This document shows, piece after piece, positions 1-64,000 of a stretch of DNA of 64,000 bases. Below the pieces are notes generated by a model. The model was not told the DNA's origin. It saw only the letters and a list, made by a program, of their open reading frames with translations, and did not search any database. Origin of the DNA: Dyadobacter fermentans (GTDB lineage: Bacteria > Bacteroidota > Bacteroidia > Cytophagales > Spirosomataceae); assembly GCF_019924045.1 (NCBI RefSeq), contig NZ_JAHXBN010000022.1:1-64000 (forward strand), in the 5' to 3' direction. The translations under genes and the position numbers were made by a program. Positions within the stretch are counted from its first letter, which is position 1. Every line of letters begins with the position of its first letter.

Positions 1-2076
1 TTCTTCAACGTTGGTATGAACAACACCACGTTCAACGGCACGAACTGGGATCAACCAGGTCTGTATGCCAATAGCGCCATTGCGAGAAGAAATAATACGG
101 GATCATTGCTCGTCAATGGTAACATAGGCGGCGGAAACCCGAACTTCTCGACAACCAGCCCGAGCATTATGTACCATACGTTTAAAGACGTTTCCGTCGC
201 TAAGGGCCTCAACGGTGGCGCAGCTGGTACGCCTTATGTACACGGCGCAATCGGCGAGGTAACCGGCGGGCATATGTTCGGTTCTAACGCCGGCGATGTT
301 ACCTCAGGTGATGATGGCGGTTTTGTCGGTAACATCGGCGAGCTGATCATCTATGGTGCTGGGGCCGTATCTGCGACAGACCGTAATAAAGTAGATAGCT
401 ACCTTGCCATCAAATACGGCGTAACGTTGGCTGCGGGTACCAACTACACCACGTCTACGGATGCCGTTGTATGGGATGCTACTGCCAACGCAGCTTACCA
501 CAACAACATAGCGGGTATCGGTAACGACTTCCGTTCGGCATTGCACCAGAAGCAAAGCCGGAACCAGCACACCAATACAAACAACCAGGTAACGATCGGT
601 TTGGGTGGTATTGCTGCAACGAATGATGCCAATACCAATCAGTTGGCTGATGGTCAGTTCCTCGTATGGGGTGACAACGGCAACACGCAAAGCATGACCA
701 CCGCTAATACCCAGTTTGTTTACTCGGGAAGTATTAATAATGGTCGTCGCATGAACCGCATCTGGAAAGTTCAGAATGCGAATGTGACCTCAGACGTACT
801 TGTTCGCTTCCCTGTTGCTTCCGTTGGAACCGCAACGCTGGCCAACGACGCTTGCGCGGGTTATGTGATCGTTTTTGCTTCCGATGCGGCATTCACGACA
901 AACGTTTCTGCCACGACGCTGACTGTAAATGGATCCGACTACGAAGCGGTTCACAGCTTCCCGAACGGCGCGAGCTACTTTACTTTCGCCAAGGTGACGC
1001 CTATTACTACAGGTACCGTTTATCTGCCGACAGTGGTGGAAGAGTCGAATCAGTACAACGATAACTGCGGTACTGGCGAGTGGACGTATTTCCGCAACAC
1101 ATCGGATGCTACCAGGAAATTCTTCGCAGCTTCGAATCTCCAACCGACGGTGTTGAATAATCTGACAGCCAAGGTGACACCAGAAGGCGTAACCTACGAC
1201 AATGGGTCAACAATCACCAAACTGATGCCGCGTATTACTGCCGCGACAGATGCTTCTGCCACGGCGTTTACAGGAGGAAAAGTGCGGATTTATTACAGCC
1301 TGTCGGAATTGAATGACACCCAGGTGCCGGGTGCGAAAGTGAGCGGATGGTTTAAATATGAAGGCACTGCCGAAGAGGTAATTGCCAATGTTTATACCTA
1401 TGGAAAACTAGACGGTTCGAAGACAACTTCACTCGTGCCTGATGCTGCCGGTGTGGAAGACGGTGTGAACTACGTGGAGTTCCATAACCTCACTTCTTTC
1501 TCATCGTTTGTTTATCTGTCAACGACAGAGGAATCTGCATTGCCTGTTACGATGGCGTATTTCAATGCCGCCAAAGAAGGTAACACGGCTAATCTCACCT
1601 GGGCAACTACCGAGGAGATGAACAATACCGGGTTTGAAATCCAGCGAAGTGCAGATGCACGCAAGTGGCAGGCCATCGGATTTGTAGAAAACCAGACGGC
1701 CGACGGTAACAGCAAAAACCTGTTGACTTATGATTTTGCAGATGCCGCACCGCTGGCGGGTACCAACTACTATCGTCTGAAACAGATCGATGCGGATGGA
1801 TCCTACGCATACAGTTCTATTGCAGCTGTCCGGTTCGAGGGTAAGAATGCGCTGTCTGTATATCCTAACCCGGTAGCCGATGGAAAACTGACGCTGACCT
1901 TATCGCAATCAGGTTCGTACAAGCTTTCGGTATACAATGTCGGAGGCATGGAAGTACTGAATGCTCAACAGTCCGGAAACACGCTGGACATCAGAAGTCT
2001 TCGTGCGGGCATGTACGTGTTACGCGTTACGTATGCAAACGGCGAAGTTCACAGCAAGACGTTTGTCGTGAAGTAG
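1..2076 (+). CDS. T9SS-secreted LamG-like surface protein, 5' end missing
   Basis: The reading frame is open from base 1 (codons before the first ATG at 16 are also coding), so the gene starts outside the window. The visible part ends with a typical type IX secretion sorting domain: a YPNP motif near the start of the last 75 residues, then beta-strand-rich sequence ending in KTFVVK. Such domains are recognised by the T9SS, which exports the protein to the cell surface. The segment FVGNIGELIIYGAGAVSATD followed by LAIKYGVTL matches the concanavalin-like/LamG regions common in Bacteroidota surface proteins. Substrate or adhesion partner cannot be told. A strong terminator follows the stop by 24 bases. 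The fold and T9SS assignment are confident; function is unknown. Confidence 0.85.
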   Translation, partial: FFNVGMNNTTFNGTNWDQPGLYANSAIARRNNTGSLLVNGNIGGGNPNFSTTSPSIMYHTFKDVSVAKGLNGGAAGTPYVHGAIGEVTGGHMFGSNAGDVTSGDDGGFVGNIGELIIYGAGAVSATDRNKVDSYLAIKYGVTLAAGTNYTTSTDAVVWDATANAAYHNNIAGIGNDFRSALHQKQSRNQHTNTNNQVTIGLGGIAATNDANTNQLADGQFLVWGDNGNTQSMTTANTQFVYSGSINNGRRMNRIWKVQNANVTSDVLVRFPVASVGTATLANDACAGYVIVFASDAAFTTNVSATTLTVNGSDYEAVHSFPNGASYFTFAKVTPITTGTVYLPTVVEESNQYNDNCGTGEWTYFRNTSDATRKFFAASNLQPTVLNNLTAKVTPEGVTYDNGSTITKLMPRITAATDASATAFTGGKVRIYYSLSELNDTQVPGAKVSGWFKYEGTAEEVIANVYTYGKLDGSKTTSLVPDAAGVEDGVNYVEFHNLTSFSSFVYLSTTEESALPVTMAYFNAAKEGNTANLTWATTEEMNNTGFEIQRSADARKWQAIGFVENQTADGNSKNLLTYDFADAAPLAGTNYYRLKQIDADGSYAYSSIAAVRFEGKNALSVYPNPVADGKLTLTLSQSGSYKLSVYNVGGMEVLNAQQSGNTLDIRSLRAGMYVLRVTYANGEVHSKTFVVK

Positions 2077-2100
2077 TCCTATTTCCGGCAACAAATGAAA

Positions 2101-2129
2101 CGGGATCCGAATTTCGGATCCCGTTTTTT
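2101..2129 (+). terminator. Rho-independent terminator after the T9SS gene
   Basis: A perfect 11-bp inverted repeat (arms 2101-2111 and 2113-2123) is followed by six T. It sits 24 bases after the stop codon of the T9SS protein gene. Confidence 0.85.
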
Positions 2130-2154
2130 GCATGGTATATGTAAGTCGGTACAG

Positions 2155-2190
2155 AAAAGGCCTGTAAATAATTCATTTACAGGCCTTTTT
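2155..2190. terminator. Bidirectional terminator hairpin
   Basis: Perfect 15-bp arms 2155-2169 and 2175-2189, starting with AAAA and ending with a T run, so it can act in both directions. On the minus strand it lies just beyond the 3' end of tRNA-Ser. Confidence 0.8.
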
Positions 2191-2201
2191 GTTCTTATCA
2201 G

Positions 2202-2288
2202 CAGAGAGGAAGAGATTCGAACTCTCGATGCAGTTACCCACATACTACCTTTCCAGGGTAGCCCCTTCAACCACTCGGGCACCTCTCT
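2202..2288 (-). tRNA. tRNA-Ser (anticodon GGA)
   Basis: On the minus strand the sequence folds as an 87-nt class II tRNA. The 7-bp acceptor stem is AGAGAGG/CCUCUCU, the D arm contains GAGUGGUUGAAGG, the anticodon loop reads CUGGAAA, there is a long variable arm, and the T loop is UUCGAAU. The long variable arm and GGA anticodon identify serine. CCA is not encoded. A hairpin terminator follows at 2155-2190. Confidence 0.93.
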
Positions 2289-2355
2289 ATCGGGCTGCAA
2301 AGATAGCAAAGGGATTGTTGTTTCCAAATGCAAATTGCAGAATTAATGCCGGAAA

Positions 2356-3429
2356 TCAGACACTCATTTCTCCTCGCAGCGGCTTGCCGAGCATGTCGAT
2401 GCAGGCACCGCCGCGGCTTTCGCAGGCGAAAACGTACATCATTTTGGTGATGGCGGCTTCGGCGGTAATGTCCGAGCCGCTGATGACGCCGATCTGTTGC
2501 AGGAATTTGCTGGTTTGGTACTGACCTTGCGACACGCGGCCACCGTCGCATTGGGAGACGTTGAAGATCACGATGTCACGCTCGATGGCGTTGCTGATCG
2601 CATTCAGGAACCAGGGCTCGGTAGTGGCATTGCCCGCGCCGTAGGTTTCGAGGACGATGCCTCTTAATCCTTCTATATTCAAGATGGATTCTACTACTTG
2701 TCGGCTGATGCCCGGGAACATTTTCAGGAATGCCACATTGCTGTCGAAGTTTTTATGGACTTTCAGTTTCAAGCCAGGCTGATAAGGCTTGATGTATGGA
2801 AAGTTGTATTCGATGTTGACGCCTGCATTCGCGAGCGCCGGATAGTTTTCAGAATGGAATGCATTGAAATCCGAGCTTTCCTGCTTTTTGGAACGGTTAC
2901 CGCGGAGCAAATGCGAGTTGAAATAAATGCAAACCTCGGTGATAAGGGGGTACCCTTCCACGTTCTTGGCTGCGGCGAGTTCCAATGCAGTAATCACGTT
3001 CTCGCGCGCGTCCGAGCGCGCCACGCCTATGGGCAGCTGCGCGCCGGTGAGAATCACGGGCTTGTTCAGGTTTTCGAGCAGGTAACTCAATGCGGAAGCG
3101 GTGTAAGCCATGGTATCCGTGCCGTGCAGAATCACAAAGCTGTCGAACTGCTCGTAATGCTCCTCGATAATTTTCGCCAGCTCGATCCAGATCGACGGAT
3201 GCATATTGGATGAATCGATGGGTTCAGGCAGCGAGAGGAAGGTAATGTCAAAATCGAGTCGGCTGATTTCCGGAACTTTCTCGATGATCTGCTGGAAATC
3301 GAACGGGACGAGCTGCTTGCCCTTGGTTTCGTACACCATTCCCAGCGTGCCTCCGGTGTAGATTACAAGGACGGAGCCGGTCGTAGGTTCGGGGGAAATG
3401 GGGTTAATGTGTATTTTGGTATAACTCAT
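2356..3429 (-). CDS. ansA: L-asparaginase, type I (AnsA family)
   Basis: Hydrolyses L-asparagine to aspartate and ammonia, probably in the cytoplasm since no signal peptide is visible. The 357-residue length fits type I bacterial asparaginases. The first catalytic threonine lies in VIYTGGTLGM (about residue 26) and the second active-site motif is HGTDTMAYTAS (about residue 104); GAQLPIG and SDARENV are further family motifs. The start overlaps the stop of the upstream tatD-like gene by 4 bases (ATGA), which implies translational coupling. Family identity is clear; preference for Asn over Gln is assumed. Confidence 0.92.
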   Translation of the reverse strand: MSYTKIHINPISPEPTTGSVLVIYTGGTLGMVYETKGKQLVPFDFQQIIEKVPEISRLDFDITFLSLPEPIDSSNMHPSIWIELAKIIEEHYEQFDSFVILHGTDTMAYTASALSYLLENLNKPVILTGAQLPIGVARSDARENVITALELAAAKNVEGYPLITEVCIYFNSHLLRGNRSKKQESSDFNAFHSENYPALANAGVNIEYNFPYIKPYQPGLKLKVHKNFDSNVAFLKMFPGISRQVVESILNIEGLRGIVLETYGAGNATTEPWFLNAISNAIERDIVIFNVSQCDGGRVSQGQYQTSKFLQQIGVISGSDITAEAAITKMMYVFACESRGGACIDMLGKPLRGEMSV

Positions 3430-4196
3430 TGTGCTACTTTTTTGAGCATGCTTTTCGCATTCGCGGTGGTGGCGGCGATCACGTCGGCTTTGGTCATTTC
3501 TTTCAAATCGGCCACGCGCTGGGCTACGAGATCAATGTAAGCGACTTCGTTGCGTTTGCCGCGGTAGGGGACTGGCGCGAGGTAAGGGGCGTCGGTTTCC
3601 AGCACCAAATGCTCGATACCGACGTGGGGAATCACTTTGTCCAGCCCTCCATTCTTAAATGTAGCCACACCGCCAATCCCGAGTTTGAAACCCAGTTCAA
3701 TGGCTTTCTGCGCTTCTTCCAATGTGCCGGTGAAGCAATGGAAAATGCCGCTCAATCCGGGATCCGCGAAATCTTCGATGAGTTTGACAGTCTCCCAGAA
3801 TGCACTTCGGCTGTGAATGTCGATCCAGAGATTATGCTTGCGCGCGAGGCCGCATTGGTATAGAAATGCTTTTTCCTGCTGTTCTTTGAAGGTAACATCC
3901 CAAAAAAGGTCCATACCGATCTCTCCGACGGCGATGAACTCATATTTGCCCAGCCAGTCCTCCATGATCTGCAATTCTTTTTCAAAACCTTCTTTCACAT
4001 AAGTGGGGTGCAAGCCGATCATCGGGAGGCATTTGCCGGGGTATTTCTCGGCGAGTTCGAGCATGCTGTCGATGGTCTCGTGGTCGCAGTTGGGCATCCA
4101 TATTTGCTCGATACCGGCATTCCAGGCGCGGTCGAGCATTTCGGTGCGGTCTTCGGCGTAATCTTCGCTGTATATGTGGGCGTGGGAATCTATCAT
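3426..4196 (-). CDS. TatD-family metal-dependent hydrolase/DNase
   Basis: A 256-residue TIM-barrel metallohydrolase of the TatD family, whose members act as 3'-5' exonucleases or DNA-repair nucleases. Metal ligands are visible in order: DSHAHIYS at the N-terminus, the glutamate in VGEIGMD (about residue 93), histidines in IHSR and FHCFTG, and the aspartate in LETDAPYLAP (about residue 203). The gene comes first in a two-gene unit with the asparaginase (ATGA overlap). The cellular substrate is unknown. Confidence 0.92.
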   Translation of the reverse strand: MIDSHAHIYSEDYAEDRTEMLDRAWNAGIEQIWMPNCDHETIDSMLELAEKYPGKCLPMIGLHPTYVKEGFEKELQIMEDWLGKYEFIAVGEIGMDLFWDVTFKEQQEKAFLYQCGLARKHNLWIDIHSRSAFWETVKLIEDFADPGLSGIFHCFTGTLEEAQKAIELGFKLGIGGVATFKNGGLDKVIPHVGIEHLVLETDAPYLAPVPYRGKRNEVAYIDLVAQRVADLKEMTKADVIAATTANAKSMLKKVAQ

Positions 4197-4203
4197 TTTT
4201 TTA

Positions 4204-4342
4204 TGCTGTAAGCCTTAGGCTATAAGCTTTAAGCTTTTTTTGTGGTTGGTTTTAAAGGAAATGGTTTGTTGGACTTCGGCAGTCGGCTTTCGGCTGTCGG
4301 CTTTTTGCTTACGGCTAACAGCTTACAGCTTATAGCTTACAG
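4204..4342. repeat. Degenerate GCTTA/CGGCTT intergenic repeat cluster
   Basis: About 140 bases made of short reiterated units (variants of AGCTTATAGCTTACAGC and CGGCTTTCGGCTGT). The left end, GCTGTAAG..GCTATAAGCTT (4204-4230), is an imperfect inverted copy of the right end, AGCTTATAGCTTACAGC (about 4326-4342). The right end includes the stop codon of the deacetylase gene at 4337-4339. It could form a large cruciform or terminator. No coding capacity. Confidence 0.6.
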
Positions 4343-4960
4343 CATCTTCATCGCTTCAAACCTATACCCTCGTTCCGTAAAAGTTTCCAGGTATCTCGGC
4401 AATGCATAAAGCATATTCTTTGATGCCTTAATACTATCGTGAAATAGCACGATAGAGCCGGGCCGGGTATGCTGGATGGACTTTTTTAAACAAATTGCAG
4501 GGCTGATTTCGGCGGAAAAGTCGCCACTGAGCACGTCCCACATGATGATCTGCTTGTCTTGCAAAACCACCCTCGACTGGCTCTTTTTAATGCGGCCATA
4601 TGGTGGACGGAAGAGCTTTGTTTCGAGGCCCAGTTGTTCCTTGCATTGCTGGATGTTTTCCAGGTAAATAGCATCCTCGGTTTTCCAACCATTCATATGG
4701 TTAAACGTGTGGTTACCGATCGCGTGGCCGCCGTTTCTCACCATTTCATACACGTCGGGGTGTTTGAGTACATTATTACCAATGCTGAAAAATGTGGCCT
4801 TCGCATCATATTTTGCCAACAGTTCCAGCACTTGTTCGGTAATGTCGGGGATAGGCCCGTCGTCGAACGTGAGGAAAATGCTTTTCTCTTTCGTAGGAAT
4901 ATGCCAGGTAAAACCGGGGAAGAACGCTTTCAGCCAGAATGGAGAATGATGCAGGAACAT
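4337..4960 (-). CDS. Polysaccharide deacetylase (NodB homology domain)
   Basis: A 207-residue protein made almost entirely of a NodB/CE4 domain. Motif 1 LTFDDGP (about residue 30) carries the catalytic base and metal aspartate, motif 2 is GHAIGNHTFNH (His-x3-His metal ligands), motif 3 is RPPYG, and IVLFHDS near the C-terminus gives the last catalytic histidine. Such enzymes remove N- or O-acetyl groups from peptidoglycan, chitin oligomers or other glycans. No clear signal peptide is seen, although the N-terminus FWLKAFFPGF is hydrophobic. The minus-strand stop lies inside an intergenic repeat. Substrate is unknown. Confidence 0.88.
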   Translation of the reverse strand: MFLHHSPFWLKAFFPGFTWHIPTKEKSIFLTFDDGPIPDITEQVLELLAKYDAKATFFSIGNNVLKHPDVYEMVRNGGHAIGNHTFNHMNGWKTEDAIYLENIQQCKEQLGLETKLFRPPYGRIKKSQSRVVLQDKQIIMWDVLSGDFSAEISPAICLKKSIQHTRPGSIVLFHDSIKASKNMLYALPRYLETFTERGYRFEAMKML

Positions 4961-5003
4961 GCTGTCGATGAAATTTGCACTTCAAATATAAAGGGATATA
5001 AAA

Positions 5004-5035
5004 CAAGAAGCTGCCGGGTGGGGGCAGCTTTCTTG
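5004..5035 (-). terminator. Terminator after gltD
   Basis: Hairpin with arms AAGCTGCC (5008-5015) and GGCAGCTT (5023-5030). It lies 40 bases past the gltD stop, and CTTGTTTT follows on the minus strand. The stem is near symmetric and may serve both strands. Confidence 0.65.
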
Positions 5036-5074
5036 CAATAACAATATATAGAGGCTGGCTTAAACCTGTACCGC

Positions 5075-6583
5075 TTACGCGTGCGCAAATACAGGATTCA
5101 GCATCGATACAGCCTTGGCTTCGAGGAATGACTCGCCCATCAGGTATTCGTCCACCGAACGCGCCGCTTCACGGCCTTCGGAGATCGCCCACACTACGAG
5201 TGATTGTCCGCGGCGGCAGTCGCCCGCTGCGAAGATCTTCTCGTTGGAAGTCGATTGGTACCCGTTGGTTTTGATATTGCCGCGCTCGTCGAATTCCAGG
5301 TCGAGGTCGCTCAGCAGGCCCTCTTGCTGCGGGTGCAGGAAGCCGGCTGCCAGGAACGCCAGGTCACAAGGAATGGTGCGCTCGCTGCCTTCCACTTCTC
5401 TCATTTGCATACGACCTGTCTCGGGATCTTTCTGCCAGTCGAGGTCTACGATTTTCAATGCAGTGAGGTTACCGTTTTCGTCTCCGATGAATTCTTTGGT
5501 ATTGATAGACCAATGTCTGTCGCAGCCTTCTTCATGCGAAGTCGACGTGCGGAGCATCATCGGCCAGTTCGGCCAAGGCGTGCTGGCATCGCGCTCTTTC
5601 GGAGGAATAGGCATGAGCTCGATCTGCGTTACGGATTTCGCACCGTGACGGCCCGAAGTACCTACGCAGTCGGAACCTGTATCACCACCGCCGATTACCA
5701 CCACATGCTTGTCGGTCGCGAGGATTTCGCCATTGGCATAAGCCACGCCGCGGTGATCCACCACACGGTCGATACCGGCTACGCGCTTGTTCTGCTGGCT
5801 CAGGAACTCCATGGCAAAGTGTACGCCTTTGAACTGGCGACCTGCGATTTTTACGTCGCGAGGAACGGTCGATCCCATCGTGAGCAACACAGCGTCGAAT
5901 TCATTTTGCAATTCTTCGGCTTTGATATCCACACCCACATTCACGCCGGTACGGAATTCAACACCCTCGGCTTCCATTACCGCCATACGACGGTCGATAA
6001 TGCTCTTGTCGAGCTTGAAATCAGGGATACCGTAGCGTACCAGACCACCGATTTTATCTGCTCTTTCGAGCAATACCACCGAGTGACCGGCCTGGTTGAG
6101 CTGATAGGCGGCAGCCATACCCGCAGGTCCCGAACCTACTACCGCCACTTTTTTGCCGGTGCGGGTTTTAGGAATGCGTGGTTTAACCAAACCTAACTCA
6201 AATGCTTTTTCGATGATCGATTTCTCGATATACTCGATCGCTACCGGCGGCTTGTTAATGCCCAACACGCAGGATGCTTCGCAAGGAGCGGGGCAAATGC
6301 GGCCTGTGAATTCAGGGAAGTTGTTGGTAGACGCTAATATTTCGTAGGCCAGTCCCCAGTTTTCATCATACACCGCGTCGTTGAACTCGGGGATGATGTT
6401 GCCCAGCGGACAACCATTATGGCAAAAAGGAATTCCGCAGTCCATACAACGGGCTGCCTGCTGTTTGGAATTAGAGTCGGTTGGTGCGGTTTCAATCTCA
6501 CGGTAGTCTTTCAGACGCTCTTCTACGCTTCTTTTTTTCGGCAACTCCCTTTCAAACTCTAAAAATCCGGTTGGTTTTCCCAT
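5075..6583 (-). CDS. gltD: Glutamate synthase (NADPH) small subunit
   Basis: The beta subunit (502 aa) passes electrons from NADPH through FAD and iron-sulfur centres to GltB. Cysteine clusters CMDCGIPFCHNGCPLGN (about residue 47) and CPAPCEASC (about 97) hold the 4Fe-4S clusters. VAVVGSGPAGMAAAYQLNQA (about 146) is the FAD Rossmann motif, VVVIGGGDTGSDC (about 297) the NADPH motif, and IFAAGDCRRGQSLVVWAISE the C-terminal FAD contact. It lies 49 bases downstream of gltB on the same strand, in one operon for ammonium assimilation through the GS-GOGAT cycle. Confidence 0.97.
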   Translation of the reverse strand: MGKPTGFLEFERELPKKRSVEERLKDYREIETAPTDSNSKQQAARCMDCGIPFCHNGCPLGNIIPEFNDAVYDENWGLAYEILASTNNFPEFTGRICPAPCEASCVLGINKPPVAIEYIEKSIIEKAFELGLVKPRIPKTRTGKKVAVVGSGPAGMAAAYQLNQAGHSVVLLERADKIGGLVRYGIPDFKLDKSIIDRRMAVMEAEGVEFRTGVNVGVDIKAEELQNEFDAVLLTMGSTVPRDVKIAGRQFKGVHFAMEFLSQQNKRVAGIDRVVDHRGVAYANGEILATDKHVVVIGGGDTGSDCVGTSGRHGAKSVTQIELMPIPPKERDASTPWPNWPMMLRTSTSHEEGCDRHWSINTKEFIGDENGNLTALKIVDLDWQKDPETGRMQMREVEGSERTIPCDLAFLAAGFLHPQQEGLLSDLDLEFDERGNIKTNGYQSTSNEKIFAAGDCRRGQSLVVWAISEGREAARSVDEYLMGESFLEAKAVSMLNPVFAHA

Positions 6584-6632
6584 TCTTATTACTGATTTAA
6601 AAAATTCTGATAGTTGATCTTGAAACTGAAAA

Positions 6633-9600
6633 TTACTGGTGTACCACGTCTACGACGATGTCTTTGTACACCACGTTCTTGTCGGCAATTTGCTGTGCGA
6701 GCGTGATACCGCGTCCTTCCAGCGCTTTGCGGAAGTCGGATGGCATTACTTTCACAAATTGCTTCACAGATTCTTCCCAGTTCTGGATCAGTTGGAAAGC
6801 GATGTTGCTGGTCGTGTACTGGAAGTGTTTATCCAGGTACTCGCGCAGGATGCCTTTGTCTTCATCCGTGAGCGCTTCGAGCGACACCATTTCCTTATTC
6901 ACTTTCTCTTCGAAGGTTCCGTTTTTGTCGAGCACGTAAGCTACACCGCCCGACATACCTGCCGCGAAGTTGCGGCCAGTTTCGCCGAGGATGATCGCCA
7001 GACCGCCCGTCATGTATTCCAGACCGTGGTCGCCGACACCTTCTACAACTACCTTCGCGCCCGAGTTACGTACGCAGAAGCGCTCGCCCGCTGTTCCGCG
7101 GATGTAGGCGTCACCCGAAGTAGCACCGTAGAATGCCACGTTACCGATGATGATGTTCTCTTCCGGTTTGAACTTCGCGTCGCGGTCGGGGTACACGATC
7201 AGTTCGGCGCCGCAAAGGCCTTTTCCGAAGTAGTCGTTCGCGTCACCTTCCAGTTCGAGGCGTACACCCAAGGTGTTGAATGCACCGAAGCTCTGGCCCG
7301 CAGTACCGCGGAATTTGAAGTGGATATTGCCGTTTGGCAAGCCCACGCCGCCGTATTTCTTCGAGATTTCGTTCGAAAGCATGGTTCCCACCGACCGGTT
7401 CAGGTTGTTGATCGGGAATTCTGCGTAAACCTCATCCTTGTTCTCCAATGCGGGCTGTGCCGAACGGATCAGGTCGAGGTCGAGGATAGCATCGATACCA
7501 TGATCCTGCTCTTCCTGCTTGAATTGGGCTACCGAAAGGTCGCCTTCTTTGTACAGGATCGCGTCAAAGTTCAGGTTTTTGTATTTCCAATGTTTGATAT
7601 CATTGCGCAGTTCGAGGTACTGGGCCTGACCAACCATTTCATTGACAGTTCTGAAACCAAGCTGGGCCATAATCTCGCGCAGCTCTTCCGCCATGTAGGT
7701 AAACATGTTCACCACGTGCTCAGGCTTACCCGAGAACAATGCGCGGAGTTCTTTACGCTGCGTAGCTACACCCACAGGGCAGGTGTTCAGGTGGCATTTA
7801 CGCATCATGATACAGCCGGCTGCTACCAATGCGGCCGTTGCTACACCCCATTCTTCGGCACCAAGCAATGCGGCGATCGCGAGGTCGCGGCCGGTACGGA
7901 GTTGTCCGTCGGCCTGAACGGTTACCCGTCCGCGCAATTTGTTGCGTACCAAAGTCTGATGTGTTTCGGCCAAACCAAGCTCCCAAGGTAGACCCGCGTG
8001 GCGGATCGAGCTCAATGGAGAAGCACCGGTACCACCGTCGTAACCCGAGATCAGGATGTGGTCAGCGTGCGCTTTCGCTACACCGGATGCCACAGTTCCT
8101 ACACCGGCTTCGGATACCAGCTTCACGCTGATACGTGCCGCGCGGTTGGCATTTTTAAGGTCGAAAATCAGCTGCGCCAAATCCTCGATCGAGTAAATGT
8201 CGTGGTGAGGAGGTGGGGAGATAAGCCCTACGCCCGGTGTCGAATGACGGGTACGACCGATCCAGTCGTCCACCTTGAAGCCCGGAAGCTGACCACCTTC
8301 GCCCGGTTTTGCACCTTGCGCGGTTTTAATTTGCAGCTCGCCCGCATTGCTCAGGTAGTGGCTGGTTACACCGAAACGTCCCGAAGCAACCTGTTTGATC
8401 TGCGAGTTCATGCTGTCGCCGTTCGCCAACGGGTTGTAGCGCAGTTCGTCCTCGCCGCCTTCACCGGAGTTGGATTTACCGCCAATGCGGTTCATCGCAA
8501 TCGCCAGGGTAGTGTGCGCTTCCCAGGAAATAGATCCGAAGGACATCGCACCGGTAGCAAAGCGTTTGAAGATATTTTCAACCGGCTCAACCTCGCTCAA
8601 AGGAATCGGGTTGCCTTTTTTGAATCTCAATAATCCACGCAATGTCAGCGCCTTGTGGCTCTGGTCGTCGATCAGTTTAGAGTATTTTTTGAACTGCTCG
8701 TAGCTCGCATTGCGGGTCGATTGTTGCAGCAAATGCACCGACTGCGGGTTGAAGATGTGTGCTTCACCACGTTGTTTCCACTGGTAAACACCACCCACTT
8801 CGAGTCTTGGCTTCTGCTCCGCGCTTTCGTGGTAGGCCACTTTATGGCGGGTCAGAATTTCACGTGCAATCTCAGGAATGCCCATACCGCTGATACGCGA
8901 GATGGTTCCTGTAAAATATTTGTCGATTACGTCCTTGTTCAAGCCCACGCATTCGAAGATTTGCGCACCCTGGTATGATTGCAGGGTAGAGATTCCCATT
9001 TTCGAGAATATCTTCAAAAGCTCCTTGTTGACGGCCTTGATATAGTTGTAATGCAGTTTTTCGTCGGTGAACTCGCCTTCGATCATACCCTTGCGGTTCA
9101 TGTACGAAAGCGTTTCGAATGCCATGTAAGGGCAAACACCCGCAGCGCCGTAGCCGATCAATGTAGCCACGTGATGAGTTTCCCAAACGTCGCCCGCTTC
9201 TACCAACAGACCAACTTTACCACGCAATCCTTCGCGGATGAGGTGGTGGTGGATGGTTGCCGTTGCAAGCAATGAAGGGATCGGCGCGTGGTCGGAGTCG
9301 ATGGCACGGTCGGAGAGGATGAGGATCTCGAATCCGTCTTCGATCGCGTCTACCGCGTAACGGCAGATTCTTTCCAACGCTCTTTCCAGTGCTTTTCCGC
9401 CTTCGTCGGCGCGGAAGTAGGTATTAATGGTTTTGGCCTGGAAGCCGTCTTTATCTACAAAACGCAGCTTGTCGAATTCCTGCACCGAAAGGATCGGATG
9501 CGGCAATGCGATCTGGCGGCAGTGTTTTGGAGTTTCAGTCAGAATGTTCTCGGTGCTGCCTACGAAAGAGATCAGAGACATGATCGCACGCTCGCGGATC

Positions 9601-11213
9601 GAGTCGATCGGCGGGTTGGTAACCTGTGCGAAAAGCTGTTTGAAATACGTAGACAAATGCTGAGACTGATCCGAAAGAACTGCCAGCGGAGAGTCGGTAC
9701 CCATGGAGCCGATCGCTTCCATCCCTGTCTGCGCCATCGGTCCGAGGATCATGCGCAAATCTTCAGAAGTATAACCGAATGCTACCTGACGTTTCAGCAA
9801 CGCATTCTCGTCGTATGCACGGTAGGTGCGGATCGGGTGATCGAGCGCGTCTACGTGCAGTTTGTTCTCATCCAGCCATTGCTGGTAAGGCTGCGCGGTA
9901 CAGATTTGCTTCTTGATTTCTTCGTCAGGAACAATGCGGCCTTGCTCCATATCCACCACGAACATACGTCCGGGTTGCAGGCGGCCTTTGGTTACAACTC
10001 TCGACTGATCTACTTCCAGCACCCCCGCTTCCGAGCCCATGATGATGGTATCGTCGTCGAGAACCCAGTAGCGCGACGGGCGCAGACCGTTACGGTCGAG
10101 TGTAGCACCCACCATTTTACCGTCGGTGAAAGAGATCGACGCAGGACCGTCCCAAGGTTCCATAATAGCCGCGTGGTATTCGTAGAATGCCTTGCGCTCT
10201 GGGTCCATTTGTTCGTTGCCGTCCCATGCTTCGGGGATGAGCATCATCATTACATGTGGCAATGAGCGGCCCGAAAGGTGCAGCAATTCGATCGCATTGT
10301 CGAGGTTAGCGGAGTCGGATTGGTTTCTGTCGCAAATCGGCAGGAGCATATCCATTTCTTCCTTGGTGAAGAATTTCGACTCGAAAGATTTTTCCCCGGC
10401 GCGGATCCAGTTCACGTTACCTTTCACGGTGTTGATCTCGCCATTGTGCGCAATGTAGCGGAATGGCTGGGCCAGCTCCCATGAAGGGAAGGTGTTGGTC
10501 GAGAAACGCGAGTGTACTACTGCCAATGCAGATACGACCGACTCGTTTTCCAGGTCCGGGAAGTAATATTTCAACTGGGCAGTGGTGAGCTGTCCCTTGT
10601 ATGAGATCGTGCGGCATGAGAGCGACGAGTAGTAGAAATTCTTCGCGCCTTTCACCGTGTCTTTAATCAATCTTGCAGAAACCTGGCGGAGAATGAACAG
10701 CTTGCGTTCAAACGCCATATCGTCCGTAATGTCGTCCGGACGCTTAATGAAAACCTGCTCTACTGCCGGTTCAACGGAGAGAGAGCCTTCACCCAGGGTG
10801 TTGTTAAGGGTAGGCACCTTTCGGTAGCCGAGCAGTTGCAAGCCCAGCATCTTGATCTTTCGGTTCAGGATATCCCTGCTTTCCTCCCTGGCAAGCTCAT
10901 TGCCCGGGAAAAAGATCATCCCTACACCATACTCACCTGCCGGCGGCAAGTGGAAGCCCAACTTGGTAGATTCTTCTACAAAGAACTCGTGAGGGATCTG
11001 AATTAAAATACCAGCACCGTCACCGGTGTTAGGGTCAAAACCAGTTGCACCCCTATGCTCCATCCTTTCGAGCATATGAATGGCATCAGCCACGATCTGG
11101 TGCGACTTACGACCCTTGATGTTAGCCCGGAAACCGATTCCACATGCATCATGCTCAAATTCCGGGCGGTACAGTCCCTGATTTTCTACCATTTGTTCAG
11201 ACATTTGCGACAT
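6633..11213 (-). CDS. gltB: Glutamate synthase (NADPH) large subunit
   Basis: The alpha subunit (1526 aa, normal length) transfers the glutamine amide nitrogen to 2-oxoglutarate. The mature N-terminal nucleophile is probably Cys24 in DACGIGFRA, after removal of a 23-residue propeptide, as in class II amidotransferases. The central and FMN-binding domains contain SGEGGEDE, GAKPGEGGQLPG and SGYDGGTGASP. CIMMRKCHLNTCPVGVATQ supplies the 3Fe-4S cysteines. The C-terminal GXGXG helix domain contains GGLAIILGETGRNFAAGMSG. First gene of the gltBD operon. Confidence 0.97.
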   Translation of the reverse strand: MSQMSEQMVENQGLYRPEFEHDACGIGFRANIKGRKSHQIVADAIHMLERMEHRGATGFDPNTGDGAGILIQIPHEFFVEESTKLGFHLPPAGEYGVGMIFFPGNELAREESRDILNRKIKMLGLQLLGYRKVPTLNNTLGEGSLSVEPAVEQVFIKRPDDITDDMAFERKLFILRQVSARLIKDTVKGAKNFYYSSLSCRTISYKGQLTTAQLKYYFPDLENESVVSALAVVHSRFSTNTFPSWELAQPFRYIAHNGEINTVKGNVNWIRAGEKSFESKFFTKEEMDMLLPICDRNQSDSANLDNAIELLHLSGRSLPHVMMMLIPEAWDGNEQMDPERKAFYEYHAAIMEPWDGPASISFTDGKMVGATLDRNGLRPSRYWVLDDDTIIMGSEAGVLEVDQSRVVTKGRLQPGRMFVVDMEQGRIVPDEEIKKQICTAQPYQQWLDENKLHVDALDHPIRTYRAYDENALLKRQVAFGYTSEDLRMILGPMAQTGMEAIGSMGTDSPLAVLSDQSQHLSTYFKQLFAQVTNPPIDSIRERAIMSLISFVGSTENILTETPKHCRQIALPHPILSVQEFDKLRFVDKDGFQAKTINTYFRADEGGKALERALERICRYAVDAIEDGFEILILSDRAIDSDHAPIPSLLATATIHHHLIREGLRGKVGLLVEAGDVWETHHVATLIGYGAAGVCPYMAFETLSYMNRKGMIEGEFTDEKLHYNYIKAVNKELLKIFSKMGISTLQSYQGAQIFECVGLNKDVIDKYFTGTISRISGMGIPEIAREILTRHKVAYHESAEQKPRLEVGGVYQWKQRGEAHIFNPQSVHLLQQSTRNASYEQFKKYSKLIDDQSHKALTLRGLLRFKKGNPIPLSEVEPVENIFKRFATGAMSFGSISWEAHTTLAIAMNRIGGKSNSGEGGEDELRYNPLANGDSMNSQIKQVASGRFGVTSHYLSNAGELQIKTAQGAKPGEGGQLPGFKVDDWIGRTRHSTPGVGLISPPPHHDIYSIEDLAQLIFDLKNANRAARISVKLVSEAGVGTVASGVAKAHADHILISGYDGGTGASPLSSIRHAGLPWELGLAETHQTLVRNKLRGRVTVQADGQLRTGRDLAIAALLGAEEWGVATAALVAAGCIMMRKCHLNTCPVGVATQRKELRALFSGKPEHVVNMFTYMAEELREIMAQLGFRTVNEMVGQAQYLELRNDIKHWKYKNLNFDAILYKEGDLSVAQFKQEEQDHGIDAILDLDLIRSAQPALENKDEVYAEFPINNLNRSVGTMLSNEISKKYGGVGLPNGNIHFKFRGTAGQSFGAFNTLGVRLELEGDANDYFGKGLCGAELIVYPDRDAKFKPEENIIIGNVAFYGATSGDAYIRGTAGERFCVRNSGAKVVVEGVGDHGLEYMTGGLAIILGETGRNFAAGMSGGVAYVLDKNGTFEEKVNKEMVSLEALTDEDKGILREYLDKHFQYTTSNIAFQLIQNWEESVKQFVKVMPSDFRKALEGRGITLAQQIADKNVVYKDIVVDVVHQ

Positions 11214-11544
11214 TTATCGAATTGTAGGTAATTAACAAATTCGTAATTAGAATCTGTTTAAATAAGCACTTTAAAAGGAAAGCGAAAACGCCAGTGTGTG
11301 ATGTTTTGGGTAAAGCCACGCAATATACCCATAAAAAATATTTGGCTTATTATGGGAATGGCAAAATTTTCTATCCCTAATATGCATTTGGCCGAATTAT
11401 TACAATTATTATCAAAATATTGATAAAGATGTAACGAATGCCCGTATTGGTTACCATTTTGAAAAGCTGCAAACGCCATTTTGGGTGACTTGGAGGATTA
11501 CAAAAACCACCTAAGGAAAATATAAAAAGGGTGAGGATAACATC
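11214..11544. other. AT-rich intergenic region upstream of gltB
   Basis: No convincing gene. It must contain the minus-strand promoter of gltBD. A 73-codon minus-strand frame (11258-11479) has no recognisable motif and is probably spurious. No riboswitch-like structure was recognised. Confidence 0.5.
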
Positions 11545-11577
11545 AAAAAAACGTCCCGCCGAAGCTCGGCGGGACGT
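11545..11577 (-). terminator. Rho-independent terminator of the STAS gene
   Basis: Perfect 12-bp arms 11551-11562 and 11566-11577 with a 3-base loop. On the minus strand the stem is followed by a run of T (the AAAAAA before 11551), 36 bases past the STAS gene stop. Confidence 0.88.
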
Positions 11578-11612
11578 CCCTCTAAGTAACTGAAAATTAT
11601 ATTATTCAAATA

Positions 11613-13021
<1,409 letters not shown>

Positions 13022-13037
13022 TAGATTATGGGTAAAA

Positions 13038-13757
13038 TTACCACTCGATTTCGCTCTTTTGTCCGGGCTTTGTATTGTACTGCTTGCGCCGGAGCTGGTA
13101 AATATATTGGGATTCGTTCGATTTCATGGCATCGAGGATCGCCCGGGCCTGTTCTTCGGACATGTTCATAGCCTTGAGGCTTTTGAGCAATTCTTCCTTT
13201 TTAAGGTCCTCGCTCACTTCGCGTATTTCCTGCGGCGGGGCGTGTGGAGGTGCCGGTTGCACCTGGTTCGTCTGCTGCTGGTTCGATTGGCGTTTCCGGG
13301 TAGTCATGTCCGACGGGTCGTCGACACCGGAAAAGCTTTTTTTCAGTATAATATAGTTGGTTCTTGCCAATGCATTACCCGGTTCGAGGCGCAATGCGGT
13401 TCTCAGGTTCGTCAGTGCACTGGCGGTATCTTTTTTGTTGACGAGGATCAATGCGATCTGTGCATTTGCGACCGAGGCAATGCTGTTATTTTCAATGTTG
13501 CTCAGTAGCCGGTAATGTTTCAAAGCCTGTTTGTAGTCGCCTGCTTTATATAAGGAGTGGGCCAGGTTCAACCTTGCAGCGGGATCTGAAAAGATCGAGC
13601 CGTAAGTGATTTGCCGGTACAGCTCAGCCGATTTCGTAAACTCCTTTTTCCGGAAAGCCTGCTCCGCGTCCAACTTTCTCTGGTTCGCCTTGGTTATGGA
13701 ATCGAACGTACGGTTATCCCAAAGCCAGAGCAGGACATAAAGGATCAAAGACGTCAT
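13038..13757 (-). CDS. TPR protein of the Bat aerotolerance type (BatC-like)
   Basis: A 239-residue protein with an N-terminal hydrophobic anchor ([10 protein letters not shown]), then tetratricopeptide repeats (residues about 30-140; [20 protein letters not shown] is a clear unit). A Pro/Gln-rich linker and a conserved-looking C-terminus ([15 protein letters not shown], then [10 protein letters not shown]) follow. TPR proteins with this tail accompany VWA proteins in Bat operons linked to aerotolerance and envelope integrity. The VWA gene is immediately upstream (38-base gap). The exact Bat letter is an inference. Confidence 0.75.
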
Positions 13758-13795
13758 ATCGGTTCACATTTGCGTGCAAAAATAGGGAATTGCGC

Positions 13796-14758
13796 TTAGA
13801 GTCGGAAGGTTCCGATGGTAATTAAAACGTCGAGCAGGATCAGTACCAGCGCCGCGCCCAGGAAATAATAATACTTGTTGGAAACCACCGTAATCGTCCG
13901 GGAATCCACCAGGGCGCCTTCCGCCTGGTTAATGTCGCTGATCAGCTTCTGGACGTCGTTTTTTGAGTTGTTGAGTTCATAATAAAATCCGCGGGCCGAA
14001 TTGGCTACGCCGCGAAGGAAGTTCTCATCCAGTTTGCTGATCACCAGTTTGTCGTTTTTGTCCATGAGCGGCTTGCCGTTCTGCTGGATGCTGATACCCA
14101 CTTTTGTCCCTACGGCCACCGAATACACCCCGATTCCGAAGCGGCGGAGATTATTGAATAATGCATTGCTGCAACCCGAACTATTTTCGCCGTCCGTGAA
14201 AAGCACCATCATCTTGGCGCGGCTCGTGGGGGCGGTCGCGTTCATCAGCTTGTTGTAGGCCATTTCGATTGCGCCGCATATATTGGTACCATTCGTCGGA
14301 AGCAAATCCGTTTGCAACGACTGGATGAAAAGTTCGAGCGCGGCCACGTCGTATGTGAGCGGTACGTGTATGTACGCGTCATTCGAAAAAATAATGATCC
14401 CGATACGGTTCGCCCGCTCGTTCTCCACGAAGCGGTTCAATTCAAACTTTACTTTTTCCAGCCGGGAGGGCGTCACGTCTGCAGCATCCATCGACTTCGA
14501 AAGGTCGACCACCATAAATATGTCCTTACCCTTCGCCTGAATATCGCGCTCGGCCTCTCCGAACGATGGCCCGAGCAGGCTAATGATCAGAAGTGAGAAG
14601 GTGATGGTGCGTAAAAAGAGTTTGATGATGAGTGTCCGGGCAGTGGTTTGAAGCTGTCGGGCGACCCGAACAGTGCGTATGATATAGGCTGTGTAAGCGA
14701 AAATGAAAAAAAATATAAAAAAATATTCGGTGCTCTCAAAGGGGTAATTCCAGTTCAT
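13796..14758 (-). CDS. VWA-domain membrane protein of the Bat type
   Basis: A membrane-anchored von Willebrand factor A protein (320 aa from this start). N-terminal helices (YFFIFFFIFAYTAYII and a second near residue 50) precede the VWA domain. Its MIDAS metal site is complete: VVDLSKSMDAAD (DxSxS), NGTNI (Thr) and LFTDGEN (Asp). A C-terminal helix (FLGAALVLILLDVLITIGTF) anchors the other end. An in-frame ATG 33 bases upstream (14791) is possible, but MNWNYPFEST is the usual beginning of this family. The TPR partner follows. Role in envelope stress or oxygen tolerance is inferred from Bat operons. Confidence 0.82.
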   Translation of the reverse strand: MNWNYPFESTEYFFIFFFIFAYTAYIIRTVRVARQLQTTARTLIIKLFLRTITFSLLIISLLGPSFGEAERDIQAKGKDIFMVVDLSKSMDAADVTPSRLEKVKFELNRFVENERANRIGIIIFSNDAYIHVPLTYDVAALELFIQSLQTDLLPTNGTNICGAIEMAYNKLMNATAPTSRAKMMVLFTDGENSSGCSNALFNNLRRFGIGVYSVAVGTKVGISIQQNGKPLMDKNDKLVISKLDENFLRGVANSARGFYYELNNSKNDVQKLISDINQAEGALVDSRTITVVSNKYYYFLGAALVLILLDVLITIGTFRL

Positions 14759-14890
14759 AATGAACGTATTGTGCGATTTAAACTTGGACAAAAATAGGCA
14801 TTTCGCGCTTCTGGTGAAGTTTTTTTTCTTGGAATGTTTGCTTTTCTGAAATCCAACCAGCTATATTTGCACCCAAGAACGACGGACGAA

Positions 14891-14977
14891 GGAGGGATGG
14901 GTGAGTGGCTGAAACCAGTAGTTTGCTAAACTGCCGTACTCGCAAGGGTACCGCGGGTTCGAATCCCGCTTCCTCCA
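14891..14977 (+). tRNA. tRNA-Ser (anticodon GCT)
   Basis: 87-nt class II tRNA. Acceptor GGAGGGA pairs with TTCCTCC, the anticodon loop is TTTGCTAAA (GCT), a long variable arm GTACTCGCAAGGGTAC is present, and the T loop is TTCGAAT. CCA is not encoded. First of three tRNA genes in a row. Confidence 0.94.
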
Positions 14978-15033
14978 CGCGGTTTCCGAACGTTCGAAAA
15001 TACTCCTTCTTAACGTAGAAAGAGAAAATTTAT

Positions 15034-15108
<75 letters not shown>

Positions 15109-15114
15109 AAAAGC

Positions 15115-15167
15115 AAAAAGGCAGTAAGCCGTATGCAGTAAAACTGCACTGCTGACTGCCTTTTTTT
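15115..15167 (+). terminator. Terminator between tRNA-Pro and tRNA-Arg
   Basis: Outer arms AAAAAGGCAGT (15115-15125) and ACTGCCTTTTT (15155-15165) with an inner GCAGT/ACTGC hairpin, ending in seven T. Confidence 0.7.
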
Positions 15168-15173
15168 ATGACC

Positions 15174-15247
15174 GGTCCCGTAGCTCAGCTGGATAGAGCA
15201 ACTGCCTTCTAAGCAGTAGGTCTTTGGTTCGAATCCAAACGGGATCA
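15174..15247 (+). tRNA. tRNA-Arg (anticodon TCT)
   Basis: 74-nt cloverleaf. Acceptor GGTCCCG pairs with CGGGATC (one G-U), D arm GCTCAGCTGGATAGAGC, anticodon loop CTTCTAA (TCT), T loop TTCGAAT. Its 3' half plus 13 further bases recur, broken, at 16455-16523, and its 5' half recurs at 16557-16600. tRNA 3' ends are common integrase targets, so this gene probably marks a past integration or tandem duplication. Confidence 0.95.
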
Positions 15248-15257
15248 CTTCAAAATC

Positions 15258-15289
15258 AAGCACTTAGATTAGTTTCTAGGTGCTTTTTT
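15258..15289 (+). terminator. Terminator after tRNA-Arg
   Basis: Arms AAGCACTTAG (15258-15267) and CTAGGTGCTT (15276-15285, one G-U pair) followed by T residues. A perfect 12-base tandem direct repeat (ACTAACAGTGAA, 15295-15306 and 15307-15318) follows. Confidence 0.7.
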
Positions 15290-15329
15290 GTTGGACTAAC
15301 AGTGAAACTAACAGTGAAGAGGTGAAATG

Positions 15330-15358
15330 ATAAAGCCCGACATAGTGCCGGGCTTTAT
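15330..15358. terminator. Bidirectional terminator hairpin
   Basis: Perfect 10-bp arms ATAAAGCCCG (15330-15339) and CGGGCTTTAT (15349-15358), just past the minus-strand stop of the exported protein gene at 15362. Confidence 0.7.
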
Positions 15359-15361
15359 GGT

Positions 15362-16159
15362 TTAATTTGAATTCTGGTAACTGACGACCTTGCCTTTTTC
15401 TATGTATAAGTAGATACCGTCATACACCCATTGCTCGTGAACACCCCAGCTCCCAACGGATTTGTTAATCGCCTCGGGCTCTCCGAGGCTCACTTTGGCC
15501 ATTTCGGCTGACATGCCAATCCAGTAATATCCATCAACCAGTTTTTGTCCTAAAGATTTTCCGTACTTCGCGATGATTTTTTTGTTGCGGTCGACTACTT
15601 CCTTCTGGGCTTGCTTCCAAATCCTTTCCCCTTCCGCTTCGGCCGCATCGTTTTCTTTTCGAGAGACAGTAATTTTTGTTAACTCCGCATTTACGATCTC
15701 GTCATGATTGCTTTTCTTGATGGCAGCCTTATAGCCCTTGATCTCGTCGTTTTCCAAAATACTCCATTCGTCCAGAAATCCAGTAGTATTACCCTTGGCA
15801 ATCAGCCAGTAAGAAACTTTGTAGTCTAGCAGCCTAACGACCTCCCCTTCCTTGATTAATTCAATAACCTCTGAAAAAGGATCATTTTGTTTAAATAGCT
15901 TACTTTCTCGCCTAACAACTGCCCCAATAAATGACCCAGACGACCCGCCGGAATACTTCGAAATCAGCTGTTTGCTTTCGGCGACTTCAAGATCCTTAAT
16001 TGCAGAATTTAGCGAGTCGCTCTTTAATGATACCTCCACCCTCAGTCTAGCAACCTTCTTTTTTAAAGTTTCTATCGCAACCTGGGCTGAGTCGCCCGCG
16101 GTTTGGGCGGACGCCGCAAAGCTAGTTAAAACGATTACTGAGGCTAGGAAAATTTTCAT
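15362..16159 (-). CDS. Exported protein with SmpA/OmlA-like C-terminus
   Basis: A 265-residue protein with a signal peptide (IFLASVIVLTSFAASAQ). A helical segment (about 25-65) probably forms a coiled coil. A middle region, VVRLLDYKVSYWLIAKGNTT (about 125-150), resembles a bacterial SH3-like fold. The C-terminal stretch YYWIGMSAEMAKVSLGEPEA to YLYIEKGKVVSYQ (about 210-262) has the pattern of small SmpA/OmlA-type lipoprotein domains. Its start overlaps the upstream small gene's stop (TGATG), so the pair is coupled. It lies inside the DNA bounded by tRNA-Arg fragments and is probably acquired cargo. Function unknown. Confidence 0.65.
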   Translation of the reverse strand: MKIFLASVIVLTSFAASAQTAGDSAQVAIETLKKKVARLRVEVSLKSDSLNSAIKDLEVAESKQLISKYSGGSSGSFIGAVVRRESKLFKQNDPFSEVIELIKEGEVVRLLDYKVSYWLIAKGNTTGFLDEWSILENDEIKGYKAAIKKSNHDEIVNAELTKITVSRKENDAAEAEGERIWKQAQKEVVDRNKKIIAKYGKSLGQKLVDGYYWIGMSAEMAKVSLGEPEAINKSVGSWGVHEQWVYDGIYLYIEKGKVVSYQNSN

Positions 16160-16362
16160 CAGTCGAGGGGTTCGGTTCTGGCCTTAACATAGTATATCTC
16201 CCGAACATCAGCAAGCGAAAGCTCGAAATCTGGATATGTTTCCTTGTCAGGATTTAGCGAATGGCAAACGATAATCCCTTCATCAACTCTGTGATCAATT
16301 ATCTCCTTGATCTGAATACTCTCGGTGGTTACGAGGACAAAGTATTTGTATTTTGTGAACAT
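16159..16362 (-). CDS. Small hypothetical protein, 67 aa
   Basis: No family recognised. The product is soluble and beta-rich (YKYFVLVTTESIQIKEIID), with no signal peptide. A purine-rich GGAGAGGAAAGC stretch precedes the ATG. Its stop codon overlaps the start of the exported SmpA-like protein by one base (TGATG), which supports real translation. It lies inside the region bounded by tRNA-Arg fragments. Confidence 0.5.
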   Translation of the reverse strand: MFTKYKYFVLVTTESIQIKEIIDHRVDEGIIVCHSLNPDKETYPDFELSLADVREIYYVKARTEPLD

Positions 16363-16454
16363 GGAGCTTTCCTCTCCAATATTTGCGTTGCAGTTTGCAT
16401 GCCGTTAAAACATCGCCCTGCGCAAAAGAGTCCCTCATGCCATTATCCATGCTG

Positions 16455-16523
16455 TCTAAGCAGTAGGTCTTTGCCGGGCCGCCGGGCGGTTCGAATCCAA
16501 ACGGGATCACTTCAAAATCAAGC
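16455..16523 (+). pseudogene. Broken 3' half of tRNA-Arg (TCT)
   Basis: TCTAAGCAGTAGGTCTTTG (16455-16473) and the following 35 bases from GTTCGAATCC onward (16489-16523) are identical to the anticodon-to-3'-end part of tRNA-Arg at 15174-15247, continuing 13 bases past the tRNA end. They are separated by a 15-base GC-rich insertion (16474-16488) in front of the T arm. The 5' half is missing. It could be a displaced 3' end (attR-like) left by an integrated element, or a decayed tandem copy. Confidence 0.85.
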
Positions 16524-16548
16524 GGCTATGATTTTCATGGTCGCTTTC
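16520..16548 (+). terminator. Hairpin after the broken tRNA-Arg copy
   Basis: Arms AAGCGGCTATGA (16520-16531) and TCATGGTCGCTT (16535-16546) with mismatches, at the same position relative to the tRNA 3' end as the terminator of the intact tRNA-Arg. This suggests the fragment once had its own terminator. Confidence 0.5.
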
Positions 16549-16556
16549 TTTATGCT

Positions 16557-16600
16557 ATGACGAGGTCACCAGTTCAGCTGGATAGAGCAATTGCCATCTA
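16557..16600 (+). pseudogene. Degenerate 5' half of a tRNA-Arg-like gene
   Basis: AGTTCAGCTGGATAGAGCAA (from 16571) followed by TTGCCATCT differs at three positions from the D-arm-to-anticodon part of tRNA-Arg (AGCTCAGCTGGATAGAGCAA followed by CTGCCTTCT). The acceptor stem is decayed and the similarity stops at the anticodon. The preceding TTTATG..GAC context also resembles that upstream of the intact gene. Confidence 0.75.
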
Positions 16601-16641
16601 CCTCCTTGTTATGTCGCGGGTATTTCGTTTCAACCCTATTG

Positions 16642-17073
16642 TTACTTTTTTGTCAGGGGGATAGTCATGTCCATGCCAAAATCTTGATCATCATATTTCA
16701 TGAACATATTCAAAGTGAGTGTTGAAGATTTCAGCGAGCCACTCCCTTTGTAGCGGACAATTTGTCCGTTCCCAACTTCGCGAAATGAATCAAAACTGAA
16801 ACTATTGGACGAAGTCATTGGAACTTGGTCAAATGGATAGGTGATAATATAGTCGTCAAATTTTCCATCCAGGCTTTCAAAGTGTTCATTTACGATAATG
16901 TGTAGTGATTTCTCGCTTGTTCTGCTGATATCGTAAGTAGCAAAATAAACTTGATCAGTTGACTTTTGAACGGCGGTCTGCCATGTACCGATAAAGGTAC
17001 CGGTCGGATCGGGTTCCTTGGAAGAACAGGCTATTACCAGTATACCGATGAATAATAGGAATACCCTTATCAT
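16642..17073 (-). CDS. Small putative lipoprotein
   Basis: 143 residues. The N-terminus RVFLLFIGILVIACSS is a lipoprotein signal with the lipidated cysteine at about position 16. The rest is beta-strand-rich (GTFIGTWQTAVQKS, IVRYKGSGSLKSSTLTLNMF) and looks like a small barrel or lipocalin-like fold, as in many Bacteroidota hypothetical lipoproteins. No enzyme motif. Coding DNA is AT-richer than the core block. Confidence 0.65.
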   Translation of the reverse strand: MIRVFLLFIGILVIACSSKEPDPTGTFIGTWQTAVQKSTDQVYFATYDISRTSEKSLHIIVNEHFESLDGKFDDYIITYPFDQVPMTSSNSFSFDSFREVGNGQIVRYKGSGSLKSSTLTLNMFMKYDDQDFGMDMTIPLTKK

Positions 17074-17190
17074 GATAGTTATTTTAGATTAGTTGCTGAT
17101 TATCTACCACTAAAATAAATTAAAATGCAATATCCGCGACTTCTATAAAATTATCAAATACTGATATTCATTCTTATTGCAATACGCCAT

Positions 17191-18306
17191 TCATGGCTTC
17201 GAATAGGAAGAAAATACGATTTTCTTGTCGGCATTATAACGGAGCATCCATTGTTCTCCCCGGCCGTTATCGAGCCAGAAAATGTAGCTTGTGACCCCTT
17301 CGTATTCATTCCGATAACTTTTCATGAGATTATAGCCTACATCCAGCCCGAAATTGAGGAAATGAGAGGGCGCGCCGAGAACATCGGAAAAGATCGATAT
17401 TTCCTTGCGCGTGAGGTTGGTATCGAAGTTCCGTCCTGTGAAATCTTCGTTGTATTGCCTGATCTGATTGAAACTACCTACCCAGATCAGATTGTAATCC
17501 TTATCGAAGAGTAGACTTTGTGAGTCAACCCCCAGAAATCTGACAATGACTTCGTATGTTTTTGTCCCATCGAGATTAATATAAACGGTACCACCCCCGA
17601 ATTCGAATTCGTTGTTTCGGGCGATCATCTGCCTTGTTTCTTCATTGAAGTTAGTGAGCGTGTTAACAAACGTAGGGTTAGGTTTACTTCGTTTTTGGAT
17701 GAAATCGATAATGGGGTCGGGTAAATCGTTGATGTTTCTGATATGGTACAATCTTGGATGAGGGGACATGTAAATGGAAGAGGGCCCAAAAATTGCGACG
17801 AAATCCATTCCATTCAGGCGATAGTTTACGGCAGGAGTAGCTATATATCCATCGAACAAGGTAATTGTGCGGTAGTCCGAGATCGCGCCCCCTTTGATTG
17901 TTGCATTTTGAAGCTTGTTGACCAAAGAATCGGGTACTTGCTCTCCGCTGGTTCTGGCCGTGGAAATAATTTCGTCGTTATTTACAATGGCCGAATACCG
18001 CTCATCATCCACATTGAATGCGAATTCAAATACCTTACCGTTTTCAATGACCTTGCCCGACAAGTTCCTGGCTTCTGGGTACTTCTCAAAAACTAACTGC
18101 TGAACATGTTCGGAAATCGTCGGCGCCCCGTTTGGAGCGGCTTCCTTCACTGCGCATCCATACATGAGAGGAAGTAGGATCCATGCGAATAAAGTTAGCC
18201 AATAAGAAGAGTGATGTTTCGACGAACAGATTGTGGGATTCGTTTTCAAGGTACCGATCAATGCTTTTGCTGAAAAATATCGATTGAAGTAGGATTCACA
18301 TGTCAA
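17191..18306 (-). CDS. Lipoprotein of a locally repeated PepSY-like family
   Basis: 371 residues from the only upstream ATG. The hydrophobic segment LTLFAWILLPLMYGC (about 37-51) ends in a lipobox-like cysteine, so the first 30 residues may be misassigned. The mature protein is clearly related to the product at 35984-37012: shared VPDSLV, KPNPxFVNxLTNxNE, GSFNxIRQ and SYRNEY. Repeated strands such as FEKYPEARNLSGKVIENGKV resemble PepSY-like domains (tentative). It sits 242 bases from the divergent PUL sigma factor, with no evident functional link. Confidence 0.65.
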   Translation of the reverse strand: MTCESYFNRYFSAKALIGTLKTNPTICSSKHHSSYWLTLFAWILLPLMYGCAVKEAAPNGAPTISEHVQQLVFEKYPEARNLSGKVIENGKVFEFAFNVDDERYSAIVNNDEIISTARTSGEQVPDSLVNKLQNATIKGGAISDYRTITLFDGYIATPAVNYRLNGMDFVAIFGPSSIYMSPHPRLYHIRNINDLPDPIIDFIQKRSKPNPTFVNTLTNFNEETRQMIARNNEFEFGGGTVYINLDGTKTYEVIVRFLGVDSQSLLFDKDYNLIWVGSFNQIRQYNEDFTGRNFDTNLTRKEISIFSDVLGAPSHFLNFGLDVGYNLMKSYRNEYEGVTSYIFWLDNGRGEQWMLRYNADKKIVFSSYSKP

Positions 18307-18515
18307 CCAAATGATAGACGGATTTGTTCATTGGAAGCGTTGCCTTCGCGATTGATATAAACACCGATCACGAGACTGGCGTGATGAACGGAACGGATTG
18401 TTGGCCAACGTATATGTTTTATCGGTAGTACTGTTTTTTGGATTTAAACTGATTTCTACGGTTTTACGGGCCGTGTAAGGGAGAGAAATAGGACATTACG
18501 TCTTTATTTTTTTGT

Positions 18516-18523
18516 TATTTTTG
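18516..18523 (+). promoter_or_regulatory. Candidate -7 box upstream of the ECF sigma gene
   Basis: TATTTTTG fits the Bacteroidota TAnnTTTG element, 25 bases before the sigma factor ATG. No clear TTTG -33 element at the right spacing was found, so this is tentative. Confidence 0.3.
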
Positions 18524-18548
18524 TTTTCGTATCTCGACAACCCCTTTC

Positions 18549-19124
18549 ATGTATATCGACGAAAATGCGGCGGACGATGCTCTGGTAACCATGCTGATGG
18601 ATGGCTCGGAGGCGGCATTCGACTTGATTTATGAGCGTTACTGGAAAAAACTCTACAATGAAGCCTACAAAAGGCTCAACGATTCTTCGGATAGCGAGGA
18701 AATCGTACAGGATGTTTTTGTAGATCTTTGGAATAAAAGAGAAAACCGGCAGATCGATAACCTTCGGGGATATTTGCTGGGAGCGGTGAGATACCAGGTT
18801 TTTGCGGTCTATCATAGGCGGAAAAACCTTCCGGCCTTCGAAGAGCCGCTCGATTATATGGCGTTTTCCAGTGACGACGCGGATTCCGGCTATATGAGAG
18901 ATGAACTGCTGGCGAGCATTCACCTGTGGCTGGAAACACAGCCCGAAAAGCGCCGCGAAATTTTCAGGCTACGCTACCTGGAAGGACTTTCCACCCTGGA
19001 AATCGCCGAACAGCTCGATATTTCGAGAAAAACGGTTCAAAATCAACTCAATACATCACAGCAAAGCCTGCGCGAAAGTATCGGAAGGCTGCTTGCCATC
19101 GCCATTTTGCTGCTTCGCCCGTAG
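18549..19124 (+). CDS. ECF RNA polymerase sigma factor (PUL regulator)
   Basis: A 191-residue sigma-70 family ECF factor. The region 2 core is FDLIYERYWKKLYNEAYKRL to SEEIVQDVFVDLW (about 24-64). Region 4 is EIFRLRYLEGLSTLEIAEQL followed by the helix-turn-helix ISRKTVQNQL (about 138-167). It is followed by a FecR-type anti-sigma gene and then SusC with an STN domain, the standard arrangement for glycan-induced transcription. It should direct transcription of the susC-to-thuA unit. Confidence 0.93.
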   Translation: MYIDENAADDALVTMLMDGSEAAFDLIYERYWKKLYNEAYKRLNDSSDSEEIVQDVFVDLWNKRENRQIDNLRGYLLGAVRYQVFAVYHRRKNLPAFEEPLDYMAFSSDDADSGYMRDELLASIHLWLETQPEKRREIFRLRYLEGLSTLEIAEQLDISRKTVQNQLNTSQQSLRESIGRLLAIAILLLRP

Positions 19125-19236
19125 CCGTTCACAGCAGTTTTTGGAGTGTACCCGAAATTTTTTTTAAAAAATTAGAAGTTTGCCTGGGACTTTTTCGGGA
19201 ATTCCTGCACTGGTATATAAACAGCGTTCTATAAAC

Positions 19237-20244
19237 ATGCCAAGCGGAAATAGGAATAAGTTCAGGTCGATCGTCGCCAGGTACCTCAGCGGGAGTGCCG
19301 ATGAGGAGGAATCGGACATGATCGAAAAGTACTATGAACTTTTCGCGGGAAAGCCCGACCGGCTATCGAAACTTTCGGAGGACGAGCTTGCCGACGTCCG
19401 GGAACGAATGAAAGGGAATATTGCCAAACGCATTGCGCCGCCTGCGCGATCACGGCCGCTTCTGCCGATGGTTTTCTGGCGTGTGGCAGCTGCGGCGCTT
19501 ATCCTGATCGGTGCGGGCTGGGTTTTCTATCTGGTAAGGGAACAGCGCAAGCCGGGAGTCAATCTTTCAGGAGCGAAAACGGTGATTCATCAGTCTGTGA
19601 AAGGCCAGACGAAATTTGTGGTACTCCCGGATGGAAGCCGGGTGGTTTTGCACGGCGATACGCGCATCGAGTACGACCGCGACTTTAACCGGGAAACCAG
19701 GGAAGTGTCGCTTACAGGAGAAGCTTACTTTGATGTGGTGCATTTAAATGCGGGTGGCCGGAAGCCGGCTTCTTTTGTGATTAAAACCGGTAAAATCAGC
19801 ACCACAGTACTCGGAACAGCATTCAGTATCAAATCTCTTCCCTCGGAAAGCGAGGTAGTGGTGACGGTTACGAGAGGTAAAGTGCGGGTGGACGACGGCG
19901 ATAAACGCACCAGCCTGCTTACCGCAAACCAGCAGGTGACGTACAACACCAAGACGACGGTTGCGGACGAGAAGGTTGTGAAATCACAGGAACTTACCGC
20001 CTGGGTACAGGCCGACATGGTGTTTCAGGAAATGCCTTTTGGCGATCTGGCGGAAGTGCTGGAAAAACGTTACGGCGTAAAAATCTCTTTTCAAAACCCG
20101 CAATTGCAGCAATGCCTCATCACCGGGCGGTTTTCAGGGACGGAAACCCTGGATGAAGTCTTTAAGGTGCTGACGCTGACGAGCAATACGAAATATTCCC
20201 TGGAAAGCGGCGAACTGGTATTAAGTGGTGAGGGATGCCGCTGA
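19237..20244 (+). CDS. FecR-family anti-sigma factor
   Basis: About 335 residues from the ATG at 19237. A more upstream in-frame ATG at 19180 lies in an atypical leader, while MPSGNRNKFRSIVARYLSG is the usual beginning. A cytoplasmic anti-sigma region (about 1-75) precedes one transmembrane helix (VAAAALILIGAGWVFYLV, about 85-105). The periplasmic FecR domain (FVVLPDGSRVVLHGDTRI, TVLGTAFSIKS, VTRGKVRVDD) and a C-terminal DUF4974-like domain follow. It holds the ECF factor and releases it when the SusC STN domain reports substrate. Confidence 0.93.
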   Translation: MPSGNRNKFRSIVARYLSGSADEEESDMIEKYYELFAGKPDRLSKLSEDELADVRERMKGNIAKRIAPPARSRPLLPMVFWRVAAAALILIGAGWVFYLVREQRKPGVNLSGAKTVIHQSVKGQTKFVVLPDGSRVVLHGDTRIEYDRDFNRETREVSLTGEAYFDVVHLNAGGRKPASFVIKTGKISTTVLGTAFSIKSLPSESEVVVTVTRGKVRVDDGDKRTSLLTANQQVTYNTKTTVADEKVVKSQELTAWVQADMVFQEMPFGDLAEVLEKRYGVKISFQNPQLQQCLITGRFSGTETLDEVFKVLTLTSNTKYSLESGELVLSGEGCR

Positions 20245-20325
20245 ATAGACTGATAACTAAATTCCTATGAAACAGATTTCCATCCATTCGGGCCGGGCTC
20301 CATAGCTTCCCGGCAGTCATATGAA

Positions 20326-20361
20326 AAAGCTCCCCGGCCTTGGACAGCAATAGGGAGCTTT
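20326..20361 (+). terminator. Hairpin between fecR and susC
   Basis: Arms AAAGCTCCC (20326-20334) and GGGAGCTTT (20353-20361), 9 bp, in the 161-base gap. It lacks a long T run, so it may be a weak terminator or attenuator separating the regulator genes from the sus genes. Confidence 0.5.
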
Positions 20362-20405
20362 GAATAGAAAATTCGCTAACACAAATTTCTAGACAATACA
20401 AATAT

Positions 20406-23400
20406 ATGAAAAAATCTATATCCGTAGGCAGAAGAACTGTGCCTATCCGGCAGGGTATCTTATGCCGATATCTTTGCAATCTAATGAAGATCAGCGTTTA
20501 TGGTGTCGGTGTTTTGATCATGGCAACCCAACTGCTGCTCGCAGGGGTGAGCGGCGCGCAGGACATCCGGGATGCCAATGTCACCTTGGGTTTGGAAAGG
20601 TCTTCTTTGAGGGAAGCACTTCAAGTGCTTCAACAGGAATCGGGCTACAATATCTTCTACCTTTCAAAGGCAGTCTCGCCTTTTGACAACATTACCCTCC
20701 GAAAGGAATCACGCACGGTGCAGAAAACGCTGGAATTGATTCTGGACAGGACTAACCTGGCGTTCAGGCAGGAGGGCAAAAATATCATTCTCACGGAAAG
20801 AGAAGTTGTTATTCCCGAAACGAAAACGCGGGCGCCTGTCAGGGGTAAGGTGACCGACAAGGACGGACAAGGCCTACCGGGCGTGAGTGTGATCATCAAA
20901 GGAACCAGTCATGGAACCATTACCGATCAGAATGGTAGTTATAATCTTGAATTACAGGAGGACAAGCCGGTACTTATATTCAGTTTTGTGGGCTATGTAG
21001 CCCAGGAGCTGGAAGTGGGCACGCGTGAAGTGCTGGACGTGGTACTGGCAACTGACGAAAAGGCATTGGAGGAAGTGGTGGTGATCGGGTATGGTACCCA
21101 GAAGAAGGTGAACCTGACCGGCGCGGTAAGCAACGTAACAGGCTCCGAACTGACCACCAGGCAAGCGCCGAACACAACTTCGCTTTTGCAGGGAAGAATG
21201 CCCGGCGTGCAAGTAACGCAGAACTCCGGGCAGCCGGGCGCTGAGAACGCGAGCATCCAGATCCGCGGGCAAGGCACGTTCAGCGGTGCCGGGAATGATC
21301 CGCTCATTTTGATCGACGGCGTGGAGGGGAACCTGAACAACGTCAACCCGAACCAGATCGAGAGCATTTCCGTGTTGAAGGACGCGGCTTCGGCGGCCAT
21401 TTACGGTTCGCGGGCAGCCAATGGGGTGATTTTGGTGACGACCAAAACCGGTACGGCAGGCCGGTTGAACGTCGATTATAGCTACAATTTCGGCAGCCAG
21501 CGTGCTACTTCGGTTTATGACAGGATCACGAACTCGGTGCAGTTTATGGAGCTGCTCAACAAGGCCATCGCCCACACGGGAACCAACGCCAACCAGCTCT
21601 ACACGCCCGCACAAATTGAAGAATACCGGCAGGGGAGCATTACAAATCCAGTGCAATATCCGAGTTATGATTGGATGGACGCGATTTTCAGGACTTCCCC
21701 GATGCAGCAGCATTATGTGAGCGTGAATGGCGGCAAGGAAAATACCACCTACAATTTCGGAGCGGGTTACCTCAATCAGGAGGGTATCCTGATCGCGACA
21801 GGCTACAAACGGTATGACGCCCAGTTTAATTTCAAAACGAGCCTGAACAAGACCATTACCTTCGGAACTAACCTTGCCTTTTCCAAAGGCGACCGGAATG
21901 AGACTGCATTGAACACCCAGTTCGACGGCAATTCAACCGAGGACCAGATTTTGAGCGCATTGGCAGCCCACCCTACATTCACGCCGAAGCTCCCCGATGG
22001 AAGCGGCCGGTATGCCGCCAAAGCCTACATTCAGGAAGGCGGCAACAAGAACCCCGTCGCGCTCGCGGAAAACGGGGGGCGGTATGTCAGGAATTACTAC
22101 GCGCTGGCGTCGGCTTTTATGGATGTCAATATTTTGCCGGGTTTGAAAGGGCAGATCAAAGGTGCCGTCAAATTCAACGACCGGCAAACCAAAGTCCATG
22201 TGGTGGGTATTCCGGCCTACATGTTTTTGCCCGATGCCAGCGGGCCGTATCTGTACAACACCCAATGGAATGGTACCGTGGGTGAGAACAACCTGACGGT
22301 ACGGAAGGAAAATGATGTGCAGTACACCGTATTCGGAACTTTGAACTACACGAAGAAAATTGGTACCAATCACGATTTGAATGCATTGCTGGGCGTGAGC
22401 CAGGAAACTTTCCGGTATGACCGCTTGCAGGGTTTTAAAAGGAATGCACCGTCCAACGACATACTCGAACTGGGCGCGTATTCTCCCGGCGGACAATTGG
22501 CCGATGGCCTGGCCTATGAGTGGGCATTGCAATCGGTGTTTGGCCGGGTAAGTTATAATTTCAAAGAGAAATACCTGCTCGAAGGGAATTTCCGGTACGA
22601 CGGCTCGTCGCGCTTCCCGAAAGGTAACAAATGGGGCTTTTTCCCGTCGGCATCGGCGGGGTGGAGGCTTTCGGAAGAGCAGTTCCTGAAACAGGTTACC
22701 TGGCTCGAAAGCTTGAAAGCGCGCGTATCGTGGGGGCAGGTCGGTAACCAGAACGTAAACCGATCGCTGAGCGGCGAATCGGTGCCTTACCCGTATCAGC
22801 AGGTTTTGAACCCCGTGGTGTACAACATCGGCGGCTCGTTGCAGCAAGGCGTAACGCAGACCGACCTTATCAACCGCAACATCACCTGGGAAACCACGAC
22901 TGTAACCGACGTCGGTTTTGACTTCGGGCTGTTCCGGGCATCGGTGTTCGGGAGTGTGGATTGGTATTCCAAAAAGACAACGAATATCCTAAGGCCTTTG
23001 CAGGTACCTGACTTTATCGGTGTTGCCGGTCCGACGGTCAACCTGGGCGAAATGAGCAATACGGGTGTTGAAATCTCATTGGGTTACCAGAGCAGGATCA
23101 AGGATTTCCGTTACAAAATCCAGGGGAATTTTGAAACCTACAAAAACAAGGTGGTGAAGTTTGGCGCGCGGGAAGTGAACAATGGAAATGGTACGGTCAC
23201 CCAGGAAGGTTTGCCTTACAACTCCTATTTCATGTATGTTTTTGATGGTATTTATCAAAATCAGGGTGAAATCGACAATGGCCCGACGCCGCTCGTGAAA
23301 CCCAAGCCCGGCGATATGAAGTACCGCGACATTAGCGGGCCGAATGGTGTGCCGGACGGCAAAATCACGACCGACGACCGTATGGTTGTGAGCGGTGCAT

Positions 23401-23882
23401 TTCCGAAGTTCAACTACGGGCTGACTTTCAATGCGGATTATAAAAACTTTGACCTGGGAATCTTCCTGCAGGGCGTGGAAGGCCGTAAGATTTACATTAA
23501 GGAGTGGGGTATAGCGCCTTTCCGGCAGGCAGGACCGCCGCCTACGTTCTGGGAAAAGGCCTGGGATGGCGAAGGTACGTCGAATACGATCCCGCATATC
23601 TTCAATGAAAACTACGCGCCCAACACCCAGGTATCCGACTGGTGGCTGCAAGATGCATCCTATTTGCGGTTGAAGAACTTTCAGCTGGGGTACAGCTTCC
23701 CAGCCAAGCTGATCAACCGCGTGAAAGTCCAGATGCTCAGGTTGTATGTTTCCGGTGATAATTTATTGACATTCAGTAAATTCTTCAAAGGGATAGACCC
23801 AGAGCGAGCATCCGCCAGCGGCCGGGCGGCTATTTACCCGCAGGCCAAGATCTATTCCTTTGGTGTTAAAGTCACATTTTAA
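20406..23882 (+). CDS. SusC/RagA TonB-dependent outer-membrane receptor with STN domain
   Basis: 1158 residues. A long N-terminal region and signal peptide (VGVLIMATQLLLAGVSGAQ) are followed by an STN domain (about 58-130, LREALQVLQQESGYNIFYL). A CarboxypepD_reg-like domain follows (about 144-220, GKVTDKDGQGLPGVSVIIKG). The SusC signature LEEVVVIGYGTQKK, the plug domain (VLKDAASAAIYGSRAANGVI) and a 22-strand barrel ending in SFGVKVTF complete it. It imports glycan fragments with SusD using TonB energy. The STN domain signals to FecR, so the receptor also controls its own operon. Confidence 0.97.
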   Translation: MKKSISVGRRTVPIRQGILCRYLCNLMKISVYGVGVLIMATQLLLAGVSGAQDIRDANVTLGLERSSLREALQVLQQESGYNIFYLSKAVSPFDNITLRKESRTVQKTLELILDRTNLAFRQEGKNIILTEREVVIPETKTRAPVRGKVTDKDGQGLPGVSVIIKGTSHGTITDQNGSYNLELQEDKPVLIFSFVGYVAQELEVGTREVLDVVLATDEKALEEVVVIGYGTQKKVNLTGAVSNVTGSELTTRQAPNTTSLLQGRMPGVQVTQNSGQPGAENASIQIRGQGTFSGAGNDPLILIDGVEGNLNNVNPNQIESISVLKDAASAAIYGSRAANGVILVTTKTGTAGRLNVDYSYNFGSQRATSVYDRITNSVQFMELLNKAIAHTGTNANQLYTPAQIEEYRQGSITNPVQYPSYDWMDAIFRTSPMQQHYVSVNGGKENTTYNFGAGYLNQEGILIATGYKRYDAQFNFKTSLNKTITFGTNLAFSKGDRNETALNTQFDGNSTEDQILSALAAHPTFTPKLPDGSGRYAAKAYIQEGGNKNPVALAENGGRYVRNYYALASAFMDVNILPGLKGQIKGAVKFNDRQTKVHVVGIPAYMFLPDASGPYLYNTQWNGTVGENNLTVRKENDVQYTVFGTLNYTKKIGTNHDLNALLGVSQETFRYDRLQGFKRNAPSNDILELGAYSPGGQLADGLAYEWALQSVFGRVSYNFKEKYLLEGNFRYDGSSRFPKGNKWGFFPSASAGWRLSEEQFLKQVTWLESLKARVSWGQVGNQNVNRSLSGESVPYPYQQVLNPVVYNIGGSLQQGVTQTDLINRNITWETTTVTDVGFDFGLFRASVFGSVDWYSKKTTNILRPLQVPDFIGVAGPTVNLGEMSNTGVEISLGYQSRIKDFRYKIQGNFETYKNKVVKFGAREVNNGNGTVTQEGLPYNSYFMYVFDGIYQNQGEIDNGPTPLVKPKPGDMKYRDISGPNGVPDGKITTDDRMVVSGAFPKFNYGLTFNADYKNFDLGIFLQGVEGRKIYIKEWGIAPFRQAGPPPTFWEKAWDGEGTSNTIPHIFNENYAPNTQVSDWWLQDASYLRLKNFQLGYSFPAKLINRVKVQMLRLYVSGDNLLTFSKFFKGIDPERASASGRAAIYPQAKIYSFGVKVTF

Positions 23883-23893
23883 TTCGTAATGCC

Positions 23894-25360
23894 ATGACAA
23901 CCAGATTCGCAAAAAATATATTTCTCTTCCTATTGACTACGGTGGCGTTCGCCTGCAAGGACACGCTGGACAAAAATCCCCTGGCCAATCCGAACTCTGA
24001 GAATTTCTGGAAAACGGAGACGGAGGCCAACAAGGCGCTGATAGCCTGTTATGCCAAACTCAAAGAACCCATTATATCCAACGGTCCGGCGCAAAGCGGA
24101 AACTTCCTCTTTTGGGAATCGCTGTCCGATAATGCATCCAACACCTCTGGTTACGAGTCTTTCGATGTCGTGATGCGTGGCGAGCATAATTCGGCCACTA
24201 CCGGGATCGTCAGCAAGTCGTTTACCATCGGTTTTCAGGGGATCGCAGCGTGTAACTACTTCCTTGCCAACATCGACCGGGTAACGGCTGCCACCGATGC
24301 CGTGCGCAACCGGATGAAAGGGGAAGCATTGTTCCTGAGGGCCTTTTATTACAATGACCTTACGCAGCTTTACGGAGATCTGCCCATTCTCGTGAAACCC
24401 GCGGAACTCGACGACAATATCCGTGCGGTTCCAAGATCCCCCAAAACAGAGGTAGTTGCCCGGATTCTCGAAGACCTGGACCTTGCCATTTCATATCTTC
24501 CCGCGAATGCGTATACAGATGGGCGTGCAGTGAAAGGCTCAGCTATTGCATTAAAAACAAGAGTATTGCTCAACAACGAGCGGTATGGCGAAGCCGCCGA
24601 AGCGGCGTGGAGCCTGATCGGCGATGCGGCGAATCCTTTCAAACTGGCTGATAACTACTCCGGGATATTCTTCGGAAACCAGGCCGGCAACCGGGAGATC
24701 ATGTTTTCCGTTCAGTTCAAGGCGCCGGACGATTACCATTCGCTCGACCAGGTGATTGGTGCCCGGATGTCCGTATTCCCGACAACCGAGCTCCGGGATG
24801 CTTATGAACCAAACGATCCGCGCCGGAAAATGACCATTTTTGAAGCGGGCGATCCGTGGGCTTACAATCCGGCGGGTTTTAAACAAACCGGGAGTCTCGC
24901 GGAAGGACAGATTCCCTATACGGGCATGGCATTCAAGAAATGGGTTAACCCGGCGATCAACAATGGATCGGGCTCCACTTTGAGCGAGCAGCATATGGTG
25001 AAAATACGTTACGCCGACCTGCTGCTGATGTATGCCGAGGCGATGTTCGAAAGCGGGAAAGGAAGTGACGCCAACGCATTGAAAGCACTAAATGACGTGC
25101 GGACAAGGCCAGGTGTGGAAATGCCAGCCCGAACGGCCCTCACGCGCGACGTGATCCGAAACGAACGGCGCGTCGAGCTGGCTTTCGAAGGATTGCGTTA
25201 CAACGATCTCGTTCGCTGGAAGCTGGCCGACAAAGTGATCCCACAGGTCGCCTATGACGCCAAAGGCACCAAAAGAAAATTCAAATCCTATCTGTTACCG
25301 ATTCCGCTTGGGCAAATGGACATTATGAAAGGGGTTTGGACGCAAAACGAAAATTACTGA
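23894..25360 (+). CDS. SusD/RagB-family glycan-binding lipoprotein
   Basis: 488 residues. The lipoprotein signal IFLFLLTTVAFAC places the lipidated cysteine at about 21. The N-terminal SusD signature is DTLDKNPLANPNSENFWKTE; the TPR-like scaffold contains FLRAFYYNDLTQLYGDLPIL and the C-terminal part MVKIRYADLLLMYAEAMFES and NERRVELAFEGLRYNDLVRW. It forms the surface lid on SusC. The gene starts 11 bases after the susC stop. Confidence 0.97.
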   Translation: MTTRFAKNIFLFLLTTVAFACKDTLDKNPLANPNSENFWKTETEANKALIACYAKLKEPIISNGPAQSGNFLFWESLSDNASNTSGYESFDVVMRGEHNSATTGIVSKSFTIGFQGIAACNYFLANIDRVTAATDAVRNRMKGEALFLRAFYYNDLTQLYGDLPILVKPAELDDNIRAVPRSPKTEVVARILEDLDLAISYLPANAYTDGRAVKGSAIALKTRVLLNNERYGEAAEAAWSLIGDAANPFKLADNYSGIFFGNQAGNREIMFSVQFKAPDDYHSLDQVIGARMSVFPTTELRDAYEPNDPRRKMTIFEAGDPWAYNPAGFKQTGSLAEGQIPYTGMAFKKWVNPAINNGSGSTLSEQHMVKIRYADLLLMYAEAMFESGKGSDANALKALNDVRTRPGVEMPARTALTRDVIRNERRVELAFEGLRYNDLVRWKLADKVIPQVAYDAKGTKRKFKSYLLPIPLGQMDIMKGVWTQNENY

Positions 25361-25369
25361 TAAAAGAAA

Positions 25370-27256
25370 ATGATGTTTGGTATAAAGAGATGGGTGGTGC
25401 TGGTCCTTCTGGCATCTCCCCGGCTATTGTCTGCGCAAAATCTGACGGTCAAGAGCCCGGACAGTAAGATTTCGTTTCATCTTTTTACGAAAAGTGATTC
25501 CCTTTTCTACCGCATTGCCTACGATAGCAAGGAGGTAATCGAGGCTTCGCCCATTCGTATGTCGCTGGATGCGAAGTCCATTACCGACAAAGTCAGCATA
25601 GGTAAAGCGGAGCGCTATCAGGTGGAGGAAGAGTATCCCTGGAATGGCGCACATTCCGTGGCCCGGAACCACTGCAACGGCTCGAAAATCAGTATTAGCC
25701 AGGGCGCGTTGCGGTACACCGTTGATGTGAGGGTATTTAACGATGGCGCGGCATTTCAATTGACTATTCCCGGCAAGTCCGACGCGAAACGCATCGCCGA
25801 CGAATCTACGGTTTTCAGGCTGCCTGCCGGAACCACGGCCTGGTACCACGATCTGTACATGCATTACGAAGGCGAATACGCACGGAAAAGCATGGATACC
25901 GTGCAAGCGGCACAGTGGGCGGCGCCTTCGGTAACGTTCCGGCTGCCGGATAGCCAGCTCTACCTGTCGGTGACGGAGGCGGATCTTAAAAATTATGGTG
26001 GAATGGCTTTGCAGACGGACGGTAACAGGGGAATGGTACTGAGGTTACCTCAAAATCAACCAACTTCCTATCCCTACAAACTGCGTTACAGTGCCGAGGA
26101 TGTGCTCCGGCTGGCGCAGCCTGCGGCTATAACCGGAACAGTAACGACTCCGTGGCGCGTGATTGTAGTTGCGAATGGCCTGAATGCCCTGGTAAACAGC
26201 GACATCGTGCATAACCTGTGTCCGCCGCCGGATAAGAAGCTTTTTCCGCAGGGCATTAAAGCCGCCTGGATCCAGCCCGGCTCCGCAGTTTGGAAATACC
26301 TTGACAATGGAGGCGAAGGAACGCTGGAAACCATGAAGGAATATTCCCGGCAGGCAGCCGAGTTGGGTTTCAAACACAATATCCTCGAAGGTTTCTGGAA
26401 AAAATGGCCGGATAGCGATCTGAAATCGCTTGTAGACTATTCCCGTGAAAAAGGGGTTCACATCTGGTTGTGGGAGCATTCCAAAGCGCTTCGCGACGCG
26501 AAAAGCCGTCAGGCGTTTTTTAAACATTGCCGTGACCTGGGTGTCAGCGGTTTGAAACTCGACTTTTTCGACCATGAAGCGAAAGAAGAAATTGATTTGT
26601 ATCAATCGATCCTGCGCGAGATGGCGGAATTGAAGCTCATGGTGGATTTCCATGGCGCCAACAAACCCACCGGCCAGGAGCGTACCTGGCCCAACGAGCT
26701 GACCCGTGAAGCAGTAAAGGGAATGGAAGCCAGTAAGCTGAAAGATCGGGCCGGGCATAACGTAACCTTGCCGTTCACCCGTTTCGTGACAGGACACGCG
26801 GAATACACCCCCGTGCATTTTGGCGAGCGCCGGAAAAACACGACCTGGGCGCATCAGATCGCCAGCGCTGCCATATTTTCGGCTCCGTTGCTTACCTATT
26901 CGGCCAGCCCGGAGCATTTGCTGGAAAATCCGGCGGTGGAGATGGTCAAAAGCATTCCGTCCGTTTGGGACGAGACGATCGTGCTGCCGGGATCTGCCAT
27001 CGGCGAGGCGGCCGTGTACGCGCGCCGGAGCGGAAAGAGCTGGTTTCTGGCTGTGATGAATGGTGCTACTCCCAGGCGTATTGATATTCCGTTGAATTTC
27101 CTCGGCGAGGGTACCTTCAGTGCATCGGAAGTAAGGGATTCGGCCGAAAACCCCGCCAGTGTAACACTTGGAAAGGGAAATTATGACAAGAACGGCAGTA
27201 TTCACCTGAACCTGGGAGAGGGGGGCGGCTTCATTGCAAAATTTGTACGCCCATGA
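25370..27256 (+). CDS. Glycoside hydrolase family 97 (alpha-galactosidase/alpha-glucosidase type)
   Basis: 628 residues with a signal peptide (VLVLLASPRLLSAQ). The N-terminal beta-sandwich is followed by TPWRVIVVANGLNALVNSDI (about 260), the catalytic barrel (WIQPGSAVWKY to GLKLDFFDHE around residue 398), then VDFHGANKPTGQERTWPNE and the C-terminal sheet. Calcium-dependent GH97 enzymes are either inverting alpha-glucosidases or retaining alpha-galactosidases. An aspartate in the KLDFFD position suggests the retaining type, an inference from memory of the family. The stop overlaps the GH95-like start (ATGA). Confidence 0.88.
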   Translation: MMFGIKRWVVLVLLASPRLLSAQNLTVKSPDSKISFHLFTKSDSLFYRIAYDSKEVIEASPIRMSLDAKSITDKVSIGKAERYQVEEEYPWNGAHSVARNHCNGSKISISQGALRYTVDVRVFNDGAAFQLTIPGKSDAKRIADESTVFRLPAGTTAWYHDLYMHYEGEYARKSMDTVQAAQWAAPSVTFRLPDSQLYLSVTEADLKNYGGMALQTDGNRGMVLRLPQNQPTSYPYKLRYSAEDVLRLAQPAAITGTVTTPWRVIVVANGLNALVNSDIVHNLCPPPDKKLFPQGIKAAWIQPGSAVWKYLDNGGEGTLETMKEYSRQAAELGFKHNILEGFWKKWPDSDLKSLVDYSREKGVHIWLWEHSKALRDAKSRQAFFKHCRDLGVSGLKLDFFDHEAKEEIDLYQSILREMAELKLMVDFHGANKPTGQERTWPNELTREAVKGMEASKLKDRAGHNVTLPFTRFVTGHAEYTPVHFGERRKNTTWAHQIASAAIFSAPLLTYSASPEHLLENPAVEMVKSIPSVWDETIVLPGSAIGEAAVYARRSGKSWFLAVMNGATPRRIDIPLNFLGEGTFSASEVRDSAENPASVTLGKGNYDKNGSIHLNLGEGGGFIAKFVRP

Positions 27257-29565
27257 AAGTGATTTTCAGGATAATGACCATTCCGGTATTATGCATTTTG
27301 ATGGTGGTGCTGTTAAGCTCACCGCGGGCGGCAACTGCTCAGGAGATTTATGCAGGACGCTATAAAGCCGTTTTCACCAGCGTACCTCGTAAAGTACCAA
27401 CTTCCAAAACACCGGACGGGCCGTTGGCAGGAAACGGGGACATCGGGCTGACGCTCGGTGGCGACCCTGATAAACTGCGGTTTTACCTCGGCAAGAACGA
27501 TTTCTGGCGTGCTTATCCGGTTTATCCGGGCGGCGGGATTGCCCTGTCCGGATGGTTGGAGATCAACATTCCTGCGCTCGCCGGAGCCGATTACTACGCC
27601 GAGCAGGTACAGGACATAGCGGAGATTGCTGCCAGGTTTAAGAAGGATAATCTTTCCATATCCGTGAAAACCTGGGTATCCGCTACGACCAACACCGTGG
27701 TGGTGGAACTGGGAGCCAACGAGACGTGCGCCATGCATTTTGCATTGAAAGCGGCAGAAGGAAATACATCCGTCAACGCGGAAGGTACCCAGGCAGGTAC
27801 GCATTGGGTTACGCGTTCTTTTGAAAATACGCCTTTGCTTGCTTGGCCATCGCATATTGCAATGGCCGCAAAAGTATTGGGAACGAAGCCGGAGGCCGAT
27901 GGCAGCATTACCTTGACGCCTGGCGGCAAGGTAACTTTGGTGGTAACCATGTATTCCAATCACGATTCGAAAGATTGGAAACAAAAGGCCATAGCCGGGG
28001 CGGAAGCAACGACGCCTGAGAAGATTACCCGGTTGCAAAAGGAACACCGCGCGTGGTGGGCAAAGTATTGGAGCCGGTCGACGGTACAGATCGGCGACCC
28101 GTTTCTGGAAAAGTATTACTATGCATCCCAATACCTCTTCGGGGCGACGTCGCGGGCGGGCAAATTTGCACCGGGTATTTGGGGGCCATTCATCACGAAG
28201 GATTCGGCTGCGTGGGGTGGCGATTACCACCTGAATTATAACTATCAGGCGCCTTACTGGGCGGCCTACTCTTCGAACCACGTCGACGAAACCGATAATT
28301 TCGACAAGCCGCTGCTCGATTATATGGAGAGCGGGAAGCTACATGCGAAGGAGCTGCTTGGAATCAGAGGGATCTATTATCCGGTGGGCATCGGGCCGCT
28401 TGGGTTGGTTACTACCCGCTGGCCACTCACGCCCGATGAAATGGAAAAAAGGTACGCTTCCCGGGAAAACACGATCGATGGAGGATACAAATTCCTGGGA
28501 CAAAAGATCAATGCGGTGTTCAGCGTGGGTAATATGCTCATGCGCTTTTACAGCACGTATGACGCTACATATGCGCGCAAGGTGTACCCGTACATGCGCG
28601 AGTGCGCGAATTTTTGGGAAGACTACCTGAAATTCGAAAACGGGCGTTACGTCATTTACATGGACCACTACAATGAGGTGATGCCCAACCTGAAAAATAA
28701 AGGCCAATGGCGCCAGCTCCTGGGCGATTTCAACTCCACATTATCGGTCGGGTTGGTTAAAATGTTGTTCAAAGGGATGGTCGATGTGAGCGGGTTTTTG
28801 AATGTCGACGAGGAAAGAAGGCAGAAGTGGGAGCATATTGTAAAGCATATGAGCCAGTTCACAGTGGGCGAAACCGACGGCAAGCCGAGCCTCAAAAATG
28901 TCGAATCCAGCCCTTCGCCGATACATAGCAGGGTAGAGGGGCTCGCCAGGGTATCGATCCACGGGCTGGTGCTGCCGGGAGGCGTATGCGGGCCGGTAAC
29001 GGATTCGGCATTCAACCAGGTTTTGCTGAGTGATATCGGTCGGTGGAAAGACAAAATGAAAGCACCGGGAGAATGGGCCAATACGCTGGGTAATGGTGTC
29101 GAAACCTGTTTTCCTGCCGCGGTCAGGGTAGGATATGATTCCGACGAGGTGATGAAGCAACTCACCGACCGCATCAAACGTCAGTCACTGCCCAATCTCT
29201 GGATTACCGCGGAAGGTGGCGGGATAGAGACGCTATCAGCCGTTCCGTTGACGATCAATGAAATGATGATGCAGAGTTATGAAGGCGTCATCCGGATATT
29301 TCCCAATTGGAACAAAACAAAAGATGCCAGCTTTGAGCAGCTTCGTGCATATGGCGCTTTTTTGGTCAGCGGTAAGTTGCAAAAGGGTAAAATCGGGCCT
29401 GTCAAACTGCTGAGTGAAGCAGGAAGGCCTTGCGTCATAGAAAACCCCTGGCCCGGTCGTTCGGTACAATTGTTTCGAAATGGAAGGAAAGCGGAGCAGC
29501 TGACCGGAAAAACTTTTTCTCTCGCAACTTCGAGGGGGGAACAGTTGGAATTCATCGATCTTTAA
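27253..29565 (+). CDS. GH95-like glycoside hydrolase (alpha-L-fucosidase/galactosidase type)
   Basis: 770 residues with a signal peptide (VLCILMVVLLSSPRAATAQ). The N-terminal domain contains GPLAGNGDIGLTLGG. The (alpha/alpha)6 barrel contains WGGDYHLNYNYQAPYWAAYS (about residue 318, the catalytic Asn pair region of GH95), and the C-terminal part has NEMMMQSYEGVIRIFPNW. GH95 enzymes invert alpha-1,2-linked L-fucose or L-galactose. The sequence departs from typical GH95 (NYN rather than NIN), so the linkage is uncertain. ATGA overlap with GH97 suggests joint action on one glycan. Confidence 0.78.
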   Translation: MKVIFRIMTIPVLCILMVVLLSSPRAATAQEIYAGRYKAVFTSVPRKVPTSKTPDGPLAGNGDIGLTLGGDPDKLRFYLGKNDFWRAYPVYPGGGIALSGWLEINIPALAGADYYAEQVQDIAEIAARFKKDNLSISVKTWVSATTNTVVVELGANETCAMHFALKAAEGNTSVNAEGTQAGTHWVTRSFENTPLLAWPSHIAMAAKVLGTKPEADGSITLTPGGKVTLVVTMYSNHDSKDWKQKAIAGAEATTPEKITRLQKEHRAWWAKYWSRSTVQIGDPFLEKYYYASQYLFGATSRAGKFAPGIWGPFITKDSAAWGGDYHLNYNYQAPYWAAYSSNHVDETDNFDKPLLDYMESGKLHAKELLGIRGIYYPVGIGPLGLVTTRWPLTPDEMEKRYASRENTIDGGYKFLGQKINAVFSVGNMLMRFYSTYDATYARKVYPYMRECANFWEDYLKFENGRYVIYMDHYNEVMPNLKNKGQWRQLLGDFNSTLSVGLVKMLFKGMVDVSGFLNVDEERRQKWEHIVKHMSQFTVGETDGKPSLKNVESSPSPIHSRVEGLARVSIHGLVLPGGVCGPVTDSAFNQVLLSDIGRWKDKMKAPGEWANTLGNGVETCFPAAVRVGYDSDEVMKQLTDRIKRQSLPNLWITAEGGGIETLSAVPLTINEMMMQSYEGVIRIFPNWNKTKDASFEQLRAYGAFLVSGKLQKGKIGPVKLLSEAGRPCVIENPWPGRSVQLFRNGRKAEQLTGKTFSLATSRGEQLEFIDL

Positions 29566-29592
29566 GCATCATTCTCAACCCACTGATCTGCT

Positions 29593-30315
29593 ATGAAATC
29601 ATTGTTGATGACCTTTGTACTATGCATTGTTCACCTGGCGGCCATCTCCCAGGATAAGTACCGCCTGCTGGTGATCACAGGCGGGCATGGTTTCGAGAAA
29701 GTACCGTTTTACAATATGATGGATTCTTTGGGTAATTTCTCCTATGACCGGATAGAACAGCCCAAAGCCAACGAACTGATCGCTTCCCCCGATATCGATC
29801 GGTACGATGCGCTGGTTTTCTACGACATGAACGATTCGATTACGCTCGTTCAAAAGCAGGCTTATCTGCGCTTGCTGCAAAAAGGCAAAGCGATGGTCTT
29901 TCTGCATCATTCGTTGGTTTCCTATCAGAATTGGGACGAGTTCCAGCGAATAATCGGCGGTAAGTATTACGAAAAGGCCACGTTGGTCAATGGGAATTCG
30001 GTGAAATCGAGCTACCAGCACGATGTGATCATACCGGTGAAAATCGAGAATCCGGCACACCCGGTCACGAAGGGACTCGCCGATTTTGAGATTTATGACG
30101 AGGTGTACGGGAATTTCCTCACCCAGCCAACTATCCGGCCACTGCTGAGCACGACACATCCCGGAAGTTCAAAATACATTGCGTGGACCAACCCGTTCGG
30201 GCGCAGTGAGGTGCTCTTCATTCAGTTGGGCCACGGGCCGGAGGCTTTTGGAAACTCCAACTACCGGAAATTGTTGCGGCAGGGCATGGAATGGTCGATC
30301 GAGCGGCATCGGTGA
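29593..30315 (+). CDS. ThuA-domain exported protein
   Basis: 240 residues with a signal peptide (LLMTFVLCIVHLAAISQ) and one ThuA-like glutamine-amidotransferase-fold domain: RLLVITGGHGFEKVPFYNMM, YDALVFYDMNDSITL, GKAMVFLHHSLVSYQNWDEF and LFIQLGHGPEAFGN. ThuA was named in trehalose utilisation, and its reaction is not firmly known. The 27-base gap after the GH95-like gene places it last in the PUL transcript. A role in carbohydrate processing is inferred from context. Confidence 0.88.
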   Translation: MKSLLMTFVLCIVHLAAISQDKYRLLVITGGHGFEKVPFYNMMDSLGNFSYDRIEQPKANELIASPDIDRYDALVFYDMNDSITLVQKQAYLRLLQKGKAMVFLHHSLVSYQNWDEFQRIIGGKYYEKATLVNGNSVKSSYQHDVIIPVKIENPAHPVTKGLADFEIYDEVYGNFLTQPTIRPLLSTTHPGSSKYIAWTNPFGRSEVLFIQLGHGPEAFGNSNYRKLLRQGMEWSIERHR

Positions 30316-30323
30316 AAATATCT

Positions 30324-30361
30324 TAAAGCAAAAACATACTACTTAGTATGTTTTTGCTTTA
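30324..30361. promoter_or_regulatory. Perfect palindrome, candidate TetR operator
   Basis: Perfect 17-bp arms (30324-30340 and 30345-30361) around ACTT, AT-rich, with the core CATACT-ACTT-AGTATG. It overlaps a TAGCTTTG -7-like box (30360-30367) just before the operon that ends in a TetR gene. A repressor bound here would block that promoter. It could also help end PUL transcription, but it has no separate T run and a weak AT stem. Confidence 0.6.
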
Positions 30362-30386
30362 GCTTTGCATGGAAACCAATAAAACC

Positions 30387-30851
30387 ATGCATCAAACACT
30401 TCTTATCTTACACTCCATCAACAGATGGCTTGTGCTGGCAAGCCTCTTCTATGCAATCGGGATCGCCCTGTCCGGCCTTCGGTCGGGCAGGGCGTTTTCC
30501 GGCGCTGACAATACCGTCAGGCATGTTACGGCTACCATTTCGCACATCCAGTTATTGCTCGGGCTCTCGCTTTACATGATCAGCCCGGTGGTAAAGTTCG
30601 ATGTCGCCGAAACCATCGGTACCGGACTGGTTAGTGAGCACACCTTCTTCCGGCTGATTCATATTGCCTTCATGGCTATTGCCGTGGTCGTTATCACGAT
30701 CGGATCGGCCAGGGCAAAGCGCGTCGGGTCGGAAAAGGAAAAATTCAGGACAATGTTTGTCTGGTTTGGAGTAGCCCTGCTGATCATCCTCGCAGCCGTT
30801 CCCTGGCCGTTCTCTCCGCTGGCTAACCGGCCCTATTTCAGATCATTTTAA
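30387..30851 (+). CDS. Four-helix membrane protein, cytochrome b-like fold
   Basis: About 154 residues from ATG 30387; an ATG at 30369 adds six residues but lies too close to the putative -7 box. Four transmembrane helices are visible: WLVLASLFYAIGIALSG, HIQLLLGLSLYMI, FFRLIHIAFMAIAVVVITIG and FVWFGVALLIILAAVPWPF. Histidines within or near helices (LHSINRW, ATISHIQ, RLIHIAF) could bind haem, which is why relatives carry a cytochrome b label; this is unproven. First gene of the putative TetR-controlled operon. Confidence 0.7.
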   Translation: MHQTLLILHSINRWLVLASLFYAIGIALSGLRSGRAFSGADNTVRHVTATISHIQLLLGLSLYMISPVVKFDVAETIGTGLVSEHTFFRLIHIAFMAIAVVVITIGSARAKRVGSEKEKFRTMFVWFGVALLIILAAVPWPFSPLANRPYFRSF

Positions 30852-30865
30852 CTCCCCCATTTCTT

Positions 30866-31195
30866 ATGCTGCGACTACTCAAAACGCCGATCGGGCGCCT
30901 GAGAATACTCGGTTTTTTCGAAGGGATTTCGTTGATCGTCCTGATTTTCATTGCCGTTCCCCTGAAATACTGGGGTGGCGAGCCTCTGCTGGTGAAGGTT
31001 GTCGGGCCGGTTCATGGTCTGCTTTTCACGCTGTTTGTACTGGTAACGCTGAGCGCCGGGGTAACTTACCAATGGAAGTTTTCGGAGATCTCCTGGAAGG
31101 TCCTGCTTGCCTGTGTCATTCCATTCGGGACTTTTTACATTGACAAGCATATTCTCGCACGTGAACAAGCCGTCCTGGAGAATCGCCGCGATTAA
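30866..31195 (+). CDS. DUF3817 membrane protein
   Basis: 109 residues with three helices. The DUF3817 pattern is clear: RLRILGFFEGISLIVLIF, then AVPLKYWGGEPLLVKVVGPV, HGLLFTLFVL and PFGTFYIDKHIL. Function unknown. It starts 14 bases after the previous gene, and the next gene begins one base after its stop codon, so the genes are co-transcribed. Confidence 0.85.
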   Translation: MLRLLKTPIGRLRILGFFEGISLIVLIFIAVPLKYWGGEPLLVKVVGPVHGLLFTLFVLVTLSAGVTYQWKFSEISWKVLLACVIPFGTFYIDKHILAREQAVLENRRD

Positions 31196-31196
31196 T

Positions 31197-32201
31197 ATGG
31201 CTGTGTTGAAGACAGACGGAAGGCCGCGTACCGCACTGCCGGACCTGCGGTGGCTGCTACTGATAGCCTTTTGCCTGGCGGCGTGCAACGATGCCCCTCG
31301 CAGGATCGGAGACCATGTTTCCTTCAAAGGTAAGCTTTCGGAGTATGCATTGTTTAAAGGCAGTATGCCGGAACTTCTTCCGGCCGACGGCGTGGTACCG
31401 ATCCGGATCGGCTCGTCACTCTTTACCGACTATGCCGAAAAGCAGCGTCTTTTGAAAATTCCGGATGGGCAGAAGATGGTTGTGAAAGGCAACGAGCTGC
31501 CCTCATTTCCGGATGGCACGCTGCTCGCGAAGACGTTCTACTATGCAAAGTCCGGGAAAGGGACGAGGTTGATTATAGAAACCCGCTTGCTACTGTATTC
31601 CGGAGGCAAATGGAACGCCGCTACCTACCGGTGGAACGAGGCACAAACCGACGCGGAATTGTTGGCGGAAGGAGCCACAGTGCCGGTATACTTCGAAGAT
31701 AGGTATGGGAAATACCGGCATTTGGAATACAAAATTCCCGCGCAGGATGACTGTGGAACCTGCCATCGTTCAGGTGATGAGCTGGTCCCGCTCGGTCCTC
31801 AAATGCGGAATCTGAATATCCCTATTAAGATGAAGGGCGAAAACGTGAATCAGCTGGCCTACCTCATCGAAAGAGGAGTGCTTGCGCAGGCTGACATCGC
31901 GGGAATTGCGTCGCTTCCGGATTACAAAGATTCGTCCCTGGCATTGGCGCCGCGGGCCAGGGCCTATCTCGAAATGAACTGTGCCCATTGCCACCGCGAA
32001 GCCGGTACAGCGGCGGGCACGTCGTTGGACCTAAGCTATAACACACCCTACAAGGAAACGGGCATGGGCTTTAACAAGGAGAATATGGTGATCCGGATGA
32101 GCACGATGGGCGAATACCATATGCCTAAAATCGGCACGATGACGCCCGACGAGGAAGGCGTAAGGTTGATCAGGGACTATATTAAGAGTCTTGGGGACTA
32201 A
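31197..32201 (+). CDS. Diheme c-type cytochrome lipoprotein (SO2930-like)
   Basis: 334 residues from ATG 31197; the frame is open further upstream but would overlap DUF3817. Lipoprotein signal WLLLIAFCLAAC. The body follows the SO2930-type pattern (KLSEYALFKG, SSLFTDYAEKQR, FPDGTLLAKTFYY). Two haem-binding motifs are present: CGTCH in DDCGTCHRSGDE (about 184) and CAHCH in MNCAHCHREAG (about 261). Distal methionines may come from RMSTMGEYHMPKIG. Likely periplasmic or outer-membrane electron transfer; partner unknown. Confidence 0.85.
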   Translation: MAVLKTDGRPRTALPDLRWLLLIAFCLAACNDAPRRIGDHVSFKGKLSEYALFKGSMPELLPADGVVPIRIGSSLFTDYAEKQRLLKIPDGQKMVVKGNELPSFPDGTLLAKTFYYAKSGKGTRLIIETRLLLYSGGKWNAATYRWNEAQTDAELLAEGATVPVYFEDRYGKYRHLEYKIPAQDDCGTCHRSGDELVPLGPQMRNLNIPIKMKGENVNQLAYLIERGVLAQADIAGIASLPDYKDSSLALAPRARAYLEMNCAHCHREAGTAAGTSLDLSYNTPYKETGMGFNKENMVIRMSTMGEYHMPKIGTMTPDEEGVRLIRDYIKSLGD

Positions 32202-32250
32202 ACTGACCTGTAAAAATTGTAGGTTTGGGGAAAATGGATTGAGCAAACCA

Positions 32251-32841
32251 ATGAAAAAGGCAGAAGCGACCCGGTTGACTATTCTTGAAAAGGCATTTGA
32301 GCTGATCTATATGCAGGGGTACCAAACCACGAGTATCGACGACATTATCGCGACTACCAAAGTGACCAAGGGCGCCTTTTACTACCATTTCAAAAACAAG
32401 GACGAGATGGGCCTGTCGATTATCAACGATCTGTTGAAACCGACACTCGCAGGTAGCTTTATCGGTCCTCTGCAAACCGATGCCGATCCGCTGACAGCCA
32501 TCTACAATCTGATGCACAATCTGCTGATGGAAAACGAATTTCTCAAAGTGGAGTATGGTTGCCCAGCGGCTAATCTGACTCACGAAATGACCTCCTGGAA
32601 TGCAGATTTCAATAAGGCACTCAACGAGTTGACCCGGCAATGGATCGATGCGATGATCGATCTGATCGAGCGGGGTAAAACGGACGGTCTCATTCGCAAA
32701 GACGTAAATGCGCGGCAGGCCACAATGTTTGTGATGTCGGGCTACTGGGGCATTCGCAACTTTGGCAAATTGGAAAGAAGCAAAGAAGTTTACTTACCCT
32801 ATCTGAACGAGTTGAAAAACTATCTCGAAACCTTGCGTTAA
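32251..32841 (+). CDS. TetR/AcrR-family transcriptional regulator
   Basis: 196 residues from MKKAEATR; an upstream in-frame ATG at 32191 would overlap the cytochrome gene. The N-terminal HTH is RLTILEKAFELIYMQGYQTT, then SIDDIIATTKVTKGAFYYHF, the TetR signature. The C-terminal ligand domain is unassigned (GCPAANLTHEM is typical of one subgroup). As last gene of the 30387-32841 unit it probably represses the operon at the palindrome 30324-30361. The inducer is unknown. Confidence 0.88.
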   Translation: MKKAEATRLTILEKAFELIYMQGYQTTSIDDIIATTKVTKGAFYYHFKNKDEMGLSIINDLLKPTLAGSFIGPLQTDADPLTAIYNLMHNLLMENEFLKVEYGCPAANLTHEMTSWNADFNKALNELTRQWIDAMIDLIERGKTDGLIRKDVNARQATMFVMSGYWGIRNFGKLERSKEVYLPYLNELKNYLETLR

Positions 32842-32869
32842 CCCGCAGGTCTGCTGCGTTTTATTGCCG

Positions 32870-34195
32870 CTACTTCGCTCTATTCATCCGCAAGCCCAGC
32901 GATAGTCCGACCTGATTGGGACGTACCTTGATACTATACTCGGCAGTGGGCACCTTGTTGAAATTGTACTCGAAATAGGGGCCGATGATGAGGTCCGTGT
33001 TTTTGTTCATGGTAAAAACCTTACCTGCTGAAATCGAGCCGGTGAGAAAATTTCGCCCGCTGGATTGCAGTTGCCGCGAATAATCGGCGCCAATTTGCGT
33101 GAAAAAGCGCCCGCTACGTTTGCCTTTGAAATCGAATTGCTTTTTGATCCCTACTCCTGCTAATTCCACTTTGCTGGTTACCGTCTCCGCTTTTCCAAGT
33201 CGCTCAAAAACATAACGGTTAGCTCCCTGCTCATCGGCCTTGAATTCATCAATTGCATAAATGTATTCTGCTTTCCAGCTGAGGTGGCTGTAATGGAACA
33301 GCCATTGTAAACCCAGTGTTTGGAACCCGGCGCTGAACTTATACCCCAGGTTCGCGGTCGATACCGGAAATGAGACTTTCAGGATGCGCGATTCGGCATT
33401 GGGCAGCAAGTAAATGCTCTGAAATGTGTTAGTTGCGGAAAGATTGAAAATCCAGGCAAACGACTTTTTATCGGACGGCTGATAGCGCGGGAAATCGAGC
33501 TTTTCCCGCACCGGCCGGGGCTCCGGTTCTCCCGATGTCGAATCCTCCGAATTTACGTCCAAGCTAATTGCCGGCATGGCCAGATCAACAGGCAGCGGCA
33601 CCAGGCGGCCGGTTGCGATCTCGTTAACGTCCATGTCATGGTAGGCAACAGCGTTGTCCTGTATTTGAACAGGCAATGCGTGCTCGCTGTCTATGACGGG
33701 CGACGTGTTATTTTGAGCGGGAAGAACGGCCTCGGCGCCAGCCTTAACCTTGTAGGGTACCGGTTTTGTATGTCCGTGCAGCATACTGGCGGGTTTTGCC
33801 GGGGCGGTTGTTTTCAGTGGTCTGTGAATGTTCGGCCTAGCCGGATTCGCAGAGGCGTTATGACGTGTATGCGATGGTTGATCGGTGCTTACCACAATGT
33901 TGCCGTGAAGCGGTACGACATTAGCACGTTCTTTGAGTTCCTCGTTGGTTGCCCGCGAACGCGTAATCGCCCGGAAGGAAGCATAGCGTTCGCTCATTTC
34001 CTTCACCCCGAAGCCAAGCAGGAGCACAAGTACCGCAGCAGCAGAAAGCAGCAACGGCCTTACCCTCGCCGGTTTGTCGAGGGCCTCATATATTTTCTGA
34101 TCAATAGATGCACGAGGCTTTCTTTCAAAATTCTCAAACGAATCGTGAAGGGCCTTCTGAATGGCATCGTTTAATTCGTCATCAAAAGATTTCAT
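32870..34195 (-). CDS. Anti-sigma-like membrane protein fused to an outer-membrane barrel-like domain
   Basis: 441 residues. An N-terminal acidic cytoplasmic segment (about 1-45, FDDELNDAIQKALHDSFENF) precedes one helix (LLLSAAAVLVLLLGFGV, about 48-65). A long Pro/Ala/His-rich linker follows (about 90-240), then a strand-rich region typical of PorT-like outer-membrane barrels (FSAGFQTLGLQWLFHYSHLS, and the C-terminal VGLSLGLRMNRAK). It overlaps the upstream ECF sigma gene by 14 bases, the usual arrangement for a cognate anti-sigma factor. No FecR domain. The signal sensed is unknown. Confidence 0.7.
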   Translation of the reverse strand: MKSFDDELNDAIQKALHDSFENFERKPRASIDQKIYEALDKPARVRPLLLSAAAVLVLLLGFGVKEMSERYASFRAITRSRATNEELKERANVVPLHGNIVVSTDQPSHTRHNASANPARPNIHRPLKTTAPAKPASMLHGHTKPVPYKVKAGAEAVLPAQNNTSPVIDSEHALPVQIQDNAVAYHDMDVNEIATGRLVPLPVDLAMPAISLDVNSEDSTSGEPEPRPVREKLDFPRYQPSDKKSFAWIFNLSATNTFQSIYLLPNAESRILKVSFPVSTANLGYKFSAGFQTLGLQWLFHYSHLSWKAEYIYAIDEFKADEQGANRYVFERLGKAETVTSKVELAGVGIKKQFDFKGKRSGRFFTQIGADYSRQLQSSGRNFLTGSISAGKVFTMNKNTDLIIGPYFEYNFNKVPTAEYSIKVRPNQVGLSLGLRMNRAK

Positions 34196-34772
34196 GCTGC
34201 TTGATCCCTTTTTGTTCCAGTTTTTTAATTAAAAGATTCCGTCCCTTCAATAGCTGGGAGCGGGATGTGACCTCTTTAATGCCCAGCATTTCAGCTATTT
34301 CTGCGTGTTTGTATCCGTCAATGAAATGCATGTTGATCACAATGCGATAGCCGTCGGGTAGCTCGTTGATGGCTTCGAGAAGCAGGCTGATGTCCAGCTT
34401 GCTGAACAGGAGTGTGTAGTCGTTGTTCTCCCAATCCAGTTTGACATCGTCGTGGGATGCACTCAGCATTTCCTTGCGCGTCACCTGGTTGTAATAGTCG
34501 ATCGCGTGACGGACCATAATCGTCTTGACCCAGTTATCGATCGACTGAGGATTTTGAATATCGTTGATCTTCGCGAAAATCCGCAATATCCCTTCTTGAA
34601 AAATGTCTTCCGCCTCGGCCACGGTTTTCGCATACCGAAGGCAAACACCCAGCAATCTGCTTTTGTAGCGGTCATAGAAAACAGCCTGTGCCCGCGAGTC
34701 CTGCCTTTGGCAAGCCTTCACGAGCTCCGCTAATTCCATTTTGGTTTTTGTTTGAAATAAGGCCATTCGCAA
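34182..34772 (-). CDS. ECF RNA polymerase sigma factor
   Basis: 196 residues (an alternative ATG at 34739 gives 185). Region 2 is AVFYDRYKSRLLGVCLRYAK followed by EAEDIFQEGILRIF; region 4 is LLLEAINELPDGYRIVINMH followed by YKHAEIAEMLGIKEVTSRSQ. It overlaps the anti-sigma/barrel gene by 14 bases, which suggests translational coupling. Regulon unknown. The lipoprotein genes next door are candidates only by position. Confidence 0.92.
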   Translation of the reverse strand: MRMALFQTKTKMELAELVKACQRQDSRAQAVFYDRYKSRLLGVCLRYAKTVAEAEDIFQEGILRIFAKINDIQNPQSIDNWVKTIMVRHAIDYYNQVTRKEMLSASHDDVKLDWENNDYTLLFSKLDISLLLEAINELPDGYRIVINMHFIDGYKHAEIAEMLGIKEVTSRSQLLKGRNLLIKKLEQKGIKQHEIF

Positions 34773-34830
34773 GTTTGATCGAAACAGAGACTGTTAATGG
34801 CTGACTGTTCGAAGGTCCTGCATGAACAAG

Positions 34831-35781
34831 CTATCTAAAGACATAGGATGAGTATTGGTCATAAATGATTTCCCCTGTGGTGGCGTTGACAAAAACTTCT
34901 CTCAGTTCATTAATGAATGTGCGTGTGCCTTCCACTCCGGATTTTTTCTGTAATACATACCGGACACTTTTCAGGCCGTCGAACTGCGATTCGAACGCAA
35001 CGGCGGTAGGCGTCGTGAAGTCTTCATATCCCTCGCTTACCTTCGCCAGCAGCTCCGCACTTCCTACCTCATTATTAGGCTTGTTCACGACATTCGTGCC
35101 GTCGGAATTACGGGCTATCCACAGCAGTGCTCCCTCCTCACTGAAAATCACCGGGTACAATTGGGAAGCAGGGTAGATGTAATAGGCCTTCTTGCCGTCG
35201 GAGTCGGTGATGAGACTGATCGTAGCGTTGGTCAGTGATATCGCCTTTTGCTGGCAGAACGACTGGATTACCTGTGGCAAATCCCCGGTGCCGACAGCGA
35301 ACGACTCAGTGGGCGCTTTGGCCGTCAGTTTGATAATGTGCCAGTCATTGAGAATATAGTAGTTCAGCAGAAAGGGCTTTCCGTTGAAAACGTATCGCAT
35401 TCTTGCCCCGTTATCGGTGGCTTTGTCGGCCAGTTGCACGCCGGATATTGCTCCGCCTCTTACTTTCAGCTTATCGGTAAGGTCTTTGTAAAGCGAGAGG
35501 TCGGCCGTTTCGCGGTACACCTCGGCAACGATTGCCGTAGGGCTCACCTGTGTTTCAAAATTGGATGCATTACTGACAAACTTTGCTTTCCACAATTTGT
35601 CTTTTAATAGAGTTTTGAATACAAATTTCGCCGCATCCGGGTAGTCATCTTTAATGGCCGTAATGGTCGCCTCGGGAACGGTTTCAGTATCGGGTTCCTG
35701 CACATCGACAACCTTATTGCAGCCGATCATAATCGATATGCAGAGGATTGTGACAAAAAGTGCAATCTTTTCGAAGTTCAT
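34831..35781 (-). CDS. Lipoprotein distantly related to the 35984 product
   Basis: 316 residues from the ATG at 35781. A longer frame to 36024 would overlap the divergent gene, and the signal peptide begins here (IALFVTILCISIMIGC, Cys about 18). PepSY-like pattern: TAIKDDYPDAAKFVFKTLLK, GGAISGVQLADKA, FNGKPFLLNYYI. The GGxxS and YxxNGxxF spacing matches the lipoproteins at 17191 and 35984, so it is a distant member of the same family. Possibly a surface or periplasmic binding protein. Confidence 0.65.
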   Translation of the reverse strand: MNFEKIALFVTILCISIMIGCNKVVDVQEPDTETVPEATITAIKDDYPDAAKFVFKTLLKDKLWKAKFVSNASNFETQVSPTAIVAEVYRETADLSLYKDLTDKLKVRGGAISGVQLADKATDNGARMRYVFNGKPFLLNYYILNDWHIIKLTAKAPTESFAVGTGDLPQVIQSFCQQKAISLTNATISLITDSDGKKAYYIYPASQLYPVIFSEEGALLWIARNSDGTNVVNKPNNEVGSAELLAKVSEGYEDFTTPTAVAFESQFDGLKSVRYVLQKKSGVEGTRTFINELREVFVNATTGEIIYDQYSSYVFR

Positions 35782-35983
35782 TAATATAATAATAGAGCGT
35801 ATTGCCGACTTGTTTGCCTTACAGACAGGGTTGCTGCGGAAAAGTGTTGCCTGTGTCGGTGAATTTTTTTGAAAAATGTTTTGGGAGATATAAAACCGGA
35901 AACGATTTAATTCCATATCAGGCAACGTTTGAAATCCGAAAAGAGGTCTATGATTTGAGTCCGCAAAACTACGCCGAAAAACA

Positions 35984-37012
35984 ATGAGATTCTTTTTACT
36001 TTTCGCAATCGTACTATTAGCCATTCATGGATGTAAATCTCCTGAAAATCATGGAACTACACCGCAGCCTTCTTTGGAATTACCGCAGTCGGTTCAGGAT
36101 TTGATTTATAAATCATACCCGTCGGCAACCAATTTGAAGGGCCTCTCGGAGGTGGAACAAGGGCGGGTGTATGAGTTGTCGTTTGAAAACAACAATGCCG
36201 GGTACAATGCAATAGTCGGTACATCCAGTATTCTCCGGGTAGCGGCTACGGTCGGTGAAGCGGTGCCGGATTCACTGGTTGCGCAAGTTGGCCGGCTAGC
36301 GATCAGGGGAGGGAAATTGAGCAATTACAGGAAGATCGTCTACTTCGACGACAGGGTTGCATACGGAGCTGATTATGAATTAAACGGAGTTAAGTATACT
36401 GTTCTGTTTTTGTACGGAAATGTAACCCTGTACAATTTCGAAAGTCAGTATGAAAGCAAGAATATTCAGGACTTGCCGGTGAGCATCCAGCAATATATCG
36501 CCGCACGAAATAAGCCCAACCCTGAATTTGTGAATTCACTTACGAACCTGAATGAGGTGAGCCGCCAGTACATTATCAAAAACAATGAACTGACTTTTCG
36601 CCAATGCATGGTTCAACTACTGCCTGATGGAAGCAAACAGTACTATGTTTGGGTCAGTTTCCTGGGTACTACTGACCTTCCTGTTCTTTTCAATGAAAAA
36701 GGAGAGATACTTTGGACCGGATCTTTCAACAGGATACGCCAGTTTGAGCAGGACTTCAATGGGTCACCGGCACTCTGGTTACCTAACCTTACATCGAAGG
36801 AAATAACTTATTTCCGCGACGTGCTGGCAGGCTCCTCCGAATTCTTAGGGTTCAATCTGGATAACTTTATGAATTTCAGCAGGAGTTACCGCAATGAATA
36901 TCAAAACAACGTCGGATACGAACTGGACTTGTATAATGACAAGAATGAGCGCTGGTCCTTGTGTTATAACAGAGATAAGAAACTGGTATATTCCATTTAT
37001 AACGCCCAATAA
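35984..37012 (+). CDS. Lipoprotein of the locally repeated PepSY-like family
   Basis: 342 residues. The lipoprotein signal LLFAIVLLAIHGC gives Cys at about 17. It is a close relative of the product at 17191-18306: VPDSLVAQ, RNKPNPEFVNSLTNLNEVSR, GSFNRIRQFEQDFNG and SYRNEY are all matched. The fold seems to be tandem alpha/beta units, each starting with a YPSATNLKG-like segment. Its start is 202 bases from the divergent relative at 34831-35781. Function unknown. Confidence 0.68.
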   Translation: MRFFLLFAIVLLAIHGCKSPENHGTTPQPSLELPQSVQDLIYKSYPSATNLKGLSEVEQGRVYELSFENNNAGYNAIVGTSSILRVAATVGEAVPDSLVAQVGRLAIRGGKLSNYRKIVYFDDRVAYGADYELNGVKYTVLFLYGNVTLYNFESQYESKNIQDLPVSIQQYIAARNKPNPEFVNSLTNLNEVSRQYIIKNNELTFRQCMVQLLPDGSKQYYVWVSFLGTTDLPVLFNEKGEILWTGSFNRIRQFEQDFNGSPALWLPNLTSKEITYFRDVLAGSSEFLGFNLDNFMNFSRSYRNEYQNNVGYELDLYNDKNERWSLCYNRDKKLVYSIYNAQ

Positions 37013-37089
37013 GGGTTTATACAGCTAAATTGTAACCGGCGGTGTAATTGGAGTAGCTTGTTTTCCGTTAAAAGGCAAAGCCTTCATAC

Positions 37090-37629
37090 GTGTTATCAAG
37101 ATATTTTTTAATCCTCTTCTTCTGTTCCCATTATGCCACCGCGCAGCCGTACTATACGCGCATGCGCGGGGCTTTTGGCGCCGATGCATACGGTATTGCG
37201 CCCAGGGGGGCGATTACGGCCGAAGCAGCTTTCGGTTATCTCAAAAAATCATTCTGGAATGTTCAGGCAGGAGTGGGGGCCATTACGAGCGCGCATTTTC
37301 GCAGCCCTACCATTTTGGGAGCATTGACCCATTGTTTTGTTTTAAATCCCTACAAACGCAGGCCATGTATTCCCCAGCCAGGCAGCTATGTGCTCGAAAG
37401 CTACTTTGAAGCCGGGGTAGGAGGTTTCCTGATCGACCGTTACGATAATGGTATCTATTATAATCCGAACAAGCAACGGCTGCTGACGCCGTCCGGCGTG
37501 GCCGGTTTCCGCTTTCACTTTGTGTCCCGGAAATGGATTTACATGCTCAAATTGCGCTATACCCCGCCATTACTACATAATTCCCTCGCCTCACATGCGG
37601 GTGTAGGTGTAGGCGTGGGCTGGCGTTGA
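37090..37629 (+). CDS. Small outer-membrane beta-barrel-like protein
   Basis: 179 residues from a GTG start, which gives a complete signal peptide (YFLILFFCSHYATAQ). The mature part has alternating strands (AITAEAAFGYLKKSFWNVQA, YVLESYFEAGVGGFLID, GVAGFRFHFVSRKWIYMLKL) and ends in GVGVGVGWR. That pattern fits a small 8-stranded barrel, although the terminal Arg rather than Phe is unusual. No family recognised. It converges on the giant histidine kinase gene with an 11-base gap. Confidence 0.6.
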   Translation: MLSRYFLILFFCSHYATAQPYYTRMRGAFGADAYGIAPRGAITAEAAFGYLKKSFWNVQAGVGAITSAHFRSPTILGALTHCFVLNPYKRRPCIPQPGSYVLESYFEAGVGGFLIDRYDNGIYYNPNKQRLLTPSGVAGFRFHFVSRKWIYMLKLRYTPPLLHNSLASHAGVGVGVGWR

Positions 37630-37640
37630 GGACCGGGTTA

Positions 37641-40600
37641 TCATGTATTCCAAAATTCAATAGAAAATACAGCACCGGAAATGGATATTGCCTTTATACG
37701 TACATGAAGCATTCCTGCAAGTTCTTTCACAATCACGAGTCCGATTCCGTGCATGTCGGGTGCGTTGTCCGGCGATTGGGGGTAAATGGTATCGTCATCG
37801 CCGTTGAACCAATTCAGGACGGCTTCGGGCAAACCCGGACCGGTGTCGGTCACAAGCAACCTGACTACCTCATTTTCCCGGCTGGCCGTCACGATCACCG
37901 AGCCCCCGGAGGTATATTTGTTGGCGTTGTCGATCAGGTTGTGCAGGATGATTTTCAGCAATTGCCGGTTAGATTTGAGTAGGAGCGTCCCGGGAATATT
38001 GTTGACGAATTTATTTTCCTGTACTTTGAATGAAGTGTCAAAAATGACGGCAATTTCATCTACCAGGCCCTTCACGGCAAATGTGTCGTGTGCCGCCGAA
38101 GCCCCCGACATCTGCGACTTGACATACGACAGTATGTTTTCCAGTAGCAGAAGGACTCTTCCGGATGACTCATTGACACTGGAGCCGATTGCTCCTACCA
38201 GTTCCAACTCACCTTCTTGAAGGAGGCCACGTACCTTTCCGGACGCGAATTCGATCGATCTCAGGGGGCTGCGGATGTCGTGGCTGATGGACGCGATCAG
38301 ATGCATTTGAAGACGGGTTTGGCGCAGGAGCTCCTGTTCAGATTCTTTCAATACACTCAGTGTGTCCTGCAAGTTGCGCGTCTTTTCCGACACCCGCGAT
38401 TCCAGCGCCCGGTTCAGTTGATCGGCTTTTTTCAGGCGGCTTTTAAAATAGAAGTAAATAGCTACCAGCACAAGGGTAACTATTACCAACTTGAAAGGCC
38501 AGGTATCGTACCAGGGGTAGGGGACGACGATCGTAAGCGTAGCTAACTGAACAGAATTCGGACCAAATCCCGTGTTTTTGCGGATTTTCAGGGTATAGGT
38601 TCCTGATGTAAGGTTATTCAGGGAAATGAAATGCTGCTCCTGCTCGATAGGGAACCACGTTTCTGTAGACGAGGGGCGGTCTTCTTCGGAAACCGTATAG
38701 TACAATTGCTGATTCTGTCGCTCGGCCAGGTAGGGTGATGAGAAAAACACGCGCAGGTCGCTCACACCCGCGAGCTGGATTTTCGACCCATTTACAGGCA
38801 CATTTCCAGAATTGGCTTCGACACGGTCGATGAAAATTTTGGAGTGCGGCGTATCGACCGGTATTTGTTCCGGTTTGAAAAATACCAGGCCACCCATGGA
38901 CGGCAACGATACATAGTCATTCCGCAAACGAATCGCGCAAGGTTGGCAGCCGCCATTGAATTCGTTGATCCGGAAGCCGCTATGCTTGCTGTACCGATGG
39001 TAATAGAGCCGCGTACTGTCGCCGTGGCTGGCAAAATCGAGCAGGTCGCTCCGCAGAATGCGGAACAGTCCCTGGTTGGTCGGGATCCAGAAAAAGTCCT
39101 TGCGGTCGTGTACAATGCAATGGGCGTTGGAAAGAAAGTGGTCCCTATCCAGCGGAAAACGCACCGGTCTCCCGTTTTGTATGAGAAAGAAACCGTCGTC
39201 GTCGGTGGTGAACCAGAGCTCGCCGGGACGCGGCAGCAATAGGCTTTTGATGTAGTATCCGTTGGTCCGCTGAATGGCGGAAACGGTATTTCGTGCGAGA
39301 TTTACTTTGTACAAGCCCGGATGTGTCCCGACCCACAACACATCATTTCCATCTTTAAGCATATAGGAAACATGCTTTATCTTATTGGTTAGGGTACGCA
39401 CAGGCATTCCGCTTTCACCAGGCTCAATGTATTTCACGCCGTCTTTCTCCATGCCAAGCCAGATGCGGCCGGTCTGGTCTTCGTAAAGAAAAGAAATGTC
39501 GCTCCCCAGGTTCCATACTTGCTTCAACTGTTTACCGGTTGAATCATAGCGGTACAGCTGTTTGTACGACCAACCGTATCCGGCGATCCAGATGTCGCCT
39601 GAACGGCTTTTGACGATCGTGTAGCCGTTGATGGCCTTTCCAAGCGGGTGAGGTATAACCCGTGAAAAGTTCTGGCCGTTGTTGCTTTTTCCAACCACGT
39701 AAAAATGCGGGGTAATAACCGAGCTGTCGGACAGTATCGCTTGAGCGTAGTAAACATTTAGTCCGGGGTCGTCGGTTTCGATGCCCAGCGCCTCGAAAAC
39801 TTTCAAATCGTATATGAAAAGACCATTGGTGATCGTACCCAAGTAAAGCCTTTGGTGGCGGCTGTCATAGAAAACGGAAGTAAGGCCGTTTCGTCCGAAG
39901 TCGACGTTGGTGAGCAAGATGCTGGTTACAAGATGTCCCGGTGCCCTTTCCGATAATGCATACAGTTTAAGATCCTGATAAATAAATGCTTTCCCCGATA
40001 AATCGTCTGCATAGAGCTTGTAGGGCTTGCTCAGGTCTGGCTTTTCCGGGTTTCCGCGTGCGGGCTCGAGGATAACGTCCGCACCCGCGCGGGCAAGGCC
40101 GCTGGTGGCTATGAGCCGGATGCTGCCTGCTTCGTTGTCGTAATAGAGGTTTGTACCGATTTTGAAAAGCCCGATAGGAGATGATAATTGGGTTTGGTAA
40201 GTCTTTTGTTTCTTCCAGCGGGCGTAAAAATCGATTTTGCCGCCCTTGCTCCAAATGTAAAAATCGCCGTTCGGCTTGGGAAGGAGAAACAAGTTGTAGG
40301 TGGGCACAAAATCTTTGTTCCAGCGGTCGGGTAGGCCCAACATGTACATCAGGTCGTAGGGTCTCGTGCTGGGTTTGAACATTTTGTGAATGCGATGGTC
40401 CAGTGGGCTTTTATCGTAGATAGCCTTGCCATCGGCGATTCGGATGTGGGTCAGTTTTTCTCCCACCGCATACAACCGCTCATGTCGTCCCTCAATGTCC
40501 GTAATAAAGGAGAGAAAACTGCTGGATTCCAGGCCGAGATTGTCTTTGCCGAAAGTGACGAACGACTGGCCGTCGAACCGGACCAGCCCCATGTCCGTGG

Positions 40601-40832
40601 CGAGCCAAATGAAACCCTCCTGATCTTGTGTAATTGCCCTTACCGTGTTTTGTGGCAGGCCGTTGTCGCTGGTGTAGTGCCGGACGCTGTATTTTGTCTC
40701 CTTAGCCGCTGGCTGCGAGGCGACCTGCAATGCGAGAATTTGTAACAAAACACAGACACATGTTCCTATCCTTCTCACGACGCGGCTCATAGGGCCTGAT
40801 CTCGTCGCGTTCACTTGTATCTGATCTTTCAC
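37641..40832 (-). CDS. Propeller-type sensor histidine kinase
   Basis: 1063 residues. Signal peptide (VCVLLQILALQVAS), then a periplasmic two-component propeller (VRAITQDQEGFIWLATDMGL, GDIWIAGYGW, GRIWLGMEKDG repeats) and a Y_Y_Y domain (about 690-770, NNLTSGTYTLKIRKN). One transmembrane helix (LVIVTLVLVAIYFYF, about 780) leads to HisKA (ASISHDIRSPLRSIE, His about 850) and HATPase (NLIDNANKYTSGG, VTDTGPGLPEAV, GIGLVIVKEL). Unlike hybrid systems it has no receiver or AraC domain, so it needs a separate regulator; the divergent NarL-type gene at 41104 is the nearest candidate. Confidence 0.92.
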   Translation of the reverse strand: MKDQIQVNATRSGPMSRVVRRIGTCVCVLLQILALQVASQPAAKETKYSVRHYTSDNGLPQNTVRAITQDQEGFIWLATDMGLVRFDGQSFVTFGKDNLGLESSSFLSFITDIEGRHERLYAVGEKLTHIRIADGKAIYDKSPLDHRIHKMFKPSTRPYDLMYMLGLPDRWNKDFVPTYNLFLLPKPNGDFYIWSKGGKIDFYARWKKQKTYQTQLSSPIGLFKIGTNLYYDNEAGSIRLIATSGLARAGADVILEPARGNPEKPDLSKPYKLYADDLSGKAFIYQDLKLYALSERAPGHLVTSILLTNVDFGRNGLTSVFYDSRHQRLYLGTITNGLFIYDLKVFEALGIETDDPGLNVYYAQAILSDSSVITPHFYVVGKSNNGQNFSRVIPHPLGKAINGYTIVKSRSGDIWIAGYGWSYKQLYRYDSTGKQLKQVWNLGSDISFLYEDQTGRIWLGMEKDGVKYIEPGESGMPVRTLTNKIKHVSYMLKDGNDVLWVGTHPGLYKVNLARNTVSAIQRTNGYYIKSLLLPRPGELWFTTDDDGFFLIQNGRPVRFPLDRDHFLSNAHCIVHDRKDFFWIPTNQGLFRILRSDLLDFASHGDSTRLYYHRYSKHSGFRINEFNGGCQPCAIRLRNDYVSLPSMGGLVFFKPEQIPVDTPHSKIFIDRVEANSGNVPVNGSKIQLAGVSDLRVFFSSPYLAERQNQQLYYTVSEEDRPSSTETWFPIEQEQHFISLNNLTSGTYTLKIRKNTGFGPNSVQLATLTIVVPYPWYDTWPFKLVIVTLVLVAIYFYFKSRLKKADQLNRALESRVSEKTRNLQDTLSVLKESEQELLRQTRLQMHLIASISHDIRSPLRSIEFASGKVRGLLQEGELELVGAIGSSVNESSGRVLLLLENILSYVKSQMSGASAAHDTFAVKGLVDEIAVIFDTSFKVQENKFVNNIPGTLLLKSNRQLLKIILHNLIDNANKYTSGGSVIVTASRENEVVRLLVTDTGPGLPEAVLNWFNGDDDTIYPQSPDNAPDMHGIGLVIVKELAGMLHVRIKAISISGAVFSIEFWNT

Positions 40833-40922
40833 TGAGTGTGTACCTGGGGGTTAGGCCTGTTCGGGTTTGAAGGCAAAGCAAACGAAATCGCTCTGTTGCC
40901 GCCAGCAAAAAAATGACAGAAA

Positions 40923-40976
40923 ATCGTAAATGCCTTCGTCGAAACCATAGAAATGATTCTATACCTTATTTACGAT
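40923..40976. promoter_or_regulatory. Inverted repeat in the kinase-regulator divergent region
   Basis: ATCGTAAAT (40923-40931) and ATTTACGAT (40968-40976) are perfect inverted 9-mers 36 bases apart, between the divergent kinase and regulator genes. Possibly an operator for the regulator; tentative. Confidence 0.35.
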
Positions 40977-41103
40977 GTATTGATTGCAACAAAACCCGTT
41001 TCACGCTACTTTTACCGATATCACCGGCTTATCTGTTTACTTCCGCACGTCCCCCTCGGACGTGGACATTGCTCGTATTGACCGGCCCATTGGCTTTACC
41101 ATT

Positions 41104-41733
41104 ATGAAAATTCTTATTATCGATGACCAAACGCTGCTACGCACTGGAATGCAGCTGTTTCTGGAAACCATTTCTGGCGATTACCGGCTTTTTGAGGCAG
41201 CGGACCTGACATCAGCCAGGGGCGTTCTCCGGGAAAATCCCGATATCACAATGGTGATCACCGAGGTGAAAATGGAGGGATTGGTTTCGTCTGAGATCGT
41301 CCATTTGCTTCGTTCTGCCAAGCCAGGCATTTCGGTATTATTCTATTCTGGCTTGTCGGAGCGGATATTTGCCCTACCTGCGCTCAGGGCCGGCGCGGAT
41401 GGGTTCATTATGAAACGCGAGAGACCCGCAGATCTGGCAAGGGCAATCGCCGTGGTGGGCTCCGGCGGCAAATATCTGAGCGTGGATTTACAGGCTTCAT
41501 TAATCTCGATGATTGATTCGGATCACCAAAAAGAAGCCCTGGAATCGCTGGAAACACTCTCTCAACGCGAACGTACGGTGATGAATGAGGTAGTACTCGG
41601 TAAATCGACGAAGGAGATCGCCTTTATGCTCAATGTGAAATGCAACACCATAAGCACTTATAAAAAGCGCATTTACAAGAAAATGAACGTGGCCGATACC
41701 TTCGAGCTGTCGCAAAAAGCTGCCGGTTTTTAA
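41104..41733 (+). CDS. NarL/LuxR-type response regulator with Glu at the phosphorylation site
   Basis: 209 residues from ATG 41104; an upstream in-frame ATG at 40984 gives an atypical 40-residue leader. The receiver begins KILIIDDQTLLRTG, and the C-terminal LuxR HTH is LSQRERTVMNEVVLGKSTKE followed by LNVKCNTISTYKKRI. The phospho-acceptor position reads VITEVKMEG: Glu54 replaces the aspartate and the usual MPG proline is Glu. The lysine (FIMKRE) and Ser (FYSGL) are kept. It may be constitutively active or allosteric. Divergent from the propeller kinase. Confidence 0.88.
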   Translation: MKILIIDDQTLLRTGMQLFLETISGDYRLFEAADLTSARGVLRENPDITMVITEVKMEGLVSSEIVHLLRSAKPGISVLFYSGLSERIFALPALRAGADGFIMKRERPADLARAIAVVGSGGKYLSVDLQASLISMIDSDHQKEALESLETLSQRERTVMNEVVLGKSTKEIAFMLNVKCNTISTYKKRIYKKMNVADTFELSQKAAGF

Positions 41734-41994
41734 AACTAATAGAAATCTTTCTATGGTTTAGTTTTGAACAATGCGAGCTAATACTACGTATTTCTAATTA
41801 GTTTTGAGGCGGATAAAAACAATCTGTCAACGCATTGTCAAGCCGGCACTTGCGTGATAACGTATATTGATAGTCGTTTGTTTTTTTTAACGGACCATCA
41901 GGTACGCACACTATACACACACGCCGAAAAATGGCTCCCAAGTGAGCCGTTTATTTCACCACACCAATTTGAAGCGTTAACCCACTGTTAATCT

Positions 41995-42621
41995 ATGAAA
42001 GTGCTCGTTATTGACGGCCATCCTCTTATGAGATCGGCCATTAAACGGGAAATAAAAGACCATAAACCGCAGGCCAGGGTTACGCTCATGGCGCAGCTAG
42101 ACCAAGCGGTGGAAGCAATTGAAAGCCAATTCTTCGACCTTATCATTATAGAAATAGGCATTCCCGGAGCGGGTATGCATACGATCCGGGAAATACGGAC
42201 GATAGGGCACAGCAGTAAAATCCTCGTGTATTCTTCTATGTGCGAGGCTACCTACGCGCTTCCGTCCGTATCGTCCGGCGCGCATGGGTTCTTGTCCAAA
42301 GAGGTTTCCGGCGACGAATTGCGGATCGCGATCGATATGGTGCTCGATTCGAAGACATATTTCAGTAAAGCCATTCAGGAAAGCCTGCTTTCGCAGGTAA
42401 TTGCCAACGTGAATGTTTCAACCCATAACCCGTTGCAAATGCTCACATCGCGGGAGCGATTGGTGGTGCATTTATTGCTGGAAGGGAAGAAGATACGGAC
42501 TATCGCCGAAATGCTGGCCCTGAAAGAAAGCACTGTCAGTACCTTCAAAGCGAATGTGTTCAAAAAGTTGCAGGTGAGTAGCGTGGTGGCGTTGTCGGAG
42601 AAAATGGAAATGCTGCGGTAA
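41995..42621 (+). CDS. NarL/LuxR-type response regulator, second Glu variant
   Basis: 208 residues. The receiver begins KVLVIDGHPLMRS (the acidic pair is reduced to Asp-Gly). The phospho-acceptor position reads DLIIIEIGIPGAG, with Glu53 in place of Asp. Lys in FLSKEV is retained. The HTH is LTSRERLVVHLLLEGKKIRT followed by LALKESTVSTFKANV. It follows the 41104 regulator by 261 bases and converges on a canonical NarL regulator. Loss of both an acid-pocket residue and the acceptor argues against normal phosphorylation. Confidence 0.88.
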   Translation: MKVLVIDGHPLMRSAIKREIKDHKPQARVTLMAQLDQAVEAIESQFFDLIIIEIGIPGAGMHTIREIRTIGHSSKILVYSSMCEATYALPSVSSGAHGFLSKEVSGDELRIAIDMVLDSKTYFSKAIQESLLSQVIANVNVSTHNPLQMLTSRERLVVHLLLEGKKIRTIAEMLALKESTVSTFKANVFKKLQVSSVVALSEKMEMLR

Positions 42622-42632
42622 CCTGCCGGCGC

Positions 42633-43274
42633 TTAGCAGGCCGTTGCACCTGCGTCGTCGATGATTTTAGACAGCTCGATCGCGCTTGTGACGCCGCATT
42701 TCTGGAAAATCTTCTTTTTGAAGGTGCTGACGGTACTTAATTTCAGCTCCAACTGGGTGGCGATCTCTTTGGTCCACAAACCTCTGATGAGTAGTCTGCT
42801 GATTTCCAGTTCTCTGTCCGTTAACCCGATCCACTTTCGTCGTTTGATTTTGTTGTAGTTCTGGGGCAACTGTGTTACCAGTTGCTGCCGGACCACCTCG
42901 CTGAGGTATTTCTTTTCATTCACCACCGCCGACACCGCTTCCCCGTACATCTCGGGGTCCGACCGCTTCGATAAGTAGCCATCCGCTCCGGCCTGTACGT
43001 ATTTTAATGCGTATTTGTCTTCCGGTAATCCGCTGAATACCAAAATTTTTGCACTTGTCCGGGCCTTTTTTATCATGTCGATCATCTTGACGTCCTGGCC
43101 ACCGGGAAGATGAATGTCCAGGACGACAAGATCGATGGGTTTTTCCTGAACGATCCGTAGCCCCTCGTTAAAATCTTCGGACTCCAAAACCGTTGCGTTT
43201 TGAAATAGTTCGCGTATCACCAGGCGCATACCCATTCTCACAACAGCATGATCTTCAATAAGTAATGCATTCAT
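42633..43274 (-). CDS. NarL/LuxR-type response regulator (canonical)
   Basis: 213 residues. The receiver has an intact acidic pocket (ALLIEDHAVVRMG), the acceptor Asp53 in LVVLDIHLPG, Ser in VFSGLPEDK and Lys in YLSKRS. The LuxR HTH is LTDRELEISRLLIRGLWTKE followed by LELKLSTVSTFKKKI. Unlike its two left neighbours it should be phosphorylatable. No kinase is adjacent on this strand; the propeller kinase at 37641-40832 is the nearest HisKA protein. Confidence 0.92.
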   Translation of the reverse strand: MNALLIEDHAVVRMGMRLVIRELFQNATVLESEDFNEGLRIVQEKPIDLVVLDIHLPGGQDVKMIDMIKKARTSAKILVFSGLPEDKYALKYVQAGADGYLSKRSDPEMYGEAVSAVVNEKKYLSEVVRQQLVTQLPQNYNKIKRRKWIGLTDRELEISRLLIRGLWTKEIATQLELKLSTVSTFKKKIFQKCGVTSAIELSKIIDDAGATAC

Positions 43275-43345
43275 TACAGGCAGTAAGGTTGATTTATAAA
43301 AGTGCGGATAACGCTTTGTTATGGCAAAACTAGACAGGGGAGACT

Positions 43346-44125
43346 ATGCAAACAATGGAGATGTTGATCTTTAGATGTAAACATAGTACTACACTTTTGA
43401 ATGGAATTTCAGGGAGTTTTTGTTACTTCGGGATATTACCGACAACCACGAGACCATTGCAATCTTTTCCCCCCCGACTCTTACTCGTTGAAGACCACGA
43501 TATTGTCCGAATCGCTACCAGCATGATCATTCAGGAGATGATCAGTGACGCTGTCGTAGACACGGCTGCCAATTTCAAGGAAGCGGCGCATGCAGTCACT
43601 TCGCAGCGTTACCAGCTTATTATCCTCGACCTGAATATTCCGGGCACCGACCACTTGCTGACGATCGAAAAGTTGCGCGCATTGCAACCGGATGCTCCCA
43701 TACTCGTTTTCTCGGGACAAAAGGAAGAACTGTACGGTTTGCATTGCATTCGTGCGGGCGCAGCCGGGTTTGTTTCCAAAGAGTCGAAAGCAACCGAATT
43801 ACAGGAGGCCATTCGTGTCGTGCTCGGGGGGCAGAAGTACCTTAGCCCGGTGGTCCGCGCGCAAATGCTAGGCTCCATGCTGCAACAGGGCGTATCCGAC
43901 CCCGCAGCGCTTTTATCGGCCAAGGAACTGGTGGTCATGGAAATGCTGCTGGAAGGCAAGTGGACGAAAGATATTGCCGGTCAGTTGAATTTAAAAAGCA
44001 CTACCGTCAGCACCTTCAAAGCCCGCATTTTTAAAAAGCTGGGTGTGACCAATTTGCTGGATCTTGCCAGGCGGGTTGAAATGTATCATCTATCTAATGG
44101 GGATGTTGTTTCAAATCATAAATGA
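43346..44125 (+). CDS. NarL/LuxR-type response regulator (canonical, start uncertain)
   Basis: 259 residues from ATG 43346, but the first 43 residues are atypical. The receiver begins at PPRLLLVEDHDIVR, and an in-frame TTG at 43457 (222 residues) is a plausible true start. The acceptor aspartate is in LIILDLNIPG, Ser in VFSGQ, Lys in FVSKES. The HTH is LSAKELVVMEMLLEGKWTKD followed by LNLKSTTVSTFKARI. A 17-base sequence at 43421-43437, 19 bases before the TTG, recurs upstream of the lanthipeptide precursor. The gene converges on the LanC-like gene. Confidence 0.85.
   Translation: MQTMEMLIFRCKHSTTLLNGISGSFCYFGILPTTTRPLQSFPPRLLLVEDHDIVRIATSMIIQEMISDAVVDTAANFKEAAHAVTSQRYQLIILDLNIPGTDHLLTIEKLRALQPDAPILVFSGQKEELYGLHCIRAGAAGFVSKESKATELQEAIRVVLGGQKYLSPVVRAQMLGSMLQQGVSDPAALLSAKELVVMEMLLEGKWTKDIAGQLNLKSTTVSTFKARIFKKLGVTNLLDLARRVEMYHLSNGDVVSNHK
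43421..43437 (+). promoter_or_regulatory. 17-base upstream element, copy 1
   Basis: GTTACTTCGGGATATTA, identical to 50848-50864. It lies just before the candidate TTG start of the NarL regulator, with TTTTT directly in front. A shared promoter or regulator site is possible; only two copies were noticed. Confidence 0.4.
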
Positions 44126-44179
44126 CAGGCTGATGATTGTGGTAGAACAATTGCTTCAATTGCTGAACCTCGTTATGCA

Positions 44180-44215
44180 AATAGCCGCCGGAAATTTCCC
44201 GTCGGCTATTCTTTT
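44180..44215. terminator. Terminator between the regulator and LanC-like genes
   Basis: Arms AATAGCCG and CGGCTATT (about 44180-44187 and 44203-44210) enclosing a second GGAAATTTCC stem, followed by CTTTT on the plus strand and TTGCAT on the minus. It serves the convergent gene pair. Confidence 0.65.
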
Positions 44216-44237
44216 ATGATGTTGAAGAAGCGTTATG

Positions 44238-45371
44238 TCACAAATGCCAGATGAGGTCGTCGAAATTGACTTTTTCGGGATGCAGCGCTTTGACCAACGC
44301 GCTGCCGATGCCGGCGATACCCTCTCCGAATGCCAGGTTTTTTTGCATATTCCAGGAATTTTCGAGCGTTTTATAGCCGGCAAATCCGTCGGGGTGGATA
44401 TCGAATCGCAGGATTTGCCTGTACCAGAAGCCGGCTGCATTTTCGAGTGTCTGGTCGTAGGTGAGGCGTGCAACGCGATCGAACAGTAATGCAAGGCCGG
44501 CGGCACCGTGTTGGATGCCGGCATCCTGGGTAGCGCTCAGGTGCTCTTGCCGGCATTTGGCATATTTTCTCAGCATTTCCAATCCTGCCCGTGTCCAGGT
44601 TGGATTGCCGAATGCCGCGCCGGCGCGCAGTAAGGCATAGCCGGTTTCTGCATTCGTGTCGGTTTCCTGATTTTCTATGTAAATGATCGCTTCGTTTACG
44701 ATCCCTTCGAGGAAATCGGCCGGGCAAAGGCCCATGTCGATGGCCCGGGCGAGGAAAAGAAGTACGGCGGTGGTTTCGGTAGGGGAGAAAACGGCTGGCT
44801 TCGCATGGTGTCCGTTCAATCCCGATTTCCAGTAGCAACCCTCGCCCGTGGGTATTGCGTAGCGCACGATGCCCTGCACGAGCTCATCGATGATCGGTTG
44901 CGCCAACGCCCTGTTATAATAGCTTCTTTGAAGGAAGTAAATGCCATATCCGAGTGCTCCGCTGCCAAAGCCTCCCAGGTTCCCGATGTACAATTCGGAC
45001 CGCATTTTTTTGAGCAGCACGGCGTCGATGTCGCTCAGGAAAACATTGGGATCGAGATCCAGCACGCTCACCTGGCAAAGGTATTGGGCGACTGCCCCCA
45101 GGCTTGCAAAGTCTTGCGGATAGGCTTTCAGTGGATCGCTGTCGACCAGGTCACAGGCATGATCGAACACCTCCCGGGCAACATCCAGGTATTGTTTTTT
45201 GCCGGAATGCACAGCATACAAATAGGTGAAGACAGAAACGCCAAGGTACCCCCGGCTAAAACCGAAACTGCTCAGCTGTTTTTTGTGCGTACTTACAACT
45301 TCGTAGATCTCATCGATTTTGGCGGCAGCAATCATAGCCGAAAGCCCCGATATTCCTGTTGATGTCGTCAT
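44238..45371 (-). CDS. LanC-like lanthionine synthetase lacking zinc cysteines
   Basis: 377 residues with the LanC (alpha/alpha)6 barrel repeats: GFSRGYLGVSVFTYLYA (about 37), LGGFGSGALGYGIYFLQRS (about 132), GIQHGAAGLALLFDRV (about 285) and the C-terminal GEGIAGIGSALVKAL. LanC cyclases bind catalytic zinc through Cys in WCYG and Cys-His in CHG. Here CHG is QHG (Gln287-His288), and the WCYG segment is ETDTNAETG with no cysteine; Cys273 is the only nearby cysteine. The catalytic AHG is also not evident (GLNGHHAKP). It is divergent from LanB with 228 bases between. It may be a binding scaffold or an atypical cyclase. Confidence 0.8.
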   Translation of the reverse strand: MTTSTGISGLSAMIAAAKIDEIYEVVSTHKKQLSSFGFSRGYLGVSVFTYLYAVHSGKKQYLDVAREVFDHACDLVDSDPLKAYPQDFASLGAVAQYLCQVSVLDLDPNVFLSDIDAVLLKKMRSELYIGNLGGFGSGALGYGIYFLQRSYYNRALAQPIIDELVQGIVRYAIPTGEGCYWKSGLNGHHAKPAVFSPTETTAVLLFLARAIDMGLCPADFLEGIVNEAIIYIENQETDTNAETGYALLRAGAAFGNPTWTRAGLEMLRKYAKCRQEHLSATQDAGIQHGAAGLALLFDRVARLTYDQTLENAAGFWYRQILRFDIHPDGFAGYKTLENSWNMQKNLAFGEGIAGIGSALVKALHPEKVNFDDLIWHL

Positions 45372-45599
45372 GGTACCCCGTTGGTTTTTATATACAAATG
45401 TGAATATAACCGGGAGTGTACACAGAACTTTTTAGACCAACTAGGTATCTAATTCGACGAACTGCGAAACGGCCGGTAAGAATGGCCATCCGGTATAGGA
45501 GCTGCTTTGTCGATGAAACTTCGGAGTTCGCATAAATAGTTTGGTTTCAGGTAGTTCTGGTTATTAGCTTCATCCAGAGATTGTAAACCTTCCTATTAT

Positions 45600-48500
45600 A
45601 TGTCAATTGTATCCCAAGGATTCTTTATGCTGAGACGTCCCCGGTTGCCATTGGACGTTCTTTACGCATTCAACGAGCGGGCAGGTAACAGGCCGGAGTT
45701 GTTCGAGCGGGAACTGATCCGTTTTTTCTCGCAATCGCCGATGTTGGAGGCCCTCTACGTGGCCTCGCCGGATCTTTATAATTCATTCACCGGGCTGATC
45801 GAAGGCAGGGTCAAAACCGGTGTCGACAAACTGCTGAAAACGTTATACAAATACCTTGTCAGGATGACCACCCGCAGCACTCCGTACGGCCTCTTTGCCG
45901 GGTGCGCGGCGGGTGAGCTTGGGCAGGAAACCCGCATTGCATTCGACGATGCCGAGCCCTTTCGTAAGCACGTGCGGCTGGATATGCACTACGTGGCCGA
46001 ACTGGCGGACGGGCTTTTGCAAAAAAGTGCCATTCGCGATGAATTGAAATTTTTCCCCAACACAAGCCTTTATCCTATCGGCGACGCCTACCGCTATGTC
46101 GAAAGCGTGTTGAATAACAAAAAGCGGTTGTACGTACTGGCTTCGGTGGACCGCAATGCTTATTTGGACAAGATCATTTCCACTGCCCGCAGCGGAGCTA
46201 CTACCCGCGAACTGGCGGATTGCATTGTATCCGAAGACGTTAGCCGGGAGGAAGCGGAACAGTTCGTCGACGCGATCGTCAGTGCGCAAATTCTGGTCTC
46301 GGAGCTGGCGGCTACGGTTACGGGTGAGGAGTTCTTTTTCACGATTGTCGACAAACTACGCGGGATAACGGGAGCAGCGCAGGATTTGGAACAATTGAAC
46401 AAAATCGCCGGCCTGCTCCAATCCGGGGAACAGTGCGTGGACAAATATCGGGAGGTGGAATCGGTGTTATCGGAGCATTTTGTCACGACAGGCAGTAAGG
46501 ACCTGGTGCAGACAGACCTTTTTCTTCAAACACAATCCTGCACGATCAACGAGAAGGCGGTTGCTTTGCTGACAAAGGAATATCAAAACCTTGCATGCCT
46601 GGGTTACCGGAATCCGCTGCCGGAGTTGGATCAGTTTAAAAAAAGATTTCTGGCAAGGTATGAGCAGCGCGAAATGCCGCTGCTGGAAGTGCTGGACTGT
46701 GAAACCGGGATCGGTTATGGCGACGCCATGGCGGGCAGGGCGGATAACCTTCCGTTGCTGGACGAAATGCAATGGCCGGAGGGCCCTAAGCCTGCCCTGG
46801 CCGACGCTTCTGCCACAGCGGAACTAAGGGACACGCTTTACCAGCAATGTGTTGCCGAAAAAAGTACGCGTGTTTGTCTCACAGATAATATTTTGAATGA
46901 ATTTCGGAAAGCGACCGACGATACCGCGCAAACACCGGACAGCTTTTACCTGTTCGGAAATCTCATTGCGGGTTCGCAGGAGGAAGTCGATAATGGGAAT
47001 TTCAAATTCGCATTTAAAGCAATGGGTGGGCCATCGGGCCTGAAACTGCTCGGGCGGTTTTGCCACGGGAACAGCCAGCTGGCCGAATGGGTAAAAAAAG
47101 CGGTTGCTGAGGAAGAAGCGCTGAGTAAAGAGGGGGTGTATGCAGAAGTAGCCCACCTGCCTGAGGCGCGCGTGGGGAACGTGCTCATGCGCCCGCACCT
47201 GCGCGAATTTGAAATACCCTATCTCTCGGGCTCCTCCATGCCGCGTGAGAACCAGATACTTCCGGAAGACCTGATGGTGTCGGTATCGGTTTCCGGGGAA
47301 GTGATATTGCGGTCGAAAAGATTGAACAAGCGCGTTTTTCCCCGCCTTACCAATGCGCATAACTTTTCCGACGGGTTGCCCGTGTACCGGTTTCTGTGCG
47401 AGCTCACCTACCAGCACGACTACCGCTACCTCGGCTGGGAATGGGGACATCTCGCTTCCAACACATTCCTGCCGCGGGTCGAATACAAGCATTGGATATT
47501 AAGCCGAGCCACATGGAATATCGATAAAAAGGCGGTGGCGGATCTGGTAGGCAGTCAGCATCTGACGGTCGGGGAGTGGCGTGTACTCAGGAATGCCTTT
47601 AACATTCCCCGTTTCGTTCAGCTCCGGCAAGGGGATAGCGAATTGCTGATCGACGGGGACTCCGAGTTTGCGGTGGAAATAGTAGGCGATGCTATCAGGA
47701 AATTTGATAAGGTCACTTTGACAGAATTTCCCGAATATGAACAGAAAGGCTTTTTGGGCAAACCTGGTGAAAACTATCTGAATGAGGTATTGCTGCCCCT
47801 TTTGCACAAAAAAGAACCTTTGCCGGCCAAGCAAATCTGGGAGCAACAATCGATGGCCTTGCCGGCCGTCAGGCGCGATTTTATGACGGGTAGTGAATGG
47901 TTGTATGTGAAAATTTACGCCGGTACCCGCACTGCCGATCGCTTGCTGACGTCGGTTATAAAGCCGTTCGCCGACCGCCTCATGACTGAAAGAGCCATCG
48001 AGAAATGGTTTTTCGTCCGCTATGGCGACCCAGATAACCATGTCCGCCTGCGGTTTTACCATGGCAGCGATAAATCATTCTGGCAGACCGTCCTGGCGGA
48101 ATTGCACGCATTGATGGAGCCGTACCTGAGTAACGGAACCGTTCATAAAATACAGCTTGATACTTACAAGCGCGAGCTGGAACGTTACGGGCATCAGAAA
48201 TTTGAAGAAATTGAATCCATTTTTTTTGCCGATAGCGTTGCAACCGCCGATCTGTTGAATATGCTTTCCGGTGACGCAGGCGAGCATTTCCGGTGGCTGA
48301 CAGGCCTCAGGGGAGTGGATATGCTCCTGAACGACCTGGGTTTTACACTGGCAGATAAAAAGATGTTTACGGGGCAGTTGCGGGAGCGCTTCTTTCATGA
48401 ATTTCGGGGAGATACCCTACTGAATATCCAGCTCAACAATAAGTACCGTCAGCACACCGAAGAAATCAGGAGTTTTCTTGATTCCGAGCATGACGCGGAA

Positions 48501-48758
48501 AACGGTATCGGCGACGTCATCGCATTACTCGAAAAGCGGTCAGCGTGTATCAGAGCTTCGCTGGCGGTTATCCTGCCGGGTGGTGAGGTTTCATTGGGCA
48601 GTTTTGCCAGTAGCCTGGTACATATGTTCCTGAACAGGCTTTTTGTTTCTCAACAGCGTGAACATGAGTTAGTTGTGTATCATTATTTGAAAAAATATTA
48701 CGAGTCTAAGTTGGCAAGAAGGGAAAAAGTGGCACATTTGACATTTGTTTGTGCTTAG
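45600..48758 (+). CDS. lanB: Class I lantibiotic dehydratase (LanB), full length
   Basis: 1052 residues, soluble. The N-terminal glutamylation domain (about 1-700) carries the family signature VRMTTRSTPYGLFAGCAAGE (about 87). The C-terminal glutamate-elimination (SpaB_C/thiopeptide) domain starts near 765 with EWLYVKIYAGTRTADRLL, then EKWFFVRYGDPDNHVRLRFY. In class I lanthipeptides LanB uses glutamyl-tRNA to dehydrate Ser/Thr in a precursor. The gene lies between a LanC-like gene and a LytTR two-component pair, and a precursor candidate lies 2.1 kb downstream. Confidence 0.93.
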   Translation: MSIVSQGFFMLRRPRLPLDVLYAFNERAGNRPELFERELIRFFSQSPMLEALYVASPDLYNSFTGLIEGRVKTGVDKLLKTLYKYLVRMTTRSTPYGLFAGCAAGELGQETRIAFDDAEPFRKHVRLDMHYVAELADGLLQKSAIRDELKFFPNTSLYPIGDAYRYVESVLNNKKRLYVLASVDRNAYLDKIISTARSGATTRELADCIVSEDVSREEAEQFVDAIVSAQILVSELAATVTGEEFFFTIVDKLRGITGAAQDLEQLNKIAGLLQSGEQCVDKYREVESVLSEHFVTTGSKDLVQTDLFLQTQSCTINEKAVALLTKEYQNLACLGYRNPLPELDQFKKRFLARYEQREMPLLEVLDCETGIGYGDAMAGRADNLPLLDEMQWPEGPKPALADASATAELRDTLYQQCVAEKSTRVCLTDNILNEFRKATDDTAQTPDSFYLFGNLIAGSQEEVDNGNFKFAFKAMGGPSGLKLLGRFCHGNSQLAEWVKKAVAEEEALSKEGVYAEVAHLPEARVGNVLMRPHLREFEIPYLSGSSMPRENQILPEDLMVSVSVSGEVILRSKRLNKRVFPRLTNAHNFSDGLPVYRFLCELTYQHDYRYLGWEWGHLASNTFLPRVEYKHWILSRATWNIDKKAVADLVGSQHLTVGEWRVLRNAFNIPRFVQLRQGDSELLIDGDSEFAVEIVGDAIRKFDKVTLTEFPEYEQKGFLGKPGENYLNEVLLPLLHKKEPLPAKQIWEQQSMALPAVRRDFMTGSEWLYVKIYAGTRTADRLLTSVIKPFADRLMTERAIEKWFFVRYGDPDNHVRLRFYHGSDKSFWQTVLAELHALMEPYLSNGTVHKIQLDTYKRELERYGHQKFEEIESIFFADSVATADLLNMLSGDAGEHFRWLTGLRGVDMLLNDLGFTLADKKMFTGQLRERFFHEFRGDTLLNIQLNNKYRQHTEEIRSFLDSEHDAENGIGDVIALLEKRSACIRASLAVILPGGEVSLGSFASSLVHMFLNRLFVSQQREHELVVYHYLKKYYESKLARREKVAHLTFVCA

Positions 48759-48817
48759 CGGAATTTGCTTTGCACGGGCAGTAAGTTCATAAGTTACTAC
48801 CCGGACGCGGTTTAAGT

Positions 48818-49621
48818 ATGACAGGGAAAATTAGTTGCCTCATTGTGGATGATGAGGAACCGGCTCATGAAGTCCTTAAATTTCTGATTTCTAAACTCAG
48901 TTGGTTGACCTACGCAGGAAGTTGCTATAATGCATTGGAGGCGCTGGAAATGATCCCGGAGGTCAAGCCGGATATTATCTTTCTGGATGTAAATATGCCT
49001 GAGCTATCGGGCCTTGATCTGTTGAACATCGTTCACGCTCCGGATGCGCACGTGATCATGACCACCGCCTATCCTGAATATGCGGTAGATGGTTTTACAT
49101 TCGATGTTACCGCTTTTTTGTTGAAACCCATCGGCTTCGACCGGTTTTTGAAGGCTGTCACGAAGGTCAGGAGGCTGATCGGCGACAGCCATTTGGCGCA
49201 TGAAAGGGCGCGGTCGCTTCCTGAGACGGGTACCAACGAAATGGCCGAACGCCAGCAGGCGCCAGCTCCGCAAATCCCCGAGCAGCGGCCTGAAACAGCA
49301 CAGGAAGAATACATGTGGATCCGGGCCGACCGCAAAATGTATTGTGTTTGGTTTAAGGACATTTATTTTGTGGAAGGACTGAAAGACTACGTGAAAGTAT
49401 ATTACACCGATGGGGTGCTGGTCACGTTGGCTTCTATGGCAGCCATGGCAACCCGCCTGCCTTCGCCTACATTCGTCAGGACGCACAGGTCCTACATTGT
49501 CAACCGCAACATGATTAAGATGATTGAAGGAAACATGGTCACCATGCTGAACGGCATGAAAGTGTCGATCGCCGTGTCGCCCACACGCGACGAGGTGCTT
49601 CGTCAGTTGACAGAAAGATAA
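48818..49621 (+). CDS. LytTR response regulator of the lanthipeptide locus
   Basis: 267 residues. The receiver (CLIVDDEEPAHEVL, acceptor Asp in IIFLDVNMPELSGLD, FLLKPI) is complete. A Pro/Gln/Glu-rich linker (about 130-165) precedes a LytTR DNA-binding domain (DIYFVEGLKDYVKVYYTDG, FVRTHRSYIVN). It starts 59 bases after lanB and 9 bases before the cognate kinase gene, so the three are probably one operon. LytTR proteins often control peptide or bacteriocin genes; the CGAAC/GTTTG repeats at 50775-50805 are a candidate site. Confidence 0.93.
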   Translation: MTGKISCLIVDDEEPAHEVLKFLISKLSWLTYAGSCYNALEALEMIPEVKPDIIFLDVNMPELSGLDLLNIVHAPDAHVIMTTAYPEYAVDGFTFDVTAFLLKPIGFDRFLKAVTKVRRLIGDSHLAHERARSLPETGTNEMAERQQAPAPQIPEQRPETAQEEYMWIRADRKMYCVWFKDIYFVEGLKDYVKVYYTDGVLVTLASMAAMATRLPSPTFVRTHRSYIVNRNMIKMIEGNMVTMLNGMKVSIAVSPTRDEVLRQLTER

Positions 49622-49630
49622 GCCTATTGA

Positions 49631-50767
49631 ATGAACAACGATATTACAAAAAGGGGATCACTCATAGAAAGGCTGCTGTTTCCCCGCACGCAAAAGTTAA
49701 GAATCTCCTATCATGTTCTTTTCTGGGTCTTGTTTATTTTGCTGCACTACTCCTATGCATTGCCTACAATCTTGAAGAAGAATGCAGACCCGACCGTTAC
49801 CATCGCAAGTTTTTGCTATTTTTTGAAGATAGTCCCTGAATATTATATCTGTGTCGGATTCTACTATTTGCTTCGCAATTACATCAAGGGATTTTTGCTC
49901 TTTCTGGTTCTTTTCATTTTTGCACTTGTGATCAACCACATGTTTTCCGTGGCGCTGTACAGGGGAGTAGACTATTATTTAGGACTGGAAAATATGACCG
50001 AAAGATACCGGATGTTTGCCAACATGTATCTTGCGCCCTTCAATCTTCGCGACCCGAATACGTGGCTGGTGATCAGTAGTGATATATCGGAGGTCCAGTT
50101 CTTTATATTGCCTGCTGCGTTGAAAACTGCAAAGTTCGCGGCCAATGAACGATTTATTCGGCAAAAAATCGAAGACGACGCCCGTAACATGGAGTTGAAG
50201 GCGTTGAAATCACAGATCAACCCACATTTTGTTTTCAATGTGTTGAATGCCGCTTATGCCAAGGTTTTACCTGTTTCTGAAGATGCCGCTGAATATCTCC
50301 AGAAAGTTTCCGAAGTATTGCGGTTTTCGCTCTACGAGATGAACGATGAGTTTATCAAACTGGAAACGGAACTCGCCTACATGAACCTGTACGTTGAACT
50401 TGAATCGATGAGAAGCAATCGCCGCTGTCAGATCAACGTGGAGCAGCATGGGGAAATGAAGGATACCTACCGCGTTCCTACCGTTTCGCTGATTACCTTA
50501 GTTGAAAATGCATTCAAACATGGCGTGCACTCTACCCGGCATGATTCATTCGTGGATGTCCAGGTCAATGTGTCAGGCGGTTTGCTAACGTTTGAAATAA
50601 CGAATAGCAAGCCATCGCAGCCACTCCGAAGTAAGTCGGGGAGTGGAGGTATTGGTTTGGTTAACCTTGAAAGAAGATTGGGAATATATTACCCGGGGCG
50701 ATACAAATTAGAGAAGTTGGAAACTGAAAGTAAATTCTACGTTTCCGTACAAATTCCGGTCGAATAG
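49631..50767 (+). CDS. LytS/YpdA-type sensor histidine kinase
   Basis: 378 residues. An N-terminal membrane part (about 20-130) has several helices, including YHVLFWVLFILLHYSYALP and GFLLFLVLFIFALVINHMF. The His_kinase domain is MELKALKSQINPHFVFNVLN (phospho-His in NPHF, about 203), followed by the HATPase region VSLITLVENAFKHGV and GSGGIGLVNLERRLGIYYPG. The gene follows the LytTR regulator with a 9-base gap. Its signal may be the peptide product or membrane stress; not shown. Confidence 0.92.
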   Translation: MNNDITKRGSLIERLLFPRTQKLRISYHVLFWVLFILLHYSYALPTILKKNADPTVTIASFCYFLKIVPEYYICVGFYYLLRNYIKGFLLFLVLFIFALVINHMFSVALYRGVDYYLGLENMTERYRMFANMYLAPFNLRDPNTWLVISSDISEVQFFILPAALKTAKFAANERFIRQKIEDDARNMELKALKSQINPHFVFNVLNAAYAKVLPVSEDAAEYLQKVSEVLRFSLYEMNDEFIKLETELAYMNLYVELESMRSNRRCQINVEQHGEMKDTYRVPTVSLITLVENAFKHGVHSTRHDSFVDVQVNVSGGLLTFEITNSKPSQPLRSKSGSGGIGLVNLERRLGIYYPGRYKLEKLETESKFYVSVQIPVE

Positions 50768-50774
50768 CGTGAAA

Positions 50775-50805
50775 CGAACAGAGTAACTGTTTGGTCGAAC
50801 GTTTG
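50775..50805. promoter_or_regulatory. CGAAC/GTTTG repeats upstream of the precursor gene
   Basis: CGAACAG (50775-50781) and CTGTTTG (50787-50793) form a near-perfect inverted repeat, and CGAACGTTTG follows at 50796-50805. The two GTTTG units start 12 bases apart. They lie just after the kinase stop and 85-115 bases before the precursor ATG. Candidate operator; tentative. Confidence 0.4.
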
Positions 50806-50847
50806 TAGATATTGGTATAAAAAGTTGAAAAATAGCATTTTTGTCAG

Positions 50848-50864
50848 GTTACTTCGGGATATTA
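50848..50864 (+). promoter_or_regulatory. 17-base upstream element, copy 2
   Basis: GTTACTTCGGGATATTA, identical to 43421-43437, 26 bases before the precursor ATG and preceded by TTTTTG. Its position suggests a promoter or regulator site shared with the NarL gene. Confidence 0.4.
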
Positions 50865-50890
50865 ATAACCCGTAAACAACAATAAACCTG

Positions 50891-51043
50891 ATGAGGACGC
50901 AAGCATCATTCGAGACAAAACTTCAATTGGTCAGATTCACAGTGGCGCGACTTAATGCTATTTCCAAAGCAAGTGGTAACAAAGATTTTACACGTCCGGA
51001 AACTACCACCAGCACAGCTTCATGTAGGACAATCCTAATTTAA
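50891..51043 (+). CDS. Candidate class I lanthipeptide precursor, 50 aa
   Basis: A 50-residue ORF downstream of lanB and its two-component system. The leader has the KLQLVRFTVARLN pattern (residues 10-22), resembling the KLxLxKxTIxxLN leaders of Bacteroidota class I lanthipeptides. The C-terminal core is rich in Thr/Ser (ETTTSTASC, residues 37-45) and has one cysteine, Cys45, followed by RTILI. LanB could dehydrate T38-T42, S44 and others, and one thioether ring to Cys45 is possible. No GG or GA cleavage motif is obvious. It has its own upstream elements and a strong terminator, which supports a real, separately expressed gene. Confidence 0.72.
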   Translation: MRTQASFETKLQLVRFTVARLNAISKASGNKDFTRPETTTSTASCRTILI

Positions 51044-51064
51044 AGGGCTAGCCATTTCGTTATG

Positions 51065-51114
51065 AAAACCGGCTGTCTGAACGCTCTTTTGAGCAGTTCG
51101 GGCAGCCGGTTTTT
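51065..51114 (+). terminator. Strong terminator after the precursor gene
   Basis: A long hairpin: AAAACCGGCTG (51065-51075) and the bases after it pair with the complementary segment ending CAGCCGGTTTT (51104-51114). Further T residues follow. It lies 22 bases after the precursor stop. Confidence 0.87.
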
Positions 51115-51280
51115 TATTCTTTCCATCCAATCCGGAAGGGAAATGCAACCGGATTATCACAAGTTTAACCGCTACATAATAAGATCGTTACAATGGTAAT
51201 AACTGCAATTATATTCGCCAAAACTGTTGTTTTTTATTTTATCGAATTGGTTAACAACTATTTGTCTCGAACAATTGCCA

Positions 51281-54200
51281 ATGAAAAACCATTACAAATT
51301 GCTCATCGCTTCTCTATTTGCGTTTTGTCTTTTATTACACAAAAAGATTTATCAAACGCTCCCATTTCAAAATTCAGCAGCGCCGGTGACGCAGGTGCAA
51401 ACAGCAGGCAAAGCCGACGCGTTGCTGCCCGATAGTGCCTTGTCAGGCATCAGAGAGGTAATTGCCAACCGCGAGTATCACGTTACTTATGACGAAAAAG
51501 CCGGCGTTTTTCAAAGTCCGAACCGGAGACAAAACCTTCGGGCCACTTATGCACCAGGTGCATTGACACTCAAAAAACGCGTTGATTCGACGCATTCGGA
51601 TTTTACATTAAAGCTCCTCAATCAGGGTGTATTTGGCGATGGGAAATTACTTTATGCAGTCGAGCAGAATGGCGATGCCAGCAGCTACGAAAACAAAGTG
51701 GTGATTGACCATGGTGCGTTCTCGGAAGAATTTATCAATAATGAAAATGGCGTACGTCAGAATTTCATTATTGAGCGCGCTCCAGAGGGTGTGAAGTCGC
51801 TGGCTATAAAGTTGGCCGTTTCGGGTGTCGCGGTTTTGGATAATGGAGCAAATGAACTTCGATTTATAACCAAAGTTATCAAAGGTGGCGTCGCGGAAGA
51901 ACTTGTTTACAATGGCCTGAAATGCTGGGATGCCAACGGGAAAATTCTGGATGCGACATTGGCCTACCAAAACAATCAGATCGAGATTACGACAGACGTT
52001 GAGCATGCGGCATTCCCGGTAACGATCGACCCGATCGTGGGCGGTGGACCGGCTAATGCGAATAAGCGACTGGAAATTCACCAGACGTATGCCTGGCTGG
52101 GCTATTCGGTGTCCAGTGCGGGCGACGTCAATGGCGACGGGTACAGTGATGTGATCATCGGAGCGCCTAAATACGATAACGGGCAAACCGATGAAGGCGC
52201 TGCATTTGTATTTCCGGGAACCGCAGCGGGGCTGAGTCTTGCCGCGACGGTGCTGCAAAGCAATCAGGTGAATGCACAGGCAGGTATGTCGGTATCGAGT
52301 GCCGGAGACGTGAACAAGGATGGATACAGCGATGTGCTGGTGGGCGCGCCTTACTACGATGCCGGCCAAACCGATGAAGGTGCGGTATTCCTGTACCTTG
52401 GCAGCGCAGCCGGCCTTAATATCAATCCGGTTCAAACGCTGAAAACGAACCAGGCTTCCGCCAACCTGGGTATTTCCGTAGCTATGGCCGGCGATGTGAA
52501 TGGCGACGGGTACAGCGATATCCTGGCCGGCGCGCATCAGTACGACAACGGTCAGAATAATGAGGGTGCGGCTTTCCTTTACTACGGCAATGCGTCAGGC
52601 GTGGGTGTGAGCCCGGTGACCCTGGAAGCGAATCAGGCCAATGCGATGATGGGTTATGCCGTCTCGTCGGCAGGCGACGTTAATGCCGACGGTTTCAGCG
52701 ATGTGGTTGTAGGGGCGAGGTTGTACACCAATGGTGAACTTTACGAAGGGGCTGTTTTTGTCTACAAAGGAAGTGCATCCGGCATTATTACCGCTAATCC
52801 TTTCAAAGTGGAAGCCAACCAGATCGACGCGCGACTGGGGCATTCGGTTGCAACAGTGGGTGATGTGAACGGCGATGGCTTTTCCGACGTGCTTTTCGGC
52901 GCATATCAATACAAGCAAAGCCAGACCAACGAAGGAGCCGCGTTTCTCTATTTCGGTTCAGCATTCGGGGAGACGATTGGCGATAAAAGAACACTGATCG
53001 GATATCAGAAGGAGGGCCAGTTCGGATGGGCAGTGGCAGGAGCCGGCGATGTGAATGGCGACGGTTACAGCGATTTCGTCATTGGAGCCAGGTACTATGA
53101 AATCACCAAGCCGAACGAAGGAGCCGCGTTCCTGTTTTATGGCAATCCTACCAAGAATTTCCCGAACAGAAGTGCGGTGTTTTCCGGTGAACAAGGCGAT
53201 GCCTGGCTTGGTACCGCCGTGGCCTCTGCCGGGGATGTGAATGGCGACGGGTATAGCGACCTGGTCATAGGCGCATATACCTACGATAATGGGCAGACCG
53301 ACGAAGGTACCGCACTGATTTATCATGGCGGCGGCCTCACAGGGAACACCTCGGCCAAAAGCGTGGTTGCGGACTCGGTCGCAGCGCGCCGGTTCGGATC
53401 GGTAGTAGCGAACGCGGGAGATATCAATGCAGATGGTTTCGATGATGTTGTTATCAGCGCACCTGGAACGGACCCGCTGACATCGGGCAGGACGTGCATT
53501 CTGTACGGATCCATTGGCGGCATCCGACCGCCATGGTACAATGCGCCGCAAAAATCGACAACGATATTGTTTGGCCGGTCCGTGGCAGGGGCGGGCGACG
53601 TAAACGGGGATGGTTATGCCGATGTTATTATTGGTAATCCAAGTTATGGCAATGTTCCGAATGGTGGGGAGGTAAGGATTTATTTCGGTGCTGCCACGGG
53701 TATTGATACCGTTGGTTTTCAGGTTTTGTTTGAACCGCTGGGAGGTACCAAGTATGGCACCTCCGTGGGCGGCGCAGGCGATCTCAATGGTGATAATTAT
53801 GCGGATATTGTCGTAGGGGCCCCTAAATATAAAATCGTAAATGACACCAGGGGAGCCGCATATGTTTACTATGGCTCTCCAACAGGCGCGGGTACGGTTC
53901 CCAAAGTGCTGCCGGGAAAAAATAGCAATGCAAGCATGGGAGCTTCCGTCGCGGGTTTGGGTGATACCAATGGCGATGGGTATGGTGATTTGATCGTCGG
54001 TGCACCGACTACCAATACCGGAGCCGTAGAGGGTGGTGCCGCATGGATTTACTATGGTTCTTCTACCGGTGTTGAAAACACCAGTACTTTTTTCAAGAAT
54101 GACAATGGGTATGCGCATTTTGGTGCGTCGGTAGCCGCTGCCGGCGATGTAAATGGCGATGGCTTCAACGACGCGGTCATCGGTATTCCTGAACATGGTT

Positions 54201-55342
54201 TATCGAAACAGGGATCGGTTGCCGTGTATCTAGGGGCTTCGGGAGGCTTTACACAAGCTAACCAACGCTTTTATCCGGGTAACTGGGCGAATGCAGCGTT
54301 CGGAATCTCCGTATCCAGCGCCGGCGATGTAAATGGCGACGGTTATAGCGATATTATTGTTGGGGAAAACAAATTATCCCACCAGGTGGCTCAAAGGGGA
54401 GGTTTTACGTTGATCCCGGGGGGACGAACCGGTGACCCGGTTCCTGCGAATTGGGAACTGATGGGCGATGCCACGCTGGACCAGATGGGCGCGTCGGTAA
54501 CGGGCGGTGGCGATGTAAATGGTGATGGATTTTCGGATATCGTCGTCGGTATTCCCGGGCGGGACGGTGTGAACGGCGATGCAGGTGGCGTGCAAATTTT
54601 CGATGGAGGGGCAGATTATCAGGACCCGATCTGGGGCAATATCCTACAAGCCCAACAGAACAGCGTGAGACTTTATAATGCCGACATGGCGACACCCTAC
54701 GTGCCGAAAGTTTCTCAACCTACTTTCGGGGTCGGTCTCGAAAGCCGGTCTTTTTTGGGGCGGAATAAGGGAAAGCTGGTATGGGAAACCAAAAGCAATG
54801 GGCAGCCTTTTTCAAGCCAGCCGAATACACCTATCAGCAATAGCGTGCAGTCGACAGGCTCCCAGCCGGCGTTTACCGATCTTACTGCGGCAGGGATAGA
54901 GCTGAAAGCCCTGATAACCAAGCTAAGCCCTGAAACGAAGGTGCGGGTACGCGTCCGATATGAGCCTGCGCTTGCATTGACCGGCCAGATGTACGGTCCA
55001 TGGCGCTATGTGCAAATGTATATAGAAGGAAAAAGTATATCTCCGGCCCCCGTAGAGGAAACTGCTGCCAGACTGGCCGTACCGGCGGAACGGGAAGTTA
55101 ATGGGGAAGAGAGCGTGTCCGTATTTCCCAATCCCGCGAGCGAAAAACTCTTCATCCGTTCGAATGCAGGAAACGTCATCAAAGGGGTGAAAATGATCTC
55201 ACCAAACGGAACGGTGGTTTACCAGGGAAGCAATGCTCAAACCGAAATAGACTTGAAAGGCCTGACTCCCGGCATGTATATTTTGATATCCAAACACGCC
55301 GACGGCTCGCAGGCGTCCCATAAAGTAATGGTCAAAAAGTGA
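51281..55342 (+). CDS. Giant FG-GAP beta-propeller protein with T9SS signal
   Basis: 1353 residues from ATG 51281, which gives the signal sequence YKLLIASLFAFCLLL; an earlier ATG at 51227 is less likely. Residues about 270-1080 hold 14 FG-GAP repeats, each with a calcium-loop motif such as AGDVNGDGYSDVIIGAP. Fourteen units fit two 7-bladed integrin-type propellers. The C-terminus is a T9SS sorting domain (VFPNPASEKLFIRS to KVMVKK). Likely a cell-surface adhesin or binding protein. It follows the lanthipeptide region but has its own upstream DNA; no functional link is shown. Confidence 0.9.
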   Translation: MKNHYKLLIASLFAFCLLLHKKIYQTLPFQNSAAPVTQVQTAGKADALLPDSALSGIREVIANREYHVTYDEKAGVFQSPNRRQNLRATYAPGALTLKKRVDSTHSDFTLKLLNQGVFGDGKLLYAVEQNGDASSYENKVVIDHGAFSEEFINNENGVRQNFIIERAPEGVKSLAIKLAVSGVAVLDNGANELRFITKVIKGGVAEELVYNGLKCWDANGKILDATLAYQNNQIEITTDVEHAAFPVTIDPIVGGGPANANKRLEIHQTYAWLGYSVSSAGDVNGDGYSDVIIGAPKYDNGQTDEGAAFVFPGTAAGLSLAATVLQSNQVNAQAGMSVSSAGDVNKDGYSDVLVGAPYYDAGQTDEGAVFLYLGSAAGLNINPVQTLKTNQASANLGISVAMAGDVNGDGYSDILAGAHQYDNGQNNEGAAFLYYGNASGVGVSPVTLEANQANAMMGYAVSSAGDVNADGFSDVVVGARLYTNGELYEGAVFVYKGSASGIITANPFKVEANQIDARLGHSVATVGDVNGDGFSDVLFGAYQYKQSQTNEGAAFLYFGSAFGETIGDKRTLIGYQKEGQFGWAVAGAGDVNGDGYSDFVIGARYYEITKPNEGAAFLFYGNPTKNFPNRSAVFSGEQGDAWLGTAVASAGDVNGDGYSDLVIGAYTYDNGQTDEGTALIYHGGGLTGNTSAKSVVADSVAARRFGSVVANAGDINADGFDDVVISAPGTDPLTSGRTCILYGSIGGIRPPWYNAPQKSTTILFGRSVAGAGDVNGDGYADVIIGNPSYGNVPNGGEVRIYFGAATGIDTVGFQVLFEPLGGTKYGTSVGGAGDLNGDNYADIVVGAPKYKIVNDTRGAAYVYYGSPTGAGTVPKVLPGKNSNASMGASVAGLGDTNGDGYGDLIVGAPTTNTGAVEGGAAWIYYGSSTGVENTSTFFKNDNGYAHFGASVAAAGDVNGDGFNDAVIGIPEHGLSKQGSVAVYLGASGGFTQANQRFYPGNWANAAFGISVSSAGDVNGDGYSDIIVGENKLSHQVAQRGGFTLIPGGRTGDPVPANWELMGDATLDQMGASVTGGGDVNGDGFSDIVVGIPGRDGVNGDAGGVQIFDGGADYQDPIWGNILQAQQNSVRLYNADMATPYVPKVSQPTFGVGLESRSFLGRNKGKLVWETKSNGQPFSSQPNTPISNSVQSTGSQPAFTDLTAAGIELKALITKLSPETKVRVRVRYEPALALTGQMYGPWRYVQMYIEGKSISPAPVEETAARLAVPAEREVNGEESVSVFPNPASEKLFIRSNAGNVIKGVKMISPNGTVVYQGSNAQTEIDLKGLTPGMYILISKHADGSQASHKVMVKK

Positions 55343-55368
55343 TAGTGCAGTTTTCGGTCAGTAAATTT

Positions 55369-55403
55369 GTGAACGCGCGGGAAGCGATCTCCGGCGCGTT
55401 CAC
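55369..55403 (+). terminator. Stem-loop after the FG-GAP gene
   Basis: GTGAACGCGC (55369-55378) pairs with GCGCGTTCAC (55394-55403). It lies 27 bases after the stop and lacks a T run, so it may be a weak terminator or RNA-stabilising hairpin. Confidence 0.5.
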
Positions 55404-55430
55404 ATAACCGGATCTTACTATCCATAGCTC

Positions 55431-56252
55431 ATGGCGCAACATACCGATTTTCCATTGCATGAACTGCCGCCTTCGCGCTTTATGGCATCGGATAGCGGTC
55501 TCGCCCTGGGTGATCACGCGCTGAGTCACCGCATCAGTTTTTTTGCTATCGTCTGGTTTTCGGAGACCGGCGGTACACACCATATCGACTTCGAGTCATT
55601 CCCGGTGAAGGCCAACGAGGTGTTTCTGTTGGCACCGAATCAGGTTCATTCTATTCCTGCGGCCAAGCTCCCGCGCGCCCGTACGATCGTGTTCGCGCAC
55701 GATATTTTCGATCGCATCGACGAGCCGCATTTACGCCAGCTATTCCTGCCTTTTGAAAACGAGGCATTCACCATTCCGCTTGAAATGCAGGCGCCTTTGA
55801 AGCACCTTTTTGACCTTATACTTCTTGAATGCACCGGTGCTGCGGATATTACATTGCTCCTCAAATACACGACAGCCTATCTTACCCATCTCTACCGTTT
55901 CGGAAAGCGCAACCACAGGGTGGCCGGAGCCGAAGATCACCGGTTGGTAAAGTTGTTCCAATTGATGCAATTGCATTACCGGCAGGAAAAGTCGGCCGCA
56001 TTCTACGCCCGGGAAATCGGGCTTACGCCCAAAAGAGTGAATGAGCTGCTCCGCGAAAAAATGAAAACAACGGTGAGCAAGCTGCTTTACCGCCTCATGC
56101 TCATTGAAGCAAAACGGGAGCTGTATCACCGGCAGCATTCGGTGAAGGAAATTGCCTATGGGCTGGGATTTAGCGATCAGTCCTATTTTGCCCGTTTCTT
56201 CAAAAAACAGACCGGCCTCACGCCGGAAGAGTTCCGCGCCGGTGCCCGGTGA
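55431..56252 (+). CDS. AraC-family transcriptional regulator
   Basis: 273 residues. The N-terminal cupin-like sensing domain contains FFAIVWFSETGGTHHIDFES and FLLAPNQVHSI. The C-terminal double HTH contains FYAREIGLTPKRVNELLREK and VKEIAYGLGFSDQSYFARFF then KKQTGLTPEEFR, the AraC signature. Target unknown. It is followed by 305 bases with a terminator before the GNAT gene, so probably a single-gene unit. Confidence 0.9.
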   Translation: MAQHTDFPLHELPPSRFMASDSGLALGDHALSHRISFFAIVWFSETGGTHHIDFESFPVKANEVFLLAPNQVHSIPAAKLPRARTIVFAHDIFDRIDEPHLRQLFLPFENEAFTIPLEMQAPLKHLFDLILLECTGAADITLLLKYTTAYLTHLYRFGKRNHRVAGAEDHRLVKLFQLMQLHYRQEKSAAFYAREIGLTPKRVNELLREKMKTTVSKLLYRLMLIEAKRELYHRQHSVKEIAYGLGFSDQSYFARFFKKQTGLTPEEFRAGAR

Positions 56253-56557
56253 GGTAAGCAGAGCGGATGTTCAGATTGTCCTAACCTTCGGACAGATCGT
56301 GCGGGCCGATCGGATCCGCTTTTCCGATATTTGCAATATCAATTTTGCGTAAGCAAAATACGGGCCGACAACCCGTTATCGACTAGCATGAAGTGGCTTT
56401 GCGGCCTTCTGTTTCGAATAGTGTTTTCGTGTGTTTTGGCAAAAGTGGCTGCTTGTTCATAGCAGCCACTTTTTTGTTTTTATACCAAAAATGCAACAAA
56501 GCACGCGAGGCCGTTGTTCTCGGATGAAATAGCCGGCCGATATACGTCAGCCTGAAT
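56253..56557. other. Intergenic region with several palindromes
   Basis: No gene seen. It contains GATATT-TGC-AATATC (56326-56340) and ATTTTGC-GTAA-GCAAAAT (56342-56359), both possible operators, and the terminator hairpin at 56441-56473. Confidence 0.55.
56441..56478. terminator. Bidirectional terminator hairpin
   Basis: Perfect 13-bp arms AAAAGTGGCTGCT (56441-56453) and AGCAGCCACTTTT (56461-56473) followed by more T. Confidence 0.85.
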
Positions 56558-57250
56558 ATGACTACTATTGAAATGAAAAAAATCCTCGACAACCCGGCCT
56601 GGCACGCATTGCGTACGCACAACCGTGCGCTTGGAAACGTGCAGGAAGGTTCGGCATATTTTCGGCCGGAAGTTTCACCCTTCGTGGCGGTGGAAGGTCC
56701 GGCGTTGGAAGGACTGGCTGCATTGCATAATGCCATTCCCTTCGACAACAATGTGATATTCGTCAGCAACGAAAATGTGGAGATACCCCGTCCGTGGCAA
56801 CTTTTGGCGGCGGTGCCCGGTTACCAGATGCTTTACCACGGCCCGGCGTATCCGGGATCAGACGGTCCGGTGACTATGCCTCTCGCCCTGGCGCATGTGC
56901 CTGAGATGATGGCGCTCACGAACCTCACCGCTCCCGGTCCGTTCTCCGAGGAAACTATCCGTTTCGGGCATTATGAAGGGATTTTCGACGATGGCAAGCT
57001 GGTGGCGATGGCCGGCCAACGGATGCACCCGGAAGGTTACGCCGAGATCAGCGCCGTTTGCACCCATCCCGATCACCTCGGCAAGGGCTATGCAAGGCAT
57101 TTGCTGCTCCGACAAGTGAACCGCATTCAGCGGAACAGCGAACAGCCTTTCTTGCACGTGAAGGCGGATAATGCGCGTGCGATAGGAGTTTACGAATCGC
57201 TCGGTTTTGAGATCCGCACCGAAATATACTTTTACGTATTGAAGCAATGA
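56558..57250 (+). CDS. GNAT-family N-acetyltransferase
   Basis: 230 residues, cytoplasmic. The C-terminal GNAT fold is seen in ISAVCTHPDHLGKGYARHLL (acetyl-CoA pyrophosphate loop, about 165) and KADNARAIGVYESLGFEIRT (about 204-223). The N-terminal half (about 10-130) is a second, less conserved domain, as in GNAT proteins of the GCN5-related FR47 type. Substrate unknown. The 90-base gap to the downstream SDR gene allows co-transcription. Confidence 0.88.
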   Translation: MTTIEMKKILDNPAWHALRTHNRALGNVQEGSAYFRPEVSPFVAVEGPALEGLAALHNAIPFDNNVIFVSNENVEIPRPWQLLAAVPGYQMLYHGPAYPGSDGPVTMPLALAHVPEMMALTNLTAPGPFSEETIRFGHYEGIFDDGKLVAMAGQRMHPEGYAEISAVCTHPDHLGKGYARHLLLRQVNRIQRNSEQPFLHVKADNARAIGVYESLGFEIRTEIYFYVLKQ

Positions 57251-57339
57251 GCTTTTTAACAAAGCAACTCTGAGCTTTTCAGCAAAGCAGGGCCCTGCGG
57301 CGTCGGGTACTTTTGCATTGTACTTAAAACACCAAGACA

Positions 57340-58227
57340 ATGACAAAAGTATGGTTTATTACAGGCAGCTCCCGTGGATTGGGACGCAACCTTGCAGAAG
57401 CAGTTTTGAAAAGCGGAGATAAATTGGTCGCCACAGCACGGAATACCGCGCAGCTCGATGACCTGGTTGCGCAATATGGCGACCAGATTTACCCAGTATC
57501 ACTGGATGTGACGGATTACGAGCAGGTCTACCGGGTGGTAACCGACGCCGTTTCGCATTTCGGACGCATTGATGTGCTGGTGAACAATGCCGGTTTCGGA
57601 ATCATAGGTGCCGCTGAGGCTTATACCGACGAGCAGGTTCGCAGCCAGCTGGAAACCAACCTCTATGCGCCGATCGAGATTACTCGTGCCGTGTTGCCTT
57701 ATATGCGTCAGCAAAGAAGCGGCCGTATTTTACAGATCAGTTCGGTAGGAGGCCGTGTCGGCAATGCGGGGCTTACCATGTATCAGGCCGCGAAGTTTGG
57801 GCTGGGTGGATTTACAGAGGCATTGGCGAAGGAGGTAGCACCACTGGGTATTCATGTTACCAGCGTAGAGCCGGGCGGTTTCCGTACAGACTGGGCAGGC
57901 GCTTCCATGACCTACGCCCGTGAGATTGAGGGTTATGAGATGGTCAACCAGCGTACCGATTATTTTAAATCCGGTAAATTCGTGCCGGTGGGAGATCCCG
58001 AAAGGGCTGCCGATGTGATGGTAGCTTTGGCTGTGCATCCCGCTCCGCCCGTTCACCTTGTATTGGGCAGTGAGGCGATCGGCATACTGAAAAGCGCCGA
58101 CCTTGCCCGCAAAGCCGAGATGGAAGCGTGGGAAGAGGTGAGCATTTCAACCGACCACCACGAATCGGAGGATTTTCTGGAAACCTCCATGGGTAAATGG
58201 TACACCGGCATCAAAAAGAACAGCTAA
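57340..58227 (+). CDS. Short-chain dehydrogenase/reductase
   Basis: 295 residues, classical SDR. The N-terminal NAD(P) motif is VWFITGSSRGLGRNLAEAVL, followed by VNNAGFGIIGAA (NNAG). The catalytic Ser is in LQISSVGG and the Tyr-x3-Lys in MYQAAKFGLGG. EPGGFRTDW is typical of this subgroup. An arginine after the second glycine-rich strand (ATARN) favours NADP. The next gene, an AraC regulator, starts 9 bases after the stop, so regulator and enzyme are co-transcribed. Confidence 0.93.
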   Translation: MTKVWFITGSSRGLGRNLAEAVLKSGDKLVATARNTAQLDDLVAQYGDQIYPVSLDVTDYEQVYRVVTDAVSHFGRIDVLVNNAGFGIIGAAEAYTDEQVRSQLETNLYAPIEITRAVLPYMRQQRSGRILQISSVGGRVGNAGLTMYQAAKFGLGGFTEALAKEVAPLGIHVTSVEPGGFRTDWAGASMTYAREIEGYEMVNQRTDYFKSGKFVPVGDPERAADVMVALAVHPAPPVHLVLGSEAIGILKSADLARKAEMEAWEEVSISTDHHESEDFLETSMGKWYTGIKKNS

Positions 58228-58236
58228 GAGCTAACT

Positions 58237-59061
58237 TTGTTTATGGCCGATCTTAAATCCAACAAACAGAAATCTCCCATCGCGTATTCCTGCTATTTCA
58301 CGCGGAACCGCGAGGGGGAGCAGTTTGCACCCGAGCATGTGTTCAGCTACCAGATTTCCGGCACGCTTACGATCAATAACGGGGAACAGGAATTTGTTTT
58401 CAAACCCGGAGATTACCGGTTCACCAGGCGCAATCAACTGCTGAAATTCATCAAGCAACCACCCGCAGACGGTGTTTTTAAATCCGTTTCCGTTTACCTC
58501 GACCAGGAAACGCTGAGGAGTTTTGCCATGGAGCACGGATATCAGGCCGATCATGCCCGAAGCCAAGATGCGGGCTCGGTGATTGCATTGAAAGGAGGCG
58601 GTCTGGTGAAGGGGTTTATGGAGTCACTGATGCCTTACTGTGAGGACGACCAGCTGATTGATGCGGATTTACAGGCTTTGAAACTGCGGGAGGCTATTAT
58701 GATCCTTTTGCGCTCGTCGCCCACAATGAAAGATATCTTGTTCGATTTCAGCGAGCCGGGCAAGATCGATCTGGAAGCATTCATGAATAAAAACTTTCAT
58801 TTTAATGTGCAAATGAATCGGTTTGCTTACCTGACGGGCCGGAGCCTGGCGACATTCAAGCGCGATTTTGAACATATATTTCACACTTCGCCCAGCCGTT
58901 GGCTACAACAGCGGAGATTGCAGGAAGCACATTACCTGATCAAGGAAAAGGGGCGTGCCGCCTCCGAAGTGTACCTCGAAATCGGTTTCGAAGACCTTTC
59001 GCATTTTTCATTTGCATTTAAAAAGATGTTTGGCGTGCCACCGTCGAGGCTGGCAGGCTGA
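58237..59061 (+). CDS. AraC-family transcriptional regulator
   Basis: 274 residues. The N-terminal cupin (HVFSYQISGTLTINNGEQEF) is followed by a helical linker and the AraC HTH domain (NRFAYLTGRSLATFKRDFEH, then SEVYLEIGFEDLSHFSFAFK and MFGVPPSR). It starts 9 bases after the SDR gene and probably regulates it or neighbouring genes in response to a small molecule. Confidence 0.9.
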   Translation: MFMADLKSNKQKSPIAYSCYFTRNREGEQFAPEHVFSYQISGTLTINNGEQEFVFKPGDYRFTRRNQLLKFIKQPPADGVFKSVSVYLDQETLRSFAMEHGYQADHARSQDAGSVIALKGGGLVKGFMESLMPYCEDDQLIDADLQALKLREAIMILLRSSPTMKDILFDFSEPGKIDLEAFMNKNFHFNVQMNRFAYLTGRSLATFKRDFEHIFHTSPSRWLQQRRLQEAHYLIKEKGRAASEVYLEIGFEDLSHFSFAFKKMFGVPPSRLAG

Positions 59062-59080
59062 AAAGTGTAGATATAACCGG

Positions 59081-59123
59081 TATGCAAATTTCCTGATGCT
59101 TCATGGATCAGGAAGTTTGCATA
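59081..59123. repeat. Long inverted repeat between convergent genes
   Basis: TATGCAAATTTCCTGA (59081-59096) pairs with TCAGGAAGTTTGCATA (59108-59123) with one G-U pair; loop of 11. It lies between the AraC and pirin genes. No T run, so either an RNA-stabilising hairpin or a two-way terminator. Confidence 0.65.
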
Positions 59124-59142
59124 ACGGAATGTTGTGTGACTA

Positions 59143-60060
59143 TCAGGAAAGCGGCTCTGGTCGGGGAGGGGCACCGGCTGGGCGGGAGTAATCCTCTGGT
59201 AAGGGGATAAATTCATGATCGTCGGCCGGCGGGAGCTGAATGCGCCCTTGTTTCCAATCTTCCTTGGCCTGCTCAATGCGCTCTTTTCTAGACGAAACGA
59301 AGTTCCACCATATAAAACGTTCGCCAAGCGGCTCACCGCCCAGCAGCATCAGCGTTGTATTCTCCCGGGCTTTGATGGCCGGCTCCGCATTCTTATTAAA
59401 AACCAGCATTTTTCCGGGCTGATAAAAGTGGCCACCGGTTTCTACCGAGCCTTTTACCACATAAATAGCCCTTTCGGAATATCCGTCCGGAATCCGGAAA
59501 GAGGCGCCCGCCTCCAAAACGACATGCAGGTAAAACAGCGGCGAAAGCGTTTCTACTTCGTTAGACAAGCCAAATGCATCGCCTGCGATGAGCCGCATCC
59601 ATACGCCGTTATCGGTGAATACGGGTAGTTCGCTCTTCGTATAGTTCCTGAAAGTGGGAGTCGATTCTTCATCCTTTTCGGGTAGCGCGACCCATGTCTG
59701 GATCATTTCCAGCCCACCGGCCAGGGCCGCAGGATCTTCGAAACGCTCCGAATGGGCAATACCGCTCCCCGCTGTCATCCAGTTCACCTCGCCGGGCTTG
59801 ATGATCTGTTGCACCCCGGTACTGTCGCGGTGTGTAACTTGCCCGTCGAACAGGTAGCTCACCGTCGAAAGCCCGATATGCGGGTGCGGGAGCACATCCA
59901 TAGACGACGGATTGGCGGGAACCGACCCTAACGGCCCTGCATGGTCCATGAATATGAACGGCCCGACCATTCTTCTGAGGCGAAAAGGAAGTATCCGCTT
60001 CACCACCACCGACTCACTGATTGCCGCCTTCCGGGCTTCGATTACGATATCCAGCATCAA
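59143..60060 (-). CDS. Pirin-family protein (metal-binding cupin)
   Basis: 305 residues. The N-terminal pirin domain carries the metal ligands in VLPHPHIGLSTVSYLFDG (two His) and MTAGSGIAHSE (His and Glu, about 99-105). The C-terminal cupin contains GEPLGERFIWWNFVSSRKER. Bacterial pirins are Fe-dependent proteins, some with quercetin dioxygenase activity; the substrate here is unknown. The C-terminal tail is Pro-rich. Convergent with the AraC gene. Confidence 0.93.
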   Translation of the reverse strand: MMLDIVIEARKAAISESVVVKRILPFRLRRMVGPFIFMDHAGPLGSVPANPSSMDVLPHPHIGLSTVSYLFDGQVTHRDSTGVQQIIKPGEVNWMTAGSGIAHSERFEDPAALAGGLEMIQTWVALPEKDEESTPTFRNYTKSELPVFTDNGVWMRLIAGDAFGLSNEVETLSPLFYLHVVLEAGASFRIPDGYSERAIYVVKGSVETGGHFYQPGKMLVFNKNAEPAIKARENTTLMLLGGEPLGERFIWWNFVSSRKERIEQAKEDWKQGRIQLPPADDHEFIPLPEDYSRPAGAPPRPEPLS

Positions 60061-60212
60061 GTAATTTTTGGTTAAAGATAAGGGAATGCAGGATAAGTGA
60101 GAAGTACCTTTTGTTAGTTAAGGTTACTTAAAGCGGTTGTGTTTTACTTTTTTTGATTACTTTTTGAGCATGATCTCCTGGCAATCCCGACTCACCTTAA
60201 TCAAATATAAAC

Positions 60213-62108
60213 ATGCGAATATCTTCCGCTTGCATTGTTTTGGCGACCTTTTTGTCGTTTCAGGCATTTGCACAAAAGACACAAGTCGTAAACAGCAGCA
60301 TCAGGCAAGTCACGATGTACCGAAATGGCGCGGAAGTAACGAGGGACATCTCTGTGACCTTGGATGAAGGCATGCATGAACTGGTATTCAAAGGGATGTC
60401 GGGGTCGCTGGATAAGGAGAGTATCCGGCTTTCAGGTCTAGCCGATCTAACCGTTTTGTCGGTTTTACCCAAAATGAATTACAACCAGGAAGGGGAGAAG
60501 TTAAAGACAATGAAGCAGTTGGAGGCCAGGAGCGAGGCTTTTAAAGAAAAACTCGCCTTTGAGCATGGCATGGAGCAGATTTATAAGCAGGAAGAGGAAA
60601 TGCTGATTAAAAACCAGCAATTGGGCGGGGACAAGGTTGCTATGAAGACCCTGGAATTAAAGGAAGCTGTCGAATTTCAACGAAAAAGGTTGATTGAAGT
60701 TTTGCAAAAGAAACTTGAAACTACCAACAATATCAAAAAGTGGGACGATAGCCTCAAAGCCATAGGCAAGGAACTCTCACCCCTCATTACAGATTCTCAA
60801 AAGGGTACCATGGAAATCGTGGTAACGGTTTCGGCAAAGAAAACTGCGCAGGTCAAATTGGAATTGAGCTACTATTTGGCAGATGCGGGCTGGTACCCGA
60901 GCTATGATGCGAAACTAACGGATTTATCGACGTCGCTGTCATTGCAATTCAAAGCGGGGATGTACCAATACTCCGGCGAAGATTGGAAGAAAGTGAAACT
61001 GATCCTTTCATCAGCCAATCCGAAAGACAAAATGCTTGTACCGGAGTTGAAGACCTGGTACTGGGGCTCGCCAAATGATTATAGCCAGTATCAGGCGGTC
61101 TCGACAGACGATCTTTCGGGCAATAATAGTATCACGGAAGTCAGCGGATTTGTAAAAGACGAGCAGAATGGGTCGATACCAGGGGCTGCTGTGATTATCA
61201 CGGGGACGAATGTCGGAACGACTACGGATGTCAATGGCTTTTATCAATTGTCAATTCCGGTCAATCTACCGGCAAAACAGCGTCAGTTGACTTTTGCTTT
61301 TGTTGGCTATGTCTCTCAATCACATGTCATAACAGAACGGCGTATTGATATTAATCTGCAACCGGATGTTAAAGCTTTGCAGGAAGTTGCGGTAGTAGGC
61401 TACGGCGGGAAGGGCAAAAAGATAGCTTCGCGCGTTGCCGGTATGAGTATGGCACAGGGGGCGTCTATTGGTCTTAATACCAATGAAAAAGAAGCACTAA
61501 CCAGCGTGACCTACGAAATCCCCGTTGCTTACACCTTGTTGTCCGACGGTAAAACTTACACCGCGGATCTGAAAACAGAACAAATTTCCGATAGTTATTA
61601 CGAATACCTTGCCGTTCCAAAAGTGAGGCAAGAGATGTTTTTGAATGCTTACCTGCCGTCATGGGCGAATCTGAGTTTGCTTCCCGGCGACGTTAATCTG
61701 TATCTCGAAAACAGCTATGTAGGCAAAACCCGTCTCGATCCGGCCAATGCACAGGATACGCTCAGCCTTTCTTTTGGAGTGGACAAATCGGTATCCGTGC
61801 GCCGCGAACAGGTAAAGAGTTATACCAAAAGGCAATTCCTGGGAAGTAATGTGACTGAAAATCGCTCTTACCGTATTGCGTTGCGCAACACGAAGAAGGT
61901 TCCTGTCAGGATCGTGGTGAAGGATCAATACCCGTTAGCACGGAGTAAAGATGTCGAGGTTTTCGACAAGTCCGCCCAGGATGCAAAGGTGGATGAGAAT
62001 ACCGGTGAACTTACCTGGAACTTGTCACTACCTGCGGGAGAAAGCAAAGAGTTGAATTTGCGGTATTCTGTTAAATATCCTAAAAGCGGATATGTGACCG
62101 GAGAATGA
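60213..62108 (+). CDS. MuiA-family (DUF4139) exported protein with a SusC-like insert
   Basis: 631 residues with a signal peptide (CIVLATFLSFQAFAQ). The N-terminal DUF4140-like part contains VTMYRNGAEVTRDISVTLDE. A coiled-coil segment (about 95-180) follows, then the DUF4139 region (YYLADAGWYPSYDAKLTDLS, DWKKVKLILSSANP). Inserted at about 308-395 is a CarboxypepD_reg-like domain (GFVKDEQNGSIPGAAVIITG) ending in LQEVAVVGYGGKGKK, the segment that precedes the plug in SusC receptors. DUF4139 resumes after it (VTYEIPVAYTLLSDGKTY). Function unknown; the family is named after a mucoidy inhibitor. Confidence 0.88.
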   Translation: MRISSACIVLATFLSFQAFAQKTQVVNSSIRQVTMYRNGAEVTRDISVTLDEGMHELVFKGMSGSLDKESIRLSGLADLTVLSVLPKMNYNQEGEKLKTMKQLEARSEAFKEKLAFEHGMEQIYKQEEEMLIKNQQLGGDKVAMKTLELKEAVEFQRKRLIEVLQKKLETTNNIKKWDDSLKAIGKELSPLITDSQKGTMEIVVTVSAKKTAQVKLELSYYLADAGWYPSYDAKLTDLSTSLSLQFKAGMYQYSGEDWKKVKLILSSANPKDKMLVPELKTWYWGSPNDYSQYQAVSTDDLSGNNSITEVSGFVKDEQNGSIPGAAVIITGTNVGTTTDVNGFYQLSIPVNLPAKQRQLTFAFVGYVSQSHVITERRIDINLQPDVKALQEVAVVGYGGKGKKIASRVAGMSMAQGASIGLNTNEKEALTSVTYEIPVAYTLLSDGKTYTADLKTEQISDSYYEYLAVPKVRQEMFLNAYLPSWANLSLLPGDVNLYLENSYVGKTRLDPANAQDTLSLSFGVDKSVSVRREQVKSYTKRQFLGSNVTENRSYRIALRNTKKVPVRIVVKDQYPLARSKDVEVFDKSAQDAKVDENTGELTWNLSLPAGESKELNLRYSVKYPKSGYVTGE

Positions 62109-62144
62109 GGTCCTACTTTTAAATAGTCGCTTACATTCTCCGGT
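62097..62144. repeat. Inverted repeat at the MuiA stop codon
   Basis: ACCGGAGAATG (62097-62107) and CATTCTCCGGT (62134-62144), perfect 11-bp arms with a 26-base loop, overlapping the MuiA stop codon. Possible terminator for the convergent MuiA/ABC-F pair, though no T run follows. Confidence 0.5.
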
Positions 62145-62176
62145 ATTTCAACGGCACTGTTATTAGCCCGAATTAT

Positions 62177-63781
62177 CTAGGACAAAATGAGTTCCTTCTC
62201 CACCTCAATCTCCCGCAGAAAATGTGCATCATGCGATACTACTAGCAATGTCCCGCGATATTCGTTAATCGCCGCGGTGAGTATGCCGATGTTCTGAATG
62301 TCGAGGTTGTTGGTCGGTTCGTCGAGGATGATCATATCCGGTGCTTGCGTGGAAATGGCCAAGGAACAAAGCATGAGCCGCATTTTTTCACCGCCGCTGA
62401 GGTTGGCGCACGGTTTATCCCAATATTCCCGCGTAAACAAAAAGCGGTTGAGACGGATCTTGATGTCGTGCTCCTGCAAAGCCCCCGAATTGAATTGCTG
62501 TGCCTGCTCGTAAACAGTCAATGCATTGTTGATCAGCGAGTAATCCTGATCGATATAAATCGATTTGAAATCCGCTCGTTCCAGTATGGCCGGCGTTTCA
62601 GGACCTGTTACAGGTTGAAGTTCGCCCAGGATCATCCGTATCAATGTCGTTTTGCCGGATCCGTTAGCACCCTTAATGGCAAGGCGCTCGCCGCTGGTGA
62701 TCTGGAAATCGAGGTTATCGGGCCAGAGGGGCCGGTCATCGTAAGTGAAATTGACTTGTTTCGCATTGATCAGAATTTTGCCCCTGTGCAGTGAAGAATT
62801 GTCAAAATCGAGCTTCATTTTATCGATCGCAGGCAGTTCGCTCCGTAAATGGCTGAGCTCCTGGGCTATTCCGCCTACTTTTTCGGCGTGAATGCCTTTC
62901 ATCCGCGCAGTGCTCCGCTCCGCGCTGTTACGAAATGCGTTCTGAACGATCGTGGGCAGCCCGGCCTTCTCTTGTTTCTTCTTTCCGCGCGCATCCAGTT
63001 TCTGCTGCCGCTCCATTGCCTCCCTTTCAACCTCTTTAGCCTTGCGAAGTGCCTTTTCTTTCGCTTTTACATCGAGATTCAACGCCTCGTTTTCGATGGC
63101 TTTTTGCGCTGTATAGAAGTCGTAATTGCCGCCGTACGCGGTAATGCCCCTTTTGCTGAGCTCGCAGACGGTATCAAGTAAGTTCAGTAGCGTTCTGTCA
63201 TGGCTCACTGCGACGAGCGTATTGCCTGTCGAGCGGATATAGTCGTATAAAAGTGCCCGGCCAGCGGTATCGAGGTGGTTGCTGGGCTCATCGAGCAGCA
63301 CAATATCGGGCTCGTGAATCATGATTCCCGCCAGGAAAACCTTCGTTTTTTGCCCTCCACTTAACTCGGCCATAGGCTGGGAAAGGGAGATTCCGTGAAG
63401 TTGCCAGTGCGCGAAAGCCTCCTGGCAGCGCTCTTCGATGCCCCAGTCATCATCGAGTAATTCAAGGTTGATGTCTGTCAAATGCCCTTCCAGGATTTCC
63501 CGGAGCGCCAGTAATTTATCGTGAATGCCCAACGCTTCCGCAATCGTCAAAGCATTATACTGGCCAAACAACTGGGGAACGAAATAGGGTTTTGAATCCG
63601 CCCCTGCCGTTCCGGACGTGGGCTTTAACCTTCCCCCCAAAATGCCGAGCAAAGTAGATTTCCCCGCGCCGTTGTTGCCTATGAGCGCGATTTTATCCTG
63701 TTTATTTACAGTAAGATTTATATCGGAAAACAGCACGTCCCGGTTGGGGTGTGCATACGTAACACCTTGCAAAAAAAGCAT
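62177..63781 (-). CDS. ABC-F family ATP-binding protein
   Basis: 534 residues from the ATG at 63781 (MLFLQGVTY), the typical ABC-F beginning; a start at 63835 adds 18 residues. Two ABC domains: the first has Walker A IGNNGAGKST, signature ELSGGQKTKVFLAGIMI and Walker B IVLLDEPSNHLDT; the second has GANGSGKTT, LSGGEKMRLMLCSLA and IILDEPTNNLDI. A charged linker (about 235-320) lies between them. There are no membrane segments: ABC-F proteins act on ribosomes (translation factors or antibiotic protection), not in transport. Confidence 0.92.
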   Translation of the reverse strand: MLFLQGVTYAHPNRDVLFSDINLTVNKQDKIALIGNNGAGKSTLLGILGGRLKPTSGTAGADSKPYFVPQLFGQYNALTIAEALGIHDKLLALREILEGHLTDINLELLDDDWGIEERCQEAFAHWQLHGISLSQPMAELSGGQKTKVFLAGIMIHEPDIVLLDEPSNHLDTAGRALLYDYIRSTGNTLVAVSHDRTLLNLLDTVCELSKRGITAYGGNYDFYTAQKAIENEALNLDVKAKEKALRKAKEVEREAMERQQKLDARGKKKQEKAGLPTIVQNAFRNSAERSTARMKGIHAEKVGGIAQELSHLRSELPAIDKMKLDFDNSSLHRGKILINAKQVNFTYDDRPLWPDNLDFQITSGERLAIKGANGSGKTTLIRMILGELQPVTGPETPAILERADFKSIYIDQDYSLINNALTVYEQAQQFNSGALQEHDIKIRLNRFLFTREYWDKPCANLSGGEKMRLMLCSLAISTQAPDMIILDEPTNNLDIQNIGILTAAINEYRGTLLVVSHDAHFLREIEVEKELILS

Positions 63782-64000
63782 AGAAAATTTCTTTTGAGAA
63801 TGAATAATAGCAGCCGCCATCACGGCCGCGTGCATTTATTTTCCTGAAAGAAATGATCTCCTACACCTGGTGTTTCCGGTTGGTGAATAATGATGCAAAG
63901 GTAAGAATAAATCCCGAAAGTGTATTAGGTTAACAATCGGTGACTCTATTGCGGCCATTTTAGTCAAACAAGCTGGTTTGGCGATATGGCGCTTCCAGTT

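Follow-up and report, generated by a model that had tools for sequence, protein, structure and literature searches.

Class I LanC proteins are usually taken as defined by their zinc site, so a lanthipeptide locus whose LanC-like protein lacks that site raises two questions: how its peptide could acquire a ring, and what the protein is kept for. Such a locus is present in the stretch of DNA analyzed here (the window), 64,000 nucleotides of Dyadobacter fermentans (GTDB lineage Bacteria; Bacteroidota; Bacteroidia; Cytophagales; Spirosomataceae) from assembly GCF_019924045.1, contig NZ_JAHXBN010000022.1, positions 1 to 64,000 of the forward strand. The explanation we favor, to which we give about an even chance, is a reduced class I pathway in which the peptide closes its own ring, the LanC-like protein (which we call "pseudo-LanC") is a binding partner or scaffold, and a LytTR/LytS pair controls three transcription units.

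Genes and shared upstream sites of the locus

A preliminary description of this DNA had named a LanB, a LanC-like protein, a LytTR/LytS pair and a 50-aa open reading frame, and all of these are confirmed where it had placed them. The features of the locus are:

44238..45371, minus strand: pseudo-LanC (zinc-less LanC-like protein), 377 aa, matching PF05147
45428..45461, minus strand: direct-repeat site with 21-bp period upstream of pseudo-lanC, exact match, kept in kin
45506..45539, plus strand: direct-repeat site upstream of lanB, exact match, kept in kin
45600..48758, plus strand: LanB dehydratase, 1052 aa, both domains (PF04738, PF14028), with PDB chain and NisB matches
48818..49621, plus strand: LytTR response regulator, 267 aa (PF00072 and PF04397)
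49631..50767, plus strand: LytS-type histidine kinase, 378 aa (PF06580), two hydrophobic stretches
50791..50824, plus strand: direct-repeat site upstream of the precursor gene, exact match, kept in kin
50891..51043, plus strand: 50-aa precursor peptide, with homologues in databases and in 11/11 further loci of the genus
50918..50956, plus strand: conserved leader motif KLQLVRFTVARLN, from the precursor alignment and a sub-threshold NF038153 match
51011..51025, plus strand: predicted ring motif Ser41-Thr42-Ala43-Ser44-Cys45, with invariant Cys and Ser/Thr at Cys-4 and Cys-3

The LanB protein has both Lant_dehydr_N and Lant_dehydr_C above cut-off (PF04738, 487.5 bits; PF14028, 225.6 bits), and its sequence matches PDB chains 9g04 and 5ehk as well as NisB. 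Residues R12, R88, R92, D366, R816, R818, E859, E861, R862 and H1008 are invariant in 15 aligned rows including the window; R88/R92, R816/R818 and E861/R862 line up in the NisB alignment, which stops short of H1008, whereas 9g04 is the sole match in which R12 is aligned. LanB keeps this conserved Arg/Asp/Glu/His set, in which we take the Arg/Asp and Arg/Glu/His residues to be those of the two active sites, as in work on NisB, and this counts in favor of our preferred explanation, in which LanB would dehydrate Ser and Thr residues of the 50-aa peptide. All five genes have dN/dS values far below 1 (0.04–0.24), and that of pseudo-lanC is below that of lanB, indicating strong purifying selection.

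The precursor gene is real and not a chance reading frame. Four 50-aa database clusters match it at 64–96% identity (the 96% cluster shows no source and may be the window's own), and a homologue lies downstream of the kinase gene in each of the 11 other genus loci and, read by eye, in four of five more distant ones; the contig of the fifth, L047, stops at the kinase. Its residues 1–23 match the class I leader model NF038153 below the curated cut-off (E 0.077, 13.2 of 22 bits), and 12 of 20 aligned precursors match that model at E up to 1 (best E 6.2e-6). A conserved precursor thus stands beside homologous LanBs, and the reading of this region as a lanthipeptide-type locus is supported. The absence of a transporter nearby, noted earlier, proves stronger than was claimed, since a search for Peptidase_C39 found no match anywhere in the window genome.

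By their domains (Response_reg plus LytTR, and His_kinase) LytTR and LytS are a two-component system; the kinase is probably in the membrane, judging by the two hydrophobic stretches found by simple hydropathy, and the regulator is present in all 11 further genus loci. The sites listed above, which we presume from the LytTR consensus to be LytTR direct repeats, are conserved in kin upstream of all three units (pseudo-lanC, lanB and precursor). The repeat pattern matches exactly at these three sites, and neither the window nor the rest of the genome has another exact or one-mismatch match, a point for the favored explanation, although exactness there is by construction because these sites and their counterparts in kin served to define the pattern. 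Four loci not used for the pattern have a precursor-upstream site with 0–2 mismatches, and a search allowing up to 4 mismatches gave no site in L045, L046, L049, L112 or L118. From the conservation of these sites upstream of three units we infer that the regulator binds the repeats with 21-bp period, and the pair would turn on all three units through them. The regulation had been called unusual, but a LytTR/LytS pair is in fact common near LanB in Bacteroidota, lying within about 10 kb in 33 of 78 LanB loci. A link between the pair and lack of canonical LanC was considered and rejected: raw counts are 30/41 in loci that are not canonical-only versus 3/37 in those that are (Fisher p 2.7e-9), but we do not claim the association because it is not significant on the LanB tree (9–10 independent pairs; sign test median p 1, 0.625).

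A LanC paralogue clade lacking the zinc ligands

The LanC-like protein matches PF05147 weakly (30.8 bits against a cut-off of 23.2), and LANC_like is the sole family above cut-off in its 377 amino acids, with no fused lyase-kinase-cyclase. Alignment confirms that it has QHG (residues 287–289) in place of CHG, and that the WCYG stretch and its cysteine are absent. According to PMC10604976, the zinc ligands of LanC are Cys284, Cys330 and His331, with Asp141 and His212 in acid-base roles (NisC numbering). At Asp141, His212, Cys284, Cys330 and His331 the window protein has G, T, a gap, Q and H, whereas canonical rows have DHCCH in 49/49 cases; the proposed zinc-site loss is therefore supported, and it extends, beyond the original proposal, to Asp141 and His212. 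His212, Cys284 and Cys330 occur in none of the eight rows of the window's clade (the window and L034–L040). QHG is present here but does not hold as a conserved replacement motif, since kin have QYG, HYG, HAG, LSG or LFG. The preliminary description had also allowed for a complete zinc site made of other residues; none appeared at the sequence level, and no substitute metal site is seen among the conserved Cys, His, Asp and Glu of seven window-clade rows. The α,α-toroid LanC fold is kept in the predicted model. Pseudo-LanC is thus a protein without zinc and acid/base residues by alignment, yet conserved.

The loss, first described for a single gene, stands as a loss but not as a property of that gene alone: by alignment it is a trait of a whole LanC paralogue clade. 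Members of the same clade lie in tandem with canonical LanC in Arcicella, Emticicia, Hymenobacter and Dyadobacter sediminis, and the loci of the window's own clade have, in the stretches fetched, neither a canonical LanC nor multi-Cys double-Gly precursors. Among the matches listed in a literature search that covered few subscription papers, no paper dealt with zinc-less LanC paralogues in Bacteroidota LanB clusters; Pedobacter lusitanus has reportedly been the subject of a lanthipeptide study. PMC7268733, PMC9934072 and PMC13343206 were also drawn upon.

A canonical LanC from another part of the genome might form the ring in trans, or the locus might be in decay. Other LanC-family proteins are indeed encoded in genomes G066, G053, G094 and G076, and in one relative, L039, both lanB and the lanC-like gene are broken. 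Neither the window genome (99.99% complete) nor G081, G087 or G093 yielded a canonical LanC, however, and dN/dS in the five genes argues against decay, so this explanation is very unlikely overall and, for the window genome, mostly refuted. One further PF05147 match of this genome (24.8 bits at profile positions 169–258; L001, on contig C17) was rejected as a candidate, the LanC motifs being absent. This 359-aa protein is glycosidase-like by eye, and PF05147 matches at the same profile positions recur in other genomes.

An unrelated α/α-barrel protein, for example a glycosidase or epimerase, is the least probable identity for pseudo-LanC, and we regard it as far-fetched. It would fit the zinc-less LanC-like proteins known near carbohydrate genes in Bacteroidales, for which a glycosidase or epimerase role is proposed in PMC10352776, and some pseudo-LanCs adjoin SusC/SusD genes (L049–L051); the co-conservation of the window protein with LanB and precursor differs from those cases (below).

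A more serious alternative, tenable but still unlikely, is that pseudo-LanC is an active metal-free cyclase, with other residues closing the ring as in the cyclase domain of class III LanKC. ThurKC has no zinc ligands at all and still depends on the residues in those positions to form the ring (PMC10604976), and the kept fold and strong purifying selection noted above agree with an active enzyme, as does Hymenobacter coccineus (L086), where pseudo-LanC is the genome's only PF05147 match and lies beside two-Cys double-Gly precursors. On the other hand, the residues replacing C330/H331 differ among close kin (QH, QY, HY, HA, LS), in contrast to the Phe-Asp important in ThurKC. Of the positions at which the window clade conserves a Cys, His, Asp or Glu, D116 alone is near-invariant across degenerate rows, defined as those without the full zinc triad (32/33, the remaining row having a gap), and it is also present in 37/49 canonical rows. 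Finally, the substrate carries a motif that needs no enzyme elsewhere.

The peptide motif and ring closure

That motif is (Ser/Thr)2-Xxx-Xxx-Cys. Cys45 is invariant in 20/20 aligned precursors, and all 16 window-type precursors (mutually related, hence not 16 independent cases) have Ser/Thr at both Cys-4 and Cys-3. The pair precedes only 2/308 core Cys in canonical-LanC-only loci, a contrast in favor of self-closure that is tempered by the control peptides belonging to other precursor families and by their choice by regular expression, some surely being false; it precedes 2/80 in loci with both LanC kinds, 9/39 where LanC is degenerate only and 10/45 with no LanC in the stretch. In rosin A1 the (Dhx)2-Xxx-Xxx-Cys motif closes without an enzyme, and a helper complex gives a moderate speed-up (PMC12291118). 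Changing the Thr of rosin A1 is reported to cost the ring or its stereoselectivity. By analogy, Dha41-Dhb42-Xxx-Xxx-Cys45 would most likely self-close into one lanthionine ring from Ser41 to Cys45; closure governed by the peptide's own sequence would not need zinc. A conserved zinc-less cyclase beside a motif that self-closes elsewhere suggests that the enzyme is probably kept for another job, perhaps to bind the peptide or LanB or to act as a scaffold for either.

The motif has exceptions, which weigh against self-closure. In six related precursors (L045, L046, L048, L049, L118 and L119) the Ser at Cys-4 is followed by Gly at Cys-3, the pair is missing in 4/9 Cys-bearing candidates of LanC-less loci (L080, L110, L118, L119), and the candidate from L102 lacks a core Cys. 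No precursor was found for L112. Four genomes with LanB, LytTR and LytS lack any PF05147 match (L080, L102, L105, L121); in two of them, Spirosoma lacussanchae (L105) and Hymenobacter daecheongensis (L121), the motif is present, a point in favor of self-closure.

The product could instead be a linear dehydrated peptide with Cys45 free, pseudo-LanC merely aiding LanB, which we consider improbable. The LytTR/LytS pair occurs with no LanC in the fetched stretch in 19/78 LanB loci, seven of which, in Chitinophaga, have a regulator-adjacent candidate precursor without core Cys, so LanB-only products probably exist. The invariant Cys and the Ser/Thr pair of the window-type precursors speak against such a product here, and a free Cys should react with a Dha placed four residues before it. 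The preliminary description had listed a linear peptide, another cyclization route and a scaffold role; the presence in the precursors of a motif that closes enzyme-free in other lanthipeptides now allows a ranking of these outcomes, and none is proven.

More speculatively, and rather doubtfully, the one-Cys peptide may have been the signal of an older lantibiotic cluster, of which the window clade would have kept the signal arm alone: LanB, a pseudo-LanC presenting or holding the peptide, the self-closing peptide, its own LytS/LytTR sensor and a purely local three-promoter regulon. If the peptide does signal to the adjacent LytS/LytTR, Gram-negative bacteria would have a pheromone that is a thioether peptide, with a pseudo-enzyme as the cyclase of its pathway. 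More generally, a Bacteroidota paralogue clade in lanthipeptide loci has lost the zinc site, and loci of the window's branch no longer contain a canonical enzyme, yet pseudo-lanC remains under strong purifying selection. These five genes make two questions testable: the function of a metal-free LanC fold within class I biosynthesis, and whether a pathway can lose its cyclase when its substrate motif closes unaided.

Comparison with known systems

The locus resembles the class I systems (nisin NisB/NisC, MadB/MadC) in its full-length two-domain LanB with the conserved charged set, its predicted LanC fold, and its short precursor, whose class I-like leader scores under the cut-off of the model; it differs in its LanC without zinc or acid/base residues, its one-Cys core, and a genome without a C39 peptidase match. 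It shares LanB family and pseudo-LanC clade with the Bacteroidota class I clusters that have NF038153-type double-Gly precursors, but in the fetched stretches the window-clade loci lack both canonical LanC and double-Gly precursors with several Cys, and the window genome has no C39 peptidase. The Bacteroidales LanC-like proteins likewise lack the zinc triad and come from Bacteroidota; in PMC10352776 they are found without LanB and taken as glucanase-like, whereas the window's adjoins LanB and a precursor and is co-conserved with them. Like the ThurKC cyclase domain of class III, pseudo-LanC would represent a zinc-ligand-free LanC fold retained in a lanthipeptide pathway, although it has no kinase or lyase domain, stands beside a separate LanB for dehydration, and has replacing residues that are not conserved. 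Rosin A1 (class Va) is closed without LanC; its dehydration is by LanK/LanY, here presumably by LanB, and closure is here a prediction, drawn from the five-residue Ser-Thr-Xxx-Xxx-Cys motif that the window peptide shares with it.

Genes of the window locus

The window lies on contig C92 of a Dyadobacter-like genome (8.0 Mb, 99.99% complete) and has the following features:

37641-40832, minus strand: large sensor kinase-like ORF (by eye)
40984-41733: regulator-like small ORF (by eye)
41995-42621: regulator-like small ORF (by eye)
42633-43274, minus strand: regulator-like small ORF (by eye)
43346-44125: regulator-like small ORF with receiver and LuxR-type helix-turn-helix (domains checked)
44238-45371, minus strand, opposite to LanB: LanC-like protein (PF05147, 30.8 bits)
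45600-48758: LanB, both dehydratase domains (Pfam)
50891-51043, plus strand: 50-aa precursor ORF
51227-55342, 3' of the precursor: FG-GAP repeat protein, 1371 aa, with a Por_Secre_tail domain (Pfam)

The ORFs at 37641-44125 do not seem to be part of the lan locus. L036 and L037 also carry a close homologue of the FG-GAP protein near the locus; no other fetched stretch showed one.

The full-length LanB of the preliminary description is borne out by its two dehydratase domains. The LytTR/LytS pair after lanB is borne out too: its regulator and LytS-type kinase are clear members of their families (Pfam). The genome has no PF04738 match besides LanB. The PDB sequence matches of LanB are NisB, 9g04 (which we take from a paper title to be MadB) and 5ehk (MibB), and the Arg, Asp, Glu and His residues that are catalytic in NisB are invariant over 15 aligned rows. 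The 50-aa ORF scores 13.2 bits against the class I lanthipeptide leader model, under the cut-off of 22; it is a real gene, because four database clusters of 50 aa each match it at 64, 64, 68 and 96% identity, the last of which may be the window's own. The loss of the zinc site noted earlier in the LanC-like protein is genuine and clade-wide, and the named database homologues of this protein come from Dyadobacter species. The window locus is a real, conserved and new variant among class I lanthipeptide loci, with a predicted biochemistry, and this claim is open to direct test.

Gene order in relatives

Matches to the LanC-like protein at E ≤ 0.001, canonical LanCs included, are found in 44 of 222 family genomes, and 20 loci (L034-L053) were fetched for comparison. 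The order LanC-like gene (opposite strand), LanB, LytTR, LytS and small peptide is kept in 11 of these, all of the same genus (L034-L044). In one of the 11, L039, from a genome in a single contig, lanB and the LanC-like gene are broken (5267-9816), each being split into two ORFs; the regulator, the kinase and the peptide seem intact. The first four genes have the same order in L045-L048, and L049 has its LanC-like gene at a greater distance; by eye, a one-Cys peptide with a similar leader follows the kinase in L045, L046, L048 and L049 (the L047 contig stops at the kinase). The surroundings differ in L050-L053.

Three of the more distant loci carry, near kinase and peptide, a gene of about 400 aa with an EWLDL-like start (L046 10350-11546, L048 1788-3023, L049 10936-12126), without a Pfam match in the two copies scanned (L046, L049). 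In L049 (2123-9197), L050 and L051, of the same genus, thioredoxin-like, SusC-like and SusD-like genes (Pfam-supported in L049 only) precede a zinc-less LanC-like gene; no LanB was seen within the 18 kb fetched for L050 and L051.

Loci L041-L044 are fuller. Here a canonical LanC adjoins the zinc-less one, and the stretch separating the two from lanB holds 3, 3, 3 and 5 double-Gly precursors, respectively, nearly all with several Cys; a radical SAM-type gene lies past the one-Cys peptide in all four (by eye; Pfam-supported in L043), and a C39 transporter stands at the locus edge in all four genomes (full ORF seen in one). In contrast, the fetched stretches of the window, L034-L038 and L040 showed neither a double-Gly multi-Cys precursor candidate nor a canonical LanC. 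Canonical LanC was not found in the window genome or in genomes G081, G087 and G093, and G066, G053, G094 and G076 encode other LanC-family proteins elsewhere; of 15 genomes searched for C39, the window genome and G081 gave no match and the remaining 13 each gave one somewhere. The LanC and LanB trees are compatible with either loss of canonical LanC in the window clade (the window and L034-L040) or regain in L041-L044, but loss is the simpler reading because the canonical LanC of L041-L044 clusters with its counterparts from other tandem loci.

Also 5' of the radical SAM gene in L041-L044 (for example at L043 16255-16654) are a conserved 70-aa peptide, MRKSFDQFWMELL..., and, in those loci that showed one, another small ORF containing a GGWLQFGGGK-like stretch. 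L043 has an extra copy of the repeat described below just upstream of this region.

Shared repeat sites

Intergenic alignments gave a repeat, TTnGTCGA-N13-TTsGnmTAAAwAG, with two half sites spaced 21 bp, which resembles LytTR sites. The window has three matches, all exact (0.06 expected with ≤3 mismatches); they lie upstream of the pseudo-lanC, lanB and the precursor, and the genome contains no further exact match. Genome-wide there are 28 matches at ≤3 mismatches against 34 for the reversed control, and therefore no further targets are evident. In L041, L042, L043 and L044, which were left out when the pattern was written, mismatches number 1, 0, 2 and 0 at the precursor-side sites and 1-4 at other sites near lanC and lanB (chance level 0.23 matches per 18 kb at ≤4 mismatches). 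L047 and L048 have weak sites only (3-4 mismatches), and none was found in L045, L046, L049, L112 or L118. The dedicated sensor-regulator pair and the local three-promoter site set suggest that the peptide may be a signal.

The cysteine motif and proposed ring closure

All 20 aligned precursors share Cys45. Ser or Thr occupies both the fourth and third positions before it in all 16 window-type precursors, which are related rows and so not 16 independent events; the remaining four, as well as L118 and L119, have Ser at the fourth and Gly at the third. The Ser/Thr pair precedes only 2 of 308 core Cys in 90 regex-picked candidate precursors from 33 canonical-LanC-only loci, which belong to other precursor families than the window's.

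We surveyed 78 LanB loci of named genomes (from the best 80 of at least 571 confirmed matches). The fetched stretches, some of which stop at a contig end and some of whose genomes encode LanC elsewhere, hold canonical LanC only in 37, both kinds in 6, degenerate LanC only in 12 and none in 23; the LytTR/LytS pair is present in 3, 4, 7 and 19 of these, respectively. The Ser/Thr pair stands before the last Cys in five of nine LanC-less LanB-LytTR-LytS loci (Pedobacter L072, L079 and L108, Spirosoma L105 and Hymenobacter L121) and is absent in L080, L110, L118 and L119; the L102 candidate precursor has no core Cys. The three Pedobacter genomes encode LanC-family proteins elsewhere, and a PF05147 search of the genomes of L105, L121, L080 and L102 gave no match.

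Seven Chitinophaga LanB-LytTR-LytS loci without LanC (L081, L083, L097, L107, L111, L114 and L116) have, beside the regulator pair, candidate precursors with Ser/Thr-rich cores lacking Cys, possibly purely dehydrated linear peptides. In Chitinophaga oryziterrae and C. niastensis (L089 6560-7456 and 13129-14322; L100) a zinc-less LanC comes after LanB, and the precursors are multi-Cys peptides of the TSTGCGSGGSTC type; neither fetched stretch has a canonical LanC, and both genomes encode other LanC proteins elsewhere.

According to PMC12291118, Dha-Dhb-Xxx-Xxx-Cys in rosins needs no enzyme to form its ring with regio- and stereoselectivity, a selectivity abolished when the Thr is changed; closure is moderately accelerated by a kinase-lyase complex, and similar motifs in class II and Va peptides behave likewise. 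PMC13343206 regards the stereochemical preference as inherent to the motif and ascribes an exception to the enzyme. The simplest account of the window locus, whose biochemistry is predicted, is that LanB would make the precursor reactive, the peptide would then cyclise unaided, and the LanC fold would be kept for binding instead of catalysis. Participation of the metal-free LanC fold in catalysis stays the main rival to self-closure because the class III enzyme ThurKC shows that a LanC fold without metal can also contribute to catalysis (PMC10604976).
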